This document shows, one piece after another, positions 1-64,000 of a stretch of 64,000 bases of DNA. Below the pieces are notes generated by a model. That model had not been told where the DNA came from. It was given only the letters and a program-made list of their open reading frames with translations, and did no database searches. The stretch spans positions 62,001 to 126,000 of the forward strand of contig JAQGMR010000013.1 in assembly GCA_028292265.1 (NCBI GenBank), written 5' to 3'. Numbering within the stretch: position 1 is the first letter of the stretch; every line of letters starts with the position of its first letter. The translations under genes and the position numbers were made by a program. The stretch is from Herminiimonas sp. Lineage in GTDB: Bacteria; Pseudomonadota; Gammaproteobacteria; Burkholderiales; Burkholderiaceae_D.

Positions 1-204
1 CACCGTGCCCGCAACCTCGGTGCCGGGGGTGAAGGGCGGCTCCTGTCGATTCTGGTGCTTGCCCTCCATCACAAGTAGATTTGCAAAGCTGACGCCGATC
101 GCCCGGACCTCGATACGCACACCCTTGGGGTGAATCAGCGGCTCCGGCGCGTCTTCGACTGCTGCTGCTTGCAGGCCATAGCCGCGACAGACAACGGCCT
201 TCAC
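1..204 (-). CDS. Zinc-less quinone oxidoreductase (MDR family), N-terminal part
   Basis: Truncated by the window edge; the first 68 codons are visible. Translating the minus strand from a GTG start gives an N-terminus beginning VKAVVCRGYG and running to FTPGTEVAGTV, which is the GroES-like fold and substrate-cleft start of NADPH:quinone reductase-like medium-chain dehydrogenases. I inferred the start from a 4-bp GTGA overlap with the stop of the upstream crotonase gene, which implies translational coupling. Family known, substrate unknown. The rest of the gene lies outside the window. Confidence 0.75.
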   Translation of the reverse strand, partial: MKAVVCRGYGLQAAAVEDAPEPLIHPKGVRIEVRAIGVSFANLLVMEGKHQNRQEPPFTPGTEVAGTV

Positions 205-992
205 GCGATCGTCCCGTGACGGCCAGCGCCGGATGAAAAGACTTTGGCGCCCGCTTCCGCTTCAAGCTGCCGCGCTGCGACCGAAAGCTCGGCCTCCCGG
301 GCAATAGCACGTTCCATCACGGCCCCGTCCTGTTCATACATGGATCGCCGATCCGAAAGCATCGCGATCTCCGGAAAAGCGGCGATTTGATGGGCCAATT
401 CTTCCGCCGCTCTCCGGGCTTGCCCATCGGGCACAAGCCGGTTGACCAATCCGATCTGTTGCGCTTCAAGGGCTCCGACCTTGCGCGCGGTGAGCAGCAT
501 GTCGAGCGCGCGACCCATGCCGATCAGGCGCGGCAGGCGAACCGTTGTGCCGTCGCTCATGGGCACTCCCCAGCGTCGCGACAGCACCGCAAAAGTCGCA
601 CTCTCTTCTGCCACGCGCAAGTCGCACCAGAGCGCAACCCCCAGGCCGCCGGCACAGGCATAGCCAGCCACTGCTGCGATTACAGGCTTGCTTAAGGGAG
701 CGCGCAGCGGCCCGCTTTCACTGCCTGCCCAAGGCTCGTAACGCACGCCGGTCGCCATTTCCTTCAAGTCCGCACCGGCGCAGAAGGCCCCGCCGGCGCC
801 CGTCAGTACCGCGACTTTGGCCGTGGAGTCATTCTCGAATTCGCGGAACGCTGCTGCCAGCAAGTTTGTCGCCTCAAGGTCCAGCGCGTTTCTCGCCTCT
901 GGACGGTTGATGGTAATGGTGGTCACTGGCCCTGATTTCCCGATGAGAATCTTGTGCCGATTGGATCTGTGATGGCTCGGTTCTTCGTTCAT
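201..992 (-). CDS. Crotonase-fold enoyl-CoA hydratase/isomerase family protein
   Basis: A protein of 263 aa if it starts at the ATG at 992 (MNEEPSHH), which has a GGGA-type ribosome site; the open frame runs upstream to 1079. The crotonase oxyanion-hole segments are clear: AFCAGADLKEM and GYACAGGLGVAL. The two glutamates used by classical enoyl-CoA hydratases are not at their usual places: the GGG-CE-LA motif reads GGL-GV-AL, and the second glutamate loop reads WGVPMSDG. True hydratase activity is therefore doubtful. It overlaps the downstream quinone oxidoreductase start by 4 bp, so the two are one operon. A CoA-thioester substrate is likely; the reaction is not assigned. Confidence 0.8.
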   Translation of the reverse strand: MNEEPSHHRSNRHKILIGKSGPVTTITINRPEARNALDLEATNLLAAAFREFENDSTAKVAVLTGAGGAFCAGADLKEMATGVRYEPWAGSESGPLRAPLSKPVIAAVAGYACAGGLGVALWCDLRVAEESATFAVLSRRWGVPMSDGTTVRLPRLIGMGRALDMLLTARKVGALEAQQIGLVNRLVPDGQARRAAEELAHQIAAFPEIAMLSDRRSMYEQDGAVMERAIAREAELSVAARQLEAEAGAKVFSSGAGRHGTIA

Positions 993-1181
993 TGCGCATG
1001 ATCCCGTCGTTCTGTTTGGCCATATGGACACTTCGTCTGTTCGGCCGTTATCCCTCCTGCACGACTCGCTGAACAGCACATACTACTCAGTATTATGCCC
1101 ACTTCGACGGTTACAGGAAAGGGGCTTCACGCTTCCCCCGAGGCTTGGCATTGCCGCCCGATTGGCTTGGGCACGAAAGGA

Positions 1182-2102
1182 TCATGCGGCGCTACCGCCA
1201 ATTTTTGCGGTCGCTTTTCGTAATTGGGGCACTGCGAAGTCAAGAAAGCGGCGCATCTTGAGTGGCATCTGGCCGCGCGACGCGTGGAGCAGATTGACAG
1301 GTGCGGGTTCCGGTTCGAATTCAGTAAGGATTATTTGCAGTGCTCCAGCGTTAACCGCCTCGAGGACTTGATAGTGCAACAGCCGTGTAACGCCAACGCC
1401 GCGTGCAGCACCTTCCGCCGCGGCCTCTGTTGTCGTCACTGACAAGCGGGGTACGACAGGAATTTCGAAGGTCGTTCCTGAACCCAGAGCTTTGAATTGC
1501 CATCGTGGAGAGAGCATCGGTGTATCGACAGTGACGCATCGCAGGTTCAGGAGATTCTCGGGGGTCGTTGGTACGCCCCACCGGCTCATAAAATCGGGGC
1601 TTGCGCATACCACGGTCCGCATATTGCCAACTTGTGTTGCCACCATGGAGCTATCCGGCAGCTTGCCAATTCGCACGGCCATATCGATGTGATCGTCGGT
1701 AAGGCTGACGTTCCGATCGGTCAGGACAAGGCGGATATTGATCTCGGCGAACATCGCAAGGAAGTCGGCGACCACGGGTAGCACATGCAGTCTGCCGAAC
1801 GAAATTGGCGCAGTAATCACCAATTCGCCCTTTGGCGCATTGAACTCGCCTGCTGCCTCCTGTTCAGCATCTTCGACTAGTCCCAGGATCCGCCGCGCCG
1901 CCGCGATGTAGCTTATGCCTGCGTCCGTAAGTGTGAGCTTGCGGGTGGTTCGAATGAGAAGTCGTGTGCCCAAGCGGGTTTCAAGGTCGGAAACCTTGCG
2001 GCTTAGTGTTGCCAGGGGCACGTTCAAAGCCCGTCCCGCAGCTGAAAAGCTTCCAGCCTCGCTTACTTTCACCAGGATCGACATGGCTTCGAAGCGATCC
2101 AT
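1182..2102 (-). CDS. LysR-family transcriptional regulator
   Basis: A protein of 306 aa. The N-terminal winged helix-turn-helix (MDRFEAMSILVKVSEAGSFS, then LATLSRKVSDLE around residues 30-40) is followed by a type-2 periplasmic-binding effector domain. The ATG at 2102 was chosen over the longer frame to 2228 because GGGAGA lies just upstream and the LysR domain starts there. It is divergent from the flavin-type oxidoreductase at 2266, so it probably controls that gene and itself. The spacer holds a direct repeat GAATACCGG at 2137-2145 and 2154-2162 that could be its operator. The inducer is unknown. Confidence 0.9.
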   Translation of the reverse strand: MDRFEAMSILVKVSEAGSFSAAGRALNVPLATLSRKVSDLETRLGTRLLIRTTRKLTLTDAGISYIAAARRILGLVEDAEQEAAGEFNAPKGELVITAPISFGRLHVLPVVADFLAMFAEINIRLVLTDRNVSLTDDHIDMAVRIGKLPDSSMVATQVGNMRTVVCASPDFMSRWGVPTTPENLLNLRCVTVDTPMLSPRWQFKALGSGTTFEIPVVPRLSVTTTEAAAEGAARGVGVTRLLHYQVLEAVNAGALQIILTEFEPEPAPVNLLHASRGQMPLKMRRFLDFAVPQLRKATAKIGGSAA

Positions 2103-2136
2103 TGATTCTCCCGGTTTTCGGTGAGGTGATTCCCAA

Positions 2137-2162
2137 GAATACCGGATTATCTCGAATACCGG
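2137..2162. promoter_or_regulatory. Direct repeat in LysR/oxidoreductase spacer, candidate operator
   Basis: GAATACCGG occurs at 2137-2145 and again at 2154-2162, 17 bp apart start to start, between two divergent genes, one of which is a LysR regulator. LysR proteins bind in such spacers, but the T-N11-A core is not clear here, so this is a candidate only. Confidence 0.35.
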
Positions 2163-2265
2163 GATGCGGCATGATTCTACCCAGGTGAGCGACGCCGGTA
2201 GTGCAATGTCGAATGGCCGGGCGACCAAGACTCCGGCCCGCTTCTTTCAACTCGAGGGACTTATC

Positions 2266-2898
2266 ATGTCCAATGGCTTTCTGGATATCGCCGTGACACC
2301 CACTGTCCGAGCCGTCCAAGAGAAGATGGGCGCCTACCGTAAACGGCAGGATCCTGCGAGACACCGTGATCCAGATCGGTTCACGGAATACGAGGCTGCC
2401 TTCCTCTCCGACCGCGACAGCTTCTACATGGCCACGGTCTCGGAGACGGGTTGGCCTTATGTCCAGCATCGCGGTGGCCCCCGCGGCTTCCTCAAAGTAG
2501 TGGACGACCGTACGCTGGCGTTTGCTGACTATCGCGGTAATCGCCAATACATCAGCACTGGCAATCTGTCGGCCAATAACCGCATTTGCCTGATAGCCGT
2601 GGACTACACCCGCCGCCTGCGACTTAAGGTCTTCGCGTATGTGGAAACGCTTGAGGTCGATAACGACCCAGTTCTAACCGAACTAGTCAGCGTGCCGGGC
2701 TACAAAGCAAAACTAGAACGCATCTTCCGGCTGCGCGTTGAAAGTTTCGACTGGAATTGCCCCCAGCACATCGCGCCAAGATTTACCGAGCTAGAAGTCA
2801 ACGAGGCGGTCCGACCGCTTCGCGATCGGCTCGCTGAAGTCGAAGCCGACAATGTCGCGCTGCGCATTCGCCTTGCCAAAAGTGGAGATACGGCATGA
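2266..2898 (+). CDS. Pyridoxamine 5'-phosphate oxidase-like flavin-binding protein
   Basis: A protein of 210 aa starting at the ATG at 2266, with GAGGGA upstream. Residues about 40-140 carry the split-barrel flavin-binding pattern of the PNPOx-like family: AFLSDRDSFYMATVSETGWPY, then RGGPRGFLKV and DYRGNRQYISTGNL. The last 35 residues form a predicted coiled coil (PLRDRLAEVEADNVALRIRL). Proteins of this type bind FMN or a related flavin and often act as small reductases or heme/flavin sensors. It is divergent from the LysR gene. The 3' end lies next to the tRNA insertion hot spot. Confidence 0.8.
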   Translation: MSNGFLDIAVTPTVRAVQEKMGAYRKRQDPARHRDPDRFTEYEAAFLSDRDSFYMATVSETGWPYVQHRGGPRGFLKVVDDRTLAFADYRGNRQYISTGNLSANNRICLIAVDYTRRLRLKVFAYVETLEVDNDPVLTELVSVPGYKAKLERIFRLRVESFDWNCPQHIAPRFTELEVNEAVRPLRDRLAEVEADNVALRIRLAKSGDTA

Positions 2899-2901
2899 CA
2901 C

Positions 2902-2943
2902 AAAAAAAAGGACTTGGCCCATGCGCGATAGCGAGCCAAGTCC
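2902..2943 (-). terminator. Rho-independent terminator (outermost host hairpin)
   Basis: On the minus strand GGACTTGGC pairs with GCCAAGTCC (arms 2935-2943 and 2910-2918) and is followed by eight T residues (2902-2909). It lies downstream of a tRNA 3'-end remnant at 2953 and is probably the original terminator of the tRNA locus before the integrations. Confidence 0.75.
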
Positions 2944-2952
2944 GCAATTGTG

Positions 2953-2985
2953 TTGGTGGGCCTCCCGCGGCGGAACGCGTGGCCC
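2953..2985 (-). repeat. Degraded tRNA 3'-end remnant (older attachment scar)
   Basis: Fifteen bases at 2953-2967 (TTGGTGGGCCTCCCG) are identical to the acceptor/CCA end of the intact tRNA at 10544 and to the left att copy at 3029-3043. Similarity to the T-arm then decays. Placed between two terminator hairpins, it looks like the scar of an earlier integration at the same tRNA. Confidence 0.5.
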
Positions 2986-2988
2986 AAA

Positions 2989-3021
2989 CAAAAAAGGGTT
3001 AGCGGAAGCTAACCCCTTTTT
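2989..3021. terminator. Bidirectional terminator beside the left att copy
   Basis: GGGTTAGC (2996-3003) pairs with GCTAACCC (3008-3015), with an A-run on one side and a T-run on the other, so it can stop transcription from both sides. It follows the tRNA fragment at 3024-3075 in the tRNA direction. Confidence 0.8.
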
Positions 3022-3023
3022 GT

Positions 3024-3075
3024 TTTACTTGGTGGGCCTCCCGTGAGTCGAACACGGCACCAACGGATTATGAGT
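3024..3075. repeat. Left attachment site (attL) of the integrative element
   Basis: A 52-bp perfect direct repeat of 10538-10589. The sequence is the 3' part of the CAT-anticodon tRNA (anticodon to CCA) plus 6 bp beyond it. The intact tRNA lies at the right end beside the integrase, so this copy is the displaced 3' fragment. The distance between copies (7514 bp) gives the element size. Confidence 0.93.
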
Positions 3076-3155
3076 TTTATTAACCCATTGATTTACTTGA
3101 TTATTGGCTCGCCCTCACTCGTCACGTTTCGCCAAACATCGTCGGGATCGTCACG
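3074..3155. repeat. Element-end repeat, copy A (beside the tRNA-Ile2 fragment)
   Basis: 82 bp directly inside attL that align without gaps to 5031-5112, with about nine mismatches. Each copy directly follows a tRNA 3' fragment, which suggests conserved integrase arm or accessory sites at the left end of this element family. Confidence 0.75.
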
Positions 3156-3485
3156 TTCCCGTTGGGTCCCCGAACAGGTCTTACTGCGAACCAAAACATT
3201 GGTCCGGCTTGTCTGCATTTTGCCGCCGAAACTGGCTCAGCGCCTCGCGGCCTAGTAATTTCTGCCTTCATGTTCGGAGGGGAAGCAAACCAGATATAGA
3301 AACTATAGGATGTTGCAGTACAGCACTGGCCGCTTCTGGAATGAAGTAACATGACTTCACTGTTTTTTGACGTATAACCCGGCCGTTTTCAGAACACGAA
3401 GCCGGGCGTAGCTTTAGGAGCGACGCCACAATGTGTTATCAATCAATGTGCCAGGTTATTAGTCGCTTGGTGACGTATAAATCTA
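3156..3485. other. Non-coding stretch between element end and first cassette
   Basis: No convincing gene here. It holds a hairpin CCCGGC...GCCGGG at about 3379-3406 and two copies of TGACGTATAA (about 3369 and 3471). A preceding attC or attI site would be expected just before the cassette boundary at 3486, but I cannot recognise one. Confidence 0.4.
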
Positions 3486-3492
3486 GTTAGAC
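3486..3492 (+). other. Integron core site at the 5' boundary of cassette 1
   Basis: GTTAGAC matches the GTTRRRY core, and it is followed by ATC-ATG, exactly the spacing seen at the start of many integron gene cassettes. The ATG is the start of the 93-aa ORF. Confidence 0.65.
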
Positions 3493-3495
3493 ATC

Positions 3496-3777
3496 ATGAA
3501 CACGGACATCGCTTTACTAATTTCGGACGCTAAAGAGTGGCTGGAGGCGCAATTACCGGCCGAGCAAGGTTCGGAGCGTTGGTATTCGCTCGGTAACTTC
3601 CGATCTTTCGTCTCGGAGATAGAAGCCGACAGTTCGCCGCAGTCAATTGAGCGAGCCTCGTGGGCATTAAGCCGCCACATTAGCGATCAACTAGAGTGGT
3701 CAGCGGAGCACTGTAAAATCATTTCCTCATTTCTGGAGCGGGCGAGGAGAATCAGAAAGGCCACGCAAGATGCCTAA
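3496..3777 (+). CDS. Cassette-encoded protein of unknown function (93 aa)
   Basis: A mostly helical, soluble-looking 93-aa protein with no signal peptide, membrane segment or motif I recognise (MNTDIALLISDAKEWLEAQL at the N-terminus, basic SFLERARRIRKATQ at the end). There is no Shine-Dalgarno sequence, which is common in integron cassettes. The stop codon lies inside the R'' box of an attC site (3772-3778), and the start is 4 bases after a core site, so the gene fills a single cassette of about 340 bp. Function unknown; being captured as a cassette suggests an adaptive or defence role, but that is inference only. Confidence 0.65.
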   Translation: MNTDIALLISDAKEWLEAQLPAEQGSERWYSLGNFRSFVSEIEADSSPQSIERASWALSRHISDQLEWSAEHCKIISSFLERARRIRKATQDA

Positions 3778-3832
3778 CTTGTCGCTCAACACGGGCATCC
3801 GTTCCGGCTGCCGGTCAGCTTAGTCGTTAGCT
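3772..3832 (+). other. attC recombination site of cassette 1
   Basis: Starts with GCCTAAC (R'', RYYYAAC) overlapping the stop codon and ends with GTTAGCT (R'). Between them GCTCAACACGGGCATCCG pairs imperfectly with the 3' half (CGGCTGCCGGTCAGC), giving the usual imperfect palindrome. It is 61 bp long, within the usual attC range. The R' box deviates from GTTRRRY by one base. Confidence 0.65.
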
Positions 3833-3848
3833 GCCTCGCTGCACACAC

Positions 3849-4526
3849 ATGAGCAATCTAGCGATCGAAGTTGAAGCAGTACTGAAGCGCGTGGACGATA
3901 CCCTCGACACCGCGCGTCTCGGGCTCAAAGATCTTCTCGACACAACAAGAAGTCGACGCATGAGCGGTCTGCGTAACCTCATCGCTTTTGGCCGCTCTGT
4001 CACGTTTGTTCTACAGAACCTTCGGTCCGTTGTTCCCCCAGGAGAGTTCGACAGTTGGTACGAACCGCACCAACAGTCCCTCAAGGCTGATCCGCTAATG
4101 CCCTACTTCGTCGACGCACGCAACGAACTCGAAAAGCAGGGCAAGTTGAGCGTTGTAACCAGTTCGCACATTCGGTCGTTCTCGTCCGATGACATCAAGA
4201 AGTTTGGCCGTCCGCCCATGGGCGCTACAGTCTTCTTTATCGGTGACCAATTGGGCGGTTCCGGATGGGAAGTGGAACTTGCTGACGGATCCAAGGAAAA
4301 ATACTATGTCGAGCTGCCGTCTTCCATCGGCGCGGTAAAGCAGCACTTCTCAAATCTTCCCGAAGCAATGTCTCCTGAATTGAAGGGCGCGACGATTGAA
4401 GAGCTCGCGGAAAGGTATATCGCGCGCATGACTGTCCTAGGCGCTGCGGCAAGAGCCCACTTCCTTGGGCCGCCACCGTCACCAGTGGCCAGACAAAGGC
4501 CAACGTATCTCAAGCGAGTGAAGTGA
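3849..4526 (+). CDS. Cassette-encoded protein of unknown function (225 aa)
   Basis: A soluble protein with no signal peptide. The first 60 residues are predicted helical (IEVEAVLKRVDDTLDTARLG); the middle has a possible beta region (GATVFFIGDQLGGSGWEVEL, about residues 128-147); the end is basic (RPTYLKRVK). I do not recognise the family. The ATG is 17 bases after the R' box of the preceding attC and the stop is 8 bases before the R'' box of the next, so it fills cassette 2. No ribosome site is visible, as often in cassettes. Confidence 0.7.
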   Translation: MSNLAIEVEAVLKRVDDTLDTARLGLKDLLDTTRSRRMSGLRNLIAFGRSVTFVLQNLRSVVPPGEFDSWYEPHQQSLKADPLMPYFVDARNELEKQGKLSVVTSSHIRSFSSDDIKKFGRPPMGATVFFIGDQLGGSGWEVELADGSKEKYYVELPSSIGAVKQHFSNLPEAMSPELKGATIEELAERYIARMTVLGAAARAHFLGPPPSPVARQRPTYLKRVK

Positions 4527-4533
4527 GACAGGC

Positions 4534-4599
4534 AGCTAATCCTTCCATCAAGCGGACCAACCTGCGTTCTCCTTTGGCCGCTTATGTTAAACGTTATCT
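4534..4599 (+). other. attC recombination site of cassette 2
   Basis: This is the clearer of the two sites. AAGCGGACCAA (4549-4559) pairs with TTTGGCCGCTT (4573-4583) with one unpaired A, the extrahelical base expected in attC folding. The outer boxes are AGCTAAT (4534-4540) and GTTATCT (4593-4599), both slightly diverged from the consensus. The TCAAGCGGAC and GGCCGCTTA strings are typical of proteobacterial attC sites. Confidence 0.8.
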
Positions 4600-4626
4600 G
4601 GCCTTTGTATTATCGCAAGAGCCTTG

Positions 4627-4830
4627 TTAAGGGTGATCTTTATCAGTCCGCTTTTTAAATAATTTCTTTTTTATTTCTGGCTTAAACAGAAGCACAAATT
4701 CTGCGTTGTTAATAACGAGCTGTCCGCCCTCGGGAATGTTATCCACCACTTTTAAATTCTTAAAAAATTTCGTGGTAGAAGATCTGGATTTGGCGGAGGA
4801 TGGTTTTTTGGTTTTAGTATGGTTCGTCAT
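4627..4830 (-). CDS. Small basic protein of unknown function (67 aa)
   Basis: Lys/Ser-rich N-terminus (MTNHTKTKKPSSAKSRSS), then a short folded-looking stretch (GGQLVINNAEFVLLFKPEI) and a basic tail. A strong GGGAGGT ribosome site lies 9 bases before the ATG at 4830, which argues for real translation. It is AT-rich compared with the chromosome and runs opposite to the cassettes. No family recognised. Confidence 0.5.
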   Translation of the reverse strand: MTNHTKTKKPSSAKSRSSTTKFFKNLKVVDNIPEGGQLVINNAEFVLLFKPEIKKKLFKKRTDKDHP

Positions 4831-4844
4831 GGTCTAGTTACCTC

Positions 4845-4866
4845 CCAAGCTGGACTCGAACCATGA
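4845..4866 (-). repeat. Possible third tRNA T-arm remnant
   Basis: The minus strand reads TGGTTCGAGTCCAGC, matching the tRNA-Asn fragment at 4987-5031 over the T-loop. The rest has diverged, and the sequence now includes the ribosome site of the 67-aa ORF. It may be chance. Confidence 0.3.
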
Positions 4867-4921
4867 AAATATACTAAAAGCCTTGTAACTCAAAGAGTTA
4901 CCGCTTTGGTGAGATTTTGGA

Positions 4922-4960
4922 CAAAAAAAAATGAGTTTCGCCAAAACTGGCTCAACTCAT
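4922..4960 (-). terminator. Rho-independent terminator beyond the tRNA-Asn fragment
   Basis: On the minus strand ATGAGTT...GCCA-loop-TGGC...AACTCAT forms an interrupted hairpin followed by nine T residues. It stands in the same relation to the tRNA-Asn fragment as the hairpins beside the other tRNA fragments here, so it was probably carried along from a tRNA-Asn locus. Confidence 0.65.
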
Positions 4961-4986
4961 TGATTTTAAAAACACTTGTGAAATTC

Positions 4987-5031
4987 TGGCTCCCCGACCT
5001 GGACTCGAACCAGGGACCTGCGGATTAACAG
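4987..5031 (-). repeat. tRNA-Asn(GTT) 3' half: foreign attachment fragment
   Basis: The minus strand gives anticodon loop CTGTTAA, T-arm CCTGGTTCGAGTCCAGG, acceptor CGGGGAG and encoded CCA. The 5' half is absent, so it is not a functional tRNA. It is followed directly by the same end sequence as the element's left end, so it looks like the attL of a related element that once used a tRNA-Asn gene. Confidence 0.8.
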
Positions 5032-5112
5032 TTTGATTAAACCATTGATTTGATTGATTGTTGGCTCGCCCTCACTCGTCGCGTTTCGCCAAGCATCGTC
5101 AGAATCGTCACG
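5031..5112. repeat. Element-end repeat, copy B (beside the tRNA-Asn fragment)
   Basis: Ungapped partner of 3074-3155 with about nine mismatches in 82. It marks the left end of an inner element that runs to the integrase and holds the ATPase, Rep and integrase genes. The remaining bases to 5213 show nothing recognisable. Confidence 0.75.
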
Positions 5113-5213
5113 CGGGAAAATTTGGGCAATGGATTGTTGTCCTTTCTGAATGAGACGTGATGGTCCAAGATTATGCTCACCTGTAGCATCTTTGTAGAAA
5201 GGCCGAGCCGGAA

Positions 5214-7064
5214 CTAAAACTTTCCGGTGTTAATTCTAATTCCCAATGCTCTATAAAACATTGGATGTATGTGTATCGTGGAAGACGGGCGGATTTGACC
5301 AGCACTCAGCCGGGTTAGGTGATTTGAGCGAGCCCAATTGATTGCGTCAGTAGGGCCCGTTTTAACGCCGACAAGCCCTATAAAATAGAATTCCCGCAAG
5401 ATAAAGTTTCGTACTGACTCAAAATTCGCATTCCCCGCTTCGTATAAGGTGAAAAGGGACTTGGTGACTGAGTCTATACTTTCATTGTTTAGCGTGACCG
5501 CAATATCTTCGAATTTGCGTTTCAGATAATCTTCTGTTATTACGCTCACTTCGAAATGATCTTTTAGTCCAAATAGTAGCCTGGAGGTATGCATCAAATC
5601 GGGCAGTAGATTACTCCATTCGCTACTCAAGGACTGCAGTCGCTCCACTGAATAGTTCGATTCGGCATCTTTTATTATAGACACGCTGACATCCGGGCGT
5701 CCGGAGGAAAGTGCTAAGCACTCGTTTACGAAAATAATGATATCGCGCGGGCGGTAAAAGGTTCGCTCTAGCATATAGTCGAATGTAGTTTTCCCCTCGA
5801 TACGAGGTGGAAAAATATCTGCAAAAGACACGTCTCCTTTAGTGTAATGCCGCTTAATTACAACATTTATGCGGTCTTGGATGATTTTCTCTAGTTCAGT
5901 TTTTTGCCAGTTTAGTATTAAATAAAGCGCCTTATATTTTTCTTCCTGGAAGCCAGAAGTAGATTCTATATTAAGCACTTTGTATAAAAGATCGTTTCTT
6001 AGCGTCAAAATTATTTTGACATTTGAGAGGCGCTTAAATCGGTTGACAACATCAATTAATGATCGGATTAGTTTGAATCGAACCCGGTCGTCTGCCCAAT
6101 CTTCATCAAGCATATCTATCGTTATGTAGTACGGGTTTTTACTATCATCAAAAATATTTTCCTCTAGTACCGTCAGCATGTTTTCGAGTTCGCGAATTTG
6201 GACTTTAGAAACCGCGTCCATTCCATGCTCAATTACTTCTGATCGCTGCTCCCGTGACAGTTTTTTTGCTCCGTCCGCATCGAAGTGGACTCCTTTTAGT
6301 TTCGCGCCGACGCTCGCAGTCAAGCTACTTTCAACGCATTCCGTCAGCTCGTGTATTCGTTGTTCGGTAGTTTGCCAGAACTTGCTTCCCCACTTTTGGA
6401 AATAGTCTAACGCCAATTCTTTATTTCGGTCTCGTTTAGCGACAATGGACGAAATGTTGCGGATAAAAGATTTATAATTGTCTTCGTTCGTAATGTGGTA
6501 TTTTTCTTTTATTAGCTCAACGACAAGGAGGTGTTTCCACAATAAGACATAAAACGGCGCCAGGTTCACGCCAGCTTCTTCGAAAAATGCGATTACTTTA
6601 TTCGTTGCAATAAAGTTAAGAGATAGGTCATGAGGGGACAATTCGATTACATGATTAACCGAATTTTTTAACCGATATAATAGAGCCGTTTTTCCACATC
6701 CTGTTCGTCCAAGGATAATCCTTTTAGGATTTTTTCTATCAAGTAGGAAACCAATCTCGCCAGTATCGACAAAACATTCATCAAGGAATTGCGAATCATG
6801 TTCCGCGCCAGCCGCACCAACATTGTCATGTTTCCGAAAAACGAAATGATCCACGCCTTCTCCCTTAATTTTTGTTTTGACGCGTCCGTAGCGTGACGTC
6901 CCTAGGCGGGGAACGATACGTTTCATTGGTAGCAATTCAACACTACCACAGGTTGCACAAGGGATACATATTCGAGAATTGGAGACTTTCCGACTTGTGC
7001 GGTAGGGGAACCCTTTAACATTACAACCCGCGCACCGCTTAGCCGACACCCATGGAATCGACAA
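5214..7064 (-). CDS. P-loop ATPase, FunZ/Sll1717-like, with N-terminal zinc ribbon
   Basis: About 616-619 aa. The start is uncertain: the frame opens with a GTG at 7073, but a TTG at 7064 has GAGGTGG six bases upstream and is preferred. Counting from 7073, residues 14-42 hold CxxC and CxxC pairs (CAGC...CIPCATC), a zinc ribbon. FVFRKHDNVG...FLDECFVDTGEIG leads to Walker A GRTGCGKT (122-129), and Walker B is YYITIDMLDED (about 315-325), followed by a sensor-like ILTLRNDLL. This matches the P-loop family annotated FunZ or Sll1717, known to me from mobile islands and suspected to act in defence. The gene is AT-rich and divergent from the 260-aa gene, with overlapping 5' ends. Mechanism unknown. 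Confidence 0.75.
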   Translation of the reverse strand: MSIPWVSAKRCAGCNVKGFPYRTSRKVSNSRICIPCATCGSVELLPMKRIVPRLGTSRYGRVKTKIKGEGVDHFVFRKHDNVGAAGAEHDSQFLDECFVDTGEIGFLLDRKNPKRIILGRTGCGKTALLYRLKNSVNHVIELSPHDLSLNFIATNKVIAFFEEAGVNLAPFYVLLWKHLLVVELIKEKYHITNEDNYKSFIRNISSIVAKRDRNKELALDYFQKWGSKFWQTTEQRIHELTECVESSLTASVGAKLKGVHFDADGAKKLSREQRSEVIEHGMDAVSKVQIRELENMLTVLEENIFDDSKNPYYITIDMLDEDWADDRVRFKLIRSLIDVVNRFKRLSNVKIILTLRNDLLYKVLNIESTSGFQEEKYKALYLILNWQKTELEKIIQDRINVVIKRHYTKGDVSFADIFPPRIEGKTTFDYMLERTFYRPRDIIIFVNECLALSSGRPDVSVSIIKDAESNYSVERLQSLSSEWSNLLPDLMHTSRLLFGLKDHFEVSVITEDYLKRKFEDIAVTLNNESIDSVTKSLFTLYEAGNANFESVRNFILREFYFIGLVGVKTGPTDAINWARSNHLTRLSAGQIRPSSTIHIHPMFYRALGIRINTGKF

Positions 7065-7834
7065 GAAAGCCACCTCAAATTAGCGTGGATCAAATGTCGC
7101 AGCTCATACAGATGCTGCCCATTCTCGATGATGCTCGACCAGTTCTAGCTGCGCAAATGCGGTCGTCCGAAAGCGCTGCCGAGTTCCTCAAGCCCGGCCT
7201 TGCGTGGGGCGGATTTTATGACATGACGATCACGGAACACCTTGCGTGCTTTTGTATGGTGGCAGGGCTCCTCGAACCACTAGTGTTGGCAGCTGCAACC
7301 AATGATCCAGTAGCAGAATTATTTAAGCCGGATGCTGGCCCTGACTGCCAGGAGTGGAACGGGGGAACCGAAGGGCAATTTGGATGGCACGATTTGCTCG
7401 GGGCTCTTTACTCACTCTTGGGCTCTGTGGAATCCGTCGTCCTATACGGCTATTACCTCAACGAGTTGCTCGCGATGTCGTTTGAAGACGGCGACGACGA
7501 GGCTCTTTTTAACGCGATCCGGGTTGACCCAATGGTGGTGACGTCGGAGAAGGCCGCTCATCGCATTAGCGTTGCCGTGGTAAAGGACGACCAACGGTTT
7601 TTAAAAAGCATGCAGAACGCGTTGAAGGGGAAAACCGGAAAACAGGCGCGCTATCTCAAGAAGTTTAAATTTTTGATGCAACTACTACTCGAAGCGGGAA
7701 TGCTCGGTAAACCGAACAAGGAAATTCGCGCGCTCGCCCTGCAGCTCGGTGCTTACGCAAACGATCCGAACGCTGAAAAAAACCTAAACGCTCAAATCCT
7801 CAAGTTCCGCAAAAAGAAAACCATCTCAGATTGA
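7052..7834 (+). CDS. Protein of unknown function, possible partner of the ATPase (260 aa)
   Basis: A soluble protein with no recognised domain. The N-terminal two thirds look helical with hydrophobic stretches (LACFCMVAGLLEPLVLAA; LLGALYSLLGSVESVVLYGYY) that are amphipathic rather than clear membrane spans. An acidic patch (FEDGDDEAL) follows, and the C-terminus is lysine-rich (GKTGKQARYLKKFKF, KFRKKKT). The ATG at 7052 lacks a clear ribosome site, and an in-frame ATG at 7094 is possible. Its 5' end overlaps that of the ATPase by up to 22 bp in a divergent arrangement, so the promoters must lie inside the opposing genes. Function unknown. Confidence 0.65.
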   Translation: MESTRKPPQISVDQMSQLIQMLPILDDARPVLAAQMRSSESAAEFLKPGLAWGGFYDMTITEHLACFCMVAGLLEPLVLAAATNDPVAELFKPDAGPDCQEWNGGTEGQFGWHDLLGALYSLLGSVESVVLYGYYLNELLAMSFEDGDDEALFNAIRVDPMVVTSEKAAHRISVAVVKDDQRFLKSMQNALKGKTGKQARYLKKFKFLMQLLLEAGMLGKPNKEIRALALQLGAYANDPNAEKNLNAQILKFRKKKTISD

Positions 7835-7925
7835 CTTTTGAGATGGTCGCCGGCACAGGCCCTCATCCATAGAGTTCGTATCCGTTGCAGGACACATGTG
7901 TATGCCTGCCGAAACGGAGACCTCT

Positions 7926-9248
7926 ATGGCTACGTCCTCAAATCGCAATTTTCCGAAGTCGCTCGCAGTTCAATCAGCCGTCGAGGTTTCGCTTGGGGAT
8001 CGCGCAGCGACCCCAGGCGACAACCTCGGCGGAACAGAAGGTGCGCCGCCTAGTAACACAGCACCTGATAACAGCAATACATCCTACTTCCAGCCGTATC
8101 GGTGGGGCGTGGATAGCCTCTATCTTTCTTATCCAGGCCAGCTCTCGCAATCGGTCGATGCGGAACTGCGGGAATTAAAAACGCTAGCCCAGGATCGGAA
8201 CGACCTCGCCGCCAAAGCGCAATTTAAATTAGGCGATCATATCTTCGAGGTGAAAGACAAAAGCTCAGGCCTATTCCCCTTCACCATAGAGGATGACGCT
8301 TTCCAAATTCGGTTCTCGGCGCATCATGCCAAGTCAATGCCGATGGCGTACGTCAAAGTCTCTAGTCGTTACCTTAGCCATAAAACGCCCTCAGAAGCCG
8401 AAGCGCATCTTCGCGCTCTCCTAGCCCCACTTGGCGAATTAAGCGCGCCAAAGGTCAGCAGAATCGATCTCTTCGTTGATTTCGCGTCCTCCGTCGATAT
8501 GGAAAGCTGGTCACGCAGTGCCTGGGTGACAAAGGCTAGTGGCGTGAGCCAATACGCCCAGGACCACTCCTTTACCGGTTGGCTCATCGGTGCAGGTAGC
8601 GTGTTGATGGCGCGCCTCTACAACAAGCAAATCGAAATCAAGAAAAGCGGCAAACAGTACCTCGAACCGCTTTGGCGCGAGGCGGGATGGGATTCGGTCG
8701 AACCCGTCTGGCGTCTAGAATTTCAATTCAAACGCGAAGTCCTCGATCAACTCAGCCTAAACAGCATGCCTAGCGTAGTCGATAACCTCAATGGCCTATG
8801 GAGCTACGTCACAACGGAATGGCTCAAGCTCACGATACCAAACTACGCTGATAAGACGCGTAGCCGTTGGCCGATCCATCCGCTTTGGATGGCGCTGGCT
8901 TCTATCGATTGGGAGACCCAAGGCGGCCCTCTGTTGCGCGAGTACGCTCCCAGTCGCGCTCCGAGTCAGGAGTGGGTTGCGCGACGTGCCTTGAGCGCTA
9001 TCGCATCATTTGGGGCGTTGATCGGCACCACAGATTTCAATGCGGCTTTCGATGCGATCGGCAATGCGGCGTTCAACGCTCTCGATGACCAGGCGCACCA
9101 GGTCGGTATTAGTCACTGGACCATGTTCCGCGAAAAAGTCGAAATCCTGAACCGTAAGTACAACACGGCGTTCAACGAGACCCTTCCTGATACAACCACA
9201 CCGGATCTCTCATCTTGGCAATATCGCAGGCAAATCGAGGGCAATTAA
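7926..9248 (+). CDS. Replication initiator-like protein (Rep_trans/RstA type)
   Basis: A protein of 440 aa from the ATG at 7926, which has GGAG seven bases upstream; the frame also opens at 7896. After a low-complexity N-terminus the core has the pattern of rolling-circle initiators of phage and plasmid type: YRWGVDSLYLSY, KVSRIDLFVDF (about 180-190), ARLYNKQIEIKKSGK and PVWRLEFQFKREVL. These segments carry the acidic and RxYxK residues of the Rep_trans fold. It would nick and replicate the excised circle. It sits upstream of the AlpA-like and integrase genes with 2-bp spacing, so the three are one unit. The family assignment is by pattern only. Confidence 0.7.
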   Translation: MATSSNRNFPKSLAVQSAVEVSLGDRAATPGDNLGGTEGAPPSNTAPDNSNTSYFQPYRWGVDSLYLSYPGQLSQSVDAELRELKTLAQDRNDLAAKAQFKLGDHIFEVKDKSSGLFPFTIEDDAFQIRFSAHHAKSMPMAYVKVSSRYLSHKTPSEAEAHLRALLAPLGELSAPKVSRIDLFVDFASSVDMESWSRSAWVTKASGVSQYAQDHSFTGWLIGAGSVLMARLYNKQIEIKKSGKQYLEPLWREAGWDSVEPVWRLEFQFKREVLDQLSLNSMPSVVDNLNGLWSYVTTEWLKLTIPNYADKTRSRWPIHPLWMALASIDWETQGGPLLREYAPSRAPSQEWVARRALSAIASFGALIGTTDFNAAFDAIGNAAFNALDDQAHQVGISHWTMFREKVEILNRKYNTAFNETLPDTTTPDLSSWQYRRQIEGN

Positions 9249-9250
9249 TC

Positions 9251-9682
9251 ATGGAGGAATCTAGCCTGCCTTTGCCTGCTGCCCGTTGCCTGTCCAAAGA
9301 ACTTGCGGCGGCTTACCTGGGGATTGGCGTGACACTGCTGAATGAACTGAGCGTGCCATGCGTGAGACTCGGGCGCCGTACCGTGTATGACAAAGTTGAC
9401 TTGGATGCGTGGCTAGACGACTATAAGCAGCGAGGGCGGGCCGGAAAGGAGTTTCTATGGCCCGAGAAATTGGAGTGTTCAAAAGACCGGATTCACGGTT
9501 TTATTGGATTAACGTTACCCTCCGCAACGGCAAGCGCGTACGCCAAAGCGCTGGGACTGAAAGCCGTGAAGAAGCCGAAGCCTACCTCGCCAAGCTCACC
9601 CTTGACGCCTACCGCGAAGCACATTTCGGAATCAAGTTCGAGCGTTCCTGGCAAGAAGCCGTTGTCCGGTATCTCGCAGTAA
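9251..9682 (+). CDS. AlpA/excisionase-like DNA-binding protein
   Basis: A protein of 143 aa from the ATG at 9251, two bases after the Rep stop. Residues about 14-60 carry the MerR/AlpA-type helix-turn-helix used by excisionases: SKELAAAYLGIGVTLLNEL, then VPCVRLGRRTVYDKVDLDAWL. The frame continues 226 bp into the integrase gene in another frame. The part beyond residue 70 is Ser/Pro/Lys-rich and has no domain, so it may be functional overlap or a read-through tail. It probably controls excision or integrase expression. Confidence 0.75.
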   Translation: MEESSLPLPAARCLSKELAAAYLGIGVTLLNELSVPCVRLGRRTVYDKVDLDAWLDDYKQRGRAGKEFLWPEKLECSKDRIHGFIGLTLPSATASAYAKALGLKAVKKPKPTSPSSPLTPTAKHISESSSSVPGKKPLSGISQ

Positions 9683-10506
9683 AGGTAAGTTTACGGAGCT
9701 TCAAAGATGTGCAGCGGATTTGCCGCCTGCTTGATCCGTATCTTGGAAGACTGACCTTAAAACAGATTGACGGCGACGTGATTTGGTCGGTGATACAAGG
9801 CGAATCAAAGAAGGGGAACAAGCCCGCAACGATCAATCGCTATTTGGCCCTAATCCGCAGCTTGCTCCGGATGGCACGGGATGAATGGCAGTGGATCGAC
9901 GCGTTCCCGAAGATTCGCTTACTGGCGGGAGAAGTTGAGCGGGACAGATGGCTAAACAGGACAGAAGCACAGACTTTAATTGCTGTGTGCCCTCCGTATT
10001 TAGCTGCACTGGTTCGGTATGCCTTGGCAACAGGCTGCCGTGCCCGCGAGATCACGGGATTGGAGTGGAACAGAGTGGATTTGACACGGCACACCGCCTG
10101 GTTGAATCAAACGAAAAATGGCACGCCTCGCGGCGTCCCGTTGAATCAAGATGCGGTGGATGTTCTTGTGGAACAGATTGGCAAACACCCGAGCTATTGT
10201 TTTACCAATAATGGCAAACCAATTGGGTGGGAGCTGACCAGTTCAGCTTGGCACAGTGCCCTGAAACGGGCGGGTATTGAGGATTTTCGGTTTCACGATC
10301 TCCGGCACACGTGGGCATCGTGGCATCGCCAGGCAGGAACGTCGTGCGATGAATTGAAAGACCTCGGTGGCTGGAAATCCCGTCAGATGGTGGACCGCTA
10401 TGCGAAGTATGCGACGGAGAATCTGGCCGTTGCTGCAAGAAGAATTGAGGCTACGCGGGACCCGAACGTGCTACAGCTATCACGTTTTTGTCACGCTCCA
10501 AAATGA
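9457..10506 (+). CDS. Tyrosine recombinase (integrase) of the element
   Basis: A protein of 349 aa starting at the ATG at 9457 behind GGAAAGGAG. It has an N-terminal arm-binding segment (residues 1-60), a SAM-like core-binding domain (about 60-150) and a catalytic domain with R195 (TGCRAREI), K220, H280-x-x-R283 (FHDLRHTW), W306 in the His/Trp position (LGGWKS) and nucleophile Y315 (DRYAKY). All catalytic residues are present. The gene reads towards the intact tRNA 37 bp away, the usual layout for integrases that use tRNA 3' ends. It would recombine the 52-bp att sites. Confidence 0.93.
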   Translation: MAREIGVFKRPDSRFYWINVTLRNGKRVRQSAGTESREEAEAYLAKLTLDAYREAHFGIKFERSWQEAVVRYLAVKVSLRSFKDVQRICRLLDPYLGRLTLKQIDGDVIWSVIQGESKKGNKPATINRYLALIRSLLRMARDEWQWIDAFPKIRLLAGEVERDRWLNRTEAQTLIAVCPPYLAALVRYALATGCRAREITGLEWNRVDLTRHTAWLNQTKNGTPRGVPLNQDAVDVLVEQIGKHPSYCFTNNGKPIGWELTSSAWHSALKRAGIEDFRFHDLRHTWASWHRQAGTSCDELKDLGGWKSRQMVDRYAKYATENLAVAARRIEATRDPNVLQLSRFCHAPK

Positions 10507-10507
10507 C

Positions 10508-10537
10508 AAAGACCTAGGCTTGCGCCTAAGTCTTTGA
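10508..10537 (+). terminator. Terminator-like hairpin after the integrase
   Basis: AAAGAC/GTCTTT and AGGC/GCCT form an interrupted stem between the integrase stop and the tRNA 3' end. It could end integrase transcription or, read on the other strand, serve the tRNA. Confidence 0.5.
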
Positions 10538-10622
<85 letters not shown>

Positions 10623-10635
10623 AATTCTTTTAAGA

Positions 10636-10672
10636 GAAGGGCCACCGATTCACCGATGGCCCTTCTTTTTTT
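10636..10672 (+). terminator. Terminator between tRNA and rpoD
   Basis: GAAGGGCCA (10636-10644) pairs with TGGCCCTTC (10657-10665), followed by seven T residues on the plus strand. The T-run faces rpoD, so it can shield rpoD from read-through of the island; on the minus strand the tail is only weakly T-rich. Confidence 0.7.
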
Positions 10673-10737
10673 CTCACGCCACGGTCATTGCAACCGTGGC
10701 GCAGGCTTTATCCAGCTTCAATTCCAGACTTGCCGAA

Positions 10738-13287
10738 TCAATTCCCTTCCAGGAAGCTCTTGAGCTTGTCGGACCGTGACGGATGCCGCAGCTTGCGCAA
10801 TGCCTTTGCTTCGATCTGGCGAATCCGCTCGCGGGTGACGTCGAACTGCTTGCCGACTTCTTCCAGCGTGTGATCCGTTGACATCTCGATGCCGAAGCGC
10901 ATACGCAGGACCTTGGCTTCGCGCGGCGTGAGGGAATCCAGCACATCCTTGACCACACCACGCATCGAGGCATGCAGCGCCGCGTCGGCCGGGGCCAACG
11001 TGTTGTTGTCCTCGATGAAATCACCAAGATGCGAGTCGTCGTCGTCACCGATCGGCGTCTCCATGGAGATCGGTTCTTTCGCGATCTTCATGATCTTGCG
11101 GATTTTATCTTCCGGCATTTCCATCTTCAACGCCAGCGTTGCCGGATCCGGTTCAGCACCGGTTTCCTGCAGAATCTGACGCGAGATGCGGTTCATCTTG
11201 TTGATCGTTTCGATCATGTGCACCGGAATGCGAATGGTGCGAGCCTGATCGGCGATCGAGCGCGTGATGGCCTGACGAATCCACCACGTGGCATACGTTG
11301 AAAACTTGTAGCCGCGACGGTATTCGAATTTGTCCACCGCCTTCATCAAACCGATATTCCCTTCCTGGATCAAGTCGAGGAACTGGAGGCCGCGGTTGGT
11401 GTACTTCTTCGCAATCGAAATCACCAGTCGGAGGTTCGCTTCGGTCATCTCACGCTTGGCCTTGCGCGCCTTCATTTCACCGGCTGCCATCTTTTTATTG
11501 ATGTTGCGCAGGTCTGGCAACGGCAAGACGACGCGTGCCTGAAGGTCGATCAGTTTCTGCTGCAGCTCTTTGACTGTCGGAACGTTACGACCGAGGATGG
11601 CGCTATACGGCAGGGGTCGCGCGACTTCACCATCGATCCAGTCCAGGTTGGTTTCATTGCCTGGAAAAACCTTGATGAAATGGCTGCGCGGCATGCCGCA
11701 CTTGTTCACTACGACGTCGAGAATCTGCTTCTCAATGTGTCGAACTTCGTCCACCTGGCCACGCAATGTGTCGCACAGCTTCTCGACCACCTTGGCGGTA
11801 AAACGGATGCTCAGCAGCTCGTTGGAGATTGCTTCCTGCGCCTTGACGTAGGGCTTGGAGTTGTAGCCTTCGCGCTCAAACGCTCTGCGCATTTTTTCAA
11901 ACTGGCTCGAGATATTGGCAAACTTCACCAACGACTCGCGCTTCAGTTGTTCAAGCTGCTCCGCCGAGAAACCAGCAGCGCCCGAAGCATTGCTCTCTTC
12001 CTCTTCGGCTTCTTCTTCCTCTTCCTCGCCTTCTTCGTCGTCTTCGGCCGAAGCCGCAGCCGCGGCCGCAAAGACGGGAGATTCGGACACGTTCATGTCG
12101 ACGAGGCCGTCGACCATCTCGTCAATCTTCAACTCGTCGTTGGTGATCCGGTCTGCCGCTGCAAGGATCTCGGCGATCGTTGTCGGGCAGGCGGAAATCG
12201 CCTGGATCATGTCTTTCAGGCCGTCTTCAATACGCTTGGCGATTTCGATCTCGCCTTCCCGGGTCAGCAGTTCTACCGAGCCCATTTCGCGCATGTACAT
12301 GCGGACAGGGTCGGTGGTGCGGCCGAAATCGGAATCGACGGTTGAAAGCGCTGCCTCGGCAGCGGCTTCGGCGTCATCATCACTTGCAACCGTTGCGACG
12401 TTGTCGGACAACAGCAGCGTCTCGGCATCGGGCGCGTGTTCGTACACGGCGATACCCATGTCGTTGAACGTGCCGATGATGCCTTCAATCGCTTCCGGAT
12501 CAACAATGTTTTCCGGGAGGTGATCGTTGATTTCCGAGTAGGTCAGGAAGCCGCGTTCCTTGCCAAGCTTGATAAGGGTCTTGAGCTTCTGGCGGCGACG
12601 CTCGAGTTCCTCTTCGCTGGCTTCGGTGTCCGACGAGAAGGCGTCCTTGAGCAGTGCTTTTTCCTTGGCCTTGCGGTCCTTGGCGCGTGCCTTGTCGGCC
12701 GCTTTTATTTCGGCGCGCTCAACGGCATTCAGCGCCGCGACTTCTTCATTCTCGGGCTGGAATTCCTTTGGCTTGCGGCCACGGCGTCCGGGCACCTTCA
12801 CGCTTGGCAGAATATAGCCGGACGTGTCGATGGCAGCCAGAGTGGCTGCATCGGTCGTCTGGCTGACGCCGGACGCAAGCTGCACCGACATATCGGGGGG
12901 GCGCACTTCTGGCTTTACGGAGGAAAGTTCAGCCGGTCTTCCGGGTTTGCCGGGTTTCAATTCAAGTTTTTTTGTCGTCACGGTGGTTTTCGATTGTGCA
13001 GACGCCGCACTTGCGGCGCCTCCGGACGAGGTTTTTTCCGCCGGCATTGAAGCCGTCCTGGTCGAGGGTTTGGCAATAGCCACGGATGCCGCTTTGGGCT
13101 CCGAATGTGCGACCGTTCTGGAAGTTGCCTTGTCACTAAGGGGTTTTCCCGAGTCAGCCTTGACTTTGCCATTTGCTTTGGCAGCCACAGGCTTGACAGC
13201 GGACTTGGAAGTCGGCCTGGCAGCCGACGATACATTCTTTGCGGAGGATGTCTGGGGTTTCGCGGTTTTCTTCATTGCATTGGCCAT
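10738..13287 (-). CDS. rpoD: RNA polymerase primary sigma factor RpoD (sigma-70)
   Basis: An 849-aa protein, long compared with 613 aa in E. coli. The first 190 or so residues are a Lys/Ala/Ser/Pro-rich extension. Region 1.1 follows at about 225-300, an acidic non-conserved insert has a Glu run ([14 protein letters not shown]), and region 2 ([26 protein letters not shown]...[17 protein letters not shown]), region 3 and region 4 ([20 protein letters not shown]) are all intact. It ends [15 protein letters not shown] as expected. It is the last gene of the rpsU-yqeY-dnaG-rpoD cluster, separated from dnaG by 272 bp that can hold its own promoter. The start is chosen from MANAMKK; ATG 4 codons later is possible. 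Confidence 0.97.
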
Positions 13288-13559
13288 GGGATCAACTATG
13301 AGTTACTCTTTCGGAGTTAGTTTGCTGCGCCTGAAACCTGAACCGGTACACCAGCCATCCGTGTCCGCTTGTAACCGCTTGCGCCATTCCTTGCCGCGCT
13401 CTCCGCTGATTCAGCTTTTCCGCAGCCCAATTTATGGCGCTGCCGGTAGGACTGTTTTTGGAGCGGCGGATACATTAAACGAACTTCGGTAAGGCGTTGA
13501 ATCGAAAGCCTTTCAGTATATCACAGCGACGACATTTCTCCAGCAGAACATGCCCAAAA

Positions 13560-15356
13560 TCAGCGTTGCGTCGCCTCTGCGAGGGCCTGCTGTTTCAGCT
13601 GCTCCTGCTGCAGCGACAACTCCCGATAGCGACTTTTGGCCTGATCTGTCGTGAGTCCCGCGTTCGCCAACTGTTCCTGTTCAGCCTTCAATATCTTCAG
13701 TTTAGTCTGCCGAATCGCTCCGGCAAGTTCCAGCCGGGCAGTGTCGGGATCCGAGTCCCCTTCGGCGGCGATTTCGGCAATCAGCCAGTCGAAGTCGGCA
13801 TTGCGTGCACGGAGTTGTTCGGCCAGCGCCGCAAACGTCGCCTGGTCTCCCAGAGCACGTGCCGCGAAGATCAACTGAACCAACAGTTCGCCGTTATCTG
13901 GCGAGGCGGCACGCAATGCGGCAATGTCGCCCTCTTGCAATCCATGCGCGAAAACCGGATGCGCCATTAGCAGACGCATGATCTGCCTCTCAAGTTCAAC
14001 CGGCGGTGTCCGACGCCCTTTTGGCGGCGCCTTCGCGGTCCGCGCGACTGGCTTGGCCAATTCAAAGAGCACCTCAATTTCCGCTGGACTGGACTGCGTC
14101 AGTTGCGCCAGCCCTCGCACAATCTGCAGGCGCAACGCCGAAGGCGGCAGTGCCTGGAGCAGCGGCTTGGCATCGAACTGCGTGCGCGCCCTGCCCTCGG
14201 CGGTATGCAAGTCGTTTTCACCAGTTGCTTCATTGAGCAGGAACTGGGACAGGGGCATCGCCTCCTTGACCTGCTGCTCAAATGCTTCCGTGCCGTTTTC
14301 CCGGATGAAGCTGTCCGGGTCATGCTCAGTGGGCAGGAACAGGAAACGAATCGACTTCGTGTCGGCGGCGTGCGGCAAACTGGCTTCCAGCGCTCGGCGC
14401 GCCGCCCGCCGTCCCGCGGCATCGCCATCAAAACTGAAGATCACCTGATCGGTTTGGCGCATCAACTTCTGGAGATGGACCGGCGTACACGCCGTACCAA
14501 GGGTCGCAACGACCTGCGGAAATCCCATCTGCGCCAATGCCACCACGTCCATATAGCCTTCGGTCACCAGCACATAGCCAGCCTCCCGAATCGCCTGCCT
14601 TGCCTCAAACAAGCCGTACAGCTCGCTACCCTTCTGAAATAGGGGCGTCTCCGGCGAATTCAAGTATTTCGGCTCGCCTTTCTCCATGATCCGGCCGCCG
14701 AAGCCGATCACCTGACCCTTGTTATTACGAATCGGGAACATGATGCGGTCGCGGAACCGGTCGTACCGCTTGTCCCGGCCGCCATCCTCGCCGCTTCGGT
14801 CAATGACCAGGCCCGCTTCGACCAGGACGCTGGCGTCATAGTCGGGGAACGCAGCGCGCAGATTGTCCCAACCGTCTGGCGCATAGCCCATTCCGAAACG
14901 GGCAGCAACCTCGCCCGACAACCCGCGGCCCTTCAGGTAGCCGACGGCTTGCGGCGCACCGCGTAACTGCTGGCGGTAGTAATCACATGCTCGCGTCATG
15001 ACGTCTGACAGCGCCATCGTCCGGGCGTTCACTTCTGCCCGCTCGGCCGGCAGCAGGCGGTCTTCATTCTCCGGGACGGTCATGCCGACGTTTTGGGCCA
15101 GGTCTTTCACCGCTTCAACAAAACCGAGGCCCGAATACTCGATCAGAAACCCGATTGCCGTGCCATGCGCGCCGCAGCCAAAGCAGTGGTAAAACTGCTT
15201 GGTGGGGCTGACGGTGAAGCTTGGCGATTTCTCGTTGTGAAAAGGGCAAAGCCCCATGAAGTTCGCGCCACCCTTTTTAAGCTGCACATAGCGACCGACC
15301 ACCTCCACGATGTCGACGCGGTTCAGCAGGTCCTGCATAAAGGATTGAGGAATCAT
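13560..15356 (-). CDS. dnaG: DNA primase DnaG
   Basis: A 598-aa protein that makes RNA primers at the replication fork. The N-terminal CHC2 zinc finger is clear (CPFHNEKSPSF...FYHCFGCGAHG, about residues 38-65). The TOPRIM core has EGYMD and the DxD stretch FSFDGDAAGRRAA. The C-terminal part (about 430-598) matches the DnaB-interacting domain, with a Gln/Leu-rich end. The start IPQSFMQDLL is typical of the family. It lies in the macromolecular synthesis cluster between yqeY and rpoD. Confidence 0.96.
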   Translation of the reverse strand: MIPQSFMQDLLNRVDIVEVVGRYVQLKKGGANFMGLCPFHNEKSPSFTVSPTKQFYHCFGCGAHGTAIGFLIEYSGLGFVEAVKDLAQNVGMTVPENEDRLLPAERAEVNARTMALSDVMTRACDYYRQQLRGAPQAVGYLKGRGLSGEVAARFGMGYAPDGWDNLRAAFPDYDASVLVEAGLVIDRSGEDGGRDKRYDRFRDRIMFPIRNNKGQVIGFGGRIMEKGEPKYLNSPETPLFQKGSELYGLFEARQAIREAGYVLVTEGYMDVVALAQMGFPQVVATLGTACTPVHLQKLMRQTDQVIFSFDGDAAGRRAARRALEASLPHAADTKSIRFLFLPTEHDPDSFIRENGTEAFEQQVKEAMPLSQFLLNEATGENDLHTAEGRARTQFDAKPLLQALPPSALRLQIVRGLAQLTQSSPAEIEVLFELAKPVARTAKAPPKGRRTPPVELERQIMRLLMAHPVFAHGLQEGDIAALRAASPDNGELLVQLIFAARALGDQATFAALAEQLRARNADFDWLIAEIAAEGDSDPDTARLELAGAIRQTKLKILKAEQEQLANAGLTTDQAKSRYRELSLQQEQLKQQALAEATQR

Positions 15357-15375
15357 GTGGCGGAAACGGTGCTGC

Positions 15376-15825
15376 CTAGCCCTTGGCCAGCGCTGCCTTT
15401 ACCAACGCCGATACTGCTGTCATGTCGGCACGCCCGGCCAACCGGGGCTTGACGATAGCCATGACCTTTCCCATATCCTGCGGGCCGGTTGCGCCCGACT
15501 CGGCCACGGCGGCTGCAACCGCCGCCTGGACTTCCGCGTCCGATAGTGCTGAAGGCATGTAAGCAGACAAAATTACCATCTCGGCCTTCTCGATATCGGC
15601 CAAGTCCTGGCGTCCGCCGGCTTCAAACTGGCTGATGGAATCCTTGCGTTGCTTGATCATCTTTTCAATGATCGCCAGCACCTGCTTGTCATCGAGTTCA
15701 ATGCGCTCGTCGACTTCCTTTTGCTTGATGGCAGCGGTTAGAAGGCGGATAGTCCCGAGCCGCGCGGTTTCCCGGGCGCGCATCGCGTTTTTCATGTCCT
15801 CGGTGATCTGTTGTTTCAGGCTCAT
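15376..15825 (-). CDS. yqeY: GatB/YqeY domain protein
   Basis: A 149-aa protein from the ATG at 15825 (MSLKQQITEDMKNAMR), with GGAG before a run of A; the frame reaches upstream to 15909 without a better start. YqeY resembles the tail domain of the GatB amidotransferase subunit, and a tRNA-related role is suspected. Motifs such as TIRLLTAAIKQKEVD, MIKQRKDSISQF and GKVMAIVKPRLAGRAD are typical. It ends 19 bp before dnaG, so the two are co-transcribed. Confidence 0.93.
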   Translation of the reverse strand: MSLKQQITEDMKNAMRARETARLGTIRLLTAAIKQKEVDERIELDDKQVLAIIEKMIKQRKDSISQFEAGGRQDLADIEKAEMVILSAYMPSALSDAEVQAAVAAAVAESGATGPQDMGKVMAIVKPRLAGRADMTAVSALVKAALAKG

Positions 15826-15908
15826 TTTTTTTACTCCAAGCGTGTGGACAGGCATTGGCGCAGGGCAGTGCGCAAGGGCAGCGCAAAGCGGCTCCCCAAA
15901 AAGCGCCA

Positions 15909-15940
15909 AAACCCGCTGCGGGACAACTCCGGAGCGGGTT
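15909..15940 (-). terminator. Hairpin between rpsU and yqeY
   Basis: AACCCGCT and AGCGGGTT form a stem, followed on the minus strand by a moderately T-rich tail. It probably reduces read-through from the highly expressed rpsU into yqeY-dnaG. Confidence 0.5.
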
Positions 15941-15978
15941 TGCTATTCGACACCGCCGCGCCAATGCGGCGGGGAAAA

Positions 15979-16191
15979 TCAGTACTGCTTTTTAGGCAAC
16001 TGCTGGCTGCGGATGCGCTTGTAATGGCGCTTTACGGCGGCAGCGAGCTTGCGCTTGCGTTCCGCAGTTGGCTTTTCGTAAAACTCGCGGGCGCGGAGTT
16101 CGGTCAAGAGACCCGTTTTTTCAATGGTGCGCTTGAAACGGCGCATCGCAACTTCAAACGGCTCATTCTCTTTAAGGCGGATCGTGGTCAT
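15979..16191 (-). CDS. rpsU: Ribosomal protein S21
   Basis: 70 aa, very basic, the usual length for S21. It matches along its length: [20 protein letters not shown], the [13 protein letters not shown] helix and the final [13 protein letters not shown]. It is part of the 30S subunit near the anti-Shine-Dalgarno end of 16S rRNA. First gene of the rpsU-yqeY-dnaG-rpoD cluster. The 207 bp upstream are free for its promoter. Confidence 0.97.
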
Positions 16192-16398
16192 GTAAAGTCG
16201 AACCAGTTTTTATGGGAAGAGCGGGAGTATAGCAGCCTTGATCCCCAAAGAAAAGGCGGAGTTTTGGCGGGCGGGGCAATACGCAAAGATTGTGTTGGCA
16301 TCCCGGTACGGAGAGTCATAAGGGGCCATGGAAAACGCGCATTCACCACCCGGAAAAGCCAAGCCGCCACTATAGCGGCGCGGGCTCCTGCTTCCCTG

Positions 16399-17595
16399 TC
16401 AGATGGCCACGCCCGCCGCAACGCCGGATGCCCAGGCCCACTGAAAATTGTAGCCACCCAGCCAGCCCGTCACATCTACCGCCTCACCGATGAAATGCAA
16501 GCCCGGCACTGCGTTGACCATCATCGTTTGCTGCGACAGTGCGCGCGTATCAATCCCGCCCAAGGTCACCTCGGCCTTGCGATATCCCTCCGACCCGTCA
16601 GGAACGATGCTCCAATGATTAATGGATTCGCCCAGCCCGCGCAGCACGCGGTCTGGAAGATCGGCGACACGCGCATCGGCGTCCACGCCCGCGGCTTGCA
16701 GCCAACCCTCCGCAAGTCGCGCTGGCAGGTACTGGGCAAGATGATTGCCGAGGTTCTTCCGCACCGTCCCCTTGTCCCGAACCAGAGCCTCAGCCAAGTC
16801 AGTACCGGGGAACAGGTCGAGCACAATCGGCGCGCCTTCGCGCCAGAAACTCGATATCTGCAGGATGGCCGGGCCCGACAGGCCACGATGGGTAAACAGC
16901 AGGTCCTCACGGAACTGGCCACGTTCTCTTTTGGCGCCGGTTTCCACATCGACTTCGAGCGCAATGCCGGCCAGCGGTACAAAGGATTGCCAGGCTTTCG
17001 GCCCGAATGTCAGGGGTACCAGCGCCGGACGCAGCGGCACGACACCAATGCCGAATTGCTTCGCGATGCGAAAAGCGAAATCCGTCGCGCCGATTTTCGG
17101 AATGGAAAGCCCACCGGTCGCAATAACGACCGACGCGGCGTGGATTTCTCCAGCGCTGGTATCAAGCCTGAATGCTTCGCCGGCTTTGCCCACCCCACTC
17201 ACCTTGCTGGGCATACGCCACGCAACGTTGCCGGCGTCGCATTCCGCCTTCAGCATGGCGATGATGTCTTCCGCAGACCGGTCGCAAAACAACTGCCCCT
17301 TGTGCTTTTCATGCCACGCAATGCCATAGCGCTTCATCAACTGCAGAAAGTCTTGAGGCGTATAGCGGGCCAGTGCGCTTTTGCAGAAATGCGGATTTTG
17401 CGAGAGGAAGTTCTGCGGCGTGGTCCCGATGTTGGTGAAATTGCAGCGGCCGCCGCCAGATATGCGAATCTTTTCCGCCAGGCGGTCCGCATGATCCAGC
17501 AACACCACACGGCGGCCGCGTTGGCCAGCGACCGCGGCGCACATCATGCCAGCGGCGCCAGCGCCGATCACGGCGACATCAAATTCTTGCACCAT
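16399..17595 (-). CDS. HI0933/YhiN-family FAD-dependent oxidoreductase
   Basis: A 398-aa flavoprotein. The N-terminal dinucleotide fold reads AVIGAGAAGMMCA (residues 8-20), followed by the family-specific ISGGGRCNFTN stretch (about 47-57). The C-terminus has the second FAD contact (PGLHFIGEAVDVTGWLGGYNFQWAWASG). Members are called BaiN/RdsA-like or YhiN. The physiological substrate is mostly unknown. It ends 3 bp from the ybiB stop region and is probably co-transcribed with ybiB. Confidence 0.9.
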   Translation of the reverse strand: MVQEFDVAVIGAGAAGMMCAAVAGQRGRRVVLLDHADRLAEKIRISGGGRCNFTNIGTTPQNFLSQNPHFCKSALARYTPQDFLQLMKRYGIAWHEKHKGQLFCDRSAEDIIAMLKAECDAGNVAWRMPSKVSGVGKAGEAFRLDTSAGEIHAASVVIATGGLSIPKIGATDFAFRIAKQFGIGVVPLRPALVPLTFGPKAWQSFVPLAGIALEVDVETGAKRERGQFREDLLFTHRGLSGPAILQISSFWREGAPIVLDLFPGTDLAEALVRDKGTVRKNLGNHLAQYLPARLAEGWLQAAGVDADARVADLPDRVLRGLGESINHWSIVPDGSEGYRKAEVTLGGIDTRALSQQTMMVNAVPGLHFIGEAVDVTGWLGGYNFQWAWASGVAAGVAI

Positions 17596-17598
17596 GAA

Positions 17599-18597
17599 TC
17601 AGCCCTGCCCGCGCGCGCGGATTTCGGCAGCGACCTGCAGGCAGTGCCGCACCTGGTCCTGTATCGGTTGCGGCACCGGTCGCTTGCCTTCCAGCGCCGC
17701 CTCTATCCAGCGCGCCGTGGTGGCAGCGTCGCTCGCCTCAGGCAGGTCGGGGAAGTCGTCCACCGGCGCCTGGCGCTCGACTAGAACGGTGCGTTCGCCG
17801 CCGTGAAACCATTCAATCTGATTTGCCCGTTTGGCATTGGCCACCGTCTCGCCTTCGGTGCCGCGCATAAGAAAAGCGTCGCCGCGTTCGTGTGGGGCCG
17901 CAGTGCTGAAATACTCGGACAGCATGGCAAGATATTCGGGATGGGTGTAGGAAGTCAGGCGCAGCGCCGGCCCCTCGAACGGCTGCAGTATCTTGACCAG
18001 CGTATGGGCTGAATTGCGCACACCGAGGTTGCTGCGCAAGGCGAGCAAGGCGGCAAGGCTGGGCGACAGCGCGTCAATTGGCATGAAGACCGGTTGACGG
18101 CGCTCGAAACCGTTGGCGGCATCACCATGGCTGCGCACTGGCGCAATTCCCATTGCAAGCAGGATCTCGGCGGTGGTCACGCGACCAGGGTCGGTCGTCA
18201 CGCCGTGGATCAACACCGGCGCGCCGCCGCGTGCCAGCAGCATCGCAAGCAAGGGCGTCAGGTTCGGCGTTTGGCGCGATCCGTTGTAGCTTTGCAGAAT
18301 GATCGGCGCCAGCGCGCCGGGCGGCATTGCCAGCCTGTTGGTATGCACCTCGGCCGCAGCGAGGAAGCCAGCGATTTCATCGACTGATTCACCCTTGATG
18401 CGCATGGCGAGGAGGATGCCGCCCATTTCCAGGTCGGACACCCGCCCGCCCAACATGGCATCGTAAAGTTGGTGGGCGTCTTCGCGCGACATGCTGCGCG
18501 CACCCTTCTTGCCGCGGCCAATTTCCTTGATGAAGCGGGCTGCGGGAAATGGCGATGCACCAGCGTTTGTGTTGGTTTGTGAGGAGGAACTGTTCAT
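17599..18597 (-). CDS. ybiB: YbiB-family DNA-binding protein (TrpD-like fold)
   Basis: A 332-aa protein related to anthranilate phosphoribosyltransferase but belonging to the TrpD2/YbiB branch, which binds nucleic acid and lacks the trp-pathway role. It shows KKGARSMSREDAHQLYDAMLGG, LAMRIKGESVDEIAGFLAA, a glycine-rich loop near ILQSYNGSRQTPNLTPLLA, and HTLVKILQPF. It is upstream of the HI0933-like gene with a 3-bp gap. In E. coli YbiB is SOS-linked; no LexA site was checked here. Confidence 0.85.
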   Translation of the reverse strand: MNSSSSQTNTNAGASPFPAARFIKEIGRGKKGARSMSREDAHQLYDAMLGGRVSDLEMGGILLAMRIKGESVDEIAGFLAAAEVHTNRLAMPPGALAPIILQSYNGSRQTPNLTPLLAMLLARGGAPVLIHGVTTDPGRVTTAEILLAMGIAPVRSHGDAANGFERRQPVFMPIDALSPSLAALLALRSNLGVRNSAHTLVKILQPFEGPALRLTSYTHPEYLAMLSEYFSTAAPHERGDAFLMRGTEGETVANAKRANQIEWFHGGERTVLVERQAPVDDFPDLPEASDAATTARWIEAALEGKRPVPQPIQDQVRHCLQVAAEIRARGQG

Positions 18598-18656
18598 CCG
18601 CCAAGGGTACTACAGAGCGCAAGTCCGCCGCCGGTCTGCCGCAGCGGTGTGGGACT

Positions 18657-18785
18657 CGAGATTGCCGCCTAGGTTCGCGGTTTCCCTTCGCTGCCCGGAT
18701 CTCTGTCCCAGCTTGCTGCCTGGGTTTGCGGCCTCGCTTTGCAGCCTCAATTTGCTGCCAGGGCCGGCCGCCTCGACCTGCAAAC
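18657..18785. repeat. Degenerate 13-bp tandem repeat array, about 10 units
   Basis: The units end in TTGCNGCC-like strings and repeat every 13 bp, for example TGGGTTTGCGGCC (18721), TCGCTTTGCAGCC (18734) and TCAATTTGCTGCC (18747), with one 12-bp unit. The array fills most of the space between ybiB and nasA. No reading frame explains it. Confidence 0.7.
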
Positions 18786-18805
18786 AGGGTCTGCCCTCCC
18801 CCGTT

Positions 18806-21637
18806 TCAGCCTTCGTGCAAAGCCGGTGAGGCCGACGTGCTGTTTTTCGAAAGAATAATCTTGCGCAGTTCCGGCACGCAGGATCCGCAATTGCTGCCGC
18901 AACGCAGCTTCTGGGTGAGTTCCGCCAGGGCGGCCTCCGGCGACACTCCCGCCGGGCCTGCAGCCAACGACGTCAGGATGTCGCTTTCCGCTACGTTAAA
19001 GCAGTTGCAAACCACCTTGCCGCGCGGCTTGAAGCCCTTGGGCGCCTGGGCAGACGGCATCAGCAGCATGCGTCCCAGCGAGGCCACCGGTATCGCGTTT
19101 TCCAGATAGTCCTTCAGCCAATGTTCGGCGGATACATCGCCCGCCAGCGATACCGCGCTCAGCTTGCCATCGGCAAGCACAATGCGGCGGCTGTTCCCGC
19201 GACGCGCATCGTCGTAGCGCAGCACGGCGGCGCCCTCTATACCAAAGTCCGCTTCGATCCGCGCAATCAATTCCGCGGGCGCCGCATAGTCGTCTGCAGC
19301 GCGAAACAGCACGCCAGTGCGCTCGCGGCCAAACAGGGTGCAGGACGCATAGGCGAAGCGCCGCATCTCGGGCCGCAGCCTGGTTTGAAGCGATAGGGCG
19401 CGCGCTTCGTCGACCCAGCCAAACACCAGGAAATGCCACGGCAATTCTGCTTTCAGAATCTTGACCGCGGCGTGCTTCAATTCCGGCTGTTTTGAGACCG
19501 GGTCCAAAGCCGGCGAGGTCATGGCATTGACGCCATGGGTACCACCGCCTTCCCGTCCGCGCCCAGACAGATATTCCTCACCCCAATGCATACCGATAAA
19601 TGCCTGCCCCGAGCGCATTTCGTCGCTGCCTGAGACCGGAAAAATTTGCGAGCCGCGCCGGCTAGTCACATGCACCAGGTCGCCGTTGCGAAGGAAGCGG
19701 CGTGCCATGTCGGCTTCGGACATGGCGATCGACGGTTCCGGCGCATGCGCATACAGTTGCGCGACCATGCCGGTGCGGCTCATGCCGTGCCATTGGTCGC
19801 GCAGGCGACCCGTCGTCAGGCTGAAAGGAAACCGGGCGTCGGCGGGCTCGGCCACTGGCCGATACGGCACGTTGGCGAAGCGCGCCTTGCCGCTTGCGGT
19901 CGGAAAGACGCCATCCTCATACAGGCGCTTGCGGCCTGCAGTGGCGCCTTCCGGAAATGGCCATTGCTGCGGCCCCTTCTGTTCCAGCGTGGCCCAGGAC
20001 AAGCCGGTGATATCAAGGTCGCGGCCGCGCGTCGTTCCGCGGTGCTCATTCCAGACCTCCTCCGCGATGCGATATGGGAACAGCGTGCCACTCTGACTGC
20101 CCGAGAGGCGCTCATACCGTTGCGCAAAGTCGACCGCAATCTGCCAGTCGTGCAAAGCTTCCCCAAGCGGCGGCAAAACGGGAAGTACGCGCGAGATGCG
20201 ACGTTCTGAGTTGGTAACCGTGCCGTCCTTCTCGGCCCAGGTCGTGGCCGGCAGCAGCACGTCGGCATAGTCCGCCGTCACGGTCGAGCGGCAGCAGTCC
20301 TGCACGATCACCATCTCGGCATTGCGCAACGCCTCGCGCACCATGCGCTGATCCGGCAGCGACTGCGCCGGGTTCGTGCACACGATCCACACTACCTTGA
20401 TCTCGCCGGTCCGAACCGCCTCAAACATTTCCACAGCGGTCTTGCCCGGCTTGTCCGGGACGCTCTCAACGCCCCACAGTTTCGCAACCTCGGCCCGATG
20501 CACCGGATTGGCAAGGTCGCGATGCGCGGACAGCAAATTGGCGAGGCCGCCGACCTCGCGCCCACCCATGGCGTTCGGTTGCCCCGTCAGCGAGAACGGC
20601 CCTGCGCCCGGCTTGCCGATCTGGCCGGTCGCCAGGTGCAGATTGATCAGGCTTGCGTTCTTGGCGGTGCCCGATGACGACTGGTTCAGGCCCTGGCAAT
20701 ACAGCGACAGGCTGGCTTTCGACGCGCCGAACCAGCGTGCCGCCTGCACCAGCTGGTCTTCGCGTATGCCGCAGGTTTGCGCTACATACTGCGGCGTAAA
20801 GTCGCGCAGGGTGCGCTTCAACTCCGCGAAGCCTTCGGTATGCGCCTCGATATAGGCCGGGTCGATCAGGTCTTCCCACAGGCAGATATGCAGCATGCCG
20901 TGAAATAGCGCGACATCGGTGCCCGGCAGGATTGGCAGGAACAGATCAGCGTCACGCGCGGTGTCTGTGCGACGCGGATCGGCCACGATGACTTTGAGCT
21001 CGGGATTTCTCTTGCGGGCGTCTTCGAGCCGTCGGTACAGCACCGGGTGCGCATAGGCCATGTTCGAGCCAACGATAAAAATCAGCTCCGCCTCGTCAAT
21101 GTCCTCATAGCAGTTGGGCGGCGCGTCAGCCCCGAGTGTCTGCTTGTACCCGGCCACGGCGCTCGACATGCAGAGGCGGGAATTGGTATCGATGTTGTTG
21201 GTGCCGACCAGTCCCTTGGCCAGCTTGTTGAAGACGTAGTAGTCCTCGGTCAGGAGTTGGCCAGAAACGTAGAAGGCGACGCTGTCCGGGCCATGCTCAC
21301 GAACGGTGGAAATGAACTTGCGCGCGACGCTGTCGAGCGCTTCATCCCATGACACCCGTTGCCGTGCAGCGTCCCGGTGTGGTCGCACCTCCGGGTGCAA
21401 GGCGCGCACCTGTTGCTGCAATGCCGGCTGCGCCGTCAAGAGCAGCGTGCTGCCCTTGGTGCAAAGCCGGCCAAAATTTGCCGGATGCTCAGGGTCGCCA
21501 CGGACGTCCGTAATACGGGTGCCATCGCTCTCAACGATGACACCGCATCCCACACCGCAGTAGCAACAGGTCAGTTTCGTACTGGCTGTAACCGGGCCTG
21601 CTGCCGCGGTTGCTGCCGATGGTGCTTCCATTGTCAT
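18806..21637 (-). CDS. nasA: Assimilatory nitrate reductase, molybdopterin catalytic subunit
   Basis: A 943-aa cytoplasmic enzyme that reduces nitrate to nitrite. The N-terminal [4Fe-4S] cysteines read CCYCGVGCG (24-31) plus C59 (FGRLCTKG). A Mo-bis-MGD body follows (LYCQGLNQSSSGTAKN, LLPATTWAEKDGTVTNSERR). The C-terminal 65 residues form a BFD-like [2Fe-2S] domain (VVCNCFNVAESD...LRCGSNCGSCVPEL) that probably receives electrons from a partner reductase. That reductase is not in the window. The ATG overlaps the nirD stop by 4 bp (ATGA), so nitrate and nitrite reductases are coupled. Confidence 0.94.
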   Translation of the reverse strand: MTMEAPSAATAAAGPVTASTKLTCCYCGVGCGVIVESDGTRITDVRGDPEHPANFGRLCTKGSTLLLTAQPALQQQVRALHPEVRPHRDAARQRVSWDEALDSVARKFISTVREHGPDSVAFYVSGQLLTEDYYVFNKLAKGLVGTNNIDTNSRLCMSSAVAGYKQTLGADAPPNCYEDIDEAELIFIVGSNMAYAHPVLYRRLEDARKRNPELKVIVADPRRTDTARDADLFLPILPGTDVALFHGMLHICLWEDLIDPAYIEAHTEGFAELKRTLRDFTPQYVAQTCGIREDQLVQAARWFGASKASLSLYCQGLNQSSSGTAKNASLINLHLATGQIGKPGAGPFSLTGQPNAMGGREVGGLANLLSAHRDLANPVHRAEVAKLWGVESVPDKPGKTAVEMFEAVRTGEIKVVWIVCTNPAQSLPDQRMVREALRNAEMVIVQDCCRSTVTADYADVLLPATTWAEKDGTVTNSERRISRVLPVLPPLGEALHDWQIAVDFAQRYERLSGSQSGTLFPYRIAEEVWNEHRGTTRGRDLDITGLSWATLEQKGPQQWPFPEGATAGRKRLYEDGVFPTASGKARFANVPYRPVAEPADARFPFSLTTGRLRDQWHGMSRTGMVAQLYAHAPEPSIAMSEADMARRFLRNGDLVHVTSRRGSQIFPVSGSDEMRSGQAFIGMHWGEEYLSGRGREGGGTHGVNAMTSPALDPVSKQPELKHAAVKILKAELPWHFLVFGWVDEARALSLQTRLRPEMRRFAYASCTLFGRERTGVLFRAADDYAAPAELIARIEADFGIEGAAVLRYDDARRGNSRRIVLADGKLSAVSLAGDVSAEHWLKDYLENAIPVASLGRMLLMPSAQAPKGFKPRGKVVCNCFNVAESDILTSLAAGPAGVSPEAALAELTQKLRCGSNCGSCVPELRKIILSKNSTSASPALHEG

Positions 21638-21987
21638 GCAGCTGCCGGCTCTACCTTCTCGGCAAAGACCTGCGCCGCGTCCAGATAGACCATGCCTTCC
21701 TCAACCTTTACGGAGAAGCGCTCGGTACACCCCACGTCCGGCGCCATCGCGCAGCCAGAAGCCAGTTCGATATTCCAGTTATGCAGCGGGCAGGCTACCT
21801 TTTCCCCGAAAACGATACCCTGCGACAGCGGGCCGCCCTTGTGTGGGCAACGGTCGAGCAAGGCAAAAATGCGGTCTTCGCCATTGCGAAAAATCGCAAT
21901 GTCGGGCAACCCGTTACGGCGTACCACCCTCGAACCAAGCGGCGCGATATCAGCGACGCTGCAGACTTCTTTCCATTCGATCGTCAT
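21634..21987 (-). CDS. nirD: Nitrite reductase small subunit, Rieske-type
   Basis: 117 aa with the Rieske [2Fe-2S] ligands CPHKGGPL (about 48-55) and CPLHNWNIEL (about 66-75). It partners NirB to reduce nitrite to ammonium with NAD(P)H. Its ATG overlaps the stop of a 41-codon ORF upstream, and its stop overlaps the nasA start. Both overlaps are ATGA, so the unit is tightly coupled. Confidence 0.95.
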   Translation of the reverse strand: MTIEWKEVCSVADIAPLGSRVVRRNGLPDIAIFRNGEDRIFALLDRCPHKGGPLSQGIVFGEKVACPLHNWNIELASGCAMAPDVGCTERFSVKVEEGMVYLDAAQVFAEKVEPAAA

Positions 21988-22109
21988 GACTTGAAAAAGG
22001 TGAAATTGACAGGTAGCAGGCGCTTGCTCGCCCCAGGTTGAAGGCAGGCGGTAGCAAGCAATGAGACAGCGGCCAGCGCGATAACAGCCGAAACCAGATA
22101 GAGCCTCAT
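21984..22109 (-). CDS. Small membrane/lipoprotein-like ORF between nirB and nirD (41 aa)
   Basis: Verified codon by codon: ATG at 22109 to TGA at 21984-21986, 41 residues. AAAGGA lies 6 bases before the ATG, and the stop overlaps the nirD ATG (ATGA), the same coupling as nirD-nasA. The N-terminus has one basic residue and a hydrophobic stretch (MRLYLVSAVIALAAVSLLAT) ending in ATAC, a possible lipobox or signal-anchor end, then QPGASKRLLPVNF. NirB ends 26 bp upstream. Being in frame within a tight operon with its own ribosome site makes a chance ORF unlikely. Function unknown; too short for most gene callers. Confidence 0.6.
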   Translation of the reverse strand: MRLYLVSAVIALAAVSLLATACLQPGASKRLLPVNFTFFKS

Positions 22110-22135
22110 GATTTTTCCTTTCAGGGAGTACGCCA

Positions 22136-24580
22136 TTACACCGGAAGTGAAAGCGTTTCGAACTGCCGCTCGTCTACCCGCGCCTTTTCTGGCTCATGCC
22201 ATGGGTCGGGTTCACCCTCAAGAGAGTACAGCAGTTTTTCATACAGGGCTTGACGCCGCTCGGCGTTTTCCACGACCTGACGCTTCACATGCTCCAGCCC
22301 AACGCGCGCGATGTAATGCACGGTACGTTCGAGGTACCAGCCCTCCTCCCGATACATCTGCAGAAAGGCGCCCGCATACTCCATTACTTCCTCATGGGTT
22401 TTCAGTTTCACCAGGAATTGTGCGACCTCGGTCTTGATGCCGCCGTTGCCGCCGACATAGATTTCCCAGCCTGAGTCCACCCCGATAACGCCTACGTCCT
22501 TGATGCCAGACTCCGCGCAATTACGCGGGCAGCCAGAGACCGCGATCTTCACCTTGTGGGGCGCGTACATGCGCCACAGGCCGCGCTCGAGTTGCTGCCC
22601 CATCAAGGTTGAATCCTGCGTTCCGAACCGACACCATTCCGAGCCGACGCAAGTCTTCACCGTGCGCAGCGCCTTGGCATAGGCATGGCCAGACGGCATG
22701 CCGAGATCCTTCCATACCGCGCGCAAATCTTCCTTCTTCACGCCAAGCAAATCGATGCGTTGTCCGCCAGTCACCTTCACCGTGGGAATCTTGAACTTGT
22801 CGACCACATCGGCGATGCGGCGCAACTCGGACGAATTTGTTTCGCCGCCCCACATGCGCGGTATAACCGAATAGGTGCCATCCTTCTGGATATTGGCGTG
22901 CGCCCGCTCATTGATGTAGCGCGATTGCGGGTCGTCCTTCGCCTCATGCGGCCAGGTCGACAGCACATAGTAGTTAAGCGCCGGACGGCAGCTTGCGCAG
23001 CCATTGGGCGTGCGCCATTCCATGAAGGCCATCGTGTCCGTGATCGTGAGCAGCTTGTGCTTGCGGATCGCTTCGCGGACTTCGGCGTGGGTGCGGTCGG
23101 TGCAACCGCATAGCGGCTTCACCTTGGCTGCCGAGGAGTAGTCGCCACCGGCCGTCGCCATGATGAGTTGTTCGACCAGTCCGGTACAGGAACCGCAGGA
23201 AGCCGATGCCTTGGTTTGCTTGCGCACGTCTTCCAGCGTGAACAGTCCCTTTTCCTTGATCGCCTTGACGATAGTGCCCTTGCACACGCCGTTGCAGCCG
23301 CAGACTTCGGCGGTGTCCGGCATGGCGGCCGCCATCTTGAAGCCTTCGTGGCCGGTATCGCCAGGGCGCCCGGTATTCGCTTCGCCGAACATGAGCGCGT
23401 CGCGAATGTCACCAATATCGCGGCCTTCGCGCAGCAGCCGGAAGTACCAGCTGCCATCCACGGTGTCGCCATACAGACAGGCACCCACCAGCTTGTCGCC
23501 ACGCAGGACCAGCTTCTTGTAGACGCCGCCGATGGGGTCGGACAGAACGATTTCATCGGTATCTGCGCCACCCATGAACTCACCAGCGGAGAACAGGTCG
23601 ATGCCGGTGACCTTGAGCTTGGTGGACGTCACTGAACCCAGATAGCGACCGATGCCATAGTTGCCCAGGTGGTTGGCGCAAACCTTCGCCATTTCAAATA
23701 GCGGCGCCACCAGGCCATACGCTGTGCCGCGATGGTTCACGCACTCGCCCACTGCATAGATGCGCGGGTCGTACGTCTGCATCGTGTCATTGACCACAAT
23801 GCCGCGATTGCAATATAGCCCGGCGGATTCCGCCAGCGTCGTGTTGGGCCGAATTCCCACTGCCATGACCAGCAGCTCAGCCGGCATTTCCACGCCATCC
23901 GTGAAACGAATCGCCTTGATATTGCCAGCCTCGTCGCCGACCAGTTCCTTCGTATTCTTGTCGAGCAAAAATTTCAGTCCACGGTCTTCGAGAGATTTCT
24001 GAAGCATCTTCGCCGCAGTGGGATCAAGCTGCCGCTCCATGAGGAAGGTTGGCAGATGTACCACCGTCACATCCATCCCACGCTGCTTCAATCCGTTGGC
24101 CGCTTCCAGCCCGAGTAAGCCGCCACCAATGACGACCGCATGCTTGCAGGTTTCCGCCGCGGTGATCATCGCGTTCGTGTCCTGAATGTCGCGGTAGGAA
24201 ATCACGCCTTTCAAGTCCTTGCCCGGGACCGGCAGCATGAACGGATTGGAGCCGGTAGCCAGCAGCAGCCGATCGTAGGCCGCGGTTGTCCCATCCTCCG
24301 GAACGACCTCGCGCTTGACGCGGTCAATGCGCGCTATCTTCTTGCCGAGATGCAGCGTGATGTTGTTCTGTTGATACCAGTCGACATCGTTGAGCATGAT
24401 GTCCTGGATGGTCTGCTCGCCAGCCAGTACCGGCGAAAGCAGAATGCGGTTGTAGTTTGCGTACGGCTCGGCGCCGAATACCGTGATGTCATAGACGTCC
24501 GGCGCGATCTTGATCAGTTCTTCAAGGGTTCGAACCCCTGCCATGCCATTGCCGACCATGACCAACTTGAGCTTCTTCAT
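22136..24580 (-). CDS. nirB: Nitrite reductase [NAD(P)H] large subunit
   Basis: 814 aa. An N-terminal FAD/NAD domain (VMVGNGMAGVRTLEEL; HAVVIGGGLLGLEAANGL) is followed by two BFD-like [2Fe-2S] domains with CxC/CxxC cysteines (EVCGCNGVCKGTI; PLCGCTDRTH). The C-terminal siroheme/[4Fe-4S] domain has TCVGSEWCRFG and VSGCPRNCAESG. It catalyses the six-electron reduction of nitrite to ammonium. GGAG lies before the ATG, and a sigma-54 promoter lies about 64-79 bp upstream. Confidence 0.96.
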   Translation of the reverse strand: MKKLKLVMVGNGMAGVRTLEELIKIAPDVYDITVFGAEPYANYNRILLSPVLAGEQTIQDIMLNDVDWYQQNNITLHLGKKIARIDRVKREVVPEDGTTAAYDRLLLATGSNPFMLPVPGKDLKGVISYRDIQDTNAMITAAETCKHAVVIGGGLLGLEAANGLKQRGMDVTVVHLPTFLMERQLDPTAAKMLQKSLEDRGLKFLLDKNTKELVGDEAGNIKAIRFTDGVEMPAELLVMAVGIRPNTTLAESAGLYCNRGIVVNDTMQTYDPRIYAVGECVNHRGTAYGLVAPLFEMAKVCANHLGNYGIGRYLGSVTSTKLKVTGIDLFSAGEFMGGADTDEIVLSDPIGGVYKKLVLRGDKLVGACLYGDTVDGSWYFRLLREGRDIGDIRDALMFGEANTGRPGDTGHEGFKMAAAMPDTAEVCGCNGVCKGTIVKAIKEKGLFTLEDVRKQTKASASCGSCTGLVEQLIMATAGGDYSSAAKVKPLCGCTDRTHAEVREAIRKHKLLTITDTMAFMEWRTPNGCASCRPALNYYVLSTWPHEAKDDPQSRYINERAHANIQKDGTYSVIPRMWGGETNSSELRRIADVVDKFKIPTVKVTGGQRIDLLGVKKEDLRAVWKDLGMPSGHAYAKALRTVKTCVGSEWCRFGTQDSTLMGQQLERGLWRMYAPHKVKIAVSGCPRNCAESGIKDVGVIGVDSGWEIYVGGNGGIKTEVAQFLVKLKTHEEVMEYAGAFLQMYREEGWYLERTVHYIARVGLEHVKRQVVENAERRQALYEKLLYSLEGEPDPWHEPEKARVDERQFETLSLPV

Positions 24581-24643
24581 GTGACCACTCCAAATCTGCG
24601 CATTTCTTTATTCGCCATGCAGTCGACGTCCTGATCAAGCATG

Positions 24644-24659
24644 AGCAAGAGCGATGCCA
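24644..24659 (-). promoter_or_regulatory. Sigma-54 promoter of nirB
   Basis: The minus strand reads TGGCAT-CGCTC-TTGCT, with GG and GC 10 bases apart as in the -24/-12 consensus (TGGCAC-N5-TTGCA). The start of transcription would be near 24632, about 50 bases before the nirB ATG. One TGCAC-type dyad upstream (24698-24714, CGCACT-N5-GGTGCA) resembles an NtrC site. Confidence 0.65.
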
Positions 24660-24697
24660 AGATTTGGGAGGGACCTTGCACTGCTTTGACCGCAATC

Positions 24698-24723
24698 CGC
24701 ACTTCGGCGGTGCATCAAGTGCA
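24698..24723. promoter_or_regulatory. Candidate NtrC binding region upstream of nirB
   Basis: CGCACT-N5-GGTGCA (24698-24714) matches ten of twelve fixed positions of TGCACC-N5-GGTGCA, and TGCACTT occurs again on the other strand just beside it. It lies about 40 bp upstream of the sigma-54 promoter, close for an enhancer but possible. Inference from motif only. Confidence 0.4.
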
Positions 24724-24851
24724 GCGGGCGCAGTCGTCGAGACTTCAGCGATCGGCCATGGTGCATCGGGCCGCGGTTGCGCGTTGCACTCTGTGGCATG
24801 CACGCTGCGACGAGGTGGTCGCATTCTCTTCCAGGCGCCTTTGCCTCCCCC

Positions 24852-25661
24852 TCAGGCAGCCTCTTTCGCCAACGGCCTGGATTGACGCTGATACAGGAAC
24901 TCCAGCACCGAGGTTCTGTACTCCGTGTAGAGCGCGTCCTGCGCCAGTGCAAGCCGTTCACGTGGGCGTGGCAGGCGCACCTGAAGAATTTCGCCGATGG
25001 TGGCTGAGGGCCCGTTGGTCATCATGACGATCCGGTCCGACAGCAACACGGCTTCGTCCACATCGTGCGTCACCATCACCACCGTCGACCTGGTCTTGGC
25101 CACAATCTTCAGCAATTCATCCTGCAAGTGCGCGCGGGTCAGTGCATCAAGTGCGCCGAAGGGTTCGTCCATCAACAGGACTTTGGGCTCCATGGACAGC
25201 GCTCGGGCAATGCCGACCCGCTGCTTCATGCCACCAGAAATCTCGTGCGGCCGCTTCTGCGCTGCATGCGTGAGCCCGACCAAGGCCAGCGCGGCATTCG
25301 TACGGCCCTTTAATTTTGCGGTCCCCTCCACACTGCCAAAAACGCGCTCGACCGCGAGGTACACGTTCTCAAAACACGTCAGCCAGGGCAGCAGAGAATG
25401 GTTCTGGAACACGACGCCCCGCTCTGGCGAAGGCCCGGCGATTTCGCGATTTGCACAAAGCATGGTGCCATCGGTCGCGTTCAGCAAACCGGCGATCAGG
25501 TTCAGCAGCGTCGACTTGCCGCACCCTGAGTGCCCGATCAGGGTCACGAATTCTCCCTTTCGAACTGAGAGGTTGATGTCCTTCAGCGCCAGGAAATCGC
25601 CTTTGCGCGTATCGAAGGACATGCTGACGTCCTGCACTTCAATATACTTGCTGTCGTCCAT
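24852..25661 (-). CDS. nrtD: Nitrate ABC transporter ATP-binding protein
   Basis: A 269-aa ABC ATPase of the nitrate/sulfonate/taurine group. Walker A GHSGCGKST, the LSGG-equivalent EISGGMKQR and Walker B LLMDEPFGALD are all present. No fused solute-binding domain, so it is NrtD- rather than NrtC-like. It follows nrtA and nrtB and energises nitrate uptake for NasA/NirBD. A gap of 271 bp separates it from nirB, which has its own promoter. Confidence 0.92.
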   Translation of the reverse strand: MDDSKYIEVQDVSMSFDTRKGDFLALKDINLSVRKGEFVTLIGHSGCGKSTLLNLIAGLLNATDGTMLCANREIAGPSPERGVVFQNHSLLPWLTCFENVYLAVERVFGSVEGTAKLKGRTNAALALVGLTHAAQKRPHEISGGMKQRVGIARALSMEPKVLLMDEPFGALDALTRAHLQDELLKIVAKTRSTVVMVTHDVDEAVLLSDRIVMMTNGPSATIGEILQVRLPRPRERLALAQDALYTEYRTSVLEFLYQRQSRPLAKEAA

Positions 25662-25747
25662 GCTCTTTCCTTGTCCTTGTGCTGAAGCAAATTCACTCTG
25701 GTGTGGTGCGGCGCCAGCGATACGCCGGACGCGGCTCCCGCAATCAA

Positions 25748-26695
25748 CTAACCCTTGACCTCTTCATAAGTGAACGCCTTCGCCAGCGCCACAAGTCCCT
25801 GCTCCAGAATCAAGCCGACCATGCCAATTGCGAAAATCGCGATGATGATGTGTGGCACGTTCAGATTGTTCCATTCGTCCCATACCCAGAAGCCGATGCC
25901 CACACCACCGGTCAGCATCTCAGCGGCCACGATTACCAGCCATGCAGTGCCGATGGAAAGGCGCACACCCGTCAGCATGTACGGCAAAACAGACGGGAAC
26001 AGAATCTTCGTCAGAATCTTCCACTCTGAAAGGTTCAGCACACGCGCCACGTTCATGTAGTCCTGCGGCACCCGCTGCACACCGACAGCGGTGTTGATGA
26101 TCATGGGCCAGATAGAGCAAATGAAAATGGCCCAGATGGAGGCTGGGTTAGCGGCCTTGAATACCAGCAGGCCGATCGGCAGCCACGCGAGCGGGGACAC
26201 CGGTTTCAATATGCTGATGATCGGGCCGAACATGCCGGACAAAAACCGGAATCGCCCAATCAGGAATCCAAGCGGTATGCCCACCGCGGCCGCCATGCCG
26301 AAGCCCAGTCCGACCCGCTGCAGCGACGCCAGCAGATTCCAGCCTATGCCCTGATCGTTCGGACCCTTCCGGTAGAACGGATCCGAAAAGACCTTGATCG
26401 CCTCCGTCAGCGTGACGCCGGGAGAAGGAATGCCGCTGCTCTTCAAGGCGACGATTTCCCATAGCAGCACCATGAATGCGATACCCAGGATCGGCGGCAA
26501 GGTGGCGAGCAGAATGCGGCGTACGCTGGACTGTTGGCCGCGCTGCTTCGGCGCGTCGACCCCTTCACGAATCCGGCGCCGCTTCTCAGAAGCGGCGATT
26601 TGCACCGTGACCTGCTGCGCATCGAGACTTGCCGGGCGAGGCACGGTCGGTTGAAGGGGAACGGTTTCGGCGAGGTTTTTCATGACTGCGCTCAT
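25748..26695 (-). CDS. nrtB: Nitrate ABC transporter permease
   Basis: A 315-aa inner-membrane protein. A 70-residue cytoplasmic N-terminus (basic, EKRRRIREG) precedes about six membrane segments, starting ILGIAFMVLLWEIVAL. The EAA-type coupling loop is near GVQRVPQDYMNVARVL. It pairs with the ATPase gene 86 bp downstream and the binding protein upstream. Confidence 0.92.
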   Translation of the reverse strand: MSAVMKNLAETVPLQPTVPRPASLDAQQVTVQIAASEKRRRIREGVDAPKQRGQQSSVRRILLATLPPILGIAFMVLLWEIVALKSSGIPSPGVTLTEAIKVFSDPFYRKGPNDQGIGWNLLASLQRVGLGFGMAAAVGIPLGFLIGRFRFLSGMFGPIISILKPVSPLAWLPIGLLVFKAANPASIWAIFICSIWPMIINTAVGVQRVPQDYMNVARVLNLSEWKILTKILFPSVLPYMLTGVRLSIGTAWLVIVAAEMLTGGVGIGFWVWDEWNNLNVPHIIIAIFAIGMVGLILEQGLVALAKAFTYEEVKG

Positions 26696-26743
26696 GCTGA
26701 CTCCGACAGGACGGTTGGATCGCTTTCAAGAATGCTGCTTGCT

Positions 26744-26826
26744 GAAGGCCTGATCGACAGGCCTTTCATGATTTACCTGAGGTCGACGGCGTGACAAGGC
26801 CTCGCGCCGCACCGAGGCGCCTTGTC
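26744..26826. terminator. Two hairpins between nrtA and nrtB
   Basis: AAGGCCTG/CAGGCCTT (26745-26752 with 26758-26765) and GACAAGGC...GCCTTGTC (26793-26826) form two stems without a T-run. Hairpins after the binding-protein gene commonly stabilise its mRNA and lower downstream expression, which fits the need for excess NrtA. Confidence 0.5.
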
Positions 26827-26854
26827 CACATGTGGCAATGCGCTGCAATCCGGG

Positions 26855-28114
26855 TCATGCGCGTATCTTGAAAGATGCGGCATAGGCTTGCGGATTCTTG
26901 CCATCCCAGACCGTGCCGTCCATCAGCTTCGACGAGCGCATAGGGTCTTTTGGCACGCTAACTTTCGCCATGGAGGCCGCGTCGCGGTACACGTCGATCT
27001 GGTTGATTTGTTTAGCCACCGCGAGATAGTCGACGTCCTGCTTCAGCAGTCCCCAGCGGCGATGCTGAGTGAGGAACCACATGCCATCCGACAGGTACGG
27101 GAAATTCACCGCGCCGTCGCTGTAGAACTTCATGTAGTTCGGGTCGTCCCAAGTCTTGCCAAGGCCATTCTGGTAGCGACCGAGGATGCGCTGGTTGATC
27201 ACGTCCACAGAGGTGTTGACGTACGATTTGTCAGCGATCGTCTCTGCCATCTTGCTCTTGTTCGACAACGATGCGTCGATCCAGCGCCCCGCTTCCAGCA
27301 CAGCGGCTGTCATGGCCCGTGCAGTGTTGGGATATTTCTTCACCCACTCCGCGCTGGTACCAAGCACTTTTTCAGGATGGTCTTTCCAGATGTCCTGCGT
27401 GGTGATGGCAGTGATGCCAATGCCGTCTGCGATGGCGCGGTGGCCCCACGGCTCGCCGACGCAATAGCCATCCATGTTCCCGACCCGCATATTGGCCACC
27501 ATTTGTGGCGGTGGCACCGTGATGATTTTTGCGTCTTTCATCGGGTCGATGCCATGTGCAGCCATCCAGTAATACAGCCACATGGCGTGGGTGCCGGTTG
27601 GGAAGGTTTGCGCAAAGGTGTACTCGCGCTTGTCCGATTTCATGATCTTCGCCAGGGAAGCACCGTCGACCGCACCCTTGTCGGCCAGCTTCTTCGACAG
27701 CGTGATCGCCTGCCCGTTGTTATTGAGGGTCATGAGCACTGCCATGTCCTTCTTCGGGCCCGAGACGCCAAGGTGCAGGCCATAGATCAGGCCATACAGG
27801 ACGTGTGCCGCATCAAGCTCGCCATTGACCAGCTTGTCACGCACTCCCGGCCACGACGCTTCCTTGCTCGGCGTGATCTTGATGCCGTATTTCTTGTCGA
27901 TGCCAAGCACCGAGGCCATGACCACCGAAGCGCAGTCAGTAAGCGGAATAAAGCCAACCTTGACCTCATCCTTCTCTGGCTTGTCGGACCCGGCAGCCCA
28001 CACACCCCGCGTGGCGAGTGCACCAAATGCGCCGGCCGTCACTACAGCGCCCGCCTTCAATACACTGCGTCGGCTCACATTGGTCTTGTCGTCGGTCTTG
28101 TCATCAGCTTTCAT
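26855..28114 (-). CDS. nrtA: Nitrate ABC transporter substrate-binding protein, Tat-exported
   Basis: 419 aa from the ATG at 28114, which has AAGGA eight bases upstream; the frame is open to 28177. The signal peptide has a twin-arginine motif (SRRSVLKAG) and an AXA-type end near RGVWAAGS. The rest is the NrtA/SsuA-like nitrate-binding fold: VGFIPLTDCASVVMAS, HVLYGLIYGLHLGVSG, PQMVANMRVGNMDGYCVGEPW. It captures nitrate or nitrite in the periplasm. A consensus sigma-54 promoter lies upstream. Confidence 0.95.
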   Translation of the reverse strand: MKADDKTDDKTNVSRRSVLKAGAVVTAGAFGALATRGVWAAGSDKPEKDEVKVGFIPLTDCASVVMASVLGIDKKYGIKITPSKEASWPGVRDKLVNGELDAAHVLYGLIYGLHLGVSGPKKDMAVLMTLNNNGQAITLSKKLADKGAVDGASLAKIMKSDKREYTFAQTFPTGTHAMWLYYWMAAHGIDPMKDAKIITVPPPQMVANMRVGNMDGYCVGEPWGHRAIADGIGITAITTQDIWKDHPEKVLGTSAEWVKKYPNTARAMTAAVLEAGRWIDASLSNKSKMAETIADKSYVNTSVDVINQRILGRYQNGLGKTWDDPNYMKFYSDGAVNFPYLSDGMWFLTQHRRWGLLKQDVDYLAVAKQINQIDVYRDAASMAKVSVPKDPMRSSKLMDGTVWDGKNPQAYAASFKIRA

Positions 28115-28195
28115 CGTGTCCTTGAAGTGCCCTCGAAATGTCGCCTTGAAACGTGCGTCGCAATGGTGAACGCGCACTGGTTACAGACCTGTCAT

Positions 28196-28211
28196 TGCAA
28201 GGGATGTGCCA
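28196..28211 (-). promoter_or_regulatory. Sigma-54 promoter of nrtA
   Basis: The minus strand reads TGGCAC-ATCCC-TTGCA, a perfect match to the -24/-12 consensus. The expected start is near 28184, 70 bases before the nrtA ATG. The rest of the 28115-28568 spacer must also hold the tsaD promoter; I see no other feature in it. Confidence 0.8.
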
Positions 28212-28568
28212 GCCTGCAACGGCCGTCTCAAGAAGTTCGAATGCGAAATCACGCGATGGAAAGCTGCCAGCGCTCTCTTTCAGCGCGCTTTACACCGCAA
28301 ATTGACCGGACGCGAATCGCCAGGCGCTCTTTAAACGTGCGCCGCACCAGCTTCGCTCACAATGGCGAGGCCGCAGGCTTGCCGTAGGCGTCCCCGGCGG
28401 CATCAGGGTTGCGCGATCCGTTATGGCGCCTCACAGGCCACGTGGATGGCCCTGCGCGCCATTCCTTTACAATGGGCGACCCGGCAGAACCGCCCCAAGC
28501 TTCAAGCCGTGTGGCGCTTCCGGCAACAGCCACAGATTTAGCTAAACCATTCCACTTCCACCGTCCCC

Positions 28569-29597
28569 ATGATCGTTCTCGGCGTTGAATCCTCCTGCGA
28601 TGAAACCGGCATTGCGCTCTACGACACCGAGCGCGGCTTGCTGGCGCATGCGCTCCATTCGCAGGTCGCCATGCACGAACAATATGGCGGCGTGGTGCCG
28701 GAGCTTGCATCGCGCGACCACATCCGGCGCGCGATTCCGCTATTGAAGGAAGTCCTGGAGAAGAGCGGCGCGGGACGCGAGCAGATCGATGCCATTGCCT
28801 ATACGCAGGGACCGGGACTGGCCGGCGCATTGCTGGTCGGCGCGTCCATCGCTTGTGGACTCGGTTTGGCGCTCGACCGGCCGGTGCTTGGCGTGCACCA
28901 TCTCGAGGGGCATTTGCTGTCGCCGCTCTTAGCTTCGGACCCGCCGGCATTTCCCTTTGTTGCGTTGCTGGTGTCGGGCGGCCACACCCAGCTAATGCGG
29001 GTGGACGGAGTTGGACGCTATGAATTGCTGGGAGAAACGGTAGACGATGCAGCCGGCGAAGCCTTCGACAAGTCCGCCAAGCTGCTGGGGCTTGGCTACC
29101 CTGGCGGCCCGGCCATATCGAGGCTGGCGGAATTCGGCGATCCGCATGTCTACAAATTGCCGCGACCGATGCTGCATTCGAAGGACTTGAACTTCAGCTT
29201 TTCCGGGCTAAAGACTGCGGTGCTCACGGTTGTAAAAAACCAGGTTACCAACATCTGCGAGCAGGATAAGGCCAATGTAGCGCGTGCCTTCGTCGATGCC
29301 ATGGTCGACGTGCTGGTGGCAAAGTCGGTTGCCGCTCTAAAGCAAACCGGATTGAAGCGCCTGGTGATTGCGGGAGGTGTCGGCGCCAACAAGCAATTGC
29401 GCGAGGCGCTCGATGCGGCAGCAACCCGCAAGCACTTTCGCGTTTTTTATCCCGAGATGGAATTCTGCACGGACAACGGCGCCATGATCGCCTTCGCCGG
29501 CGCACTGCGACTACAGCGCCACCCCGAAGCGGCGCGACGCGACTACGCGTTCAACGTCAAACCGCGCTGGCCGCTGGCCGAGGTTACGGGCGCGTGA
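28569..29597 (+). CDS. tsaD: tRNA N6-threonylcarbamoyladenosine transferase TsaD
   Basis: 342 aa. It makes t6A37 in ANN-decoding tRNAs together with TsaB, TsaC and TsaE; tsaE is also in this window (51243). The family opening [19 protein letters not shown], the metal ligands HHLEGH (about 112-117), the ATP-binding stretch [10 protein letters not shown] and [14 protein letters not shown] are all present. It runs divergently from nrtA. Confidence 0.97.
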
Positions 29598-29653
29598 GAT
29601 GACGGGTGCGTGAGGCGGCGGTGAATACTGACGCTCACGGCATCAGCACACAC

Positions 29654-30271
29654 TCACTTCTTTTTCGCGCCGATGCGGCTTTCCTTGCCGCTGATTAGGT
29701 TGGCGATATTGCCCGCGTGGCGGTAGATCAGTAGCGCACTCATGATGACGATCGCAAGCAATATCGGATCGGCCCCGAAGTTAAGCGCGTAGTAGAACGG
29801 CGCAAAAATCGCGGCGATCAGCGCTGCCAGCGACGAATACCGGAAGGCGTACGCGATCGCGAGCCAGGTCACCAGCGTCGCCAATCCAATCCATCCGTTC
29901 AACCCGAGCAGTACGCCAAGCGCGGTGGCGACGCCCTTGCCGCCAGCGAAGCGGAAAAACACTGGCCACAAATGACCAAGAAATACGGCAAGCGCGACCA
30001 GCGCAATGCCGCTGTCGTGCAGGCCGTAGGCGGGCCCGTAGTGCACGGCGAGCCAGACCGGGACCACGCCCTTGATGCAATCGCCAAGCAGCGTGGCAAT
30101 CGCCGCCTTCCGGTTGCCGCTGCGAAGGACATTCGTCGCGCCCGGGTTTTTCGACCCATAGGTGCGCGGGTCGGCCAAGCCGACGGCGCGGCTTACCACG
30201 ACGGCAAACGAGATGGAGCCGATCAGGTAAGCGCCAAGCGCGCACAGAACGGTGAGTAGTACTGGATTCAT
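29654..30271 (-). CDS. plsY: Glycerol-3-phosphate acyltransferase PlsY
   Basis: 205 aa, integral membrane, about five spans. It acylates glycerol-3-phosphate from acyl-phosphate in phospholipid synthesis. Typical motifs: [49 protein letters not shown]. The ATG at 30271 is chosen as it starts the first membrane helix; the longer frame to 30313 is less likely. It converges with tsaD. Confidence 0.95.
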
Positions 30272-30327
30272 GAAGTTCGTCTCAGTGATTTTTATAAGGA
30301 TTAGATTCGGCAAGGCGTGCCCGACTA

Positions 30328-30819
30328 TTAATCTTCGAGGGCGCAGTGCACACGAGTCAAGGGTAGCAGCGTGGCTGAAATTTCGGGAGCAAGGCAGATA
30401 AGGTACCCGCGTCTTCCGCCGTTGATATAGATATTTGAAAGTTCAAAGATGCAGGCTTCCGCATACACCGGCATGGGCTTGCGCGTGGCGAATGGTGAAG
30501 TGCCGCCAACCAGATAGCCTGAATGACGGCTTGCCACCTCCGGCTTGCAGGGTTCGATCGATTTGCATCCGACCTGGCGCGCGAGATTTTTGGTGGATAC
30601 CTTGCGATCGCCGTGCATTAATACCACCATCGGCCTGGCCGCTTCGTCCTGCAGGATTAAAGTCTTGATAACGGCATGTTCATCGACACCGAGTTCGCGC
30701 GCCGATACGCTGGTGCCGCCTCGCTCTTCATAGGCATACGGATGCTCGGTAAATGTGATGCCGTTCTCCCGCAGGAAACGGGTAGCCGGCGTCTCGGATA
30801 CGTGATCTTTTTTCGGCAT
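30328..30819 (-). CDS. ybaK: YbaK/EbsC-family Cys-tRNA(Pro) deacylase
   Basis: 163 aa from the ATG at 30819 ([16 protein letters not shown]); the frame runs upstream to 30972 without support. The family removes cysteine misacylated onto tRNA-Pro. Typical strings: [60 protein letters not shown]. Ribosome site weak. It is 57 bp upstream of plsY. Confidence 0.92.
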
Positions 30820-30952
30820 GTGCTGCGCTTGAAACTCTCGAGCGCGCCAGTATGAACCGTTTTGAGCAGGCGGGAAATGGGCGGCATCGAAAGCGCGACT
30901 CACCTGCCAGGAAAGGGGAGGCATCGCGAGCGCGGCTTGCCTGCCTGCAGCG

Positions 30953-31090
30953 TCAGCATCGGTTGCGTTCATCGGACCGGGCGCCTCGCTCCTGGAGCAA
31001 CTGGCGCAACACGAGCGGTTTGCAGGGGTTCCCTCTAACGCACACGGTGCAATGGATTGCGGAGCACTTCGCCTGTTTGCCCGCCCCTAG
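30953..31090 (-). pseudogene. C-terminal remnant of a DUF488-like gene
   Basis: In one minus-strand frame ending at 30953 the residues read CVRGNPCKPLVLRQLLQERGAR, aligning without gaps to CEDESRCHRTVLRQLLEERGAR at the end of the intact DUF488 gene at 39549. The DNA matches over about 50 bp with a 1-nt shift near the stop. No start or N-terminal part is present between here and the BKACE gene. Probably a decayed duplicate. Confidence 0.4.
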
Positions 31091-32019
31091 AACTTGACCT
31101 CGCTTGCACCCTTTAGCGCCAGCATCTGACGCGCCTCGTCCGGCGTCGCAATCTCCAGTGACAAGCCCTCCAGCACCATGCGGATCTTGCGCACTTGATC
31201 GGCATTACTTTCAGCAAGCCTTCCAGGACCGATCCACAGCGAATCCTCCAGCCCTACTCTCACGTTCGACCCCTGCGCGGCGCCCATCGTTGCCAATGGA
31301 ATCTGGTTGCGTCCTGCGCCCAGGATGGACCAAACGAAATCCGCGCCGAACAGGCGGTCGGCGGTTCGCTTCATGTGCATCAGATCTTCCGGATGCCCCC
31401 CGATGCCGCCCAGCAGACCAAATACACTTTGCACAAAAAATGGTGGCGTCGCCAGCTTGCGGTCGACAAAATGCGCCAGGTTGTAAAGGTGGGAAATGTC
31501 GTAGCACTCGAACTCGAAACGGGTGCCATTGGCGCCGCATGAAGTGAGGATATATTCAACATCGGCAAAGGTATTCTTGAACACCAGGTCGCGGCTATTG
31601 GTAAGGTGGTCGATCTCCCATTGATGCTTGAATTCTTTCGTTCGCTCGAGCATTGGATACAAGCCAAAATTCATTGACCCCATGTTCAGCGAAGCCAGTT
31701 CCGGCTGAAAGTGATGCGCCGGACGCAGACGCTCCTGCACCGTCATATGCGGGCTGCCGCCTGTAGTGATGTTGATGACTGCGCTGGTGCTGGTTTTAAT
31801 GCGCGGCAAAAACTCCTGGAATACCGCCGGGTCTTGAGTGGGCCGGCCGTCTTTCGGGTCGCGTGCGTGCAGGTGGATGATGGCCGCGCCGGCTTCGGCG
31901 GCGCCGATCGCTGCATCGGCGATTTCCGCGGGTGTAACCGGCAGGTGCGGCGACATTGAGGGCGTGTGAATAGCGCCAGTGACGGCACAGGTAATGATGA
32001 CTTTACGGGACTTGCTCAT
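31087..32019 (-). CDS. Beta-keto acid cleavage enzyme (BKACE, DUF849)
   Basis: 310 aa, full length. BKACE enzymes use acetyl-CoA to cleave a beta-keto acid into acetoacetate and a new CoA ester. The zinc-binding HLH lies in AAIIHLHARDPKDGRP (about 46-60), preceded by ITCAVTGAIHTPSMSPHLPVTP, both hallmarks, and followed by NITTGGSPHMTVQERL and GLEDSLWIGPG. The substrate class cannot be read directly. It is the last gene of the Liv-transporter operon, behind two dehydrogenases that could produce a beta-keto acid, as in carnitine breakdown. Confidence 0.93.
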   Translation of the reverse strand: MSKSRKVIITCAVTGAIHTPSMSPHLPVTPAEIADAAIGAAEAGAAIIHLHARDPKDGRPTQDPAVFQEFLPRIKTSTSAVINITTGGSPHMTVQERLRPAHHFQPELASLNMGSMNFGLYPMLERTKEFKHQWEIDHLTNSRDLVFKNTFADVEYILTSCGANGTRFEFECYDISHLYNLAHFVDRKLATPPFFVQSVFGLLGGIGGHPEDLMHMKRTADRLFGADFVWSILGAGRNQIPLATMGAAQGSNVRVGLEDSLWIGPGRLAESNADQVRKIRMVLEGLSLEIATPDEARQMLALKGASEVKF

Positions 32020-32058
32020 GGCACTCTCCTAAGAGGCAGAAAGGAATTGATATTTTCA

Positions 32059-32994
32059 TCACAACGGTTGTTTTCGCTTGTGCGCAACCAGCGCCATCAA
32101 GCGGTTGTCGCGCCAGCGCGTCCGCTCGCCCAACTGCTGGGCAGGCAGCACTTCTCGACGTTCGGACTCGATCTTCGTGAGCAATTCCGGGCTCCAGGCA
32201 TTCGGCAAGTGTTGCCGGCTGACTTCCTTGTAGATCGGTCCATAGCGCGCAGCGTAATCGACCACGCCGTCGGGAGCGTTCAAGTCGATGGTCTCGAACG
32301 GCCCCATGAACGCCCAGCGCATGCCCAGGCCGTCTTTCATTACTGTGTCGAGATCGGCGACCGACGCGTAGCCGTTCTCGTATAAATTGAGCACCTCGTT
32401 CAGCACGGCCGCCTGTATCCGATTCAGCAAGAAGCCGGCGATTTCCTTTTTAAGCAGCACCGGCGATTGCCCCGCGCGCGCATACAGATCACGCGCCCGC
32501 TCAATAGCGTCGGGGGAAGTCCACGGCGCAGGCGCCAGTTCAACCAGCGGCACGAGATAAGGCGGATTGACCGGATGCGCAACCAGGATGCGGGCCCGGC
32601 CTGCGAGGTCGGCCGAGAACGCCGACGCCGGAATCCCCGACGTTGAGCTGGCCAGGATCGTAGTGGGCGCGGCAAGCCGGTCCATCTCGGCGAAAATCGC
32701 CTGCTTCGCTTCCAGCGTTTCGCGCACATTTTCCTGCACCAAGACCGCGCCCTCAAGCGCTTCAGCCAGCGTGGAAACCGGTGTGATGCGCGCCAGGACC
32801 AGGTCCGGCGCTTCGTCGATCAAGCCTTGCTGCGCCAGATCCGTCACGTTTTCCCGCAGCAGCGCCTGACAGGCTTGCAGCGCTTCAGGCGCGCCGTCGA
32901 AAATGCTTACCTTGCATCCGGCGCGAGCAAAAACAATAGCCCAGGCCCGCCCGATCAGTCCTGCGCCAACAATAGCGATATGTTCATTCATCAT
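32059..32994 (-). CDS. 3-hydroxyacyl-CoA dehydrogenase family (lambda-crystallin/carnitine dehydrogenase-like)
   Basis: 311 aa from the ATG at 32994, with AAGGGA upstream; the frame runs to 33174 without support. The NAD-binding motif is IAIVGAGLIGRAWAIVFARAG (residues 5-25); the catalytic His lies in ILVAHPVNPPYLVPLVE with Glu in that loop, and FLLNRIQAAVLNE follows. Free hydroxy acids rather than CoA esters are the usual substrates of this branch (L-gulonate, L-carnitine). It stands between an SDR and a BKACE gene, so it probably forms the beta-keto acid that BKACE cleaves. Confidence 0.88.
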   Translation of the reverse strand: MMNEHIAIVGAGLIGRAWAIVFARAGCKVSIFDGAPEALQACQALLRENVTDLAQQGLIDEAPDLVLARITPVSTLAEALEGAVLVQENVRETLEAKQAIFAEMDRLAAPTTILASSTSGIPASAFSADLAGRARILVAHPVNPPYLVPLVELAPAPWTSPDAIERARDLYARAGQSPVLLKKEIAGFLLNRIQAAVLNEVLNLYENGYASVADLDTVMKDGLGMRWAFMGPFETIDLNAPDGVVDYAARYGPIYKEVSRQHLPNAWSPELLTKIESERREVLPAQQLGERTRWRDNRLMALVAHKRKQPL

Positions 32995-33007
32995 GCTGTT
33001 CCCTTTG

Positions 33008-33784
33008 TCAGCCAAGGTGCTCGACATTGCCGCACACCGACAGGCTCTGGCCGCTAATATTGGCTCCCGCTGGCGAGCAGATAAATAAAATCTGGTTGGC
33101 GATATCCTGTGCCGTGACCATTGTGCGTAGCGACACCTTGGCCAGCAATTGCTGCCGCATCTGTTCATGAGCAATACCGTACGACGCCGCCTTCGCCGCG
33201 ATCACGCGCTCCTGCCGCTCGCCGGCGACTATTCCCGGCAGAATTGCGTTGACGCGGATATGGTCCGGCCCCAACTCCATCGCCCAGGTTTGGGTCAGTC
33301 CGATCACACCGAACTTCGAGGCTGAATACGGCGACCGCAACGGAAAGCCAAGCCGCCCAGCAGCGGACGAGAGGTTGACGATAGAACCGCCGCCCGCCGC
33401 CTTCAGCAACGGTACCGCGCGCCGCGTGCACAGAAACGGTCCGGTCAGGTTGACCGCGATAGTCCGCTCCCATTCGGCGAGCTCAGTCGCCTCCACCCTG
33501 GCTGTCGGCCCGGCGATGCCGGCGTTGTTGACCAACACATCCAGCGCGCCCCAGCGTGCCGCGAGATCGGCAAACATGGCGTCCACCTGAGCCGCGTCCG
33601 CCACATCGGTGCGACTTTGGCTGACACCCGGAAAGCGCTTCCTGGCGTCAGCCAGGAAATTATCATTGATGTCGCAGATGTGTACTTCAGCGCCGGCTGC
33701 CACGAATGCTTCCGTGATTGCTAATCCAATGCCTTGCGCGCCGGCCGTTACCACCACGCGCTTGCCCTGCATTCCGATATCCAT
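33008..33784 (-). CDS. Short-chain dehydrogenase/reductase (SDR)
   Basis: 258 aa classical SDR: cofactor loop TAGAQGIGLAI (13-23), NNAGIAG (about 87-93), catalytic Ser in NLSSAAGRLG and YSASK (Y about 155, K159). The acidic residue after strand 2 (HICDIND) indicates NAD(H). It resembles 3-hydroxybutyrate-type dehydrogenases. Its stop is 13 bp before the next dehydrogenase start. Substrate unknown. Confidence 0.9.
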   Translation of the reverse strand: MDIGMQGKRVVVTAGAQGIGLAITEAFVAAGAEVHICDINDNFLADARKRFPGVSQSRTDVADAAQVDAMFADLAARWGALDVLVNNAGIAGPTARVEATELAEWERTIAVNLTGPFLCTRRAVPLLKAAGGGSIVNLSSAAGRLGFPLRSPYSASKFGVIGLTQTWAMELGPDHIRVNAILPGIVAGERQERVIAAKAASYGIAHEQMRQQLLAKVSLRTMVTAQDIANQILFICSPAGANISGQSLSVCGNVEHLG

Positions 33785-33813
33785 AGTTGCGATGTCCCGT
33801 ATTCGGTTAAGCG

Positions 33814-36336
33814 TTAAAGCCAGAGGATCTGCTTGCGGTAAGACAGATCAGTCAGCAGCGGCTCGGCCGCGCCTTCATGAAATACCGCGCCGCGATCCAG
33901 CGCGAATATCCGGTCGGCCAGCGCCAGCACCAGGTCCAGGTTGTGCTCGACTATCAGGATCGACACCTGGCTGCGCAACTGGTCAAACACGGTGAACAAT
34001 TCCTGCACAACAGTTGGTGCCAAGCCCTCAAACGGTTCATCCAGCAGCAACAGCCTGACGTTGCCGGAGAGGGCGCGCGCCACCGCCACCATTTGCTGCT
34101 CGCCGCCAGAAAGATAGTCGGCCGGTGTCCGCATGCGGTCCTTCAGGCTCGGAAAATAGTGCAGGATCTTTTCTTCGCTCCACACCACCCCCTGACTGCC
34201 GTCAGTGGCCCGCGCCAGCCGGCCAAGTGCCAGGTTCTCCGCTACGGTCATGCCAGCAAACAGGCCACGCCCCTGCGGCACGTAGCCGATGCCGAGGCGT
34301 GCTATATCCGGCGCAGGCAATCCGGCGATATCGCGACCGGCGAATTCAATTTCGCCAGACGCCGGTTTCAGCAGTCCGATCAAGGTCTTCAGCAGCGTGG
34401 ACTTGCCGGCGCCGTTGCGACCCAGAAGCGCCACGATTTCACCTTCGCGCACTTCCAGCGTCGCGTCGTTCAGGATATGGCTCTTGCCATAGAAAGCGTT
34501 GACCTTCTCGAAGCGCAGCAGCAGCGGCCGGTCGCGGGCCGCCCCCGCCACGCGACCAGTAACGAGCGGCGTTCCCGACCCCGTATAGATTTCCTGCACC
34601 CGATGGTCCGCGCGCGCCTGCTCGGGGGTGCCTGACATCAGCACACTGCCCTGGTTCATCACGGTCACGCGTTGCGAAAAGCCGAGCACGCGGTCGATGT
34701 CATGTTCAACGATCAGGACCGGGATATTGCAGGCCACCGTCTTCACCAGATGGGACACGCGTTCGCGCTCCGCCGCGGCCAACCCGGCCAGCGGCTCGTC
34801 CATCAGCAGCACCTGTGGTTTTGAACCAAGTGCGATACCAAGATCGACCAGCCGTTGGCCGCCATACGAGAGCGCGCCGCCCTCGATGTGCTCGATCCCT
34901 TCCAGGCCCAAAAACTTCATCAGCTCGGCGGTTTCCGCATGGATTTCAGGATAGCTGTCGATATCGCGCCAGGCATTGAAACGTGCCGCATGTCGTGCCT
35001 GCAGCGACAAGCGCAAGTTCTCGTAAATCGACAGGCCGCGGAACAGATTCGTGACCTGAAATGAGCGCGCCAGGCCTTGCTGGCATATCCGGTGCGTAGT
35101 CATGCCCTGGATATCCTTGCCGTTCAGGCGCACCGTGCCCGCGTCCGGAGAGAACATGCCGGAAATCAGATTGAAGGCAGTTGTCTTGCCGGCGCCGTTC
35201 GGCCCAATCAACGCATGGATCTCTCCCGCATGCAGCGTCAGCTCCGTATTCTCGACCGCGTGGATGCCGCCGAAATTCTTGCTGATGCCCTTCGCTTCGA
35301 GCACTACTCCCTGGCTCGCTCGAGGCCGCAGGAACCCGGGCAACGGCAAGCCTTCATGTATCTTGCGCTTGCTCATCGCCGCGCCCTCTTCGGCTTCTGG
35401 TCGCCAGTGGCGCTGCAGACGCGTCCAGATGCCGACCAGCCCCGTAGGCGAAAACAGAATGAAGCCGACGAACGCCAGCCCGAACCAGAGCAACCAGTTC
35501 GCGGTCCAGATCGACAGCAACTCGCGAAACAGGATGTAGAACAGCGCGCCCAATGCCGGACCAAGAAAGCTGCGCATGCCACCAATTATTACCATCACCA
35601 GCAACTCGCCGGAAAAGGCGACCGAGGTCGGCTCCGCCGAGGCCATCCGATGATGAAACACCAGCAGCGCGCCGGCTAGGCCAGTAACGGTGGCCGACAG
35701 CACGAACGCGCCCAGCTTGTACTTGTCGGTGTCATAGCCCTGGAAGCTGGCGCGCTGTTCGTTTTCACGAATTGCGACAAGCACGTGGCCAAAGGGCGAG
35801 CGCACGACCCGCAGCAGCACATACAGGACGGCCAGCCCGATGATGCTGACCGCCACCAGGTAGACCAGTGGGTCGTCCAGGTTCAGCGGGCCAATGGCCG
35901 GCCGCACCACACCGCCTAGCCCTGATTCGCCTCCGGTGAATGCGGTCCAGCGAAAAGCGATGGCGAAAGTGAGCGCCGATAGCGCCAACGTCAGCAACGA
36001 AAAATACACGCCGCGCCGTCGCAGGATCAGGAAACCCACGACGGCAGACAGCGCCGCGATGGAAAGCAGCGCAAACATGAAGGGCAAAACGATCTGGCCT
36101 GGAAACCAGTATTTCTGCGACAGCGCGGCGGCGTAAGCGCCGATGCCGAACCAGGTGCCGTGGCCAAAGGAAGTGAGGCCGGTATAGCCGACCAGAATAT
36201 TCAGGCCCATCGCTGCAATCGCAAAGATCACGACGTCGGTGGCGGAGGTCAGCGTCAGGCCGACTGCGTGCAGCAGGAACGGAATCACCACCAGCGCAAT
36301 GGCACCGATCCACAGGGGTTGGTATGTCTTGTTCAA
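33814..36336 (-). CDS. Fused LivM-LivG-LivF branched-chain amino acid-type ABC transporter
   Basis: 840 aa in one uninterrupted frame. Residues 1-325 are a LivM-type permease (about 9 membrane spans, conserved FRWTAFTGGESGLGG). About 345-590 is a LivG-type ATPase (GPNGAGKTT, LSYGGQR, LLMDEPLAGL). About 605-840 is a LivF-type ATPase (GRNGAGKST, YLSGGEQQ, LLLDEPFEGL). The joins are at RHWRPEAEEGAAMSKRK and near GTPLVTGRVAG. In most genomes these are three genes. It ends 29 bp before the SDR start and follows livH by 11 bp. Substrate is probably the compound degraded by the following enzymes, not necessarily an amino acid. Confidence 0.93.
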   Translation of the reverse strand: MNKTYQPLWIGAIALVVIPFLLHAVGLTLTSATDVVIFAIAAMGLNILVGYTGLTSFGHGTWFGIGAYAAALSQKYWFPGQIVLPFMFALLSIAALSAVVGFLILRRRGVYFSLLTLALSALTFAIAFRWTAFTGGESGLGGVVRPAIGPLNLDDPLVYLVAVSIIGLAVLYVLLRVVRSPFGHVLVAIRENEQRASFQGYDTDKYKLGAFVLSATVTGLAGALLVFHHRMASAEPTSVAFSGELLVMVIIGGMRSFLGPALGALFYILFRELLSIWTANWLLWFGLAFVGFILFSPTGLVGIWTRLQRHWRPEAEEGAAMSKRKIHEGLPLPGFLRPRASQGVVLEAKGISKNFGGIHAVENTELTLHAGEIHALIGPNGAGKTTAFNLISGMFSPDAGTVRLNGKDIQGMTTHRICQQGLARSFQVTNLFRGLSIYENLRLSLQARHAARFNAWRDIDSYPEIHAETAELMKFLGLEGIEHIEGGALSYGGQRLVDLGIALGSKPQVLLMDEPLAGLAAAERERVSHLVKTVACNIPVLIVEHDIDRVLGFSQRVTVMNQGSVLMSGTPEQARADHRVQEIYTGSGTPLVTGRVAGAARDRPLLLRFEKVNAFYGKSHILNDATLEVREGEIVALLGRNGAGKSTLLKTLIGLLKPASGEIEFAGRDIAGLPAPDIARLGIGYVPQGRGLFAGMTVAENLALGRLARATDGSQGVVWSEEKILHYFPSLKDRMRTPADYLSGGEQQMVAVARALSGNVRLLLLDEPFEGLAPTVVQELFTVFDQLRSQVSILIVEHNLDLVLALADRIFALDRGAVFHEGAAEPLLTDLSYRKQILWL

Positions 36337-36347
36337 AGGTGGGCTCT

Positions 36348-37223
36348 TTATTCGAATCGTTCGATTCGTTCCCCGAGCAAGCCTCGCGGACGGAACATCA
36401 GCACCAGCAGCATCAGCAGATACATCGACGCTTCACCGGCTGCCGGATAAAAATGAATGGTGATGCCGCGTACCACGCCCACCAGCACCGCGGCGATTAC
36501 CACGCCCCAAAAACTGCCCAGGCCGCCGATCACAACCACCACGAAAGCGGCAGTCATGATTTCCGTGCCCATCGCCGGATGCACGCCGGAGATCGGCGCA
36601 AACAAGACGCCCGCCAATGCGGCCAGGCTGACGCCCAGCACGACGACGGTCGTCATGTATGGCTGCAGCCGGATGCCGAGCACCGCCACCATGTCGGGTC
36701 GCTGCACGCCGGCGCGCACCACGCGGCCAAAAGAAGTCTTGTTCAGCAAAAGCCAGATAGCCGTCAACGCCGCAACCACCGCAAACAGCATCAACACCCG
36801 ATATCTCGAATAAAGGAATCCGCCGACTGCGATCTGCCCCTTGAAAGCGGCAGGGATGGAAGATGGAATCGGCGACGCGCCCCAGGTCATGCGAATCAGC
36901 TGCTCTGCAACCATCGCCAGTCCGAAGGTGAGCAACAGGCTGAGGATGGGGTCGGCCGAATAGAATCGGCGCAGCAGGAAGCGCTCGAACAGCACGCCGA
37001 GCATCCCGACGATCAATGGCGAAATGACGACAGCGCCGCTGAAGCCAAGGTGTTTGGTGACTTCGACCGCAAGGTACGCCCCCAATGCGTAAAACGCACC
37101 ATGCGCCAAGTTGACCACGCCGCCCAGGCTGAATATCAGCGACAAGCCGAGTGCGATCAACAGGTAATAGCCGCCCACCAGCAAGCCATTCAGGACTTGC
37201 TCCAGAAGGAATACAAATTCCAT
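36348..37223 (-). CDS. livH: LivH-type ABC transporter permease
   Basis: 291 aa, about eight membrane spans, starting at the ATG at 37223 with GGAG upstream. MEFVFLLEQVLNGLLVGGYYLLIALGLSLIFSLGGVVNLAHGAFY is the normal LivH opening, here read by its GxxN and NLAHG features. It pairs with the LivM part of the fused gene. The frame upstream to 37310 is not supported. Confidence 0.93.
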   Translation of the reverse strand: MEFVFLLEQVLNGLLVGGYYLLIALGLSLIFSLGGVVNLAHGAFYALGAYLAVEVTKHLGFSGAVVISPLIVGMLGVLFERFLLRRFYSADPILSLLLTFGLAMVAEQLIRMTWGASPIPSSIPAAFKGQIAVGGFLYSRYRVLMLFAVVAALTAIWLLLNKTSFGRVVRAGVQRPDMVAVLGIRLQPYMTTVVVLGVSLAALAGVLFAPISGVHPAMGTEIMTAAFVVVVIGGLGSFWGVVIAAVLVGVVRGITIHFYPAAGEASMYLLMLLVLMFRPRGLLGERIERFE

Positions 37224-37342
37224 TACTACTCCACGGATGCTGTAGGAAGCGCAGCAGCGCGGTTGGCGCCGCGCGCTTGTGCTTGCGCATGCCGGACCAG
37301 ACCAGGGCAACGGCCTGGCCTCCCGTCCGCTTCAGGTCGCGT

Positions 37343-38617
37343 TCAGGTCATGGAGCAGGCATTTTCTTCACGCGTGGGCGCCAGGACTTCCAGCGATTCC
37401 TGCGGTCCGGGCACTGTCGCCCCCAATGCCATGAAGTCCCACTTGTCCTTGGCCTTGCCTTTCGGCTTGGCAGTGACGGTGTACATTTCCTGCATCAACT
37501 GGTGGTCCCAGGCGCGGTAGTAGCCTTTGCGCGCCTTCAGGATGTCGAACTGCGCACCTTTTTCGAAGTACTCGATCAATTTCGCAGAATCGGTCGATTT
37601 TGTTTCGTTCATCGCCTGCACCATCGACTTGAGCGCGACATATTCGCCCCACGCCTGGTTTTCCGGCGGCTTGCCATATTTCTTGGTGAATGCGGCAACG
37701 AAGGCCTTCGATGACGGCGTATCGACATCGTGGTGCCAGATCAGGGGCCAGGTACCGGCAAAGTTGTCGGCGCCGGCGCCCCAGGCAACCGCCGTATCGA
37801 AGCCGAAGCCGGCGGTCGGATACGGGAGCCCGAATTCGGCGTACTGCTTGATGAAGTTGGTGATCTGATTGCCGGCCAGATTGGAAATGACGAGATCTGG
37901 CTTGGCCTGACGGATCTTGAGCAGATAGGGACTGAAATCGGTCGCATCGGTCGCCACCAATTCGTCCTGAATGAAGCTGCCGCCATTGGCGTTGACAAAA
38001 ATCTTGGCGACGCGAAGCAGGTCATGGCCGAATGCGTAGTCGGCGGTCAGGCCGAACAGTTTTTTTCCCTTGATCATATTGTCACGCAACAACGCCTTGC
38101 CGCAGGCCTTGACGTAAGTCGTATTGGCCCCTTCGACGTGGAACATGTACTTGTTGCAGGCCTTGCCGCGCAACTCATCCGAATTGCACCCGGTATTGAC
38201 GAAGATGCGCTTGTTGCGACCCGCGACTTGGGCGATCGCCAGGCCCGACGCGGAGGAAATTTCACCGATCAGCACGACTGCACCGTCCCGTTCGAACAAA
38301 CGCTGCGCCTTCGATGAGGCGGTCGACGGGTTCACCGAGTCTTCAGAAATCAGGTCCAGTTGGCGGCCCATTACGCCACCAGCCTGGTTCACTTCTTCCA
38401 CGGCCAGCTTGATGCTCATGACCGCATATTCTCCGAGCGGGCCGAGGAATCCGGTAAGCGGAGTAAGGTGCCCGATCCTGATCTTGTCCGACTGGCTGTG
38501 GACGATAGCCGGAAAGCCCATCGCCGATGCTCCAGCCAGCGCAGCCCCGGCTGTCAATAGCTTGCGCCGCTGTGGTGATTGCACGATCAAACCGCTTTTG
38601 CTCTTTTCGTTTTCCAT
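37343..38617 (-). CDS. Liv-type ABC transporter substrate-binding protein
   Basis: 424 aa. The signal peptide contains RRKLLTAGAALAGASAMGFPA, a twin-arginine type signal with a cleavage site near IVHSQSD. The mature part is a type-1 periplasmic fold (KIRIGHLTPLTGFLGPLGEYAVMS, GVMGRQLDLISEDSVNPSTA). GGGAGGGG before the ATG is a strong ribosome site. It is the first gene of the operon, behind a canonical promoter at 38645-38672. Confidence 0.93.
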   Translation of the reverse strand: MENEKSKSGLIVQSPQRRKLLTAGAALAGASAMGFPAIVHSQSDKIRIGHLTPLTGFLGPLGEYAVMSIKLAVEEVNQAGGVMGRQLDLISEDSVNPSTASSKAQRLFERDGAVVLIGEISSASGLAIAQVAGRNKRIFVNTGCNSDELRGKACNKYMFHVEGANTTYVKACGKALLRDNMIKGKKLFGLTADYAFGHDLLRVAKIFVNANGGSFIQDELVATDATDFSPYLLKIRQAKPDLVISNLAGNQITNFIKQYAEFGLPYPTAGFGFDTAVAWGAGADNFAGTWPLIWHHDVDTPSSKAFVAAFTKKYGKPPENQAWGEYVALKSMVQAMNETKSTDSAKLIEYFEKGAQFDILKARKGYYRAWDHQLMQEMYTVTAKPKGKAKDKWDFMALGATVPGPQESLEVLAPTREENACSMT

Positions 38618-38628
38618 TTGACCCCTCC

Positions 38629-38674
38629 CGTTGACATTTGATCAAATATATCAGACGAGACTACAATGTCAACG
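38629..38674. promoter_or_regulatory. Operator-like inverted repeat and promoter between Liv operon and gntR-type gene
   Basis: CGTTGACATT (38629-38638) and AATGTCAACG (38665-38674) are a perfect 10-bp inverted repeat 26 bp apart. On the minus strand TTGACA (38667-38672) and TATATT (38645-38650), with 16-bp spacing, form a strong sigma-70 promoter for the transporter operon. The repeat covers the -35 box and the start point. A TTTGATCAAA palindrome (38637-38646) overlaps. This fits repression by the divergent GntR-family protein. Confidence 0.7.
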
Positions 38675-38719
38675 TTGATCGGCAAGCAGTTCGACAAGGG
38701 TCGCTATAATCCGGGCGAC

Positions 38720-39472
38720 ATGACGCATCCACACTCCCCTCCACATGAACTTGGCAACATGAGGTCCCCGATTTCCACCGCAGCTGATCTCTCCCAAATT
38801 CGCAAGATTGCCCACCCAACGCTGGCACATCGGGTCTATGAAGACGTGCGCGAGTTGCTGCTCGCAGGGCAGGTCCTGCCCGGTCAAAAGCTCACGCTGA
38901 AGAGCCTTTCGGAAGCCTTGGGTACCAGCCATATGCCAATCCGCGACGCCATCCGGCGGCTGGCTGCGGAAGGCGCGCTCGAGATCCTGCCCAATAAAGG
39001 GCTGCGCGTCCCCTTGATGACGAAGGACCGGTTTCGGGAATTGCTCAAGATAAGGCTAGCGCTGGAAGGATTGGCGGTGGAGCACGCGGCAATGCGTGTC
39101 ACACCAGAAGAGCTTTCGGGAATCGAGGACACACACACGGCTTTGTCCGCCGAGATGCAGCGCGCCGAACCCGATGTGAGCCGGATAATCCAGTTGAACA
39201 AACAACTGCACTTCGCCGTCTATCAAGCCTCTGGAATGCCAACCCTGGTGGAGTTGATCGAAACGATATGGCTTCGGGTTGGACCGGTCATCAATCTGGA
39301 CATGCGCTCGGGGTCAAGGCGGTTGTCGGAAGCGCCAGCGATTCATCATCACGACCAATTGCTAAAGGGATTGCGCAATGGCTCGGTCGAAGAAAGCCGG
39401 GCGGCCCTGGGTGGCGACCTGTTGAGCGCGGCCCAGGTGATTCTGGCGGGAGATGGATTGCCGGACGATTGA
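38720..39472 (+). CDS. GntR/FadR-family (FCD) transcriptional regulator
   Basis: About 250 aa. Start uncertain: 38666, 38720 or 38759 are possible; 38666 would lie inside the operator, while a TATAAT at 38705-38710 suggests transcription from about 38717. The winged helix-turn-helix reads LAHRVYEDVRELLLAGQVLPGQKL...LSEALGTSHMPIRDAIRRLAAEG. The all-helical FCD domain follows with LNKQLHFAVYQASG and HHHDQLLKGL metal/ligand residues. It is divergent from the catabolic Liv operon and probably represses it until the substrate is present. Confidence 0.88.
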   Translation: MTHPHSPPHELGNMRSPISTAADLSQIRKIAHPTLAHRVYEDVRELLLAGQVLPGQKLTLKSLSEALGTSHMPIRDAIRRLAAEGALEILPNKGLRVPLMTKDRFRELLKIRLALEGLAVEHAAMRVTPEELSGIEDTHTALSAEMQRAEPDVSRIIQLNKQLHFAVYQASGMPTLVELIETIWLRVGPVINLDMRSGSRRLSEAPAIHHHDQLLKGLRNGSVEESRAALGGDLLSAAQVILAGDGLPDD

Positions 39473-39548
39473 TGGCGTCGGGAAGCGGGCCATTACTTGA
39501 CCTGCTTTTCGCTGCACGCGGAACGGGTGCGCCCGCGCGTACCCGCCC

Positions 39549-39935
39549 TCATTCGACTCGGGCGCCACGCTCCTCGAGTAACTGCCGCAACACGGTGCGA
39601 TGGCAGCGGGATTCATCCTCGCAATAACAGCCAACCGAGAAGCTGGTCTGGTGCGACAGTGCTGCCAGCAAATCGAGCACCCGGCTGACGTCCGGCGCCT
39701 TCATTTCTGCCCGAAATTTGCGCTGAAAGGTGGCGATGTCGCGCTCGTCCTGAGCCTCCCGCCACGCATGGAAAAGCGCCGGGCTTGGCGACAGGTTCGG
39801 CAGCCAGACATCATAGAAGTCGAGCGCCGCGTAGTCGGCCTTGCGAACGCCGCGCGGCGGCCGACGCACCGTGCCGATCCGCATGCCTTCATCCGGCAAG
39901 CGCGGCGACCCGAGCCGGACGATATGCACGCTCAT
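39549..39935 (-). CDS. DUF488 family protein (YeaO-like)
   Basis: 128 aa: IVRLGSPRLPDEGMRIGTVRRPPRG, then YDVWLPNLSPSP, and a C-terminal CYCEDESRCHRTVLRQLL with the conserved CHR. Function not established for the family. Its ATG overlaps the xerD stop (ATGA), so it is translated with xerD. A degraded relative of its 3' end lies at 30953. Confidence 0.88.
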   Translation of the reverse strand: MSVHIVRLGSPRLPDEGMRIGTVRRPPRGVRKADYAALDFYDVWLPNLSPSPALFHAWREAQDERDIATFQRKFRAEMKAPDVSRVLDLLAALSHQTSFSVGCYCEDESRCHRTVLRQLLEERGARVE

Positions 39936-40888
39936 GCTTTCCCGCCACGTGGATGATGCACCGCATGCAGCTTCTTGAGTCGTTCGCGCGCCACATGGGT
40001 GTAGATCTGCGTGGTGGAGATGTCGGCATGCCCGAGCAGTAATTGCACGACCCGCAGGTCGGCGCCATGGTTCAGCAAATGCGTGGCGAAGGCATGTCGC
40101 AGCGTGTGCGGCGATAGCGGTGCATTGATATCTGCGCGCAGCGCATGCTTCTTGACGAGCGTCCAGAACATTTGCCGCGTCATGGGGCCGCCGCGTGCGG
40201 TGACAAACAGCGCATCCGCAACCTGGCCGTCGAGGATGACGGCGCGTCCGTCACGCAGATAACGTTCGATCCAGCTACGTGCATGCTCGCCGAACGGCAC
40301 CAGTCGTGTCTTGCTGCCCTTGCCGGTCACTCGCAGCACGCCTTCGTTCATGCCGACTTCCACCGATTTCAGCATGACCAGTTCGGAGACCCGCAGCCCG
40401 CTCGCGTACATCAGTTCAAGCATGGTGCGGTCGCGCAGTCCGAGCGGCGTGTTGACGTCGGGGGCGCCGAGAAGGGATTCAACCTGCGCTTCGCTCAGTG
40501 TCTTGGGCACACGCGATGGCTGCCGCGCAGTCGGCATTCGCAAGCAGGGATCGACCGCGATCCGGTTCTGGCGCAAGGCGAGCTGGTAGAAGCGACGCAA
40601 GGCAGAGAGACGTCGATTGGCGGATGTCGCGCGCGTTTCTGCATGGCGTGCGGCGAAGTAGCCGTTGAGGTCGACCGGCTCCGCCTGCAGCAACTGCTTG
40701 CCCTGTTCCTCGTGCAGCCAGGCGGCGAATGCAGACAGATCGCGGCGGTAGGCGTCGAGCGAGTTTTTCGCCAGACCGTCTTCCAGCCAGAGCGTGTCGC
40801 AAAATTCATCAATTAACTGCTGGCCGGGAACCACGGCGGCGGCAGGCGGCTTGTCGAGCGCGACGCGGGACATGCCTGCTCGTGCCAT
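39932..40888 (-). CDS. xerD: Tyrosine recombinase XerD
   Basis: 318 aa from the ATG at 40888, which overlaps the ogt stop (ATGA). The frame runs upstream inside ogt but has no support. Core-binding domain (IDEFCDTLWLEDGLAKNSLDAYRRDL) and catalytic residues R (YASGLRVSEL), K (GKGSKTR), HxxR (SPHTLRHAFATHLLNHG), H (LGHADISTTQIY) and the Tyr are all present. It resolves chromosome dimers at dif with XerC. Genomic rather than element-borne: no att repeats are near. Confidence 0.95.
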   Translation of the reverse strand: MARAGMSRVALDKPPAAAVVPGQQLIDEFCDTLWLEDGLAKNSLDAYRRDLSAFAAWLHEEQGKQLLQAEPVDLNGYFAARHAETRATSANRRLSALRRFYQLALRQNRIAVDPCLRMPTARQPSRVPKTLSEAQVESLLGAPDVNTPLGLRDRTMLELMYASGLRVSELVMLKSVEVGMNEGVLRVTGKGSKTRLVPFGEHARSWIERYLRDGRAVILDGQVADALFVTARGGPMTRQMFWTLVKKHALRADINAPLSPHTLRHAFATHLLNHGADLRVVQLLLGHADISTTQIYTHVARERLKKLHAVHHPRGGKA

Positions 40889-41379
40889 CAATAGCCCGCC
40901 ACGCCTTCGTGTGCCAGCAGCCAGCGCTTTACACCGAGGTGGAAGCCGGTCGCATCGTCGTGGTTGGCGAAGCCGCCCAGGCCGCCCGCGGCTGTCACGC
41001 GATGGCAAGGAATCACGAGAGGAAACCAGTTGGCGCCGCACGCCTGGCCGACGGCCCGCGGCGCAGACCGCAGACGACGCGCCACGTCGCCGTAGGTCAG
41101 GACTGCACCCTGCGGAATGTCGGAAATGACCTGCCACACCCTTTGCTGGAAGGCGGTGCCTGCCGGCGCTAGCGGAAGGTCGAAGCGGAAGCCGGGTTCC
41201 TTGAAGTAACGGGTCAATTGCTGCACGGCGCGCTCGGCAACAGCGTCCTGCGGCGCCTTTTCCTCAAAATGCCGCGGCAGGTAGACCAGCTCTTTCACCA
41301 GGCCGTCAACAGTGCGCACCCCCATGGCGCCGAAGGGAGCGGGGCAGATGGCGGAAAAAATGTCGCTATTGGATTGCAT
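40888..41379 (-). CDS. ogt: Methylated-DNA-[protein]-cysteine S-methyltransferase
   Basis: 163 aa from the ATG at 41379. The longer frame to 41409 would start inside a terminator hairpin. The active-site VIPCHRVTAAGGLGGF and helix RAVGQACGANWFP are intact. It repairs O6-alkylguanine by transferring the alkyl group to the PCHR cysteine. It leads the ogt-xerD-DUF488 unit, all joined by ATGA overlaps. Confidence 0.93.
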   Translation of the reverse strand: MQSNSDIFSAICPAPFGAMGVRTVDGLVKELVYLPRHFEEKAPQDAVAERAVQQLTRYFKEPGFRFDLPLAPAGTAFQQRVWQVISDIPQGAVLTYGDVARRLRSAPRAVGQACGANWFPLVIPCHRVTAAGGLGGFANHDDATGFHLGVKRWLLAHEGVAGY

Positions 41380-41393
41380 GGGAAGAGGATAAA

Positions 41394-41427
41394 ACAAAAA
41401 GGCCGCCATTCAAAATGGCGACCTTTT
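41394..41427 (-). terminator. Terminator of the dctPQM operon
   Basis: CGCCATT and AATGGCG with AAGG/CCTT extensions form a stem followed by a T-run on the minus strand. It ends the TRAP operon and separates it from ogt. Confidence 0.8.
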
Positions 41428-41551
41428 GTCTGACAGTGCAAACCACCCGCGCCTGTCTGGGTGGTGGTAGCGGGTTACCGATGCAATCTGCTATCCCGCG
41501 TTGCCACCCCAAGCGGCACCCCGGATTGCTACTCCGAGTTACTGCTGCTGG

Positions 41552-42835
41552 TTACTGCCCATACACCAGGTTTGGCAGCCACAGCGACAAACTCGGCCAG
41601 TAAGTGACGAGCCCAAGGAAAGCGATCATGGTCAGCAACCACGGTATGACCGCCTTGGTCAGTTCCGTAATACCCATCTTGGTGATGCCGGAAGCCACAT
41701 AAAGATTAAGGCCTACCGGCGGGTGGCACATGCCTACTTCCATGTTGACCACCATGATGATGCCGAAGTGGACCGGATCAATGCCAAGCGTGCGCGCTAC
41801 CGGGAACAGGATAGGCGCCATGATCAGCACGATTGACGACGGCTCCATCACATTGCCCGCCACCAGCAACAGGATGTTTACCACTAGCAGGAAGGTCAAC
41901 TGGCCAAATCCCGCGTCCATGATCCAGCCTGCCATCGCCTGCGGTATGTTCTCGCTAGTCATGAGGAACGAGAACAGGACTGCGTTGGTGATGATGTACA
42001 GCAGCATCGCCGACATTGACGCCGAATCCAGCAACACCTTCGGAACCTGCTTCAGACTCAGATCCTTGTACACGAAGACTGCAACAACGAACGCGTACAC
42101 GGCCGACATGGCTGCGGCCTCGGTCGGCGTGAAGATACCGGTGTAGATGCCGCCCATGACGATCACGATCAGCAGCAGCCCCCATGCGCTCTTGCGAAAC
42201 GCGGCGCCGCGCTCCGCCCAGGTTGCCTTGGGCATGCGTGGATAGTCGTTTTTCTTCGCCAGCACCCAGGTGGTAAGGCCCAGGAAGAACGCCAGCATGA
42301 GGCCGGGAATCACACCTGCCATGAACAGCTTGCCGACTGAGGTGTTGGTCGAGACTGAATACATCACCATCACGATTGAAGGCGGAATCAGGATACCAAG
42401 CGCGCCGGAAGTTGTGATCACGCCTGCGCCAAAACGCTTGGGGTAACCCTGGCGCACCATCGCTGGCAGCAGGATAGAGCCGATCGCCACCACGGTCGCC
42501 GGCGAAGAACCGGACACCGCCGCAAACAGCGCGCAGGCCAGGACGCCGGCCAGTGCCAGACCACCATGCCAGTGACCCACCATCGACGTCGCGAAATTGA
42601 TCATGCGTCGCGCGACACCGCCATGGGTCAGGAAATTACCGGCCAGGATAAAGAACGGAATCGCCATGATTTCGAAGTTTTCGATGCCGGTGAAAAGCTT
42701 GAGCGCCACCGACTGGACCGGAACCTGGGTCATGGTGAACAGGAAGGTCAACACCGTCAGGCCGAGCGAAATGGAGACCGGCATGCCGGTCAGCATCAGG
42801 ACCAGCAACAGGACAAAAATAATGGCGGCGTTCAT
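41552..42835 (-). CDS. dctM: TRAP transporter large permease (DctM)
   Basis: 427 aa with about 12 membrane spans. Conserved strings: GIENFEIMAIPFFILAGNFL, AVSGSSPATVVAIGSILLPAM, GALGILIPPSIVMVMYSV, and PPVGLNLYVASGI. It carries out sodium-coupled uptake of a C4-dicarboxylate or similar acid with DctQ and DctP. Its ATG overlaps the dctQ stop by 4 bp. Confidence 0.95.
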   Translation of the reverse strand: MNAAIIFVLLLVLMLTGMPVSISLGLTVLTFLFTMTQVPVQSVALKLFTGIENFEIMAIPFFILAGNFLTHGGVARRMINFATSMVGHWHGGLALAGVLACALFAAVSGSSPATVVAIGSILLPAMVRQGYPKRFGAGVITTSGALGILIPPSIVMVMYSVSTNTSVGKLFMAGVIPGLMLAFFLGLTTWVLAKKNDYPRMPKATWAERGAAFRKSAWGLLLIVIVMGGIYTGIFTPTEAAAMSAVYAFVVAVFVYKDLSLKQVPKVLLDSASMSAMLLYIITNAVLFSFLMTSENIPQAMAGWIMDAGFGQLTFLLVVNILLLVAGNVMEPSSIVLIMAPILFPVARTLGIDPVHFGIIMVVNMEVGMCHPPVGLNLYVASGITKMGITELTKAVIPWLLTMIAFLGLVTYWPSLSLWLPNLVYGQ

Positions 42836-43392
42836 GTTGGCGTCCCTCCCGCGACTGGCTCGATGCCTTCGACGTGAGTGTGGTCATGCTTGGGCAAATC
42901 ACCGGTGCGGTAGAAATGCCACGCCACCTGCAGGAATCGGAAGCACATCAGCGCGGAACCGAGCGGCACTGCGGAATAGACCGCCCACATGGGTAGCTCG
43001 AGTACCTCGGAGACGCTGCTGGTGTGGCTGAGGTCGTAGACAAATTGGGCGCCGAGCGTGCCAACGATGCCGGTAAAGAGGGCACCGGCCAGCAGGCCAA
43101 CGATAATCATCTTCCTGCGCCATGGCGTGTCGAGCCGGTTGATCAGCACGTCGACACCGACGTGAATGCCGGTGCGCACGCCATAAGCCGCGCCGAATTT
43201 CGCCATCCACACGAACATGTAGATCGTTATTTCCTGAGCCCAGCTGGTATTAATCTTGATAAGTTCGTCCTGTAGCCAGGGAATCGGCATTCCGGACGCA
43301 TAGCGATGGATGACCGCGATGAATACGACAACCGTTGCGGCTGCCATCAGCGAGGCAATCAACCACTCTTCGAGGTGGTCAAGTATTTTCAT
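42832..43392 (-). CDS. dctQ: TRAP transporter small permease (DctQ)
   Basis: 186 aa with four membrane helices, from the ATG at 43392 with GGAGA upstream. LEEWLIASLMAAATVVVFIAVIHRY, ELIKINTSWAQEITIYMFVWMAKFGAAYGVRTGIHVGVD are typical. The stop overlaps the dctM start. Between dctP and dctQ lies a strong hairpin (43453-43484). Confidence 0.93.
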   Translation of the reverse strand: MKILDHLEEWLIASLMAAATVVVFIAVIHRYASGMPIPWLQDELIKINTSWAQEITIYMFVWMAKFGAAYGVRTGIHVGVDVLINRLDTPWRRKMIIVGLLAGALFTGIVGTLGAQFVYDLSHTSSVSEVLELPMWAVYSAVPLGSALMCFRFLQVAWHFYRTGDLPKHDHTHVEGIEPVAGGTPT

Positions 43393-43452
43393 GTCATGTC
43401 TCCGTTGCCTGGAGAGCGGCCGGCGCCCGGCATCACTCAAGGCGTTAAACCA

Positions 43453-43484
43453 GGCGGCCCGCGGCATGAATGCCGTGGGCCGCC
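43453..43484 (-). terminator. Strong hairpin between dctP and dctQ
   Basis: A 14-bp stem with a TGAA loop and one wobble pair (GGCGGCCCGCGGCA at 43453-43466). No T-run follows, so it is probably an mRNA-stabilising or partial stop structure that gives more DctP than DctQM. Confidence 0.65.
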
Positions 43485-43574
43485 GACAAAACCACTTTGC
43501 GCTTTTCGTGCTGCTGGTTGCGGTCATGCATTGGGTAGCGTTGGTTTCCCCATGCAATCGGCAACCGGGCAAGT

Positions 43575-44579
43575 CTACTTCCCATCAAGTGCAGCCGCCT
43601 CTTTATTCACTTCCGCGATGATGTCCTTGCCAATGCGATCTTCCATCTGCTTTTGTACCGGCTGCAGAGCCTTGCGCCATTCAGCCTTTTCCTTGTCCGT
43701 CAGGTTGTAAATCGTGGTTTTACCCGACTTCTTCACTTCGGCGATGGCCTTGTCGTTTTCCTGCTGGGCGATGGCGTTGCCATACTTGGTCGCATCCTTC
43801 ATGGCGCCTTCCAGCTGGCCCCGTATATCGGCAGGCAGTCCATCCCAGAACTTCTTGTTGACGATCACGGCATAGCCAAGATAGCCATGTTCCGACATCG
43901 TCAGGTGCTTTTGCACCTCATGCATCTTTTGGGTGTAGAGGTTGGAAGGCGGATTTTCCGTGCCATCCACCACACCGGTCTGCAACGCCTGGTAGACCTC
44001 GGAGAACGCCATCACCTGTGGATTGGCGCCCAGGGCGCGCATCTGCGCGTCCAGCACCTTGGAAGACTGGATCCGCATCTTCATTCCCTTGAAGTCGGCC
44101 GGCACGTGCAGCGGCTTGTTGGCCGACATGTCCTTGAAGCCGTTGTCCCAGAACGCCAGGCCGGTAATGCCCTTGGGTTCCAGCTTCTTCATGAGGCTCT
44201 TGCCGACGGGGCCTTCCGTCACACGGTACAACGCAGCCTTGCTCGGAAAAATGTACGGCAGGTCGAACACCTCGAATTCCTTGACGCCCAGCGGCCCGAA
44301 CTTGGCCAGGGAAGGCGCCAGCATCTGGACAGCGCCAAGTTGCAGGGCCTCCATTTCCTCCTTATCCTTGTACAGGGTGCTGTTCGGGTAGACTTCGATT
44401 TTCACGCGCCCTTTGGTAGCTTTTTCGCCAAGCTCCTTGAAGCGCTCAGCCGCCTTGCCCTTTGGCGTGTCACCCGCCACGACGTGGCTGAACTTGATAA
44501 TGATCGGTGCCTGGGCAAGTGCGTTGCCGCTGACAAGTGCCGCAGCGGTCAGCGCCAGCAGCAGTGACTTGAATTTCAT
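43575..44579 (-). CDS. dctP: TRAP transporter solute-binding protein (DctP)
   Basis: 334 aa with a cleaved signal peptide (MKFKSLLLALTAAALVSGNALAQ). The DctP fold is clear: IIIKFSHVVAGDTPKGKAAERFKELGEKAT, LQLGAVQMLAPSL, KMRIQSSKVLDAQMRALGA with the substrate-carboxylate Arg, and GVVDGTENP. GGAG lies before the ATG. It is the first gene of dctPQM, divergent from the sensor kinase. Confidence 0.94.
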   Translation of the reverse strand: MKFKSLLLALTAAALVSGNALAQAPIIIKFSHVVAGDTPKGKAAERFKELGEKATKGRVKIEVYPNSTLYKDKEEMEALQLGAVQMLAPSLAKFGPLGVKEFEVFDLPYIFPSKAALYRVTEGPVGKSLMKKLEPKGITGLAFWDNGFKDMSANKPLHVPADFKGMKMRIQSSKVLDAQMRALGANPQVMAFSEVYQALQTGVVDGTENPPSNLYTQKMHEVQKHLTMSEHGYLGYAVIVNKKFWDGLPADIRGQLEGAMKDATKYGNAIAQQENDKAIAEVKKSGKTTIYNLTDKEKAEWRKALQPVQKQMEDRIGKDIIAEVNKEAAALDGK

Positions 44580-44653
44580 TTAATTCTCCTGAAAGATAAA
44601 CACCAAGGTTTATGGCGCCACACATTCTCACGATGCAGTTCTTTGCATACAAC

Positions 44654-44667
44654 TGTGGTTAACCACA
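44654..44667. promoter_or_regulatory. Perfect palindrome between dctP and dctS, candidate operator
   Basis: TGTGGTTAACCACA is a 14-bp perfect palindrome about 75 bp upstream of dctP and about 63 bp upstream of dctS. Its place suggests binding by the FixJ-type DctR, but no known consensus was matched. Confidence 0.5.
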
Positions 44668-44729
44668 ATGCCCCGGGTCCCGGCGGGTCCGCTGCGCCAG
44701 GTGTCGGCGCCCTTACCCATACCGAGGCA

Positions 44730-46781
44730 ATGGCGGATTTGCTGCAGTTGCACATGCCGTCTCCATCGCCCCGCGCCTCGGTTCTGCCGAGGCAGGTCAT
44801 GCGCTGGATATTGCCGGTTTCGCTAGTCCTGCTCATAGTCTCCACCCTCCTTTGGCTACCCTGGCAGGCGCAGCGTACGGAAGCGACCGAGAGACAGGAA
44901 CAGCTGATCGCCGATACGCTGTGGGTGGAACAGACAGTCCGATTTCAGTTGAGCCGCGACGAGCAAAACCTGCAACTCGTCGCGAGCGAAATCGTGGCCG
45001 AAAACATGCAGCCAAAGAAGTGGCACGAGCGGGTCCAGGTGTTGCGTCGCAACAGCCGCGAAATGCAACGAATAGTGTGGCTCGATGCAGCCGGAAAGCA
45101 GGTTGCCTCAACCGATGAAATATCTTTTGCTGTTGCGAATTTGAGTACGCCTGCACAGGTCGCGCTGCAGCATGCTCGCCAGCGCCGCACACCGCAGTAC
45201 AGCCAACCGGTACCGCAACGCGGGAATGCAATGCCGCCCGCGATGGATTACCTGCTTCCGATGTTCCACGGCGGCCAGTACACCGGTGCTCTGGTCGCCA
45301 CCTATTCGATCCCCAGCATCCTCGACGAAATGATCCCGTGGTGGTTCGCACAAGACAATGAGATCGCGCTGACTGACGAAGACGACAACGTTATCGACAG
45401 CCGCGCTTCTGGCGGCCCTGGCCGCAGCGTCTATGTGCACAGACATCCGCTTGACCTCCCAGGCGCGAACCTGCTACTGCGCACCAACAGCGTCAAGAGC
45501 GCGCCGCGCCTCTTGCCAAACCTGCTCGTCGGCTCCGTAATAGCGCTCTCGCTCGGCCTGCTATGGAGCCTTGCCGCGCTCTGGCGCGACATCAATCGCA
45601 GGCTGGCAACGGAAGACGCCTTGCGCAAGCAGGTTGCGTTTCGCCGCGCGATGGAAGACTCGCTGGTGACCGGCTTGCGGGCACGCGACCTTGAAGGTCG
45701 AATCACCTACGTCAATCCAGCCTTCTGCGAGATGGTGGGACGACCCGCCGATGAACTTGTCGGCAGCGTGCCACCCATGCCGTACTGGGCACCGGAGGCA
45801 ATGGAGCAGTATCAGGAACGGTTCAGCCGCATTCTGGCGGGCGACATCACACCGCAGTTCGAAACCATCTTCTTGCGCGCCAACGGCGAACGCTTCCCGG
45901 TGCTGGTGTTCGAGTCGCCCTTGCTGGACGACGCAGGCACGCAAACTGGCTGGATGGGATCCATACTGGACGTGTCCGAACGCAAACGGATTGAAGACCT
46001 CAACCGGCAGCAACAGGAGAAACTGCAGGCAAGCGCACGCCTTGCAAGCATGGGCGAATTGGCATCGACCTTGGCGCACGAGCTCAACCAGCCGCTGGCC
46101 GCCATCTCCAGCTACACGACCGGCGCCCTGAACTTGCTGCAGTCCCAGAGTGATGGTCCGCGTCCCGTTGATGCAAATGTCCTGCGCGCGGCGCTGGAAA
46201 AAGCCAACGCGCAGGCGCAGCGAGCTGGCCACATCATTCGCAGCGTGCATGCCTTCGTGAAGAAGCGCGAGCCGACGCGCGAGCCGGTATCGGTCCGTGC
46301 CGTGCTTGACAGTCTGCTACCGCTGATTGAACTCCAGGCGCGCCCGCATTTCGTCACGGTGCAAGTCGACGTCAGCCGCGCACTTCCAGCGGTGCTGGCC
46401 GACCGAGTCATGCTGGAACAGGTACTGTTGAACCTGACCCGCAACGGCATTGAAGCGATGCAGGATGTGTCGCCTGAACGGCGCCTGCTGCGTATCCACG
46501 CCGCGACCGACCCTGCCGTAGCGCCGAACGGCGTGCTGATTTCGGTGATTGATCGCGGCCATGGCATTTCCGCAGCGGTAGCGGAACGCCTGTACTCTCC
46601 CTTCTTTTCCACCAAGGCCGACGGAATGGGCATGGGCCTGAACATCTGCCGCAGCATGGTGGAATTCCACGGCGGGACGCTAACGCATGAACCGAACCGG
46701 CAGTCGGGTACGGTCTTCCGGTTCGTGCTGCCGATTCAAGCCACGCAGAAAATTTCCAACAGAGACGTGATCGTCGCCTGA
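44730..46781 (+). CDS. dctS: C4-dicarboxylate sensor histidine kinase (DctS-like)
   Basis: 683 aa if started at 44730 (MADLLQL); the frame opens at a TTG at 44643. A membrane span (MRWILPVSLVLLIVSTLLWL), a periplasmic sensor of about 210 residues and a second span (LLVGSVIALSLGLLWSLAALW) precede a PAS domain (RDLEGRITYVNPAFCEMVGRP) and HisKA (LASTLAHELNQPLAAISSY with the phospho-His). The ATPase domain has NLTRNGIEAM, IDRGHGIS and GMGMGLNICRSMVE. The pairing with a FixJ-type regulator matches Rhodobacter DctS rather than the NtrC-linked DctB. Confidence 0.9.
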   Translation: MADLLQLHMPSPSPRASVLPRQVMRWILPVSLVLLIVSTLLWLPWQAQRTEATERQEQLIADTLWVEQTVRFQLSRDEQNLQLVASEIVAENMQPKKWHERVQVLRRNSREMQRIVWLDAAGKQVASTDEISFAVANLSTPAQVALQHARQRRTPQYSQPVPQRGNAMPPAMDYLLPMFHGGQYTGALVATYSIPSILDEMIPWWFAQDNEIALTDEDDNVIDSRASGGPGRSVYVHRHPLDLPGANLLLRTNSVKSAPRLLPNLLVGSVIALSLGLLWSLAALWRDINRRLATEDALRKQVAFRRAMEDSLVTGLRARDLEGRITYVNPAFCEMVGRPADELVGSVPPMPYWAPEAMEQYQERFSRILAGDITPQFETIFLRANGERFPVLVFESPLLDDAGTQTGWMGSILDVSERKRIEDLNRQQQEKLQASARLASMGELASTLAHELNQPLAAISSYTTGALNLLQSQSDGPRPVDANVLRAALEKANAQAQRAGHIIRSVHAFVKKREPTREPVSVRAVLDSLLPLIELQARPHFVTVQVDVSRALPAVLADRVMLEQVLLNLTRNGIEAMQDVSPERRLLRIHAATDPAVAPNGVLISVIDRGHGISAAVAERLYSPFFSTKADGMGMGLNICRSMVEFHGGTLTHEPNRQSGTVFRFVLPIQATQKISNRDVIVA

Positions 46782-46801
46782 GGGCGCAACTGGAGAATCG
46801 C

Positions 46802-47392
46802 ATGCTGCATATCGTCGACGACGAAGACGTAATCCGCGATTCGCTTACATGGCTCGCCCGTTCACGCTCCATCGCCGCAACCCCCTACGAAAGTGGAGAA
46901 GTCTTCATTCAAGCTCTGGACGCGGCTCGCGACTTTGATCCGGAAGGGGAGTGCGCCCTGCTTGACATCCGCATGCCCGACACTTCCGGCATCGCCCTGT
47001 TTGAAGCGCTCAATGCGCGCAAGCTGACGCAACGCATGCCGGTCATTTTTCTGACTGGCCACGGCGACGTGCCGATGGCGGTGGATCTGCTCAAGCGCGG
47101 CGCCTTCGACTTCTTCGAAAAACCTTTCAACGACAACAGCCTCATGGACCGCGTGCAGCAAGCGTTTGCAGCATCGCGCCAGGCCGGCGCGGCCGCCGCC
47201 ATCGAAGCACGCCTTGCGGCTCTATCGTCTCGCGAGCAGGAGGTCCTGGCGCTGATTTTGGATGGCAAGATGAACAAGGTCATCGCAGACCAGCTCCGGA
47301 TCAGCATGCGCACCGTAGAGGTCCATCGCGCGAATGTTTTTGAAAAGATGAATGTGAAGACGGCGGTGGAGTTGGCACGGCTGCTGAAGTAG
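46802..47392 (+). CDS. dctR: FixJ-type response regulator (DctR-like)
   Basis: 196 aa. The receiver domain has the acidic pocket HIVDDEDVIRDS and phospho-acceptor Asp in CALLDIRMPD (about residue 56), with the switch K in FFEKPF. The C-terminal LuxR-type helix-turn-helix reads LSSREQEVLALILDGKMNKVIADQL...TVEVHRANVFEKMNVKT. No sigma-54 domain, so dctPQM should use sigma-70. GGAG lies before the ATG, 20 bp after dctS. Confidence 0.93.
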   Translation: MLHIVDDEDVIRDSLTWLARSRSIAATPYESGEVFIQALDAARDFDPEGECALLDIRMPDTSGIALFEALNARKLTQRMPVIFLTGHGDVPMAVDLLKRGAFDFFEKPFNDNSLMDRVQQAFAASRQAGAAAAIEARLAALSSREQEVLALILDGKMNKVIADQLRISMRTVEVHRANVFEKMNVKTAVELARLLK

Positions 47393-47516
47393 TCGGAACG
47401 ACAAATGGTGACTACCTGACTTCGGCCTGCGTCAGAAATTGGCAAGCCGCTCGCCATCCTGTTTAGCGTTGGCAAACATGATAGGCTCGCGCCGTCTCCG
47501 ATCTCCTGAACCCTCC

Positions 47517-48560
47517 ATGCCAAATCCGACAGGCGCGGTGCGCAGCAAGACGGCGTCGCGCACCTTGAACATCTTTAACGGCTTCAAGAATCCCTTCGGC
47601 GGGAGCGAACTCGAAGCGCTCTCGCTCTATTCCCTTCTTGCGCCGAAATCCGAAGTCCGTCTTTGGGCAACCTCGTCGAAGGTGTCGAAAGACCTGCAGC
47701 AGAGCTATCCGATTCGGCGCGTGGCCATGCACAAGGGTGATTTTCCACGCGGCGGCACCTATATTTTCGTCGGCGCGCATTGGCGCAACAAGCTGTGGCC
47801 CTACTTGGTCCCAAAGCCGCGCCGGCTGATTTACATCTACAACACCTTCCACCCGAAGGTCGTGGGGCTGACCTCGAAGAGTCCGCGCATGCTTGGCTGG
47901 CCGCAGACGGAATATGTCGTCATATCGAATTTCCAGAGTTCGCTGGCAGGTGTGCAGGGAGAGGTTCATCCATCGCCGATCGATATCAATTTGTTCCGAC
48001 CCGAACCGCGCGCGCCGGACGGACGCATCGTTATCGGGCGCATGAGTCGGGATGTACCGGAGAAGCACCATCCAGATGACCTTGGTGTGTACCGGGAACT
48101 CACCCGACAGGGGTTTGAAGTGCGTCTTCAGGGTGCGGCATGTCTAGCAGATCAGCTTTCCACGATTGAAGGCGTCCAGTGGTCTCCGGAAGGCGCGATG
48201 CCGGCACCCGCGTTTCTGCAAAGCCTCGATATTTTTTACTACCGTAGCGGCGTGCATGTCGAAACGTTTGGGCGGGTAATTTTTGAAGCGATGGCATGCG
48301 GGCTGCCGGTTGTCTGTCACCGGCACGGCGGCTATGCGGACACCATCCGGCATGGGGAAAACGGCTTTCTGTTTGAAACGACTGATGAAGCACGGGTGTT
48401 GCTCGAACGTCTCGCCGCAGATCCGGCGTTGCGCTTGCGCGTCGGCGGAGAGGCTCGGAAAACGGTGGAAGAGATGTACTCGGTGGCGGCGCAGGATGCG
48501 CGTTTGGCGTTTTACTTGCGGTGCGGCGCTGCACTCGCTTTGACGACCAGACCGCGCTAG
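47517..48560 (+). CDS. GT4-like glycosyltransferase
   Basis: 347 aa from the ATG at 47517; a start at 47478 or the TTG at 47439 is possible, all with weak ribosome sites. It has the GT-B pattern: NIFNGFKNPFGGSELEALSLY, RIVIGRMSRDVPEKHHPDD and the C-terminal E-x7-E-like HVETFGRVIFEAMACGLPVVCHRHGG. Donor and acceptor unknown; cell-surface sugar transfer is likely. The last codons lie in a short tandem duplication (48539-48585). Confidence 0.85.
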   Translation: MPNPTGAVRSKTASRTLNIFNGFKNPFGGSELEALSLYSLLAPKSEVRLWATSSKVSKDLQQSYPIRRVAMHKGDFPRGGTYIFVGAHWRNKLWPYLVPKPRRLIYIYNTFHPKVVGLTSKSPRMLGWPQTEYVVISNFQSSLAGVQGEVHPSPIDINLFRPEPRAPDGRIVIGRMSRDVPEKHHPDDLGVYRELTRQGFEVRLQGAACLADQLSTIEGVQWSPEGAMPAPAFLQSLDIFYYRSGVHVETFGRVIFEAMACGLPVVCHRHGGYADTIRHGENGFLFETTDEARVLLERLAADPALRLRVGGEARKTVEEMYSVAAQDARLAFYLRCGAALALTTRPR

Positions 48561-48585
48561 CTTTGACGACCAGACCGGCGCGGCA
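48539..48585. repeat. Tandem duplication at the end of the glycosyltransferase gene
   Basis: GCTTTGACGACCAGACCG occurs at 48538 and again 23 bp later, with the stop codon TAG between the copies. Probably recent slippage or duplication that set the present C-terminus. Confidence 0.7.
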
Positions 48586-48757
48586 CTGGAGGCGCCAACG
48601 AGTTGGAGCGATTTCATGAAGCGGCGGTCGCCACTAGTCCGTCTATAAAAACGCGGCGGCTTCCATGACCCCGTCCGAAATACGAAGCACCTTGCGGTAA
48701 CATGTCGCCTCTCCATCGCCCACTTTGGCGGCGACTCAAGCCCTCACAACGCACTTC

Positions 48758-49648
48758 ATGTCAATTACCACCCTCCTCCTCCCCGACTTCCTCCTGATCC
48801 TGCTTGGCTTCCTGCTGATGCGCTTCACCAAGTGGTCCGCGGAGTTCTGGGATGGCCTTGAGAAGTTGGTGTACTACGTCCTCTTCCCCGCGCTGCTGTT
48901 CTATTCCACCGCGCGCACGCCGTTCGACTTTGCCACCACCGGGAGACTGCTCGAGGTGACGCTCGGGGCGACTGTGGTTGGGATACTTCTCGGCTGGCTT
49001 GCCAAGCCTTTGTTTACGGCCGGTCCGATGGTTTTCGAGTCGGGGTTGCAGACCGCCTTCCGCTTCAACTCCTATATCGCGCTGGCGATTGCTTCACGAT
49101 TGGGTGGCGAGCAGGGCACGTCCCTGATGGCGCTAATCATTGGTTTCGCCGTGCCGGTTGCGAACACGGCGGCGGTGCATGCGCTGGTGCACAAGAGCGG
49201 TGGCCTGGCGAAGGAACTGGCGAAGAATCCGTTGTTGATTGCGACCATTCTTGGCATCGGCTGCAACCTGCTTCATGTGCCGATCCCCGAAGTGCTCGGC
49301 GTTACGCTGTCGCGTATTGGCAATGCCTCGATTGCGCTCGGGCTTCTGATGGTTGGCGCTGGATTGCGGCTGTCTGGTTTGCATGAAGCGAAGGGGCTGG
49401 CGGCATGGCTGTTGGGAGTCAAGCTTCTTGCGGTGCCGACGGTGGCCTTGCTGCTCGGTCGCTATCTTGAACTACCGCCACTACAGATGGAAATTGCTGT
49501 CATGTTTTGCGCGCTACCCACCGCATCAAGCTGCTATGTGCTGGCTACGCGTAACGGTGGCAATGGGCCATTCGTGGCCTTCCTGATTTCGGCCGGGATC
49601 GCGATCTCCATTGGCACGCTGCCAATGTGGCTATCGCTGATTCGCTGA
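48758..49648 (+). CDS. AEC (auxin efflux carrier) family transporter
   Basis: 296 aa from the ATG at 48758, with about ten membrane spans: ITTLLLPDFLLILLGFLLMR, YYVLFPALLFYSTART (with the broken-helix Asn/Pro pattern later at AFRFNSYIALAIASRLGG), and ending PFVAFLISAGIAISIGTLPMWLSLIR. Such carriers export or exchange organic acids, malonate or indole acids. Substrate not readable. The 3' end runs into a 12-bp repeat array. Confidence 0.88.
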   Translation: MSITTLLLPDFLLILLGFLLMRFTKWSAEFWDGLEKLVYYVLFPALLFYSTARTPFDFATTGRLLEVTLGATVVGILLGWLAKPLFTAGPMVFESGLQTAFRFNSYIALAIASRLGGEQGTSLMALIIGFAVPVANTAAVHALVHKSGGLAKELAKNPLLIATILGIGCNLLHVPIPEVLGVTLSRIGNASIALGLLMVGAGLRLSGLHEAKGLAAWLLGVKLLAVPTVALLLGRYLELPPLQMEIAVMFCALPTASSCYVLATRNGGNGPFVAFLISAGIAISIGTLPMWLSLIR

Positions 49649-49765
49649 TTGATTCGAGGATTGATTGGTCGATCTACCGGAGGATTGATCCGTTGTTTGA
49701 TTCAAGGATTGATTCAACGATTGATTCAAGGATTGCTGCCGGATTAATCTGCCGATTGATTCGCT
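49636..49765. repeat. Degenerate 12-bp tandem repeat array, about 11 units
   Basis: Units near GATTGATTCAAG repeat every 12 bp (49647, 49659, 49671, 49683, 49695, 49707, 49719, then an 11-bp unit, 49742, 49754). The array contains the stop codons of both flanking convergent genes (AEC carrier and queG) and encodes the last residues of QueG. Confidence 0.8.
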
Positions 49766-50952
49766 GTCGGCGTGGTGGCGGCTTCGGCTGGATAATCGGC
49801 ATGCTGTTCCAACGCCCAGGCGACATGCTCCCGCACCAGCAGCGACGGATCATCGGCCCGCGAATGCAGCGCAGCCAGAATGGCGGGATCGTTGCGCAAG
49901 CCGCCTTGTGCGGCATTTCCAAGACCAACCGCAATATTGCGCAGCCAACGTTCATGCCCAATGCGGCGAATCGCGCTGCCTTCAAGCCGCTGATTGAAAT
50001 CCTGCTCGCTCCATCCAAACAGATCGACCAGCGATGCACTGTCGAGGCCATTACGCACGTCGAAGTCCGGCAGCGTCGCGCGTTGTGCAAACTTGTTCCA
50101 GGGGCACACGACCTGGCAATCATCGCAGCCGAGCACGCGGTTGCCAATCAACGGGCGCAGTTCAAGCGGAATGCTGCCTTTCAATTCAATGGTCAGGTAG
50201 GAAATGCACCGACGCGCATCAAGCCGATTCGGACCGAGTATGGCAGCCGTCGGGCATACGTCGATGCAGGCGGTGCACTGGCCGCAGTGGTTGCTGGTCG
50301 GTGCATCCACGGGCAGCGGCAGGTTGGTGTAAATCTCGCCAAGGAAGTACATGGAGCCGGCTTCGCGATTGAGTAACAGCGTATGCTTCCCGCGCCAGCC
50401 GAGGCCGGACTTTTCTGCGAGCGCGACCTCCATAACCGGCGCTGAATCGGTGAAGACCCGGTAGCCGTGCGGGCTGCCTTCCGTTTCGATGCGGGTCGCA
50501 AGTTGCTGCAGCCGTGAACGCAGCACCTTGTGGTAATCGCGACCACGCGCATAGAGAGAAATCGTTGCATCGCCCGGCGTTGCGATGCGCTTCGTTTCGC
50601 GCTCCCGCCAGTCTTCCGCAAGGTCGCGTGGCAGGTAGTCCATGCGTGCCATCAGCACCCGCACCGTACCGGGCACCAGTTCTGCCGGCCGGGTACGCTT
50701 GCTGCCATGCGCTGCCATATAATCCATCTCGCCATGGAAGCCGGCGTCGAGCCATTGCTGGAATTGCGGCTCCGCATGGGAGAGGTCGGCGTCGGCGATG
50801 CGCAGGTCGGCAAAGCCGAGTTCCGCGGCCCATGCCTTGATTGCCACAGCGAGGGCCGCGTAGTCCGTGCCCTGCGACGGACTACGGATCTCGTCGCTGG
50901 CGGCACTGAGGTGGCCATTGTGGCTATCCTGGCTATCGTCGCTGTTGTCCAT
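49744..50952 (-). CDS. queG: Epoxyqueuosine reductase QueG
   Basis: 402 aa from the ATG at 50952; a GTG at 50970 is possible. It reduces epoxyqueuosine in tRNA to queuosine, using cobalamin and two [4Fe-4S] clusters. The cluster cysteines are in CGQCTACIDVCPTAA and CDDCQVVCPWN; RDYHKVLRSRL and WRGKHTLLLN are family strings. The last residues (TPTANQSAD) fall in the 12-bp repeat array. Divergent from tsaE with 290 bp between. Confidence 0.94.
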   Translation of the reverse strand: MDNSDDSQDSHNGHLSAASDEIRSPSQGTDYAALAVAIKAWAAELGFADLRIADADLSHAEPQFQQWLDAGFHGEMDYMAAHGSKRTRPAELVPGTVRVLMARMDYLPRDLAEDWRERETKRIATPGDATISLYARGRDYHKVLRSRLQQLATRIETEGSPHGYRVFTDSAPVMEVALAEKSGLGWRGKHTLLLNREAGSMYFLGEIYTNLPLPVDAPTSNHCGQCTACIDVCPTAAILGPNRLDARRCISYLTIELKGSIPLELRPLIGNRVLGCDDCQVVCPWNKFAQRATLPDFDVRNGLDSASLVDLFGWSEQDFNQRLEGSAIRRIGHERWLRNIAVGLGNAAQGGLRNDPAILAALHSRADDPSLLVREHVAWALEQHADYPAEAATTPTANQSAD

Positions 50953-51242
50953 GGCCCCAATGTGTTGCACGATAAATATCCATTCAATTTTGCTTTTGTC
51001 CGCCGCAACGTTGCAACGTGGGCAGAAGGTTTCATTTTACGGGATGCGTCGCCCAAGCCTGCCGCGCCAGGACATCAAGCATGGGCAGCGATAGCAAGCA
51101 GCAGGAGCAGGTACCAGGCAACAGGTAACAGGCAGCAGGCGAAACGAAAAGGGCAAGCGGCAGCAGGCAAAGGCCGAATGGCGACAGACCGGCAGCACCG
51201 CAGAACGACTGCGCAACCGGTCGATACTACGCAAGGTATGCA

Positions 51243-51767
51243 ATGACAGAATCGATTCCCGCGGCACCCGCAGCACCGGCACCGCGTGTCCAGCGCGCCG
51301 TGCTCAAGAACGAAGCCGCTACCGCAGCCCTCGGCGCTGCACTGGCCCGCGTGGTCCGGGCCGGCATGTCGATCCACCTGCATGGCGACCTTGGCGTCGG
51401 CAAGACGGCGCTCACGCGCGCGCTGCTGCATGCGGCGGGTCATGCAGGGCATGTCAAAAGCCCTACTTATACGCTGGTGGAACCGTACACCGTGCACCTC
51501 GGCGGCAAGCCGGTGGAAGCGATGCACTTCGATTTGTACCGAATGATCGCGCCGGAAGAATTCCTCGAAGCCGGTTTTCGGGATGAATTCGGCGCTGGCA
51601 AATTGTGCATCGTCGAATGGCCAGAGAAGGCGGAAGGCTTGTTGCCACGCCCCGACATCGAGGTTTTTCTTAGCGTTCGCGGCAGTGGTCGTGAGGTAGA
51701 ATTGCGTGGCTTGTCTGCACAGGGTCTGCAATGCCTCGATCAACTGCACTTCGCTCCAAATCTCTAG
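51243..51767 (+). CDS. tsaE: tRNA threonylcarbamoyladenosine biosynthesis ATPase TsaE
   Basis: 174 aa P-loop protein: Walker A HGDLGVGKTALTRAL (about 46-60), SPTYTLVEPY and HFDLYRM, then CIVEWPEKAEGLLP. It works with TsaB and TsaD to make t6A37. The 3' end overlaps the amiC start by 37 bp. Confidence 0.95.
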   Translation: MTESIPAAPAAPAPRVQRAVLKNEAATAALGAALARVVRAGMSIHLHGDLGVGKTALTRALLHAAGHAGHVKSPTYTLVEPYTVHLGGKPVEAMHFDLYRMIAPEEFLEAGFRDEFGAGKLCIVEWPEKAEGLLPRPDIEVFLSVRGSGREVELRGLSAQGLQCLDQLHFAPNL

Positions 51768-53080
51768 GCAATACAACGCGCCGCACGGTACTCAAAGCGG
51801 GCGGCACCCTGCTCCTCTCGATTCTTGTTCCTGGCGCCGCGCAGGCGGCGCAGATTCTCGCCGTGCGGGTGTGGCCGGCGGAGGACTACACGCGCGTCAC
51901 GCTCGAGAATGACAGCAACCTCAAGGCATCCCACTTCCTTGTCAAGAACCCGGAGCGAATGGTTGTCGACATCGAAGGTATCGATCTCAATCCGGCGCTC
52001 AAAAGCCTTGTCGCCAAAATCCAGTCCAACGACCCATACATTCGCCAGGTGCGCGTTGGCCAGAACCGGCCTGGTGTGGTGCGACTCGTCTTCGACCTGA
52101 AAGAAGAAGTCAAACCACAACTGTTCTCGCTGCCGCCGATCGGTGAATACCGTCATCGCCTCATATTCGATTTGTACCCGGTCAATCCACCTGACCCGAT
52201 TCTCGCGCTGATAGAAAAAGGACAATGGGCGCAAGACAAGCCGTCCGTCGAGAAGCCGTTTGAAACCAGGCCACCGGTTGCCGAAGCGCCGCCGGACTGG
52301 CAGCCGCGCTCGCGCGCATCAAGCCCAAAACTTTCCAAAGCCGAACCGAAGGAAGAGAGGCCGCAACTTACCCGCATGATCACCATCGCCCTGGACCCGG
52401 GCCATGGCGGGGAAGATCCGGGCGCCATCGGTGCGTCAGGCAGCCGCGAAAAAGATGTCGTACTGGCCATTGCACGGCGACTCAAGGGAATGATCGAGCA
52501 GCAACCCAACATGCGCGTGATGCTTACGCGCGACGCCGACTACTTCGTGCCGCTTAACGTGCGCGTGGAAAAAGCACGCAAGGTACAGGCCGACCTTTTC
52601 GTCTCGATCCACGCAGATGCCTTTGTCGAGCCCACGGCGCGCGGCTCATCGGTTTTTGCGCTCTCTGAAAAAGGCGCGAGCTCAACGGCTGCGCGCTGGC
52701 TCGCCAACAAGGAAAATTCCGCCGACCTGATTGGCGGCGTTAACCTTAAAGGACATGACCGGCAACTCGCGAGCGTGCTGCTAGACCTTTCGACCACGGC
52801 GCAGATCAGCGACAGCATCAAGCTGGCGAAAGCAGTGCTGGCAGAAATCGGCGGCATCAACCGCTTGCACAAGGGCGCGGTAGAGCAGGCCGGATTCGCG
52901 GTATTGAAGGCGCCGGATATCCCCAGCATTCTGGTGGAGACCGCTTTCATCTCCAATCCGGAAGAAGAGGCGCGGCTGACCGACAACCACTACCAGGACC
53001 AGATGGCGGAAGCGCTCATGAACGGCATCAAGAAGTACTTCTCCCGAAACCCGCCCCTGGCGCGCAACAAGCTGACCTAG
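51731..53080 (+). CDS. amiC: N-acetylmuramoyl-L-alanine amidase AmiC, Tat-exported
   Basis: 449 aa. The signal has a twin-arginine motif (TTRRTVLKAGG) and ends AAQAAQ. The AMIN domain (about 40-140, ILAVRVWPAEDYTRVTLENDS) targets the septum. The zinc amidase domain has the His of LDPGHGGEDPGAIG, the Glu in SREKD, HADAF and the final VETAFISN. It splits daughter-cell peptidoglycan. Coupled to tsaE by overlap, as in many proteobacteria. Confidence 0.95.
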   Translation: MPRSTALRSKSLGNTTRRTVLKAGGTLLLSILVPGAAQAAQILAVRVWPAEDYTRVTLENDSNLKASHFLVKNPERMVVDIEGIDLNPALKSLVAKIQSNDPYIRQVRVGQNRPGVVRLVFDLKEEVKPQLFSLPPIGEYRHRLIFDLYPVNPPDPILALIEKGQWAQDKPSVEKPFETRPPVAEAPPDWQPRSRASSPKLSKAEPKEERPQLTRMITIALDPGHGGEDPGAIGASGSREKDVVLAIARRLKGMIEQQPNMRVMLTRDADYFVPLNVRVEKARKVQADLFVSIHADAFVEPTARGSSVFALSEKGASSTAARWLANKENSADLIGGVNLKGHDRQLASVLLDLSTTAQISDSIKLAKAVLAEIGGINRLHKGAVEQAGFAVLKAPDIPSILVETAFISNPEEEARLTDNHYQDQMAEALMNGIKKYFSRNPPLARNKLT

Positions 53081-53084
53081 GCGC

Positions 53085-53160
53085 CAAGGCTGTAAAAGGC
53101 CACGCTGTAGAAGGCCTCGAATGAAAGGCCGCCCAGTAGAACGCCGTGCAGCACAACGCC
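53085..53160. repeat. Degenerate 14-15-bp repeats between amiC and dedA
   Basis: CGCTGTAGAAGGCCT, CGAATGAAAGGCCG, CCCAGTAGAACGCCG and TGCAGCACAACGCCG follow one another. They fill the short space between two convergent genes. Confidence 0.55.
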
Positions 53161-53181
53161 GCGCCGACTCCTGGAGAGTCC

Positions 53182-53826
53182 CTAGGCCCCCTGTTTTTTC
53201 GCAAACAGTTTCCAGACCCCGCCGAGCAATAGCGGCACCACGGCCGCAGCCACGCCGAGCAGCACAATCGTGTTCAAGTGGTCACGAATGACCGGAATAT
53301 TGCCAAAAAAGTAGCCCGCGGCTACGAGGCCAGCCACCCACAGAACTGCACCAGTGATATTGAAAAGCTGGAAGCGGGCGAAGCTCATGTCCGATACGCC
53401 GGCCACAAAAGGGGCGAAGGTGCGCACGATCGGCACGAAGCGCGCGAGGATGATGGTCTTTCCGCCGTGCCGCTCGTAAAAGGCGTGCGTTTTCTTCAAC
53501 GCGGCCTGGTCTATCCAACGGTAGTCGTGTGTAAAAACGCGATGCCCGATTGCGTTGCCAATCCAGTAGTTAACGGTATTGCCAAGTATGGCCGCGGCCA
53601 TCAGCAAGGCCGTAAGTATCCAGACATTCATCTGACCCGTTGCGCAGAACGCACCGCCGATGAAGAGCAGCGTATCGCCGGGCAGAAAAGGCACGACCAC
53701 AAGGCCGGTTTCAGCAAACACGATTGCCGACAGCACTGCATACACCATGGTGCCGTACTGCGAAATCACGGCGCCAAGGGACTTGTCGACATGAAGAATC
53801 AAGTCGACGAATTGCATGAAATTCAT
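53182..53826 (-). CDS. DedA-family inner-membrane protein
   Basis: 214 aa with about five membrane spans. The family motifs are present: ETGLVVVPFLPGDTLLFIGGAFC, NYWIGNAIGHRVF, FYERHGGKTIILARFVPIVRTFAPFVAGVS with the conserved Arg residues, and FQLFNITGAVLWV. DedA proteins flip or transport lipids such as undecaprenyl phosphate. It converges with amiC. Confidence 0.93.
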   Translation of the reverse strand: MNFMQFVDLILHVDKSLGAVISQYGTMVYAVLSAIVFAETGLVVVPFLPGDTLLFIGGAFCATGQMNVWILTALLMAAAILGNTVNYWIGNAIGHRVFTHDYRWIDQAALKKTHAFYERHGGKTIILARFVPIVRTFAPFVAGVSDMSFARFQLFNITGAVLWVAGLVAAGYFFGNIPVIRDHLNTIVLLGVAAAVVPLLLGGVWKLFAKKQGA

Positions 53827-53988
53827 TGGATTCCTGAACGCGTTTAAGTAGGTTTTCCGCGCGAGGCGGCGCAGGCCCGAACCGGCAAGATTGCCGCGGA
53901 ATCATACACCAGCAAACTGCACCGGCAACCAAATGGTGCGACGGTTTTGTTCCGGGCAGAAGGAGGACCAGACGCTATAATCTGCCGC

Positions 53989-55875
53989 ATGAATTCTCTC
54001 GCCACCGATCCGTCCGGCATTAATCCGCTACTCACCATGCCGCGGCCGATCCAGGCTCTGCCCGACCAACTGATTTCCCAGATCGCGGCGGGCGAGGTAA
54101 TAGAGCGGCCGTCCGCGGTCGTCAAGGAGTTGCTGGAGAACGCGCTTGATGCCGGTGCGACACAGATCAACGTCCGATTGGAGCAAGGCGGCGTCAAGCG
54201 CATTGCGATTGTCGACAACGGCCGTGGCATTCCACCAGACCAAATGCCGCTGGCGCTGGCCCGCCATGCGACCTCGAAGATCGCCACGCTGAACGATCTG
54301 GAAAGCGTGCTGACGCTTGGATTTCGCGGCGAGGCGCTGGCCTCTATCGCGTCAGTGGCGCAACTCACGCTCACCTCACGCACTGCTGAAGAGGCTCATG
54401 CCTGGGAAATGTCGGGCGCGTCAGCTTCCATCGCGCCAATTCCGGCGTCCGGCGCGCAGGGCACAACGGTCGACGTCAGCGACTTGTATTTCAATACCCC
54501 CGCGCGGCGCAAATTCCTTAAAACGGAGCAAACGGAATTCGGCCATTGCGCTGAAGTCGTACGACGCATTGCGCTGGCCCGGCCAGACGTTTCCTTCTCG
54601 CTGTCGCACAACGGCAAGACGGTGGACCACTGGAACGTTGCGGATATCGCAAAGCGCAGCAGCCATATCCTGGGTAACGAATTCAGCGCTGCACGCCTTT
54701 ACGTGGAAGAGGCTGCGGGGCCCCTGCGGCTGTCGGGCTTCGTCGGGCTGCCCACCGCTTCTCGCGTGCGCGCTGACTGCCAGTATTTTTATGTGAACGG
54801 CCGCTTCGTGCGCGACAAGCTGCTTACGCATGCGGTGCGCGCGGCCTACCAGGACGTGCTGCACGGCGACCGCTATCCCTCCTACGTAATACGGCTGGAC
54901 CTGGACCCGACGCTGGTTGATGTGAACGTGCATCCGTCCAAGATCGAGGTGCGCTTCCGGGACAGTCGCGGCGTGCATCAATTCGTGTTCCATGCGGTCA
55001 GCCGCGCGCTTGCGCAAACCTCTGCCACGGCACACGGCGCAGCGCCAGCGCCGGTGCCGGCGAATCCGGGCGCCCTGCCGTGGATGCGTACGCCGCAGCA
55101 GGCGACGTTTGCGTCGCAGTTCGCTCCTTCCACCGGGAGTGCGCATGGCGTTGCGCAGGATCTTGCCAGCTATGGCGCCCTGTTTTCCGGGATGCGTGCC
55201 GACCCGGCCGAGAGCGGTAATCTCTATCGTGACGCAAACGCGCGGACCGGCGGCACAACGCCATGGATTGCAACCGGCGCAGAGCAAGATGAGCATCCGC
55301 TAGGCTTCGCCCTGGCGCAACTCCACGGCATATTCGTGCTGGCCCAGAACACGCGAGGGCTTGTGTTGGTCGACATGCACGCGGCGCATGAACGTATTCT
55401 TTACGAAGAGTTCAAGGGTGCGCTGGACGCTGATGCGGTACAGGTGCAACCTCTGCTGATACCTGTCACCTTCCATGCGGACCCTATCGAGACGGGCACG
55501 GTGGAAGAGCACCCGGAGGTGTTGCGATCGCTCGGGTTTGACATCACGGTGTTGTCGCCGACGACGCTCGCGGTGCGCGCCGTGCCAGCCTTGCTAAAAA
55601 ATGCCGACGCCCAGAATCTGGCGCGTGACGTCCTGCGCGATGTGCGTGAATTTGGCGGCTCGCGGGTCCTGCTGGAACGACGCAACGAAATGCTCGGTAC
55701 GCTGGCCTGCCACACGGCGGTGCGCGCGAACCGCAACCTCACAATTCCAGAAATGAATGCCCTGTTGCGCCAAATGGAAATGACAGAGCGCGCCGACCAG
55801 TGCAACCATGGCCGCCCAACGTGGGTGCAGCTTGCCCTTACGGATCTCGACCGGCTGTTTTTGCGTGGACAGTAA
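53989..55875 (+). CDS. mutL: DNA mismatch repair protein MutL
   Basis: 628 aa from the ATG at 53989. The GHKL ATPase part has ELLENALDAGATQI, IVDNGRGIPPDQM and GFRGEALASI. The C-terminal domain has DMHAAHERILYEE (the DxHAx2Ex4E endonuclease motif), ACHTAVRAN and CNHGRPTW, so it should be a nicking MutL unlike the E. coli one. A TATAAT at 53976-53981 ends only 7 bp before the ATG, so either transcription is nearly leaderless or translation starts at the in-frame ATG at 54037. Confidence 0.95.
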   Translation: MNSLATDPSGINPLLTMPRPIQALPDQLISQIAAGEVIERPSAVVKELLENALDAGATQINVRLEQGGVKRIAIVDNGRGIPPDQMPLALARHATSKIATLNDLESVLTLGFRGEALASIASVAQLTLTSRTAEEAHAWEMSGASASIAPIPASGAQGTTVDVSDLYFNTPARRKFLKTEQTEFGHCAEVVRRIALARPDVSFSLSHNGKTVDHWNVADIAKRSSHILGNEFSAARLYVEEAAGPLRLSGFVGLPTASRVRADCQYFYVNGRFVRDKLLTHAVRAAYQDVLHGDRYPSYVIRLDLDPTLVDVNVHPSKIEVRFRDSRGVHQFVFHAVSRALAQTSATAHGAAPAPVPANPGALPWMRTPQQATFASQFAPSTGSAHGVAQDLASYGALFSGMRADPAESGNLYRDANARTGGTTPWIATGAEQDEHPLGFALAQLHGIFVLAQNTRGLVLVDMHAAHERILYEEFKGALDADAVQVQPLLIPVTFHADPIETGTVEEHPEVLRSLGFDITVLSPTTLAVRAVPALLKNADAQNLARDVLRDVREFGGSRVLLERRNEMLGTLACHTAVRANRNLTIPEMNALLRQMEMTERADQCNHGRPTWVQLALTDLDRLFLRGQ

Positions 55876-56148
55876 GGCGGATTGCAAGGGCGGCGTGGCG
55901 CGGCGGCCTGCCGGCTTGGCTGCTATGGGCCGGCGATGCTTTGCCTGGTTTACCGGCGTGGCCGCAATGGACCTGCGAGGCATGGATGGCCCCGCTTGCG
56001 CGCCCACCATCGATTCATCAGGTATGGCGCGCCTGGCTTGCGCCGGCTTTACTGAATTGCAGGGATTTGCAAGAAGGCCTGGCATGACACGCGTGGACCA
56101 GCTACGCATACCCACAACGGCGACGCGGACCCATTGCTGGCTTCCCGC

Positions 56149-57363
56149 ATGAGCCTCCACACCCGCCCCTTGCCGCAGTTCGCACATGCGCCGCTGCTGC
56201 CGTTGATCGCGGCCTTCCTCATGATGCAACCGCTCTCCACCGACCTGTACCTCGCGTCGCTGCCGAGCCTTGCCAGCGTATTCAATGTGCCGGCCTCGAC
56301 GGTGCAACTCACCCTGTCGCTTTTCGTGATCGGGTTCGGCTCGGCACAACTCATCATTGGCCCGCTGTCGGATCGCTTCGGTCGCCGGCCGGTCCTGCTG
56401 CTGGGGCTGTCGACCTATGTTGTCGGCACTGTTCTTTGCGGCCTCGCGCCATCCATAGAATTGTTGATCGCAGCCCGTTTCCTGCAGGCGCTTGGCTGCT
56501 GTTCGGCGGTCATCATGGCGCGTGCCATCGTGCGAGACGCCTATGAAGCCGAGCAAAGCGTTCGCCTGATTGCGCGCGCCAGCACATGGTTGTCGCTCGC
56601 GCCGCTGCTGGGGCCCATCCTCGGGTCGTATCTGCAGGTGAGCTTCGGCTGGCGCGCCGCCTTCGTCGCGCTCTCCGTTTTTTCGGCAACACTGCTGCTG
56701 ATGACCTTTTTGCGCCTGCCTGAAACCAATGCGCACAAGGACCCGCGCGCGACTGATCCGCGCGGTTTGCTGGCCAATTACCGGATCGTGCTCGGCGCGC
56801 GCGAATTCTGGGCTTACGCCTTGCCGTCCGCCTTGTCGTATGGCGCGATTTTCGCGTTCATTTCCGGTGCTTCCATCGTGCTGATCCGCGCGTTGATGGT
56901 GCCCACCGTGTGGTTTGGTTACTGCTTCGCCTTCGGCGTTTCTGGCTACCTGGTGGGCACCATCGTGTGCCGCCGACTGCTGCCACGTGTTGGAATTGTG
57001 CGGGCCTTCCATCTCGGCACCGGGCTTTCATTGTTCGCGGGCGCGGTGTTCCTGGTTTGCGTCGCGGCCGGCGTCGTGCATTGGTGGCTCATGCTCGCAG
57101 CAATGTTCCTCACCATGCTGGCGCATGGCATCAATTTCCCCATTGGGCAGTCCGGTTCGGTTTCGCCGTTCCCAAAGCAGGCCGGCACTGCGGCCGGCTT
57201 GATGGGCGCCCTTTCGATGCTGGTTGCCTTCATCGTTGGCAGCGTCGTCGGCGGCACCCACAATGGCACGCTTTATCCCCTGGCCTTTATCGCCTGCACG
57301 CTGGGCCTGCTGATCTTTTTGTCGGCGCGGGTTTTCTCTGCACTGCGGACCGAAGCCGCATGA
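56149..57363 (+). CDS. Bcr/CflA-type MFS multidrug exporter
   Basis: 404 aa with twelve membrane spans, from the ATG at 56149. Family strings: [51 protein letters not shown] and [17 protein letters not shown]. It exports small hydrophobic drugs by proton antiport. The stop overlaps the miaA start by 4 bp. The 273 bp between mutL and this gene hold nothing recognisable. Confidence 0.92.
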
Positions 57364-58331
57364 ACGCGCCCGGAAATAAAAAGCTGCCGCTGGCGGTCGC
57401 CATCATGGGACCGACGGCCTCCGGCAAGACAGCCATCGCACTGGAGATCGCCGCGCGCATGCCGGTTGAAATCATCTCGGTGGACTCAGCTTTGGTGTAC
57501 CGCGGAATGGATATTGGTACCGCCAAGCCGACGTTGCGTGAGCGCTCGCTCGCGCCGCATCACCTTATAGACATCGTCGACCCCGCAGAGTCCTATTCCG
57601 TCATGCAGTTCCGCCGCGCGGCCTTGAAGCTGGTGGAGGACATCGCCGAGCGCGGCCGCCTTCCCGTCCTGGTGGGTGGCACCATGCTCTACTTCAAGGC
57701 GCTGCGCGACGGGCTGGACGTGCTGCCGGAAGCAGATCCGGCCCTGCGCGCCGCGCTGGAAGCACAGGCCGTGGAGTCCGGCATGGCGTTCATGCATGCA
57801 AGGCTTGGCGGGCTCGACCCCATCACAGCAGCGAGACTGGAGCCAAATGACAGCCAGCGCATCCTGCGCGCGCTGGAGATTATCGAACTCACCGGGGTAC
57901 CGATGTCGCAATTGCTAGCGCAGGCACCGAGGCCGGTATTGCCCTTCCGGCTGCTGCCAATTGCGCTGGAGCCCTCGAACCGGGCTGTGCTGCACGAGCG
58001 CATCGCACGCCGCTTCGATGCCATGCTGGCCGCACCGGACGACAGTGAGGCAGGCCTGATCGGCGAAGTGCGCCGGTTGAGGCAGCGCGGCGACCTTCAC
58101 CCGGGACTGCCCTCCATGCGCTGCGTAGGGTACCGACAGGCATGGGCCTATCTCGACGGCGAGTTCGACCGTGGCGTGCTGCGCGAAAAAGGGATCGCGG
58201 CGACCCGCCAGCTAGCGAAGCGGCAACTTACCTGGTTGCGGGGCATGCCCGACCGCATAGTAGTCGACTGCCTCGCCCCAGACGCGCCTGAACGCGTCCT
58301 TGAGGCAATGGCACAAGAGATTCCGGGTTGA
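57360..58331 (+). CDS. miaA: tRNA dimethylallyltransferase MiaA
   Basis: 323 aa. It makes i6A37 in UNN-decoding tRNAs. Walker [33 protein letters not shown], the [16 protein letters not shown] stretch, [10 protein letters not shown] and [10 protein letters not shown] are typical. Its ATG overlaps the exporter stop (ATGA). Start chosen by that overlap; the longer frame from 56910 belongs to the exporter region. Confidence 0.95.
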
Positions 58332-58368
58332 CACTTCCACGCGTTGCCGCGATAATTTCGGGCTTCCC

Positions 58369-58445
58369 GGTGATATAGCTCAGTTGGTTAGAGCACAGCA
58401 CTCATAATGCTGGGGTCGGTGGTTCAAGTCCACCTATCACCACCA
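58369..58445 (+). tRNA. tRNA-Met(CAT), elongator
   Basis: 77 nt with encoded CCA. Acceptor GGTGATA/TATCACC, anticodon loop CTCATAA, T-arm GGTGG-TTCAAGT-CCACC. The acceptor lacks the C4-G69/C5-G68 pairs of tRNA-Ile2, so elongator Met is favoured over Ile2; it also lacks the initiator C1xA72 mismatch. Confidence 0.95.
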
Positions 58446-58520
58446 AGGTCATGTTCGGCAGCGTTCACCGACGTACAAAAACCCGCATATCTCCAAGTGA
58501 GACTGCGGGTTTTTTGTTGC
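58438..58520. repeat. tRNA-Met tail and terminator, copy 1
   Basis: 83 bp that start 8 bases before the tRNA end and include the terminator. It aligns without gaps to 59955-60037 with about 14 mismatches. The two copies flank the PEP-CTERM gene. Confidence 0.8.
58484..58516 (+). terminator. tRNA-Met terminator
   Basis: AACCCGCA pairs with TGCGGGTT, followed by a T-run. Confidence 0.85.
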
Positions 58521-59072
58521 TCTCAAGGTGTATTGCCGCTCGTCGGCATCTTCGCGTTGTGCATCCGTACCTTGATCTATGGATGCGACGACTCGGGAGC
58601 AGTAGGCGCCCTTCACACCTCCTGCTGCATCATTTGAAGTCCCTCTGCGATGTTCTTGCGTTTCCGAAACCTGAAAGAATTCCGGGCGCTCGGGTAATCC
58701 ACCCATTCGCTTTAAATGAAGCGTGCCGCGAAGTGCTATCCGATTTTTTGGCGAATGGCCAAAGCCGCTTCACCAGTTCTCGCCGTCTTCATTGCGAGAA
58801 ATCGGATACGCGAAAATTGGCCCCCTCCGGACGCGCGCTGAGTAAGAGCGCCACCTGTCGAATTTCTTGACACTTGTCCGACACCGCCTCCAGCAAAACT
58901 CATTGCGAATTACGATAATTCATTGATATCAAAGCGATCTGGTAGATCGTTTAAACCGGGGCATGAGAAATGCTTCTGTTGCTTCTGGTCATAAACGAGC
59001 GAAACTCAGAAGAGTGTTTTCGAGATGACCTTGTCGCGGCCATCACTACTAACCTAACGAGGGGATCGAATA
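58521..59072. other. Non-coding stretch before the PEP-CTERM gene
   Basis: No gene is supported. It holds TTGACA at 58867-58872 and GATAAT near 58914 as possible promoter parts, with unsuitable spacing. Short open frames here have no ribosome sites. Confidence 0.4.
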
Positions 59073-59909
59073 ATGAAGAAGATATTTGGCCTGGTGGCCG
59101 TGACGATCAGTATGCTGATTGCGAACTCTACGCATGCGGCGCCGCTCTACTTCAATGGCTTTGAAACCAACATTGCAGGATGGGATGCGTTCGGGGGCAG
59201 CTACGATGCAACGCGCGTCGCTTCTGGAACAAACTTTATCTCGTCAGCCGACGGATCATTCCATGCCCAAAGTTCTGGCGGAACGACCGGCGCGCACGGG
59301 TCTGCGACCGACTTTGGCGGATATAATTTTGGCGCCGGCGAGGTGCATACGGCTTTTCAGGAATATACGACTTCACTGGACATTTACCTTGATGTCGCTG
59401 GGGGCTGGGCTAATGACACCCGTTTTGACTACACTACAGCCATCAGCAATTCGGCCGGGGCATTTTTGCGCGACTTCGTGTTTAATGCTGGCTTCTACAA
59501 CGATGCAACCGGCCCGGGGACAGGCAACCGGTTCGTGATCAGTGCCAGCAACAACGCGGGCCGGAGTGGCGCCTTTCCAAAGAACACCAATGCGATATCG
59601 ATTTCGAACAGCGGCTGGTACACGTTCTCTGAACGTTTCTACGAGAACGCCGGTGTACTAAACGTCGACCTTGGCATCTTCACCGCTGCAGATATTTTGG
59701 TAAACCAGTGGACACTCGGCAGTGACCCCATCTTGGGGGTCGGGGGAAACCAGTACGGCTGGATTGCACGCAACGAATTCGGCGTACTTGCTATAGACAA
59801 CTCGGAACTGAGGACTGCGGGCGCGGCAGCGGTTCCCGAACCTGTAAGCCTATTCCTAATGGGCATTGGCATGCTCGGTTTGCTCACTGTGAGCCGCAAA
59901 CGTACCTGA
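59073..59909 (+). CDS. PEP-CTERM sorting domain protein
   Basis: 278 aa secreted protein. Signal peptide MKKIFGLVAVTISMLIANSTHAA. The C-terminal sorting tail is complete: VPEPVSLFLMGIGMLGLLTVSRKRT, i.e. the PEP motif, a hydrophobic span and a basic end, which exosortase recognises. The body is Gly/Ser/Thr-rich beta-type (concanavalin-like in appearance) with no known domain. GAGGGG before the ATG is a good ribosome site. Such proteins usually accompany exopolysaccharide production; the exosortase is not in the window. It lies between two copies of the tRNA-Met tail. Confidence 0.92.
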   Translation: MKKIFGLVAVTISMLIANSTHAAPLYFNGFETNIAGWDAFGGSYDATRVASGTNFISSADGSFHAQSSGGTTGAHGSATDFGGYNFGAGEVHTAFQEYTTSLDIYLDVAGGWANDTRFDYTTAISNSAGAFLRDFVFNAGFYNDATGPGTGNRFVISASNNAGRSGAFPKNTNAISISNSGWYTFSERFYENAGVLNVDLGIFTAADILVNQWTLGSDPILGVGGNQYGWIARNEFGVLAIDNSELRTAGAAAVPEPVSLFLMGIGMLGLLTVSRKRT

Positions 59910-59954
59910 ACGCCAGCCGGCTCTCCTGTAGCTAAGCCGCAATGGCCCGGCAAG

Positions 59955-60037
59955 CACCACCAAGGACATGTTCGAACGCGTTCGCCGGCGTACAGAAACC
60001 CGCGGTTCTCCCAGCGAGGCTGCGGGTTTCTTGTTGC
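59955..60037. repeat. tRNA-Met tail and terminator, copy 2
   Basis: 83 bp matching 58438-58520 (about 83 % by hand). It includes the last 8 tRNA bases and the hairpin AAACCCGC...GCGGGTTT (terminator for the PEP-CTERM gene). The tRNA body is absent. The stretch from here to 60420 shows no gene. Confidence 0.8.
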
Positions 60038-60420
60038 CTGAATTCGCGATGCCGCTTACGGACATAACGGTCAAAAAAGGAATTGATTTTAGGTCCGTCG
60101 CATGACGCCGGCTGCGTCGATACCTCAAAATACTGAGCGCCTTATTCATCAAAAAAGCACGTCAGCCGGCCAGCCGCTGGTCAATGGAAGACTGCGTCGG
60201 ACCATGCGGTGAAATTTGTCCAAACGTGAAGTCAGTGAACAGGAGCGCGACTTGAAACGGCCGGATAACCGATTTCCTGTCCCGTGCGGCGCCAAGGGGA
60301 GTATCGTGCAAACATCCCGTGTTCCTCCTTGCAAACTCTTTCTGAAGCTGGCACCACGGACTTCCGGCGAAAGTAATCTGACGCCATTCCCGTACAGGTC
60401 CATTTTTGGGAGCAAATAGT

Positions 60421-60795
60421 TTGGAAAACTCCGCAGACCAAGTGCGCGCCGAGGTGATTGGTGGCGTAATTTTCATCCGCACACATGGGCATATTTCAGA
60501 AGATGTTGTCCAGCAGCGCCACAGTCTTATGCTTCGGTCCTTCGACGCGACCGGCTTCAAAAACATTTTGTTTGACGCTCGTTCCGCAGAGTGCCCAAGC
60601 GATGCAGCGAGCCGTCTGCAAAAGACCCTGAACGCCCAATTCGTAGAGCGCGATCTCCGGTTGGCAGTGGTCGTGTCGGATTCCCCGATGGCTTATAAGG
60701 CCAGACAAACGTTTTTCGGCCTGCACCACCGTGTTTTCTATGACGACGTGGCGTCCGCGGCTAAATGGCTGCAAGAATCAGGAGATTCGGACTGA
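60421..60795 (+). CDS. STAS/SpoIIAA-like protein of unknown function
   Basis: 124 aa starting at the TTG at 60421, with GGGAG eight bases upstream; another TTG lies at 60406. The pattern EVIGGVIFIRTHGHISEDVV...SFDATGFKNILFDARSAE...LAVVVSDSPMAYKARQTFFGLHHRVFYDDVASAAKWL is the alternating beta-alpha arrangement of SpoIIAA/STAS-like proteins that sense or relay signals in the cytoplasm. No phosphorylatable serine is obvious. No partner kinase nearby. Confidence 0.6.
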   Translation: MENSADQVRAEVIGGVIFIRTHGHISEDVVQQRHSLMLRSFDATGFKNILFDARSAECPSDAASRLQKTLNAQFVERDLRLAVVVSDSPMAYKARQTFFGLHHRVFYDDVASAAKWLQESGDSD

Positions 60796-61340
60796 CGAAA
60801 ATTTCGCTGCTGGGCCAGCCCAGCGGTTGCTGCACTCGCCAGTGGACCGCCGTTGCGTAGCCTCCGATGAATGCGCTTGCAGGGTTTCTACATAGTTGGT
60901 TCGGCCGAATCCCGTTTGCCACAGGATTACCTAGCGTCGATCGGACGACAACAATTGCGGTTGTGCTGAGCTTGCCGATTCGAGGAATGTTGGCACGCCA
61001 CATCGCAATGTCGGAACGCGCGGCGATGGCCTCAATCTGTTTGGCCGACTGCGCAATCTTCATTTTCTTTCGCTCCTCCGAACGTCACGTTTCGGTTCGC
61101 GAAGTAAGCGATTCTGCTTCAACAAAAGGCATTCAGGCAGAGCTGCCCGAATTCCTTTGTCGTCTTCGAATCGCCTCGGCAGAAAACAAACTTGGCAAAT
61201 CCCGCCGGCACGTCAACGCTGTAGGGTGGCTTCCGGGAGAGGCGCACTATATCGTTTTCACGTTATCGGCCTCGTAGCGCCGGAGCTATGCCATAGACTG
61301 CTTTCGCAGAGATTTTTCCTGAACACGGGTCTAGCTCGAT
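60796..61340. other. Gene-poor stretch upstream of the antitoxin remnant
   Basis: A minus-strand frame 60761-61063 starts at an ATG with GGAGGAG nine bases upstream (MKIAQSAKQIEAIAARS), but it overlaps the STAS-like gene and shows no family, so I do not call it a gene. No other feature seen. Confidence 0.3.
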
Positions 61341-61342
61341 AA

Positions 61343-61489
61343 ATTGGCTCGCAAGGCGTTGTGTCCGGAATACTGAATGGCAAAAGGGATCTCAACGAGC
61401 CGCAAATCAGGGCGCTCGCCGAGCGGTTTAGCGTCCCGCCAGACGTCTTCATCCAAGGCCTCAAAATGACGAGGCCTGCTGAAATCTGA
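61343..61489 (+). pseudogene. HigA-type (COG5499-like) antitoxin remnant
   Basis: The frame after a stop at 61340-61342 reads IGSQGVVSGILNGKRDLN, then EPQIRALAERFSVPPDVFI and a stop at 61489. This matches the recognition helix and C-terminus of HigA-family antitoxins (IGSxGxVSEVLNxKRxLS...I..L....GIPADVLI). The first two thirds, including the start, are missing and no toxin gene is beside it. A decayed toxin-antitoxin locus. Confidence 0.6.
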
Positions 61490-61536
61490 GCAGGCCGCGC
61501 TGCAGTCCTTCAAGGATTCCCACGAACGCCCATCAA

Positions 61537-62604
61537 TCAAGGAATCAGTCGCTCAATGCGCAGTTCGCCAAACAAATCAAAAAACGACTCATCAGTCGCT
61601 TGATACGCGGAAAACCCCAGCTTGCGGCTTTTGGCCATGTCGGTCATGACTTCTATTGGGCGTCCCAAGTCGAGATCGGTATGCCAGGGCGATGCAAGGC
61701 GGTCCAGGTCAGCTTCGGCTAGCCCGTAGCGCTTCGCCATGTCGCGCCAAAGCTCACCGTCATTTGCCATGATCTGTTCAAGCGGCTGAATCGTGCCGTC
61801 GAAAGGCGCTGCCTCAATCCCGAACCACCCGGCAATCTTGTGCCACAGCCAGTTCCAGCGAAACACGTCGCCATTCGTGATATTGAACGCTTCGTTTCTT
61901 GCTGCGTCGGTGTCAGCGGCCCACAGTAATTGCCTGGCAAGCATGCGTGCGTCGGTAACATCAGAGAGTCCTTTCCACTGCGCTTCGGACCCCGGGAAGC
62001 GGAACGGGCGCCCGGTCTCCTTGCAGATGGATGCATAGACTGCGAGCGTCGTCCCGAGATTCATCGCATTGCCTACCGCCTTGCCAATCACCGTATGGGG
62101 CCGGTGAATCGTCCAGGTAAACCGGTCACGATCGGCAGCGGCATAGACTTCATCTTCCTGAGCATAATAAAAATTTTCGACAGCCAGGCGCGGTTGCGAT
62201 TCGCGCAGGGGCGTGTCGGGCAGCGTACCGGAGGACGCATAGGCTTCGAACGGGCCGAGATAATGTTTGAGCCCGGTAACGAGCGCCACATGCCGCAGCG
62301 TCTTCCTCGAAGACAGCGCCGCCAGAAGGTTGCGTACCATGGCGGCGTTGACGCGAATGTTCTCCGCTTCAGTCTCCCTCCGCATCCAGCTTGTGATGAA
62401 CACATGGGTTGGCGACACGCCCGCCAGCGCCGCGTCCAGACCAGCGGGGTCGAGCAGGTCGGCCGCTATCGGCAGGACGGTAGCAATGTCGCTTCGTGGA
62501 CGACGTGCAAGCCCATACACCGTCCATCCATTTGCCACAAGTTCGCGGGCAATGCTGCTGCCACCGATGCCGCTGGCACCGACTACGAGAGCGGTTCTCT
62601 TCAT
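61537..62604 (-). CDS. PRISE-like SDR family NAD(P)-dependent reductase
   Basis: 355 aa from the ATG at 62604, with GAGGTG eight bases upstream. Extended SDR fold: TALVVGASGIGGSSIARELVANGWTVYGLARRP, VFITSWMRRETEAENIRVN and FTWTIHRPHTVIGKAVGNAMN. The Tyr is in VENFYYAQED, the spaced YxxxK-like variant of progesterone 5-beta-reductase/iridoid synthase-like enzymes. These reduce enones. Substrate unknown. Confidence 0.85.
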   Translation of the reverse strand: MKRTALVVGASGIGGSSIARELVANGWTVYGLARRPRSDIATVLPIAADLLDPAGLDAALAGVSPTHVFITSWMRRETEAENIRVNAAMVRNLLAALSSRKTLRHVALVTGLKHYLGPFEAYASSGTLPDTPLRESQPRLAVENFYYAQEDEVYAAADRDRFTWTIHRPHTVIGKAVGNAMNLGTTLAVYASICKETGRPFRFPGSEAQWKGLSDVTDARMLARQLLWAADTDAARNEAFNITNGDVFRWNWLWHKIAGWFGIEAAPFDGTIQPLEQIMANDGELWRDMAKRYGLAEADLDRLASPWHTDLDLGRPIEVMTDMAKSRKLGFSAYQATDESFFDLFGELRIERLIP

Positions 62605-62828
62605 GATCAATTCACCTCGACGTCTCTACCGTCAACAGTTCAATCAAGCCTTATCGATCTCCCACAGGAGAAACCGAGCCAGACACCAATTTATGGAAAA
62701 AACTCCGTCCGGATTTGCCGATCGTCAAAATCCCTCATCGGCCTTGGAGCAAAAGCGGCTTTGCGCGCCAAATGATGCATTATTCTTAATCATTCAATGC
62801 GGCCCCCGCTTCTAACGGGCGACTGACC

Positions 62829-63227
62829 ATGAAGACACTCCTCCTCGCGGTACGACCGGAAGACCGGGGATTGGTCGTGGATGCAGCAGGAGGCGAATTC
62901 AATGCTGTCATCGTCACCTCGCTTGCGGAAGCGCGATCGGCACTCGCCGGGCAGATCGATGCCATCGTCTGCGGGGTTCACTTTAACGAAGGGAACATGC
63001 TTTCGTTTCTTGACGAAGTGCGGGCCAACGTCAAATCGAAAAACATCCCATTTCTGTGCGTTAAGGGAGCAGCCGGACGACTACATCCCGAGAGCTATGC
63101 CGCAACAAAGATGATTTGCGAACAGCGGGGCGTTGAGTTCCTGGACGTTACGCAGATGATCGAGGACATGGGACGCGACCATGTCTACGAAGGAATCCGA
63201 AAACGGCTTCATGACATTCTGGCTTAA
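62829..63227 (+). CDS. Receiver-like protein of unknown function (132 aa)
   Basis: The alternating beta-alpha pattern (KTLLLAVRPEDRGLVVDAAG, FNAVIVTSLAEARSALAG, DAIVCGVHFNEGN, IPFLCVKGAAG) resembles a response-regulator receiver. The acidic pocket is missing and the phospho-acceptor position reads CGVHFNEG without Asp at the usual place, so it would be a pseudo-receiver. No output domain. The ATG at 62829 has a weak ribosome site. Confidence 0.65.
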   Translation: MKTLLLAVRPEDRGLVVDAAGGEFNAVIVTSLAEARSALAGQIDAIVCGVHFNEGNMLSFLDEVRANVKSKNIPFLCVKGAAGRLHPESYAATKMICEQRGVEFLDVTQMIEDMGRDHVYEGIRKRLHDILA

Positions 63228-63541
63228 CCACTTTCGTGGGCCGTCTCGACAGCACCAGCCGGTCCATCGTCATACCGGATTCTTTCAAGCCCTGGTTTGT
63301 GCTCGCACTGGAGGCGCCCCAATATGCTGCCTTCCATCCGGACGACCAGTTACCCCTGTACCGTGCAACCTGCGTGGCCGCGGGTAAAGGACAGGCCATC
63401 CAATCCTTGTGTCGGGAAGATGCTTAAGCAATTCTGCCAGTGCAGCCGCGCACCGACCCAAATTGCCACGGCCACGATTGCGCTTTGCCGTCCAATATGT
63501 AATTGTGCGACAAATTCTCGTCGTACCACTCCAGGATCTCC
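63228..63541. other. Stretch without a supported gene
   Basis: A GTG-started plus frame (63236-63427) and an opposite frame exist, but neither has a ribosome site or family resemblance. Nothing else seen. Confidence 0.35.
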
Positions 63542-63760
63542 ATGAAAACTGTTATCTCTCTTGCGATTTGCTGCTGCCTCACACTCGCCGCATTTGCCTA
63601 TGCACAGGCAGAAAAGCCGTCGCCGCGCGGTAGTTTCTCATTCACGATGTCTCCGGATGGCGGCACGATATGGCGCATGAATAATGCAACCGGCGAGGTC
63701 AGCTATTGCGTCACAGCGATTGGCCAACGGCCCAGCGCTTGCGGGCCGTGGATGAAATAG
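63542..63760 (+). CDS. Small secreted protein of unknown function (72 aa)
   Basis: The signal peptide MKTVISLAICCCLTLAAFAYAQA precedes a mature part of about 50 residues (FSFTMSPDGGTIWRMNNATGEVSYCV...CGPWMK) with two cysteines that could form a disulfide. AGGA lies before the ATG at 63542. It resembles small periplasmic proteins with a W/NxxTGE motif, not a named family. No gene is seen from here to the end of the window. Confidence 0.65.
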   Translation: MKTVISLAICCCLTLAAFAYAQAEKPSPRGSFSFTMSPDGGTIWRMNNATGEVSYCVTAIGQRPSACGPWMK

Positions 63761-64000
63761 GAAGTTTGCAGGGCCGCCATCCCCGCCAAGCACCAGCGCA
63801 TGACGCGTCAGCCCATGCGCCCATGGGCATGATCCTGTAGCGCGCGCCGCCTGAGCGGCGCAACATCGACGCGCCCCTCGCAGTATCAATCGGCCATCCA
63901 CGGCCGGTTCATTCTCCCGACACCTGGTCGGCGACTCCGCCTTTTGTCGAAATGCCACTGTTGCGGAACGTGCAGAAAATTCATGCTTTGCTGCACGAAC

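What the first reader, a model, noticed from the sequence alone, without database searches (positions are those of the whole stretch)
3486..4599. Two integron gene cassettes without an integron integrase inside a tRNA-targeted element
Seen: a GTTAGAC core four bases before an ATG, two ORFs of unknown function each ending at an attC-like site (3772-3832; 4534-4599), the second with AAGCGGACCAA/TTTGGCCGCTT arms and an unpaired A. Known: attC sites fold this way, and clusters of them without IntI are called CALINs. Inference: a cassette pair was captured by, or inserted into, a small integrative element, which can now spread cassettes to tRNA sites without an integron. The encoded 93-aa and 225-aa proteins are unknown and are possible defence genes.
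Basis: partly seen in the sequence, partly recalled or inferred. Interest (0 to 1): 0.8.

Follow-up and report, generated by a model that had tools for sequence, protein, structure and literature searches.

The report
Integron cassettes riding a tRNA-targeting element
Two genuine integron gene cassettes sit, without any integron enzyme, inside a small DNA element that inserts itself into a tRNA gene; several related elements in other bacteria carry cassettes in a similar spot, which suggests a way for cassettes to travel without an integron.

Summary
A covariance model from 49 attC sites of integrons in the same order ranks both sites first and second in the window (36.6, 33.2 bits; next 12.5) and in the 4.85-Mb genome. 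Each attC arm matches the start of its own cassette (9/11, 10/11; adjacent start 7/11). Cassettes: 3487-3826 and 3827-4593. No integron integrase above cut-off in the draft genome. A 55%-identical homologue of the 225-aa protein lies in a Ferrimonas cassette.

They lie in a 7.6-kb element (3028-10622) bounded by tRNA-Met and a 48-bp copy of its 3' half, with integrase, HTH protein and miniplasmid-like Rep. An internal tRNA-Asn fragment shows it is composite.

Beyond the finding: attC sites lie inside 6 of 26 related bounded elements, none with intI inside; in 5 of the 6 at least one site passes the cassette-start test. Enrichment over surrounding DNA is P 0.0007 (0.005 strict), post hoc.

Carriage is shown; excision, transfer and function are inferred. 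IntI-less cassettes on mobile elements are known; this recurrent association I did not find in seven library searches.

The parts
3028..10622 (.). Integrative element in tRNA-Met, 7.6 kb, bounded by the tRNA gene and a displaced copy of its 3' half
   Evidence: tRNA-Met 10544-10622; 48-bp identical copy at 3028-3075; bounding script
3028..3075 (-). Displaced 3' half of tRNA-Met (distal attachment site)
   Evidence: 100% identity over 48 bp with C31:72542-72589 = window 10542-10589
3045..3155 (.). End sequence of the element, copied at 5002-5112 (85%)
   Evidence: the repeat finder D1
3487..3826 (+). Gene cassette 1, 340 bp, starts after G3486
   Evidence: Borders from attC and permuted pairing
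3496..3777 (+). P1, 93-aa protein, unknown; stop codon lies in the R'' box
   Evidence: ORF; no family at a meaningful score; single-sequence model with four helices, pLDDT 78
3771..3832 (+). attC1
   Evidence: 33.2 bits, E 4.6e-6
3827..4593 (+). Gene cassette 2, 767 bp
   Evidence: Borders from attC and permuted pairing, 10/11
3849..4526 (+). P2, 225-aa protein, tentative HEPN-like fold with a beta insert
   Evidence: Family from 25 loci; model pLDDT 82; structure rows
4533..4599 (+). attC2
   Evidence: 36.6 bits, E 6.4e-7
4627..4830 (-). 67-aa ORF, unknown
   Evidence: ORF; no family
4985..5032 (-). tRNA-Asn 3' half, internal: mark of a composite element
   Evidence: 48 bp identical to C59:1759-1806, which holds tRNA-Asn
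5214..7073 (-). P-loop ATPase, Sll1717 family (other cargo)
   Evidence: NF047389 207 bits, cut-off 75
7052..7834 (+). 260-aa ORF found in several related elements
   Evidence: No Pfam family; relatives
7896..9248 (+). Rep-like protein
   Evidence: Matches in a 1.7-kb Mesotoga plasmid, E 3e-12, and four 1.8-kb Synechococcus plasmids
9215..9682 (+). HTH protein, possible excisionase or regulator
   Evidence: HTH_17 E 0.0025, below cut-off; phrog_7338 E 9.5e-7
9457..10506 (+). Tyrosine recombinase (Int) beside the tRNA gene
   Evidence: Phage_integrase E 1.2e-30; phrog_1 E 2.5e-62
10544..10622 (-). tRNA-Met, target gene
   Evidence: ARAGORN, Rfam RF00005 55.4 bits

Best explanation
Two genuine gene cassettes, forming an IntI-less array (CALIN), are cargo of a small integrative, plasmid-like element inserted in tRNA-Met. 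SHOWN: attC sites, cassette borders, no IntI found, a tRNA-bounded element with Int, HTH protein and Rep, and attC sites inside related bounded elements. INFERRED: an integron integrase in an earlier host placed the cassettes at one G|TT point of the element, or an integron entered and lost intI (the attI-like sequences before the arrays of G125 and G274 suggest the latter for those two). The element leaves by its own Int, perhaps with the HTH protein, copies itself as a circle by Rep and re-inserts into tRNA 3' ends, carrying the cassettes; in a cell with IntI the attC sites can be cut out and enter an integron. P2 may be a HEPN-fold protein; its activity is unknown.
For: attC model and genome rank; permuted pairing; no IntI; P2 homologue in a Ferrimonas cassette, arms 11/11; tRNA-Met and 48-bp copy; Int, HTH, Rep and 260-aa ORF 60-78% identical to a bounded tRNA-Asn element of G052; Rep like miniplasmid proteins; attC inside 6 of 26 bounded elements; enrichment over surroundings. 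In the window genome and in G237, neither with IntI over cut-off, the only significant attC sites found lie in the element.
Against: No sign of excision or transfer can be seen in one assembly. No relaxase, coat or terminase was recognised among the eight proteins, so transfer between cells is unexplained. No empty site was found. The element is composite and may be a relic. 20 of 26 bounded elements carry no attC by model R1. G274 has 5 of its 14 attC sites outside both its integron and the element. No promoter-like site was found at 3028-5100.
Confidence: 0.7

Rival explanations
1. A dead graveyard: the tRNA region collected fragments of several elements and a cassette pair; nothing there moves any more and the cassettes are inert.
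For: Internal tRNA-Asn fragment and repeated end sequence; a further 15-bp scrap of the tRNA-Met end at 2953-2967; no promoter-like site.
Against: Int, HTH and Rep frames are intact; the 48-bp tRNA-Met and tRNA-Asn copies are identical to the host's genes; related elements with intact genes carry cassettes too.
Confidence: 0.2
2. Cassettes were inserted at a non-classical (attG-like) site in this chromosome after the element arrived, so the element did not bring them.
For: IntI can insert cassettes at attG sites (PMC12901181, passages); no attI-like sequence is recognisable before cassette 1.
Against: No IntI over cut-off and no other significant attC in this genome; recurrence inside elements.
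Confidence: 0.08
3. The attC sites are chance hairpins.
For: Folding energy of attC1 is unremarkable; the simple scanner did not separate them.
Against: Model scores, genome rank and permuted pairing.
Confidence: 0.01

Closest known systems
CALIN (cluster of attC sites lacking an integron integrase)
   Same: Two attC sites in one orientation without IntI; common in genomes: 2961 CALINs against 2760 complete integrons (PMC9024848, passages)
   Different: Here inside a tRNA-bounded Int-HTH-Rep element, with attC sites in related elements
CALINs and integrons in phages (PMC9892861, passages)
   Same: Cassettes carried by a mobile element; 17 CALINs in 10,705 phage genomes
   Different: No phage structural protein recognised here; Rep like miniplasmid proteins
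Integrons on genomic islands such as SGI1 (recalled; PMC5397566, listing and start of abstract only)
   Same: Cassettes on a site-specific integrative element
   Different: Those carry integrons with resistance genes on larger islands (recalled); here no IntI and a 7.6-kb element
tRNA-Thr integrative plasmid pHS87b (PMC4739549, listing and start of abstract only)
   Same: Small plasmid with an integrase and a tRNA-associated attachment site, with an integrated form
   Different: Its sequence was not compared here; cassettes are not mentioned in what I saw
Strand-biased circularizing integrative elements (PMC9345347, listing and start of abstract only)
   Same: Atypical integrative element discussed together with integrons
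   Different: Not compared by sequence

Membership tests
Integron gene cassette | attC site at the 3' end of the gene | tested here: met
   Model R1, both sites; IntegronFinder's own model was not available
Integron gene cassette | R'' arm complementary to the start of the same cassette (circle junction) | tested here: met
   9/11 and 10/11 against 7/11 adjacent
Integron gene cassette | Recombined by IntI | not testable with these tools
   Needs an assay
Integron gene cassette | Homologous gene in a cassette elsewhere | tested here: met
   P2: Ferrimonas L105, 55%, arms 11/11. P1: no credible relative
CALIN | At least two attC sites and no IntI nearby | tested here: met
   Two attC; no IntI in the window or genome over cut-off
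Complete integron | intI gene with attI | tested here: not met
   No intI; no attI-like sequence by similarity
tRNA-targeted integrative element | Tyrosine recombinase beside a tRNA gene and a displaced copy of its 3' half | tested here: met
tRNA-targeted integrative element | Excision as a circle | not testable with these tools
   Needs reads or PCR
Integrative conjugative or mobilizable element | Relaxase or conjugation genes | tested here: inconclusive
   No such family matched among the eight proteins scanned; no dedicated relaxase or oriT search
HEPN protein (P2) | HEPN fold | tested here: inconclusive
   HEPN chains Z 7.0-8.8 among the top rows, tied with other helical bundles; Foldseek nothing at E up to 0.001
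HEPN protein (P2) | R-x4-6-H catalytic motif (recalled) | tested here: not met
   P2 has R-N-x3-K; of 25 members listed 20 have RN...K and 5 R[TV]...H

The most novel reading that the evidence does not exclude
A widespread family of tRNA-targeted integrative plasmids (Int-HTH-Rep, often with the 260-aa ORF) is a regular vehicle for integron cassettes: they take up cassettes in a cargo slot beside the distal attachment site, move them between tRNA genes and hosts with a phage-type integrase, and release them to any IntI. This would link sedentary integrons of different species without conjugative plasmids and explain some isolated CALINs.
Probability: 0.4. Interest if true: 0.8.

Novelty: new variant of a known kind. 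Interest (0 to 1): 0.62.

Why it matters
How cassettes pass between sedentary chromosomal integrons, and how isolated CALINs arise, is not settled: the review PMC11389934 (passages) gives integrase loss or translocation as the current paradigm and cites the attG work. An element with its own integrase and Rep that repeatedly carries cassettes would be a concrete vehicle. It predicts that attC sites are over-represented inside tRNA-bounded elements, and that the same cassette turns up both in such an element and in an integron.

Tried and rejected
Rfam lists no attC family for window 1-12000 at E up to 1, so I built a model. The first attC scanner was stricter and read only one locus file; repeated. 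That scanner ranked attC2 level with chance sites (10; best chance 12) and missed attC1; the covariance model and permuted pairing are what separate them. Of 63 scanner hits of 50-82 bases, 14 were dropped before training: 6 by eye as non-attC or another type, 8 for length. IntI relic in the element: none. Empty site: none of 100 relatives matched 3160-4980 among the rows listed, none of the loci held did; the joined flanks show no ORF through the junction in any frame. P1 relatives: none in 72,556 plasmid records or viral contigs; one weak match with a stop in 300 genomes. P2: no relative in viral contigs; 3 weak plasmid matches. P2 in L106 lies just after uvrB (name recalled) with no attC by model R1. 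Only 3 of 25 P2 loci have an attC at the gene: L105 by arm match (model R1 misses it), L120 and L127 by model, both without a matching cassette start. In L036 the attC ends a neighbouring cassette (arms 10/11) with two small ORFs that I take for BrnT/BrnA from memory; PADLOC gave nothing for them. Loci not counted as bounded: L215 (copies are neighbouring tRNA genes) and L220 (18-bp copy); L202 (G094), attC sites and an intI but no tRNA copy; L218, one 25-bit site; L259 (G578), attC sites beside Rep on a 3.6-kb contig. The attC of G443 (L255) fails the start test (best 8/11, as chance gives). In G274 only the second of two sites passes (9/10); for the first the best start is 7/10. In G237 the first start, 9/10, has a rival of 9/10 further off. 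Foldseek gave nothing significant for P2. Pipolins (PMC7385651, passages): CALINs there are listed for the host strains, marked as on plasmids. Rep: no phage match, no relative in viral contigs.

Full report
WHAT WAS CHECKED. The window is part of contig C31 of a draft genome (4.85 Mb, 76 contigs, 91.8% complete). The order is very probably Burkholderiales: genome G320, labelled same order, holds a P2 relative on a contig of 355,977 bases, and Pusillimonas sp. TS35 has a contig of the same length with a relative at the matching place.

THE CASSETTES ARE REAL. I fetched integron regions from 20 genomes of the order with a strong IntI match, found attC sites with a scanner, kept 49 of 63, from 15 of the 20 regions, and built a covariance model. 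With filters off the two sites are the only significant matches in 64 kb: 36.6 and 33.2 bits, next 12.5. In the genome they rank first and second, next 23.2 bits with E 0.11. A second test does not use the model. When a cassette closes to a circle, the R'' arm of its attC meets the cassette's own start, so R'' should match a sequence hundreds of bases upstream better than the adjacent R'. Cassette 1 matches 9/11 (adjacent 7/11), cassette 2 10/11 (adjacent 7/11); in the G125 array 27 of 27 sites with a preceding site match their own start at 8-10/10, the adjacent start at 5-9/10. This sets the borders at 3486|3487, 3826|3827 and 4593|4594. Beside natural sites, attC2 shares the CTTCCATCAAG stretch with one of them and TCCATC with two more, and attC1 shares CAACACGG with another.

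THE GENES. P2 has homologues over residues 7 or 8 to 225 in Ferrimonas (55%) and Pacificibacter (48%), and 33-35% matches over about 195 residues in two haloarchaea and two actinobacteria (groups recalled from the names). The Ferrimonas gene sits in a cassette: GTTATAAGTTT at 2973 and its exact reverse complement at 3657 of L105; model R1 does not see this attC, which looks like the Vibrio repeat type (recalled). The L106 homologue shows no attC by R1; two distant relatives (L120, L127) have an attC at the stop codon but no matching start. The P2 model (pLDDT 82, 7 sequences) is a helical bundle with a beta insert; HEPN domains (8xdj, 2hsb, 3o10, 8yuf, 8xeh, 6m6w; Z 8.1-8.8) are among its best structural rows, but p130Cas (8.9) and other bundles score as high. 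In the family the helix motif reads R-N-x3-K in 20 of 25 and R-[TV]-x3-H in 5 of 25 (fragment L129 left out). P2 has the K form, so catalysis like that of known HEPN RNases is doubtful. For P1 I found no credible relative.

THE ELEMENT. tRNA-Met at 10544-10622 and a 48-bp identical copy of its 3' half at 3028-3075 bound 7.6 kb with Int beside the tRNA, an HTH protein, Rep, a 260-aa ORF and a Sll1717-family ATPase. Rep resembles proteins of five plasmids of 1.7-1.8 kb. Int, HTH, Rep and the 260-aa ORF are 60-78% identical to those of an element of G052 bounded by tRNA-Asn. The window's element is composite: a tRNA-Asn 3' half at 4985-5032, followed by an 85% copy of the end sequence, divides it into a 1.96-kb part with the cassettes and a 5.6-kb part resembling the G052 element. 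I infer that two elements at neighbouring attachment sites moved, or were joined, as one; the order of events is not shown.

RECURRENCE. One search lists 90 Int matches (my count), one of them the window; I fetched 60 of the other 89, not all. With the G052 element and the window, 62 loci were examined and 21 are bounded by a tRNA and a displaced copy. In a second sample, 11 Rep matches outside the order, 5 are bounded. attC sites lie inside 6 of these 26: the window; G125 (tRNA-Thr, 19.7 kb, 28 attC; no intI inside, the only one over cut-off is on another contig); G274 (tRNA-Arg, 2 attC; it also has an integron, and 5 of its 14 attC sites lie outside both); G237 (tRNA-Thr, 2 attC, no IntI over cut-off); G628 (tRNA-Met, 1 attC, arm match 11/11); G443 (tRNA-Arg, 1 attC of 31.8 bits that fails the start test). 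In G274 one of the two sites passes the start test (9/10; the other 7/10); in G237 one matches 10/10 and the other 9/10, the latter with a rival start of 9/10 further off. Of the 18 bounded elements with a Rep relative, 5 carry attC; of the 8 without, 1. A local IntI profile finds no intI in these elements. Array edges lie 228-523 bp from the displaced tRNA end. In G237 the cassettes encode a TIR-domain protein and a protein matching the PADLOC model PDC-M36A, so some of this cargo is defence-like; the G628 cassette holds a Hypoth_Ymh protein beside genes like those of a type I restriction system.

HOW FIRM IS THE ASSOCIATION. Window excluded, 25 bounded elements (184 kb) hold 5 attC clusters; the surrounding 803 kb hold 3 (L202 with an intI, L218 single, L259 on a short contig); 20 control regions, chosen by me in 13 of the same genomes (398 kb), hold none at E up to 0.1. 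Poisson P is 0.0007, or 0.0001 with the controls; with only the four clusters that pass the start test 0.005 and 0.001. This is post hoc, the loci are not independent, and the per-region Fisher test on the first sample (3 of 20 against 0 of 20) gave 0.12. I regard the enrichment as likely, not settled.

ORIGIN OF THE ARRAYS. Before its first cassette G125 has a stretch 88% identical to the sequence before the first cassette of its resident integron, and G274 one about 80% identical to sequence upstream of intI in other integrons: these arrays look like integron arrays without intI. In the window no such sequence is recognisable, so insertion at a non-classical site is equally possible.

LITERATURE. 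CALINs are known and common (PMC9024848, passages), also in phages (PMC9892861, passages), and conjugative hitchers and helpers are said to contain CALINs (PMC11389934, passages). Seven searches of the library showed, in their listings, no paper that describes cassettes as recurrent cargo of tRNA-targeted Int-Rep elements; the library lacks most subscription papers, and the attG and IntegronFinder 1 papers are not held.

Noticed in passing
L172 with L188 (G125:C3:168085-187806): Element of the same family in tRNA-Thr with 28 attC sites and an attI-like start but no intI; homogeneous 97-base sites like those of the genome's resident integron.
   Followed up: partly
L211 10398-19004 (G237): tRNA-Thr element with two cassettes encoding a TIR-domain protein and a PDC-M36A-like protein, plus what looks like an IS3-type insertion (recalled); no IntI over cut-off in that genome.
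   Followed up: partly
L254 1394-15805 (G628); L255 2374-11107 (G443); L259 (G578): Related elements outside the order with one or two attC sites; L254 also carries genes like a type I restriction system.
   Followed up: partly
L202 (G094:C23:5712-25465): attC sites and an intI within a few kb of a related Int gene; no bounding tRNA copy found.
   Followed up: no
4844-5112: tRNA-Asn fragment with a copy of the element's end, and a 20-base tRNA-like scrap 149 bases before it, perhaps the rest of a tandem tRNA-Asn array.
   Followed up: partly
L130, L131, L132, L133, L134 (G053, G052, G002, G058, G038): Copies of the element's end sequence (79-92%) in other genomes, in L134 twice within 0.7 kb: possibly short integrase-less units between end repeats.
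   Followed up: no
5214-7073 (- strand): Sll1717-family ATPase in the slot where the G052 element has a different 525-aa ATPase; only a weak match to an anti-phage model (32 of 370 bits).
   Followed up: no
39983-40777 (- strand): Tyrosine recombinase with the genome's best but sub-cut-off match to the integron integrase model (84.9 of 265 bits).
   Followed up: no
P2 family, L105-L128: The helix motif varies in step: R-N-x3-K in 20 of 25, R-[TV]-x3-H in 5 of 25; the H form is the HEPN-like one.
   Followed up: partly
L036 248-883 (G084): A cassette with two small ORFs, possibly BrnT/BrnA (recalled), just before a longer P2 relative.
   Followed up: no
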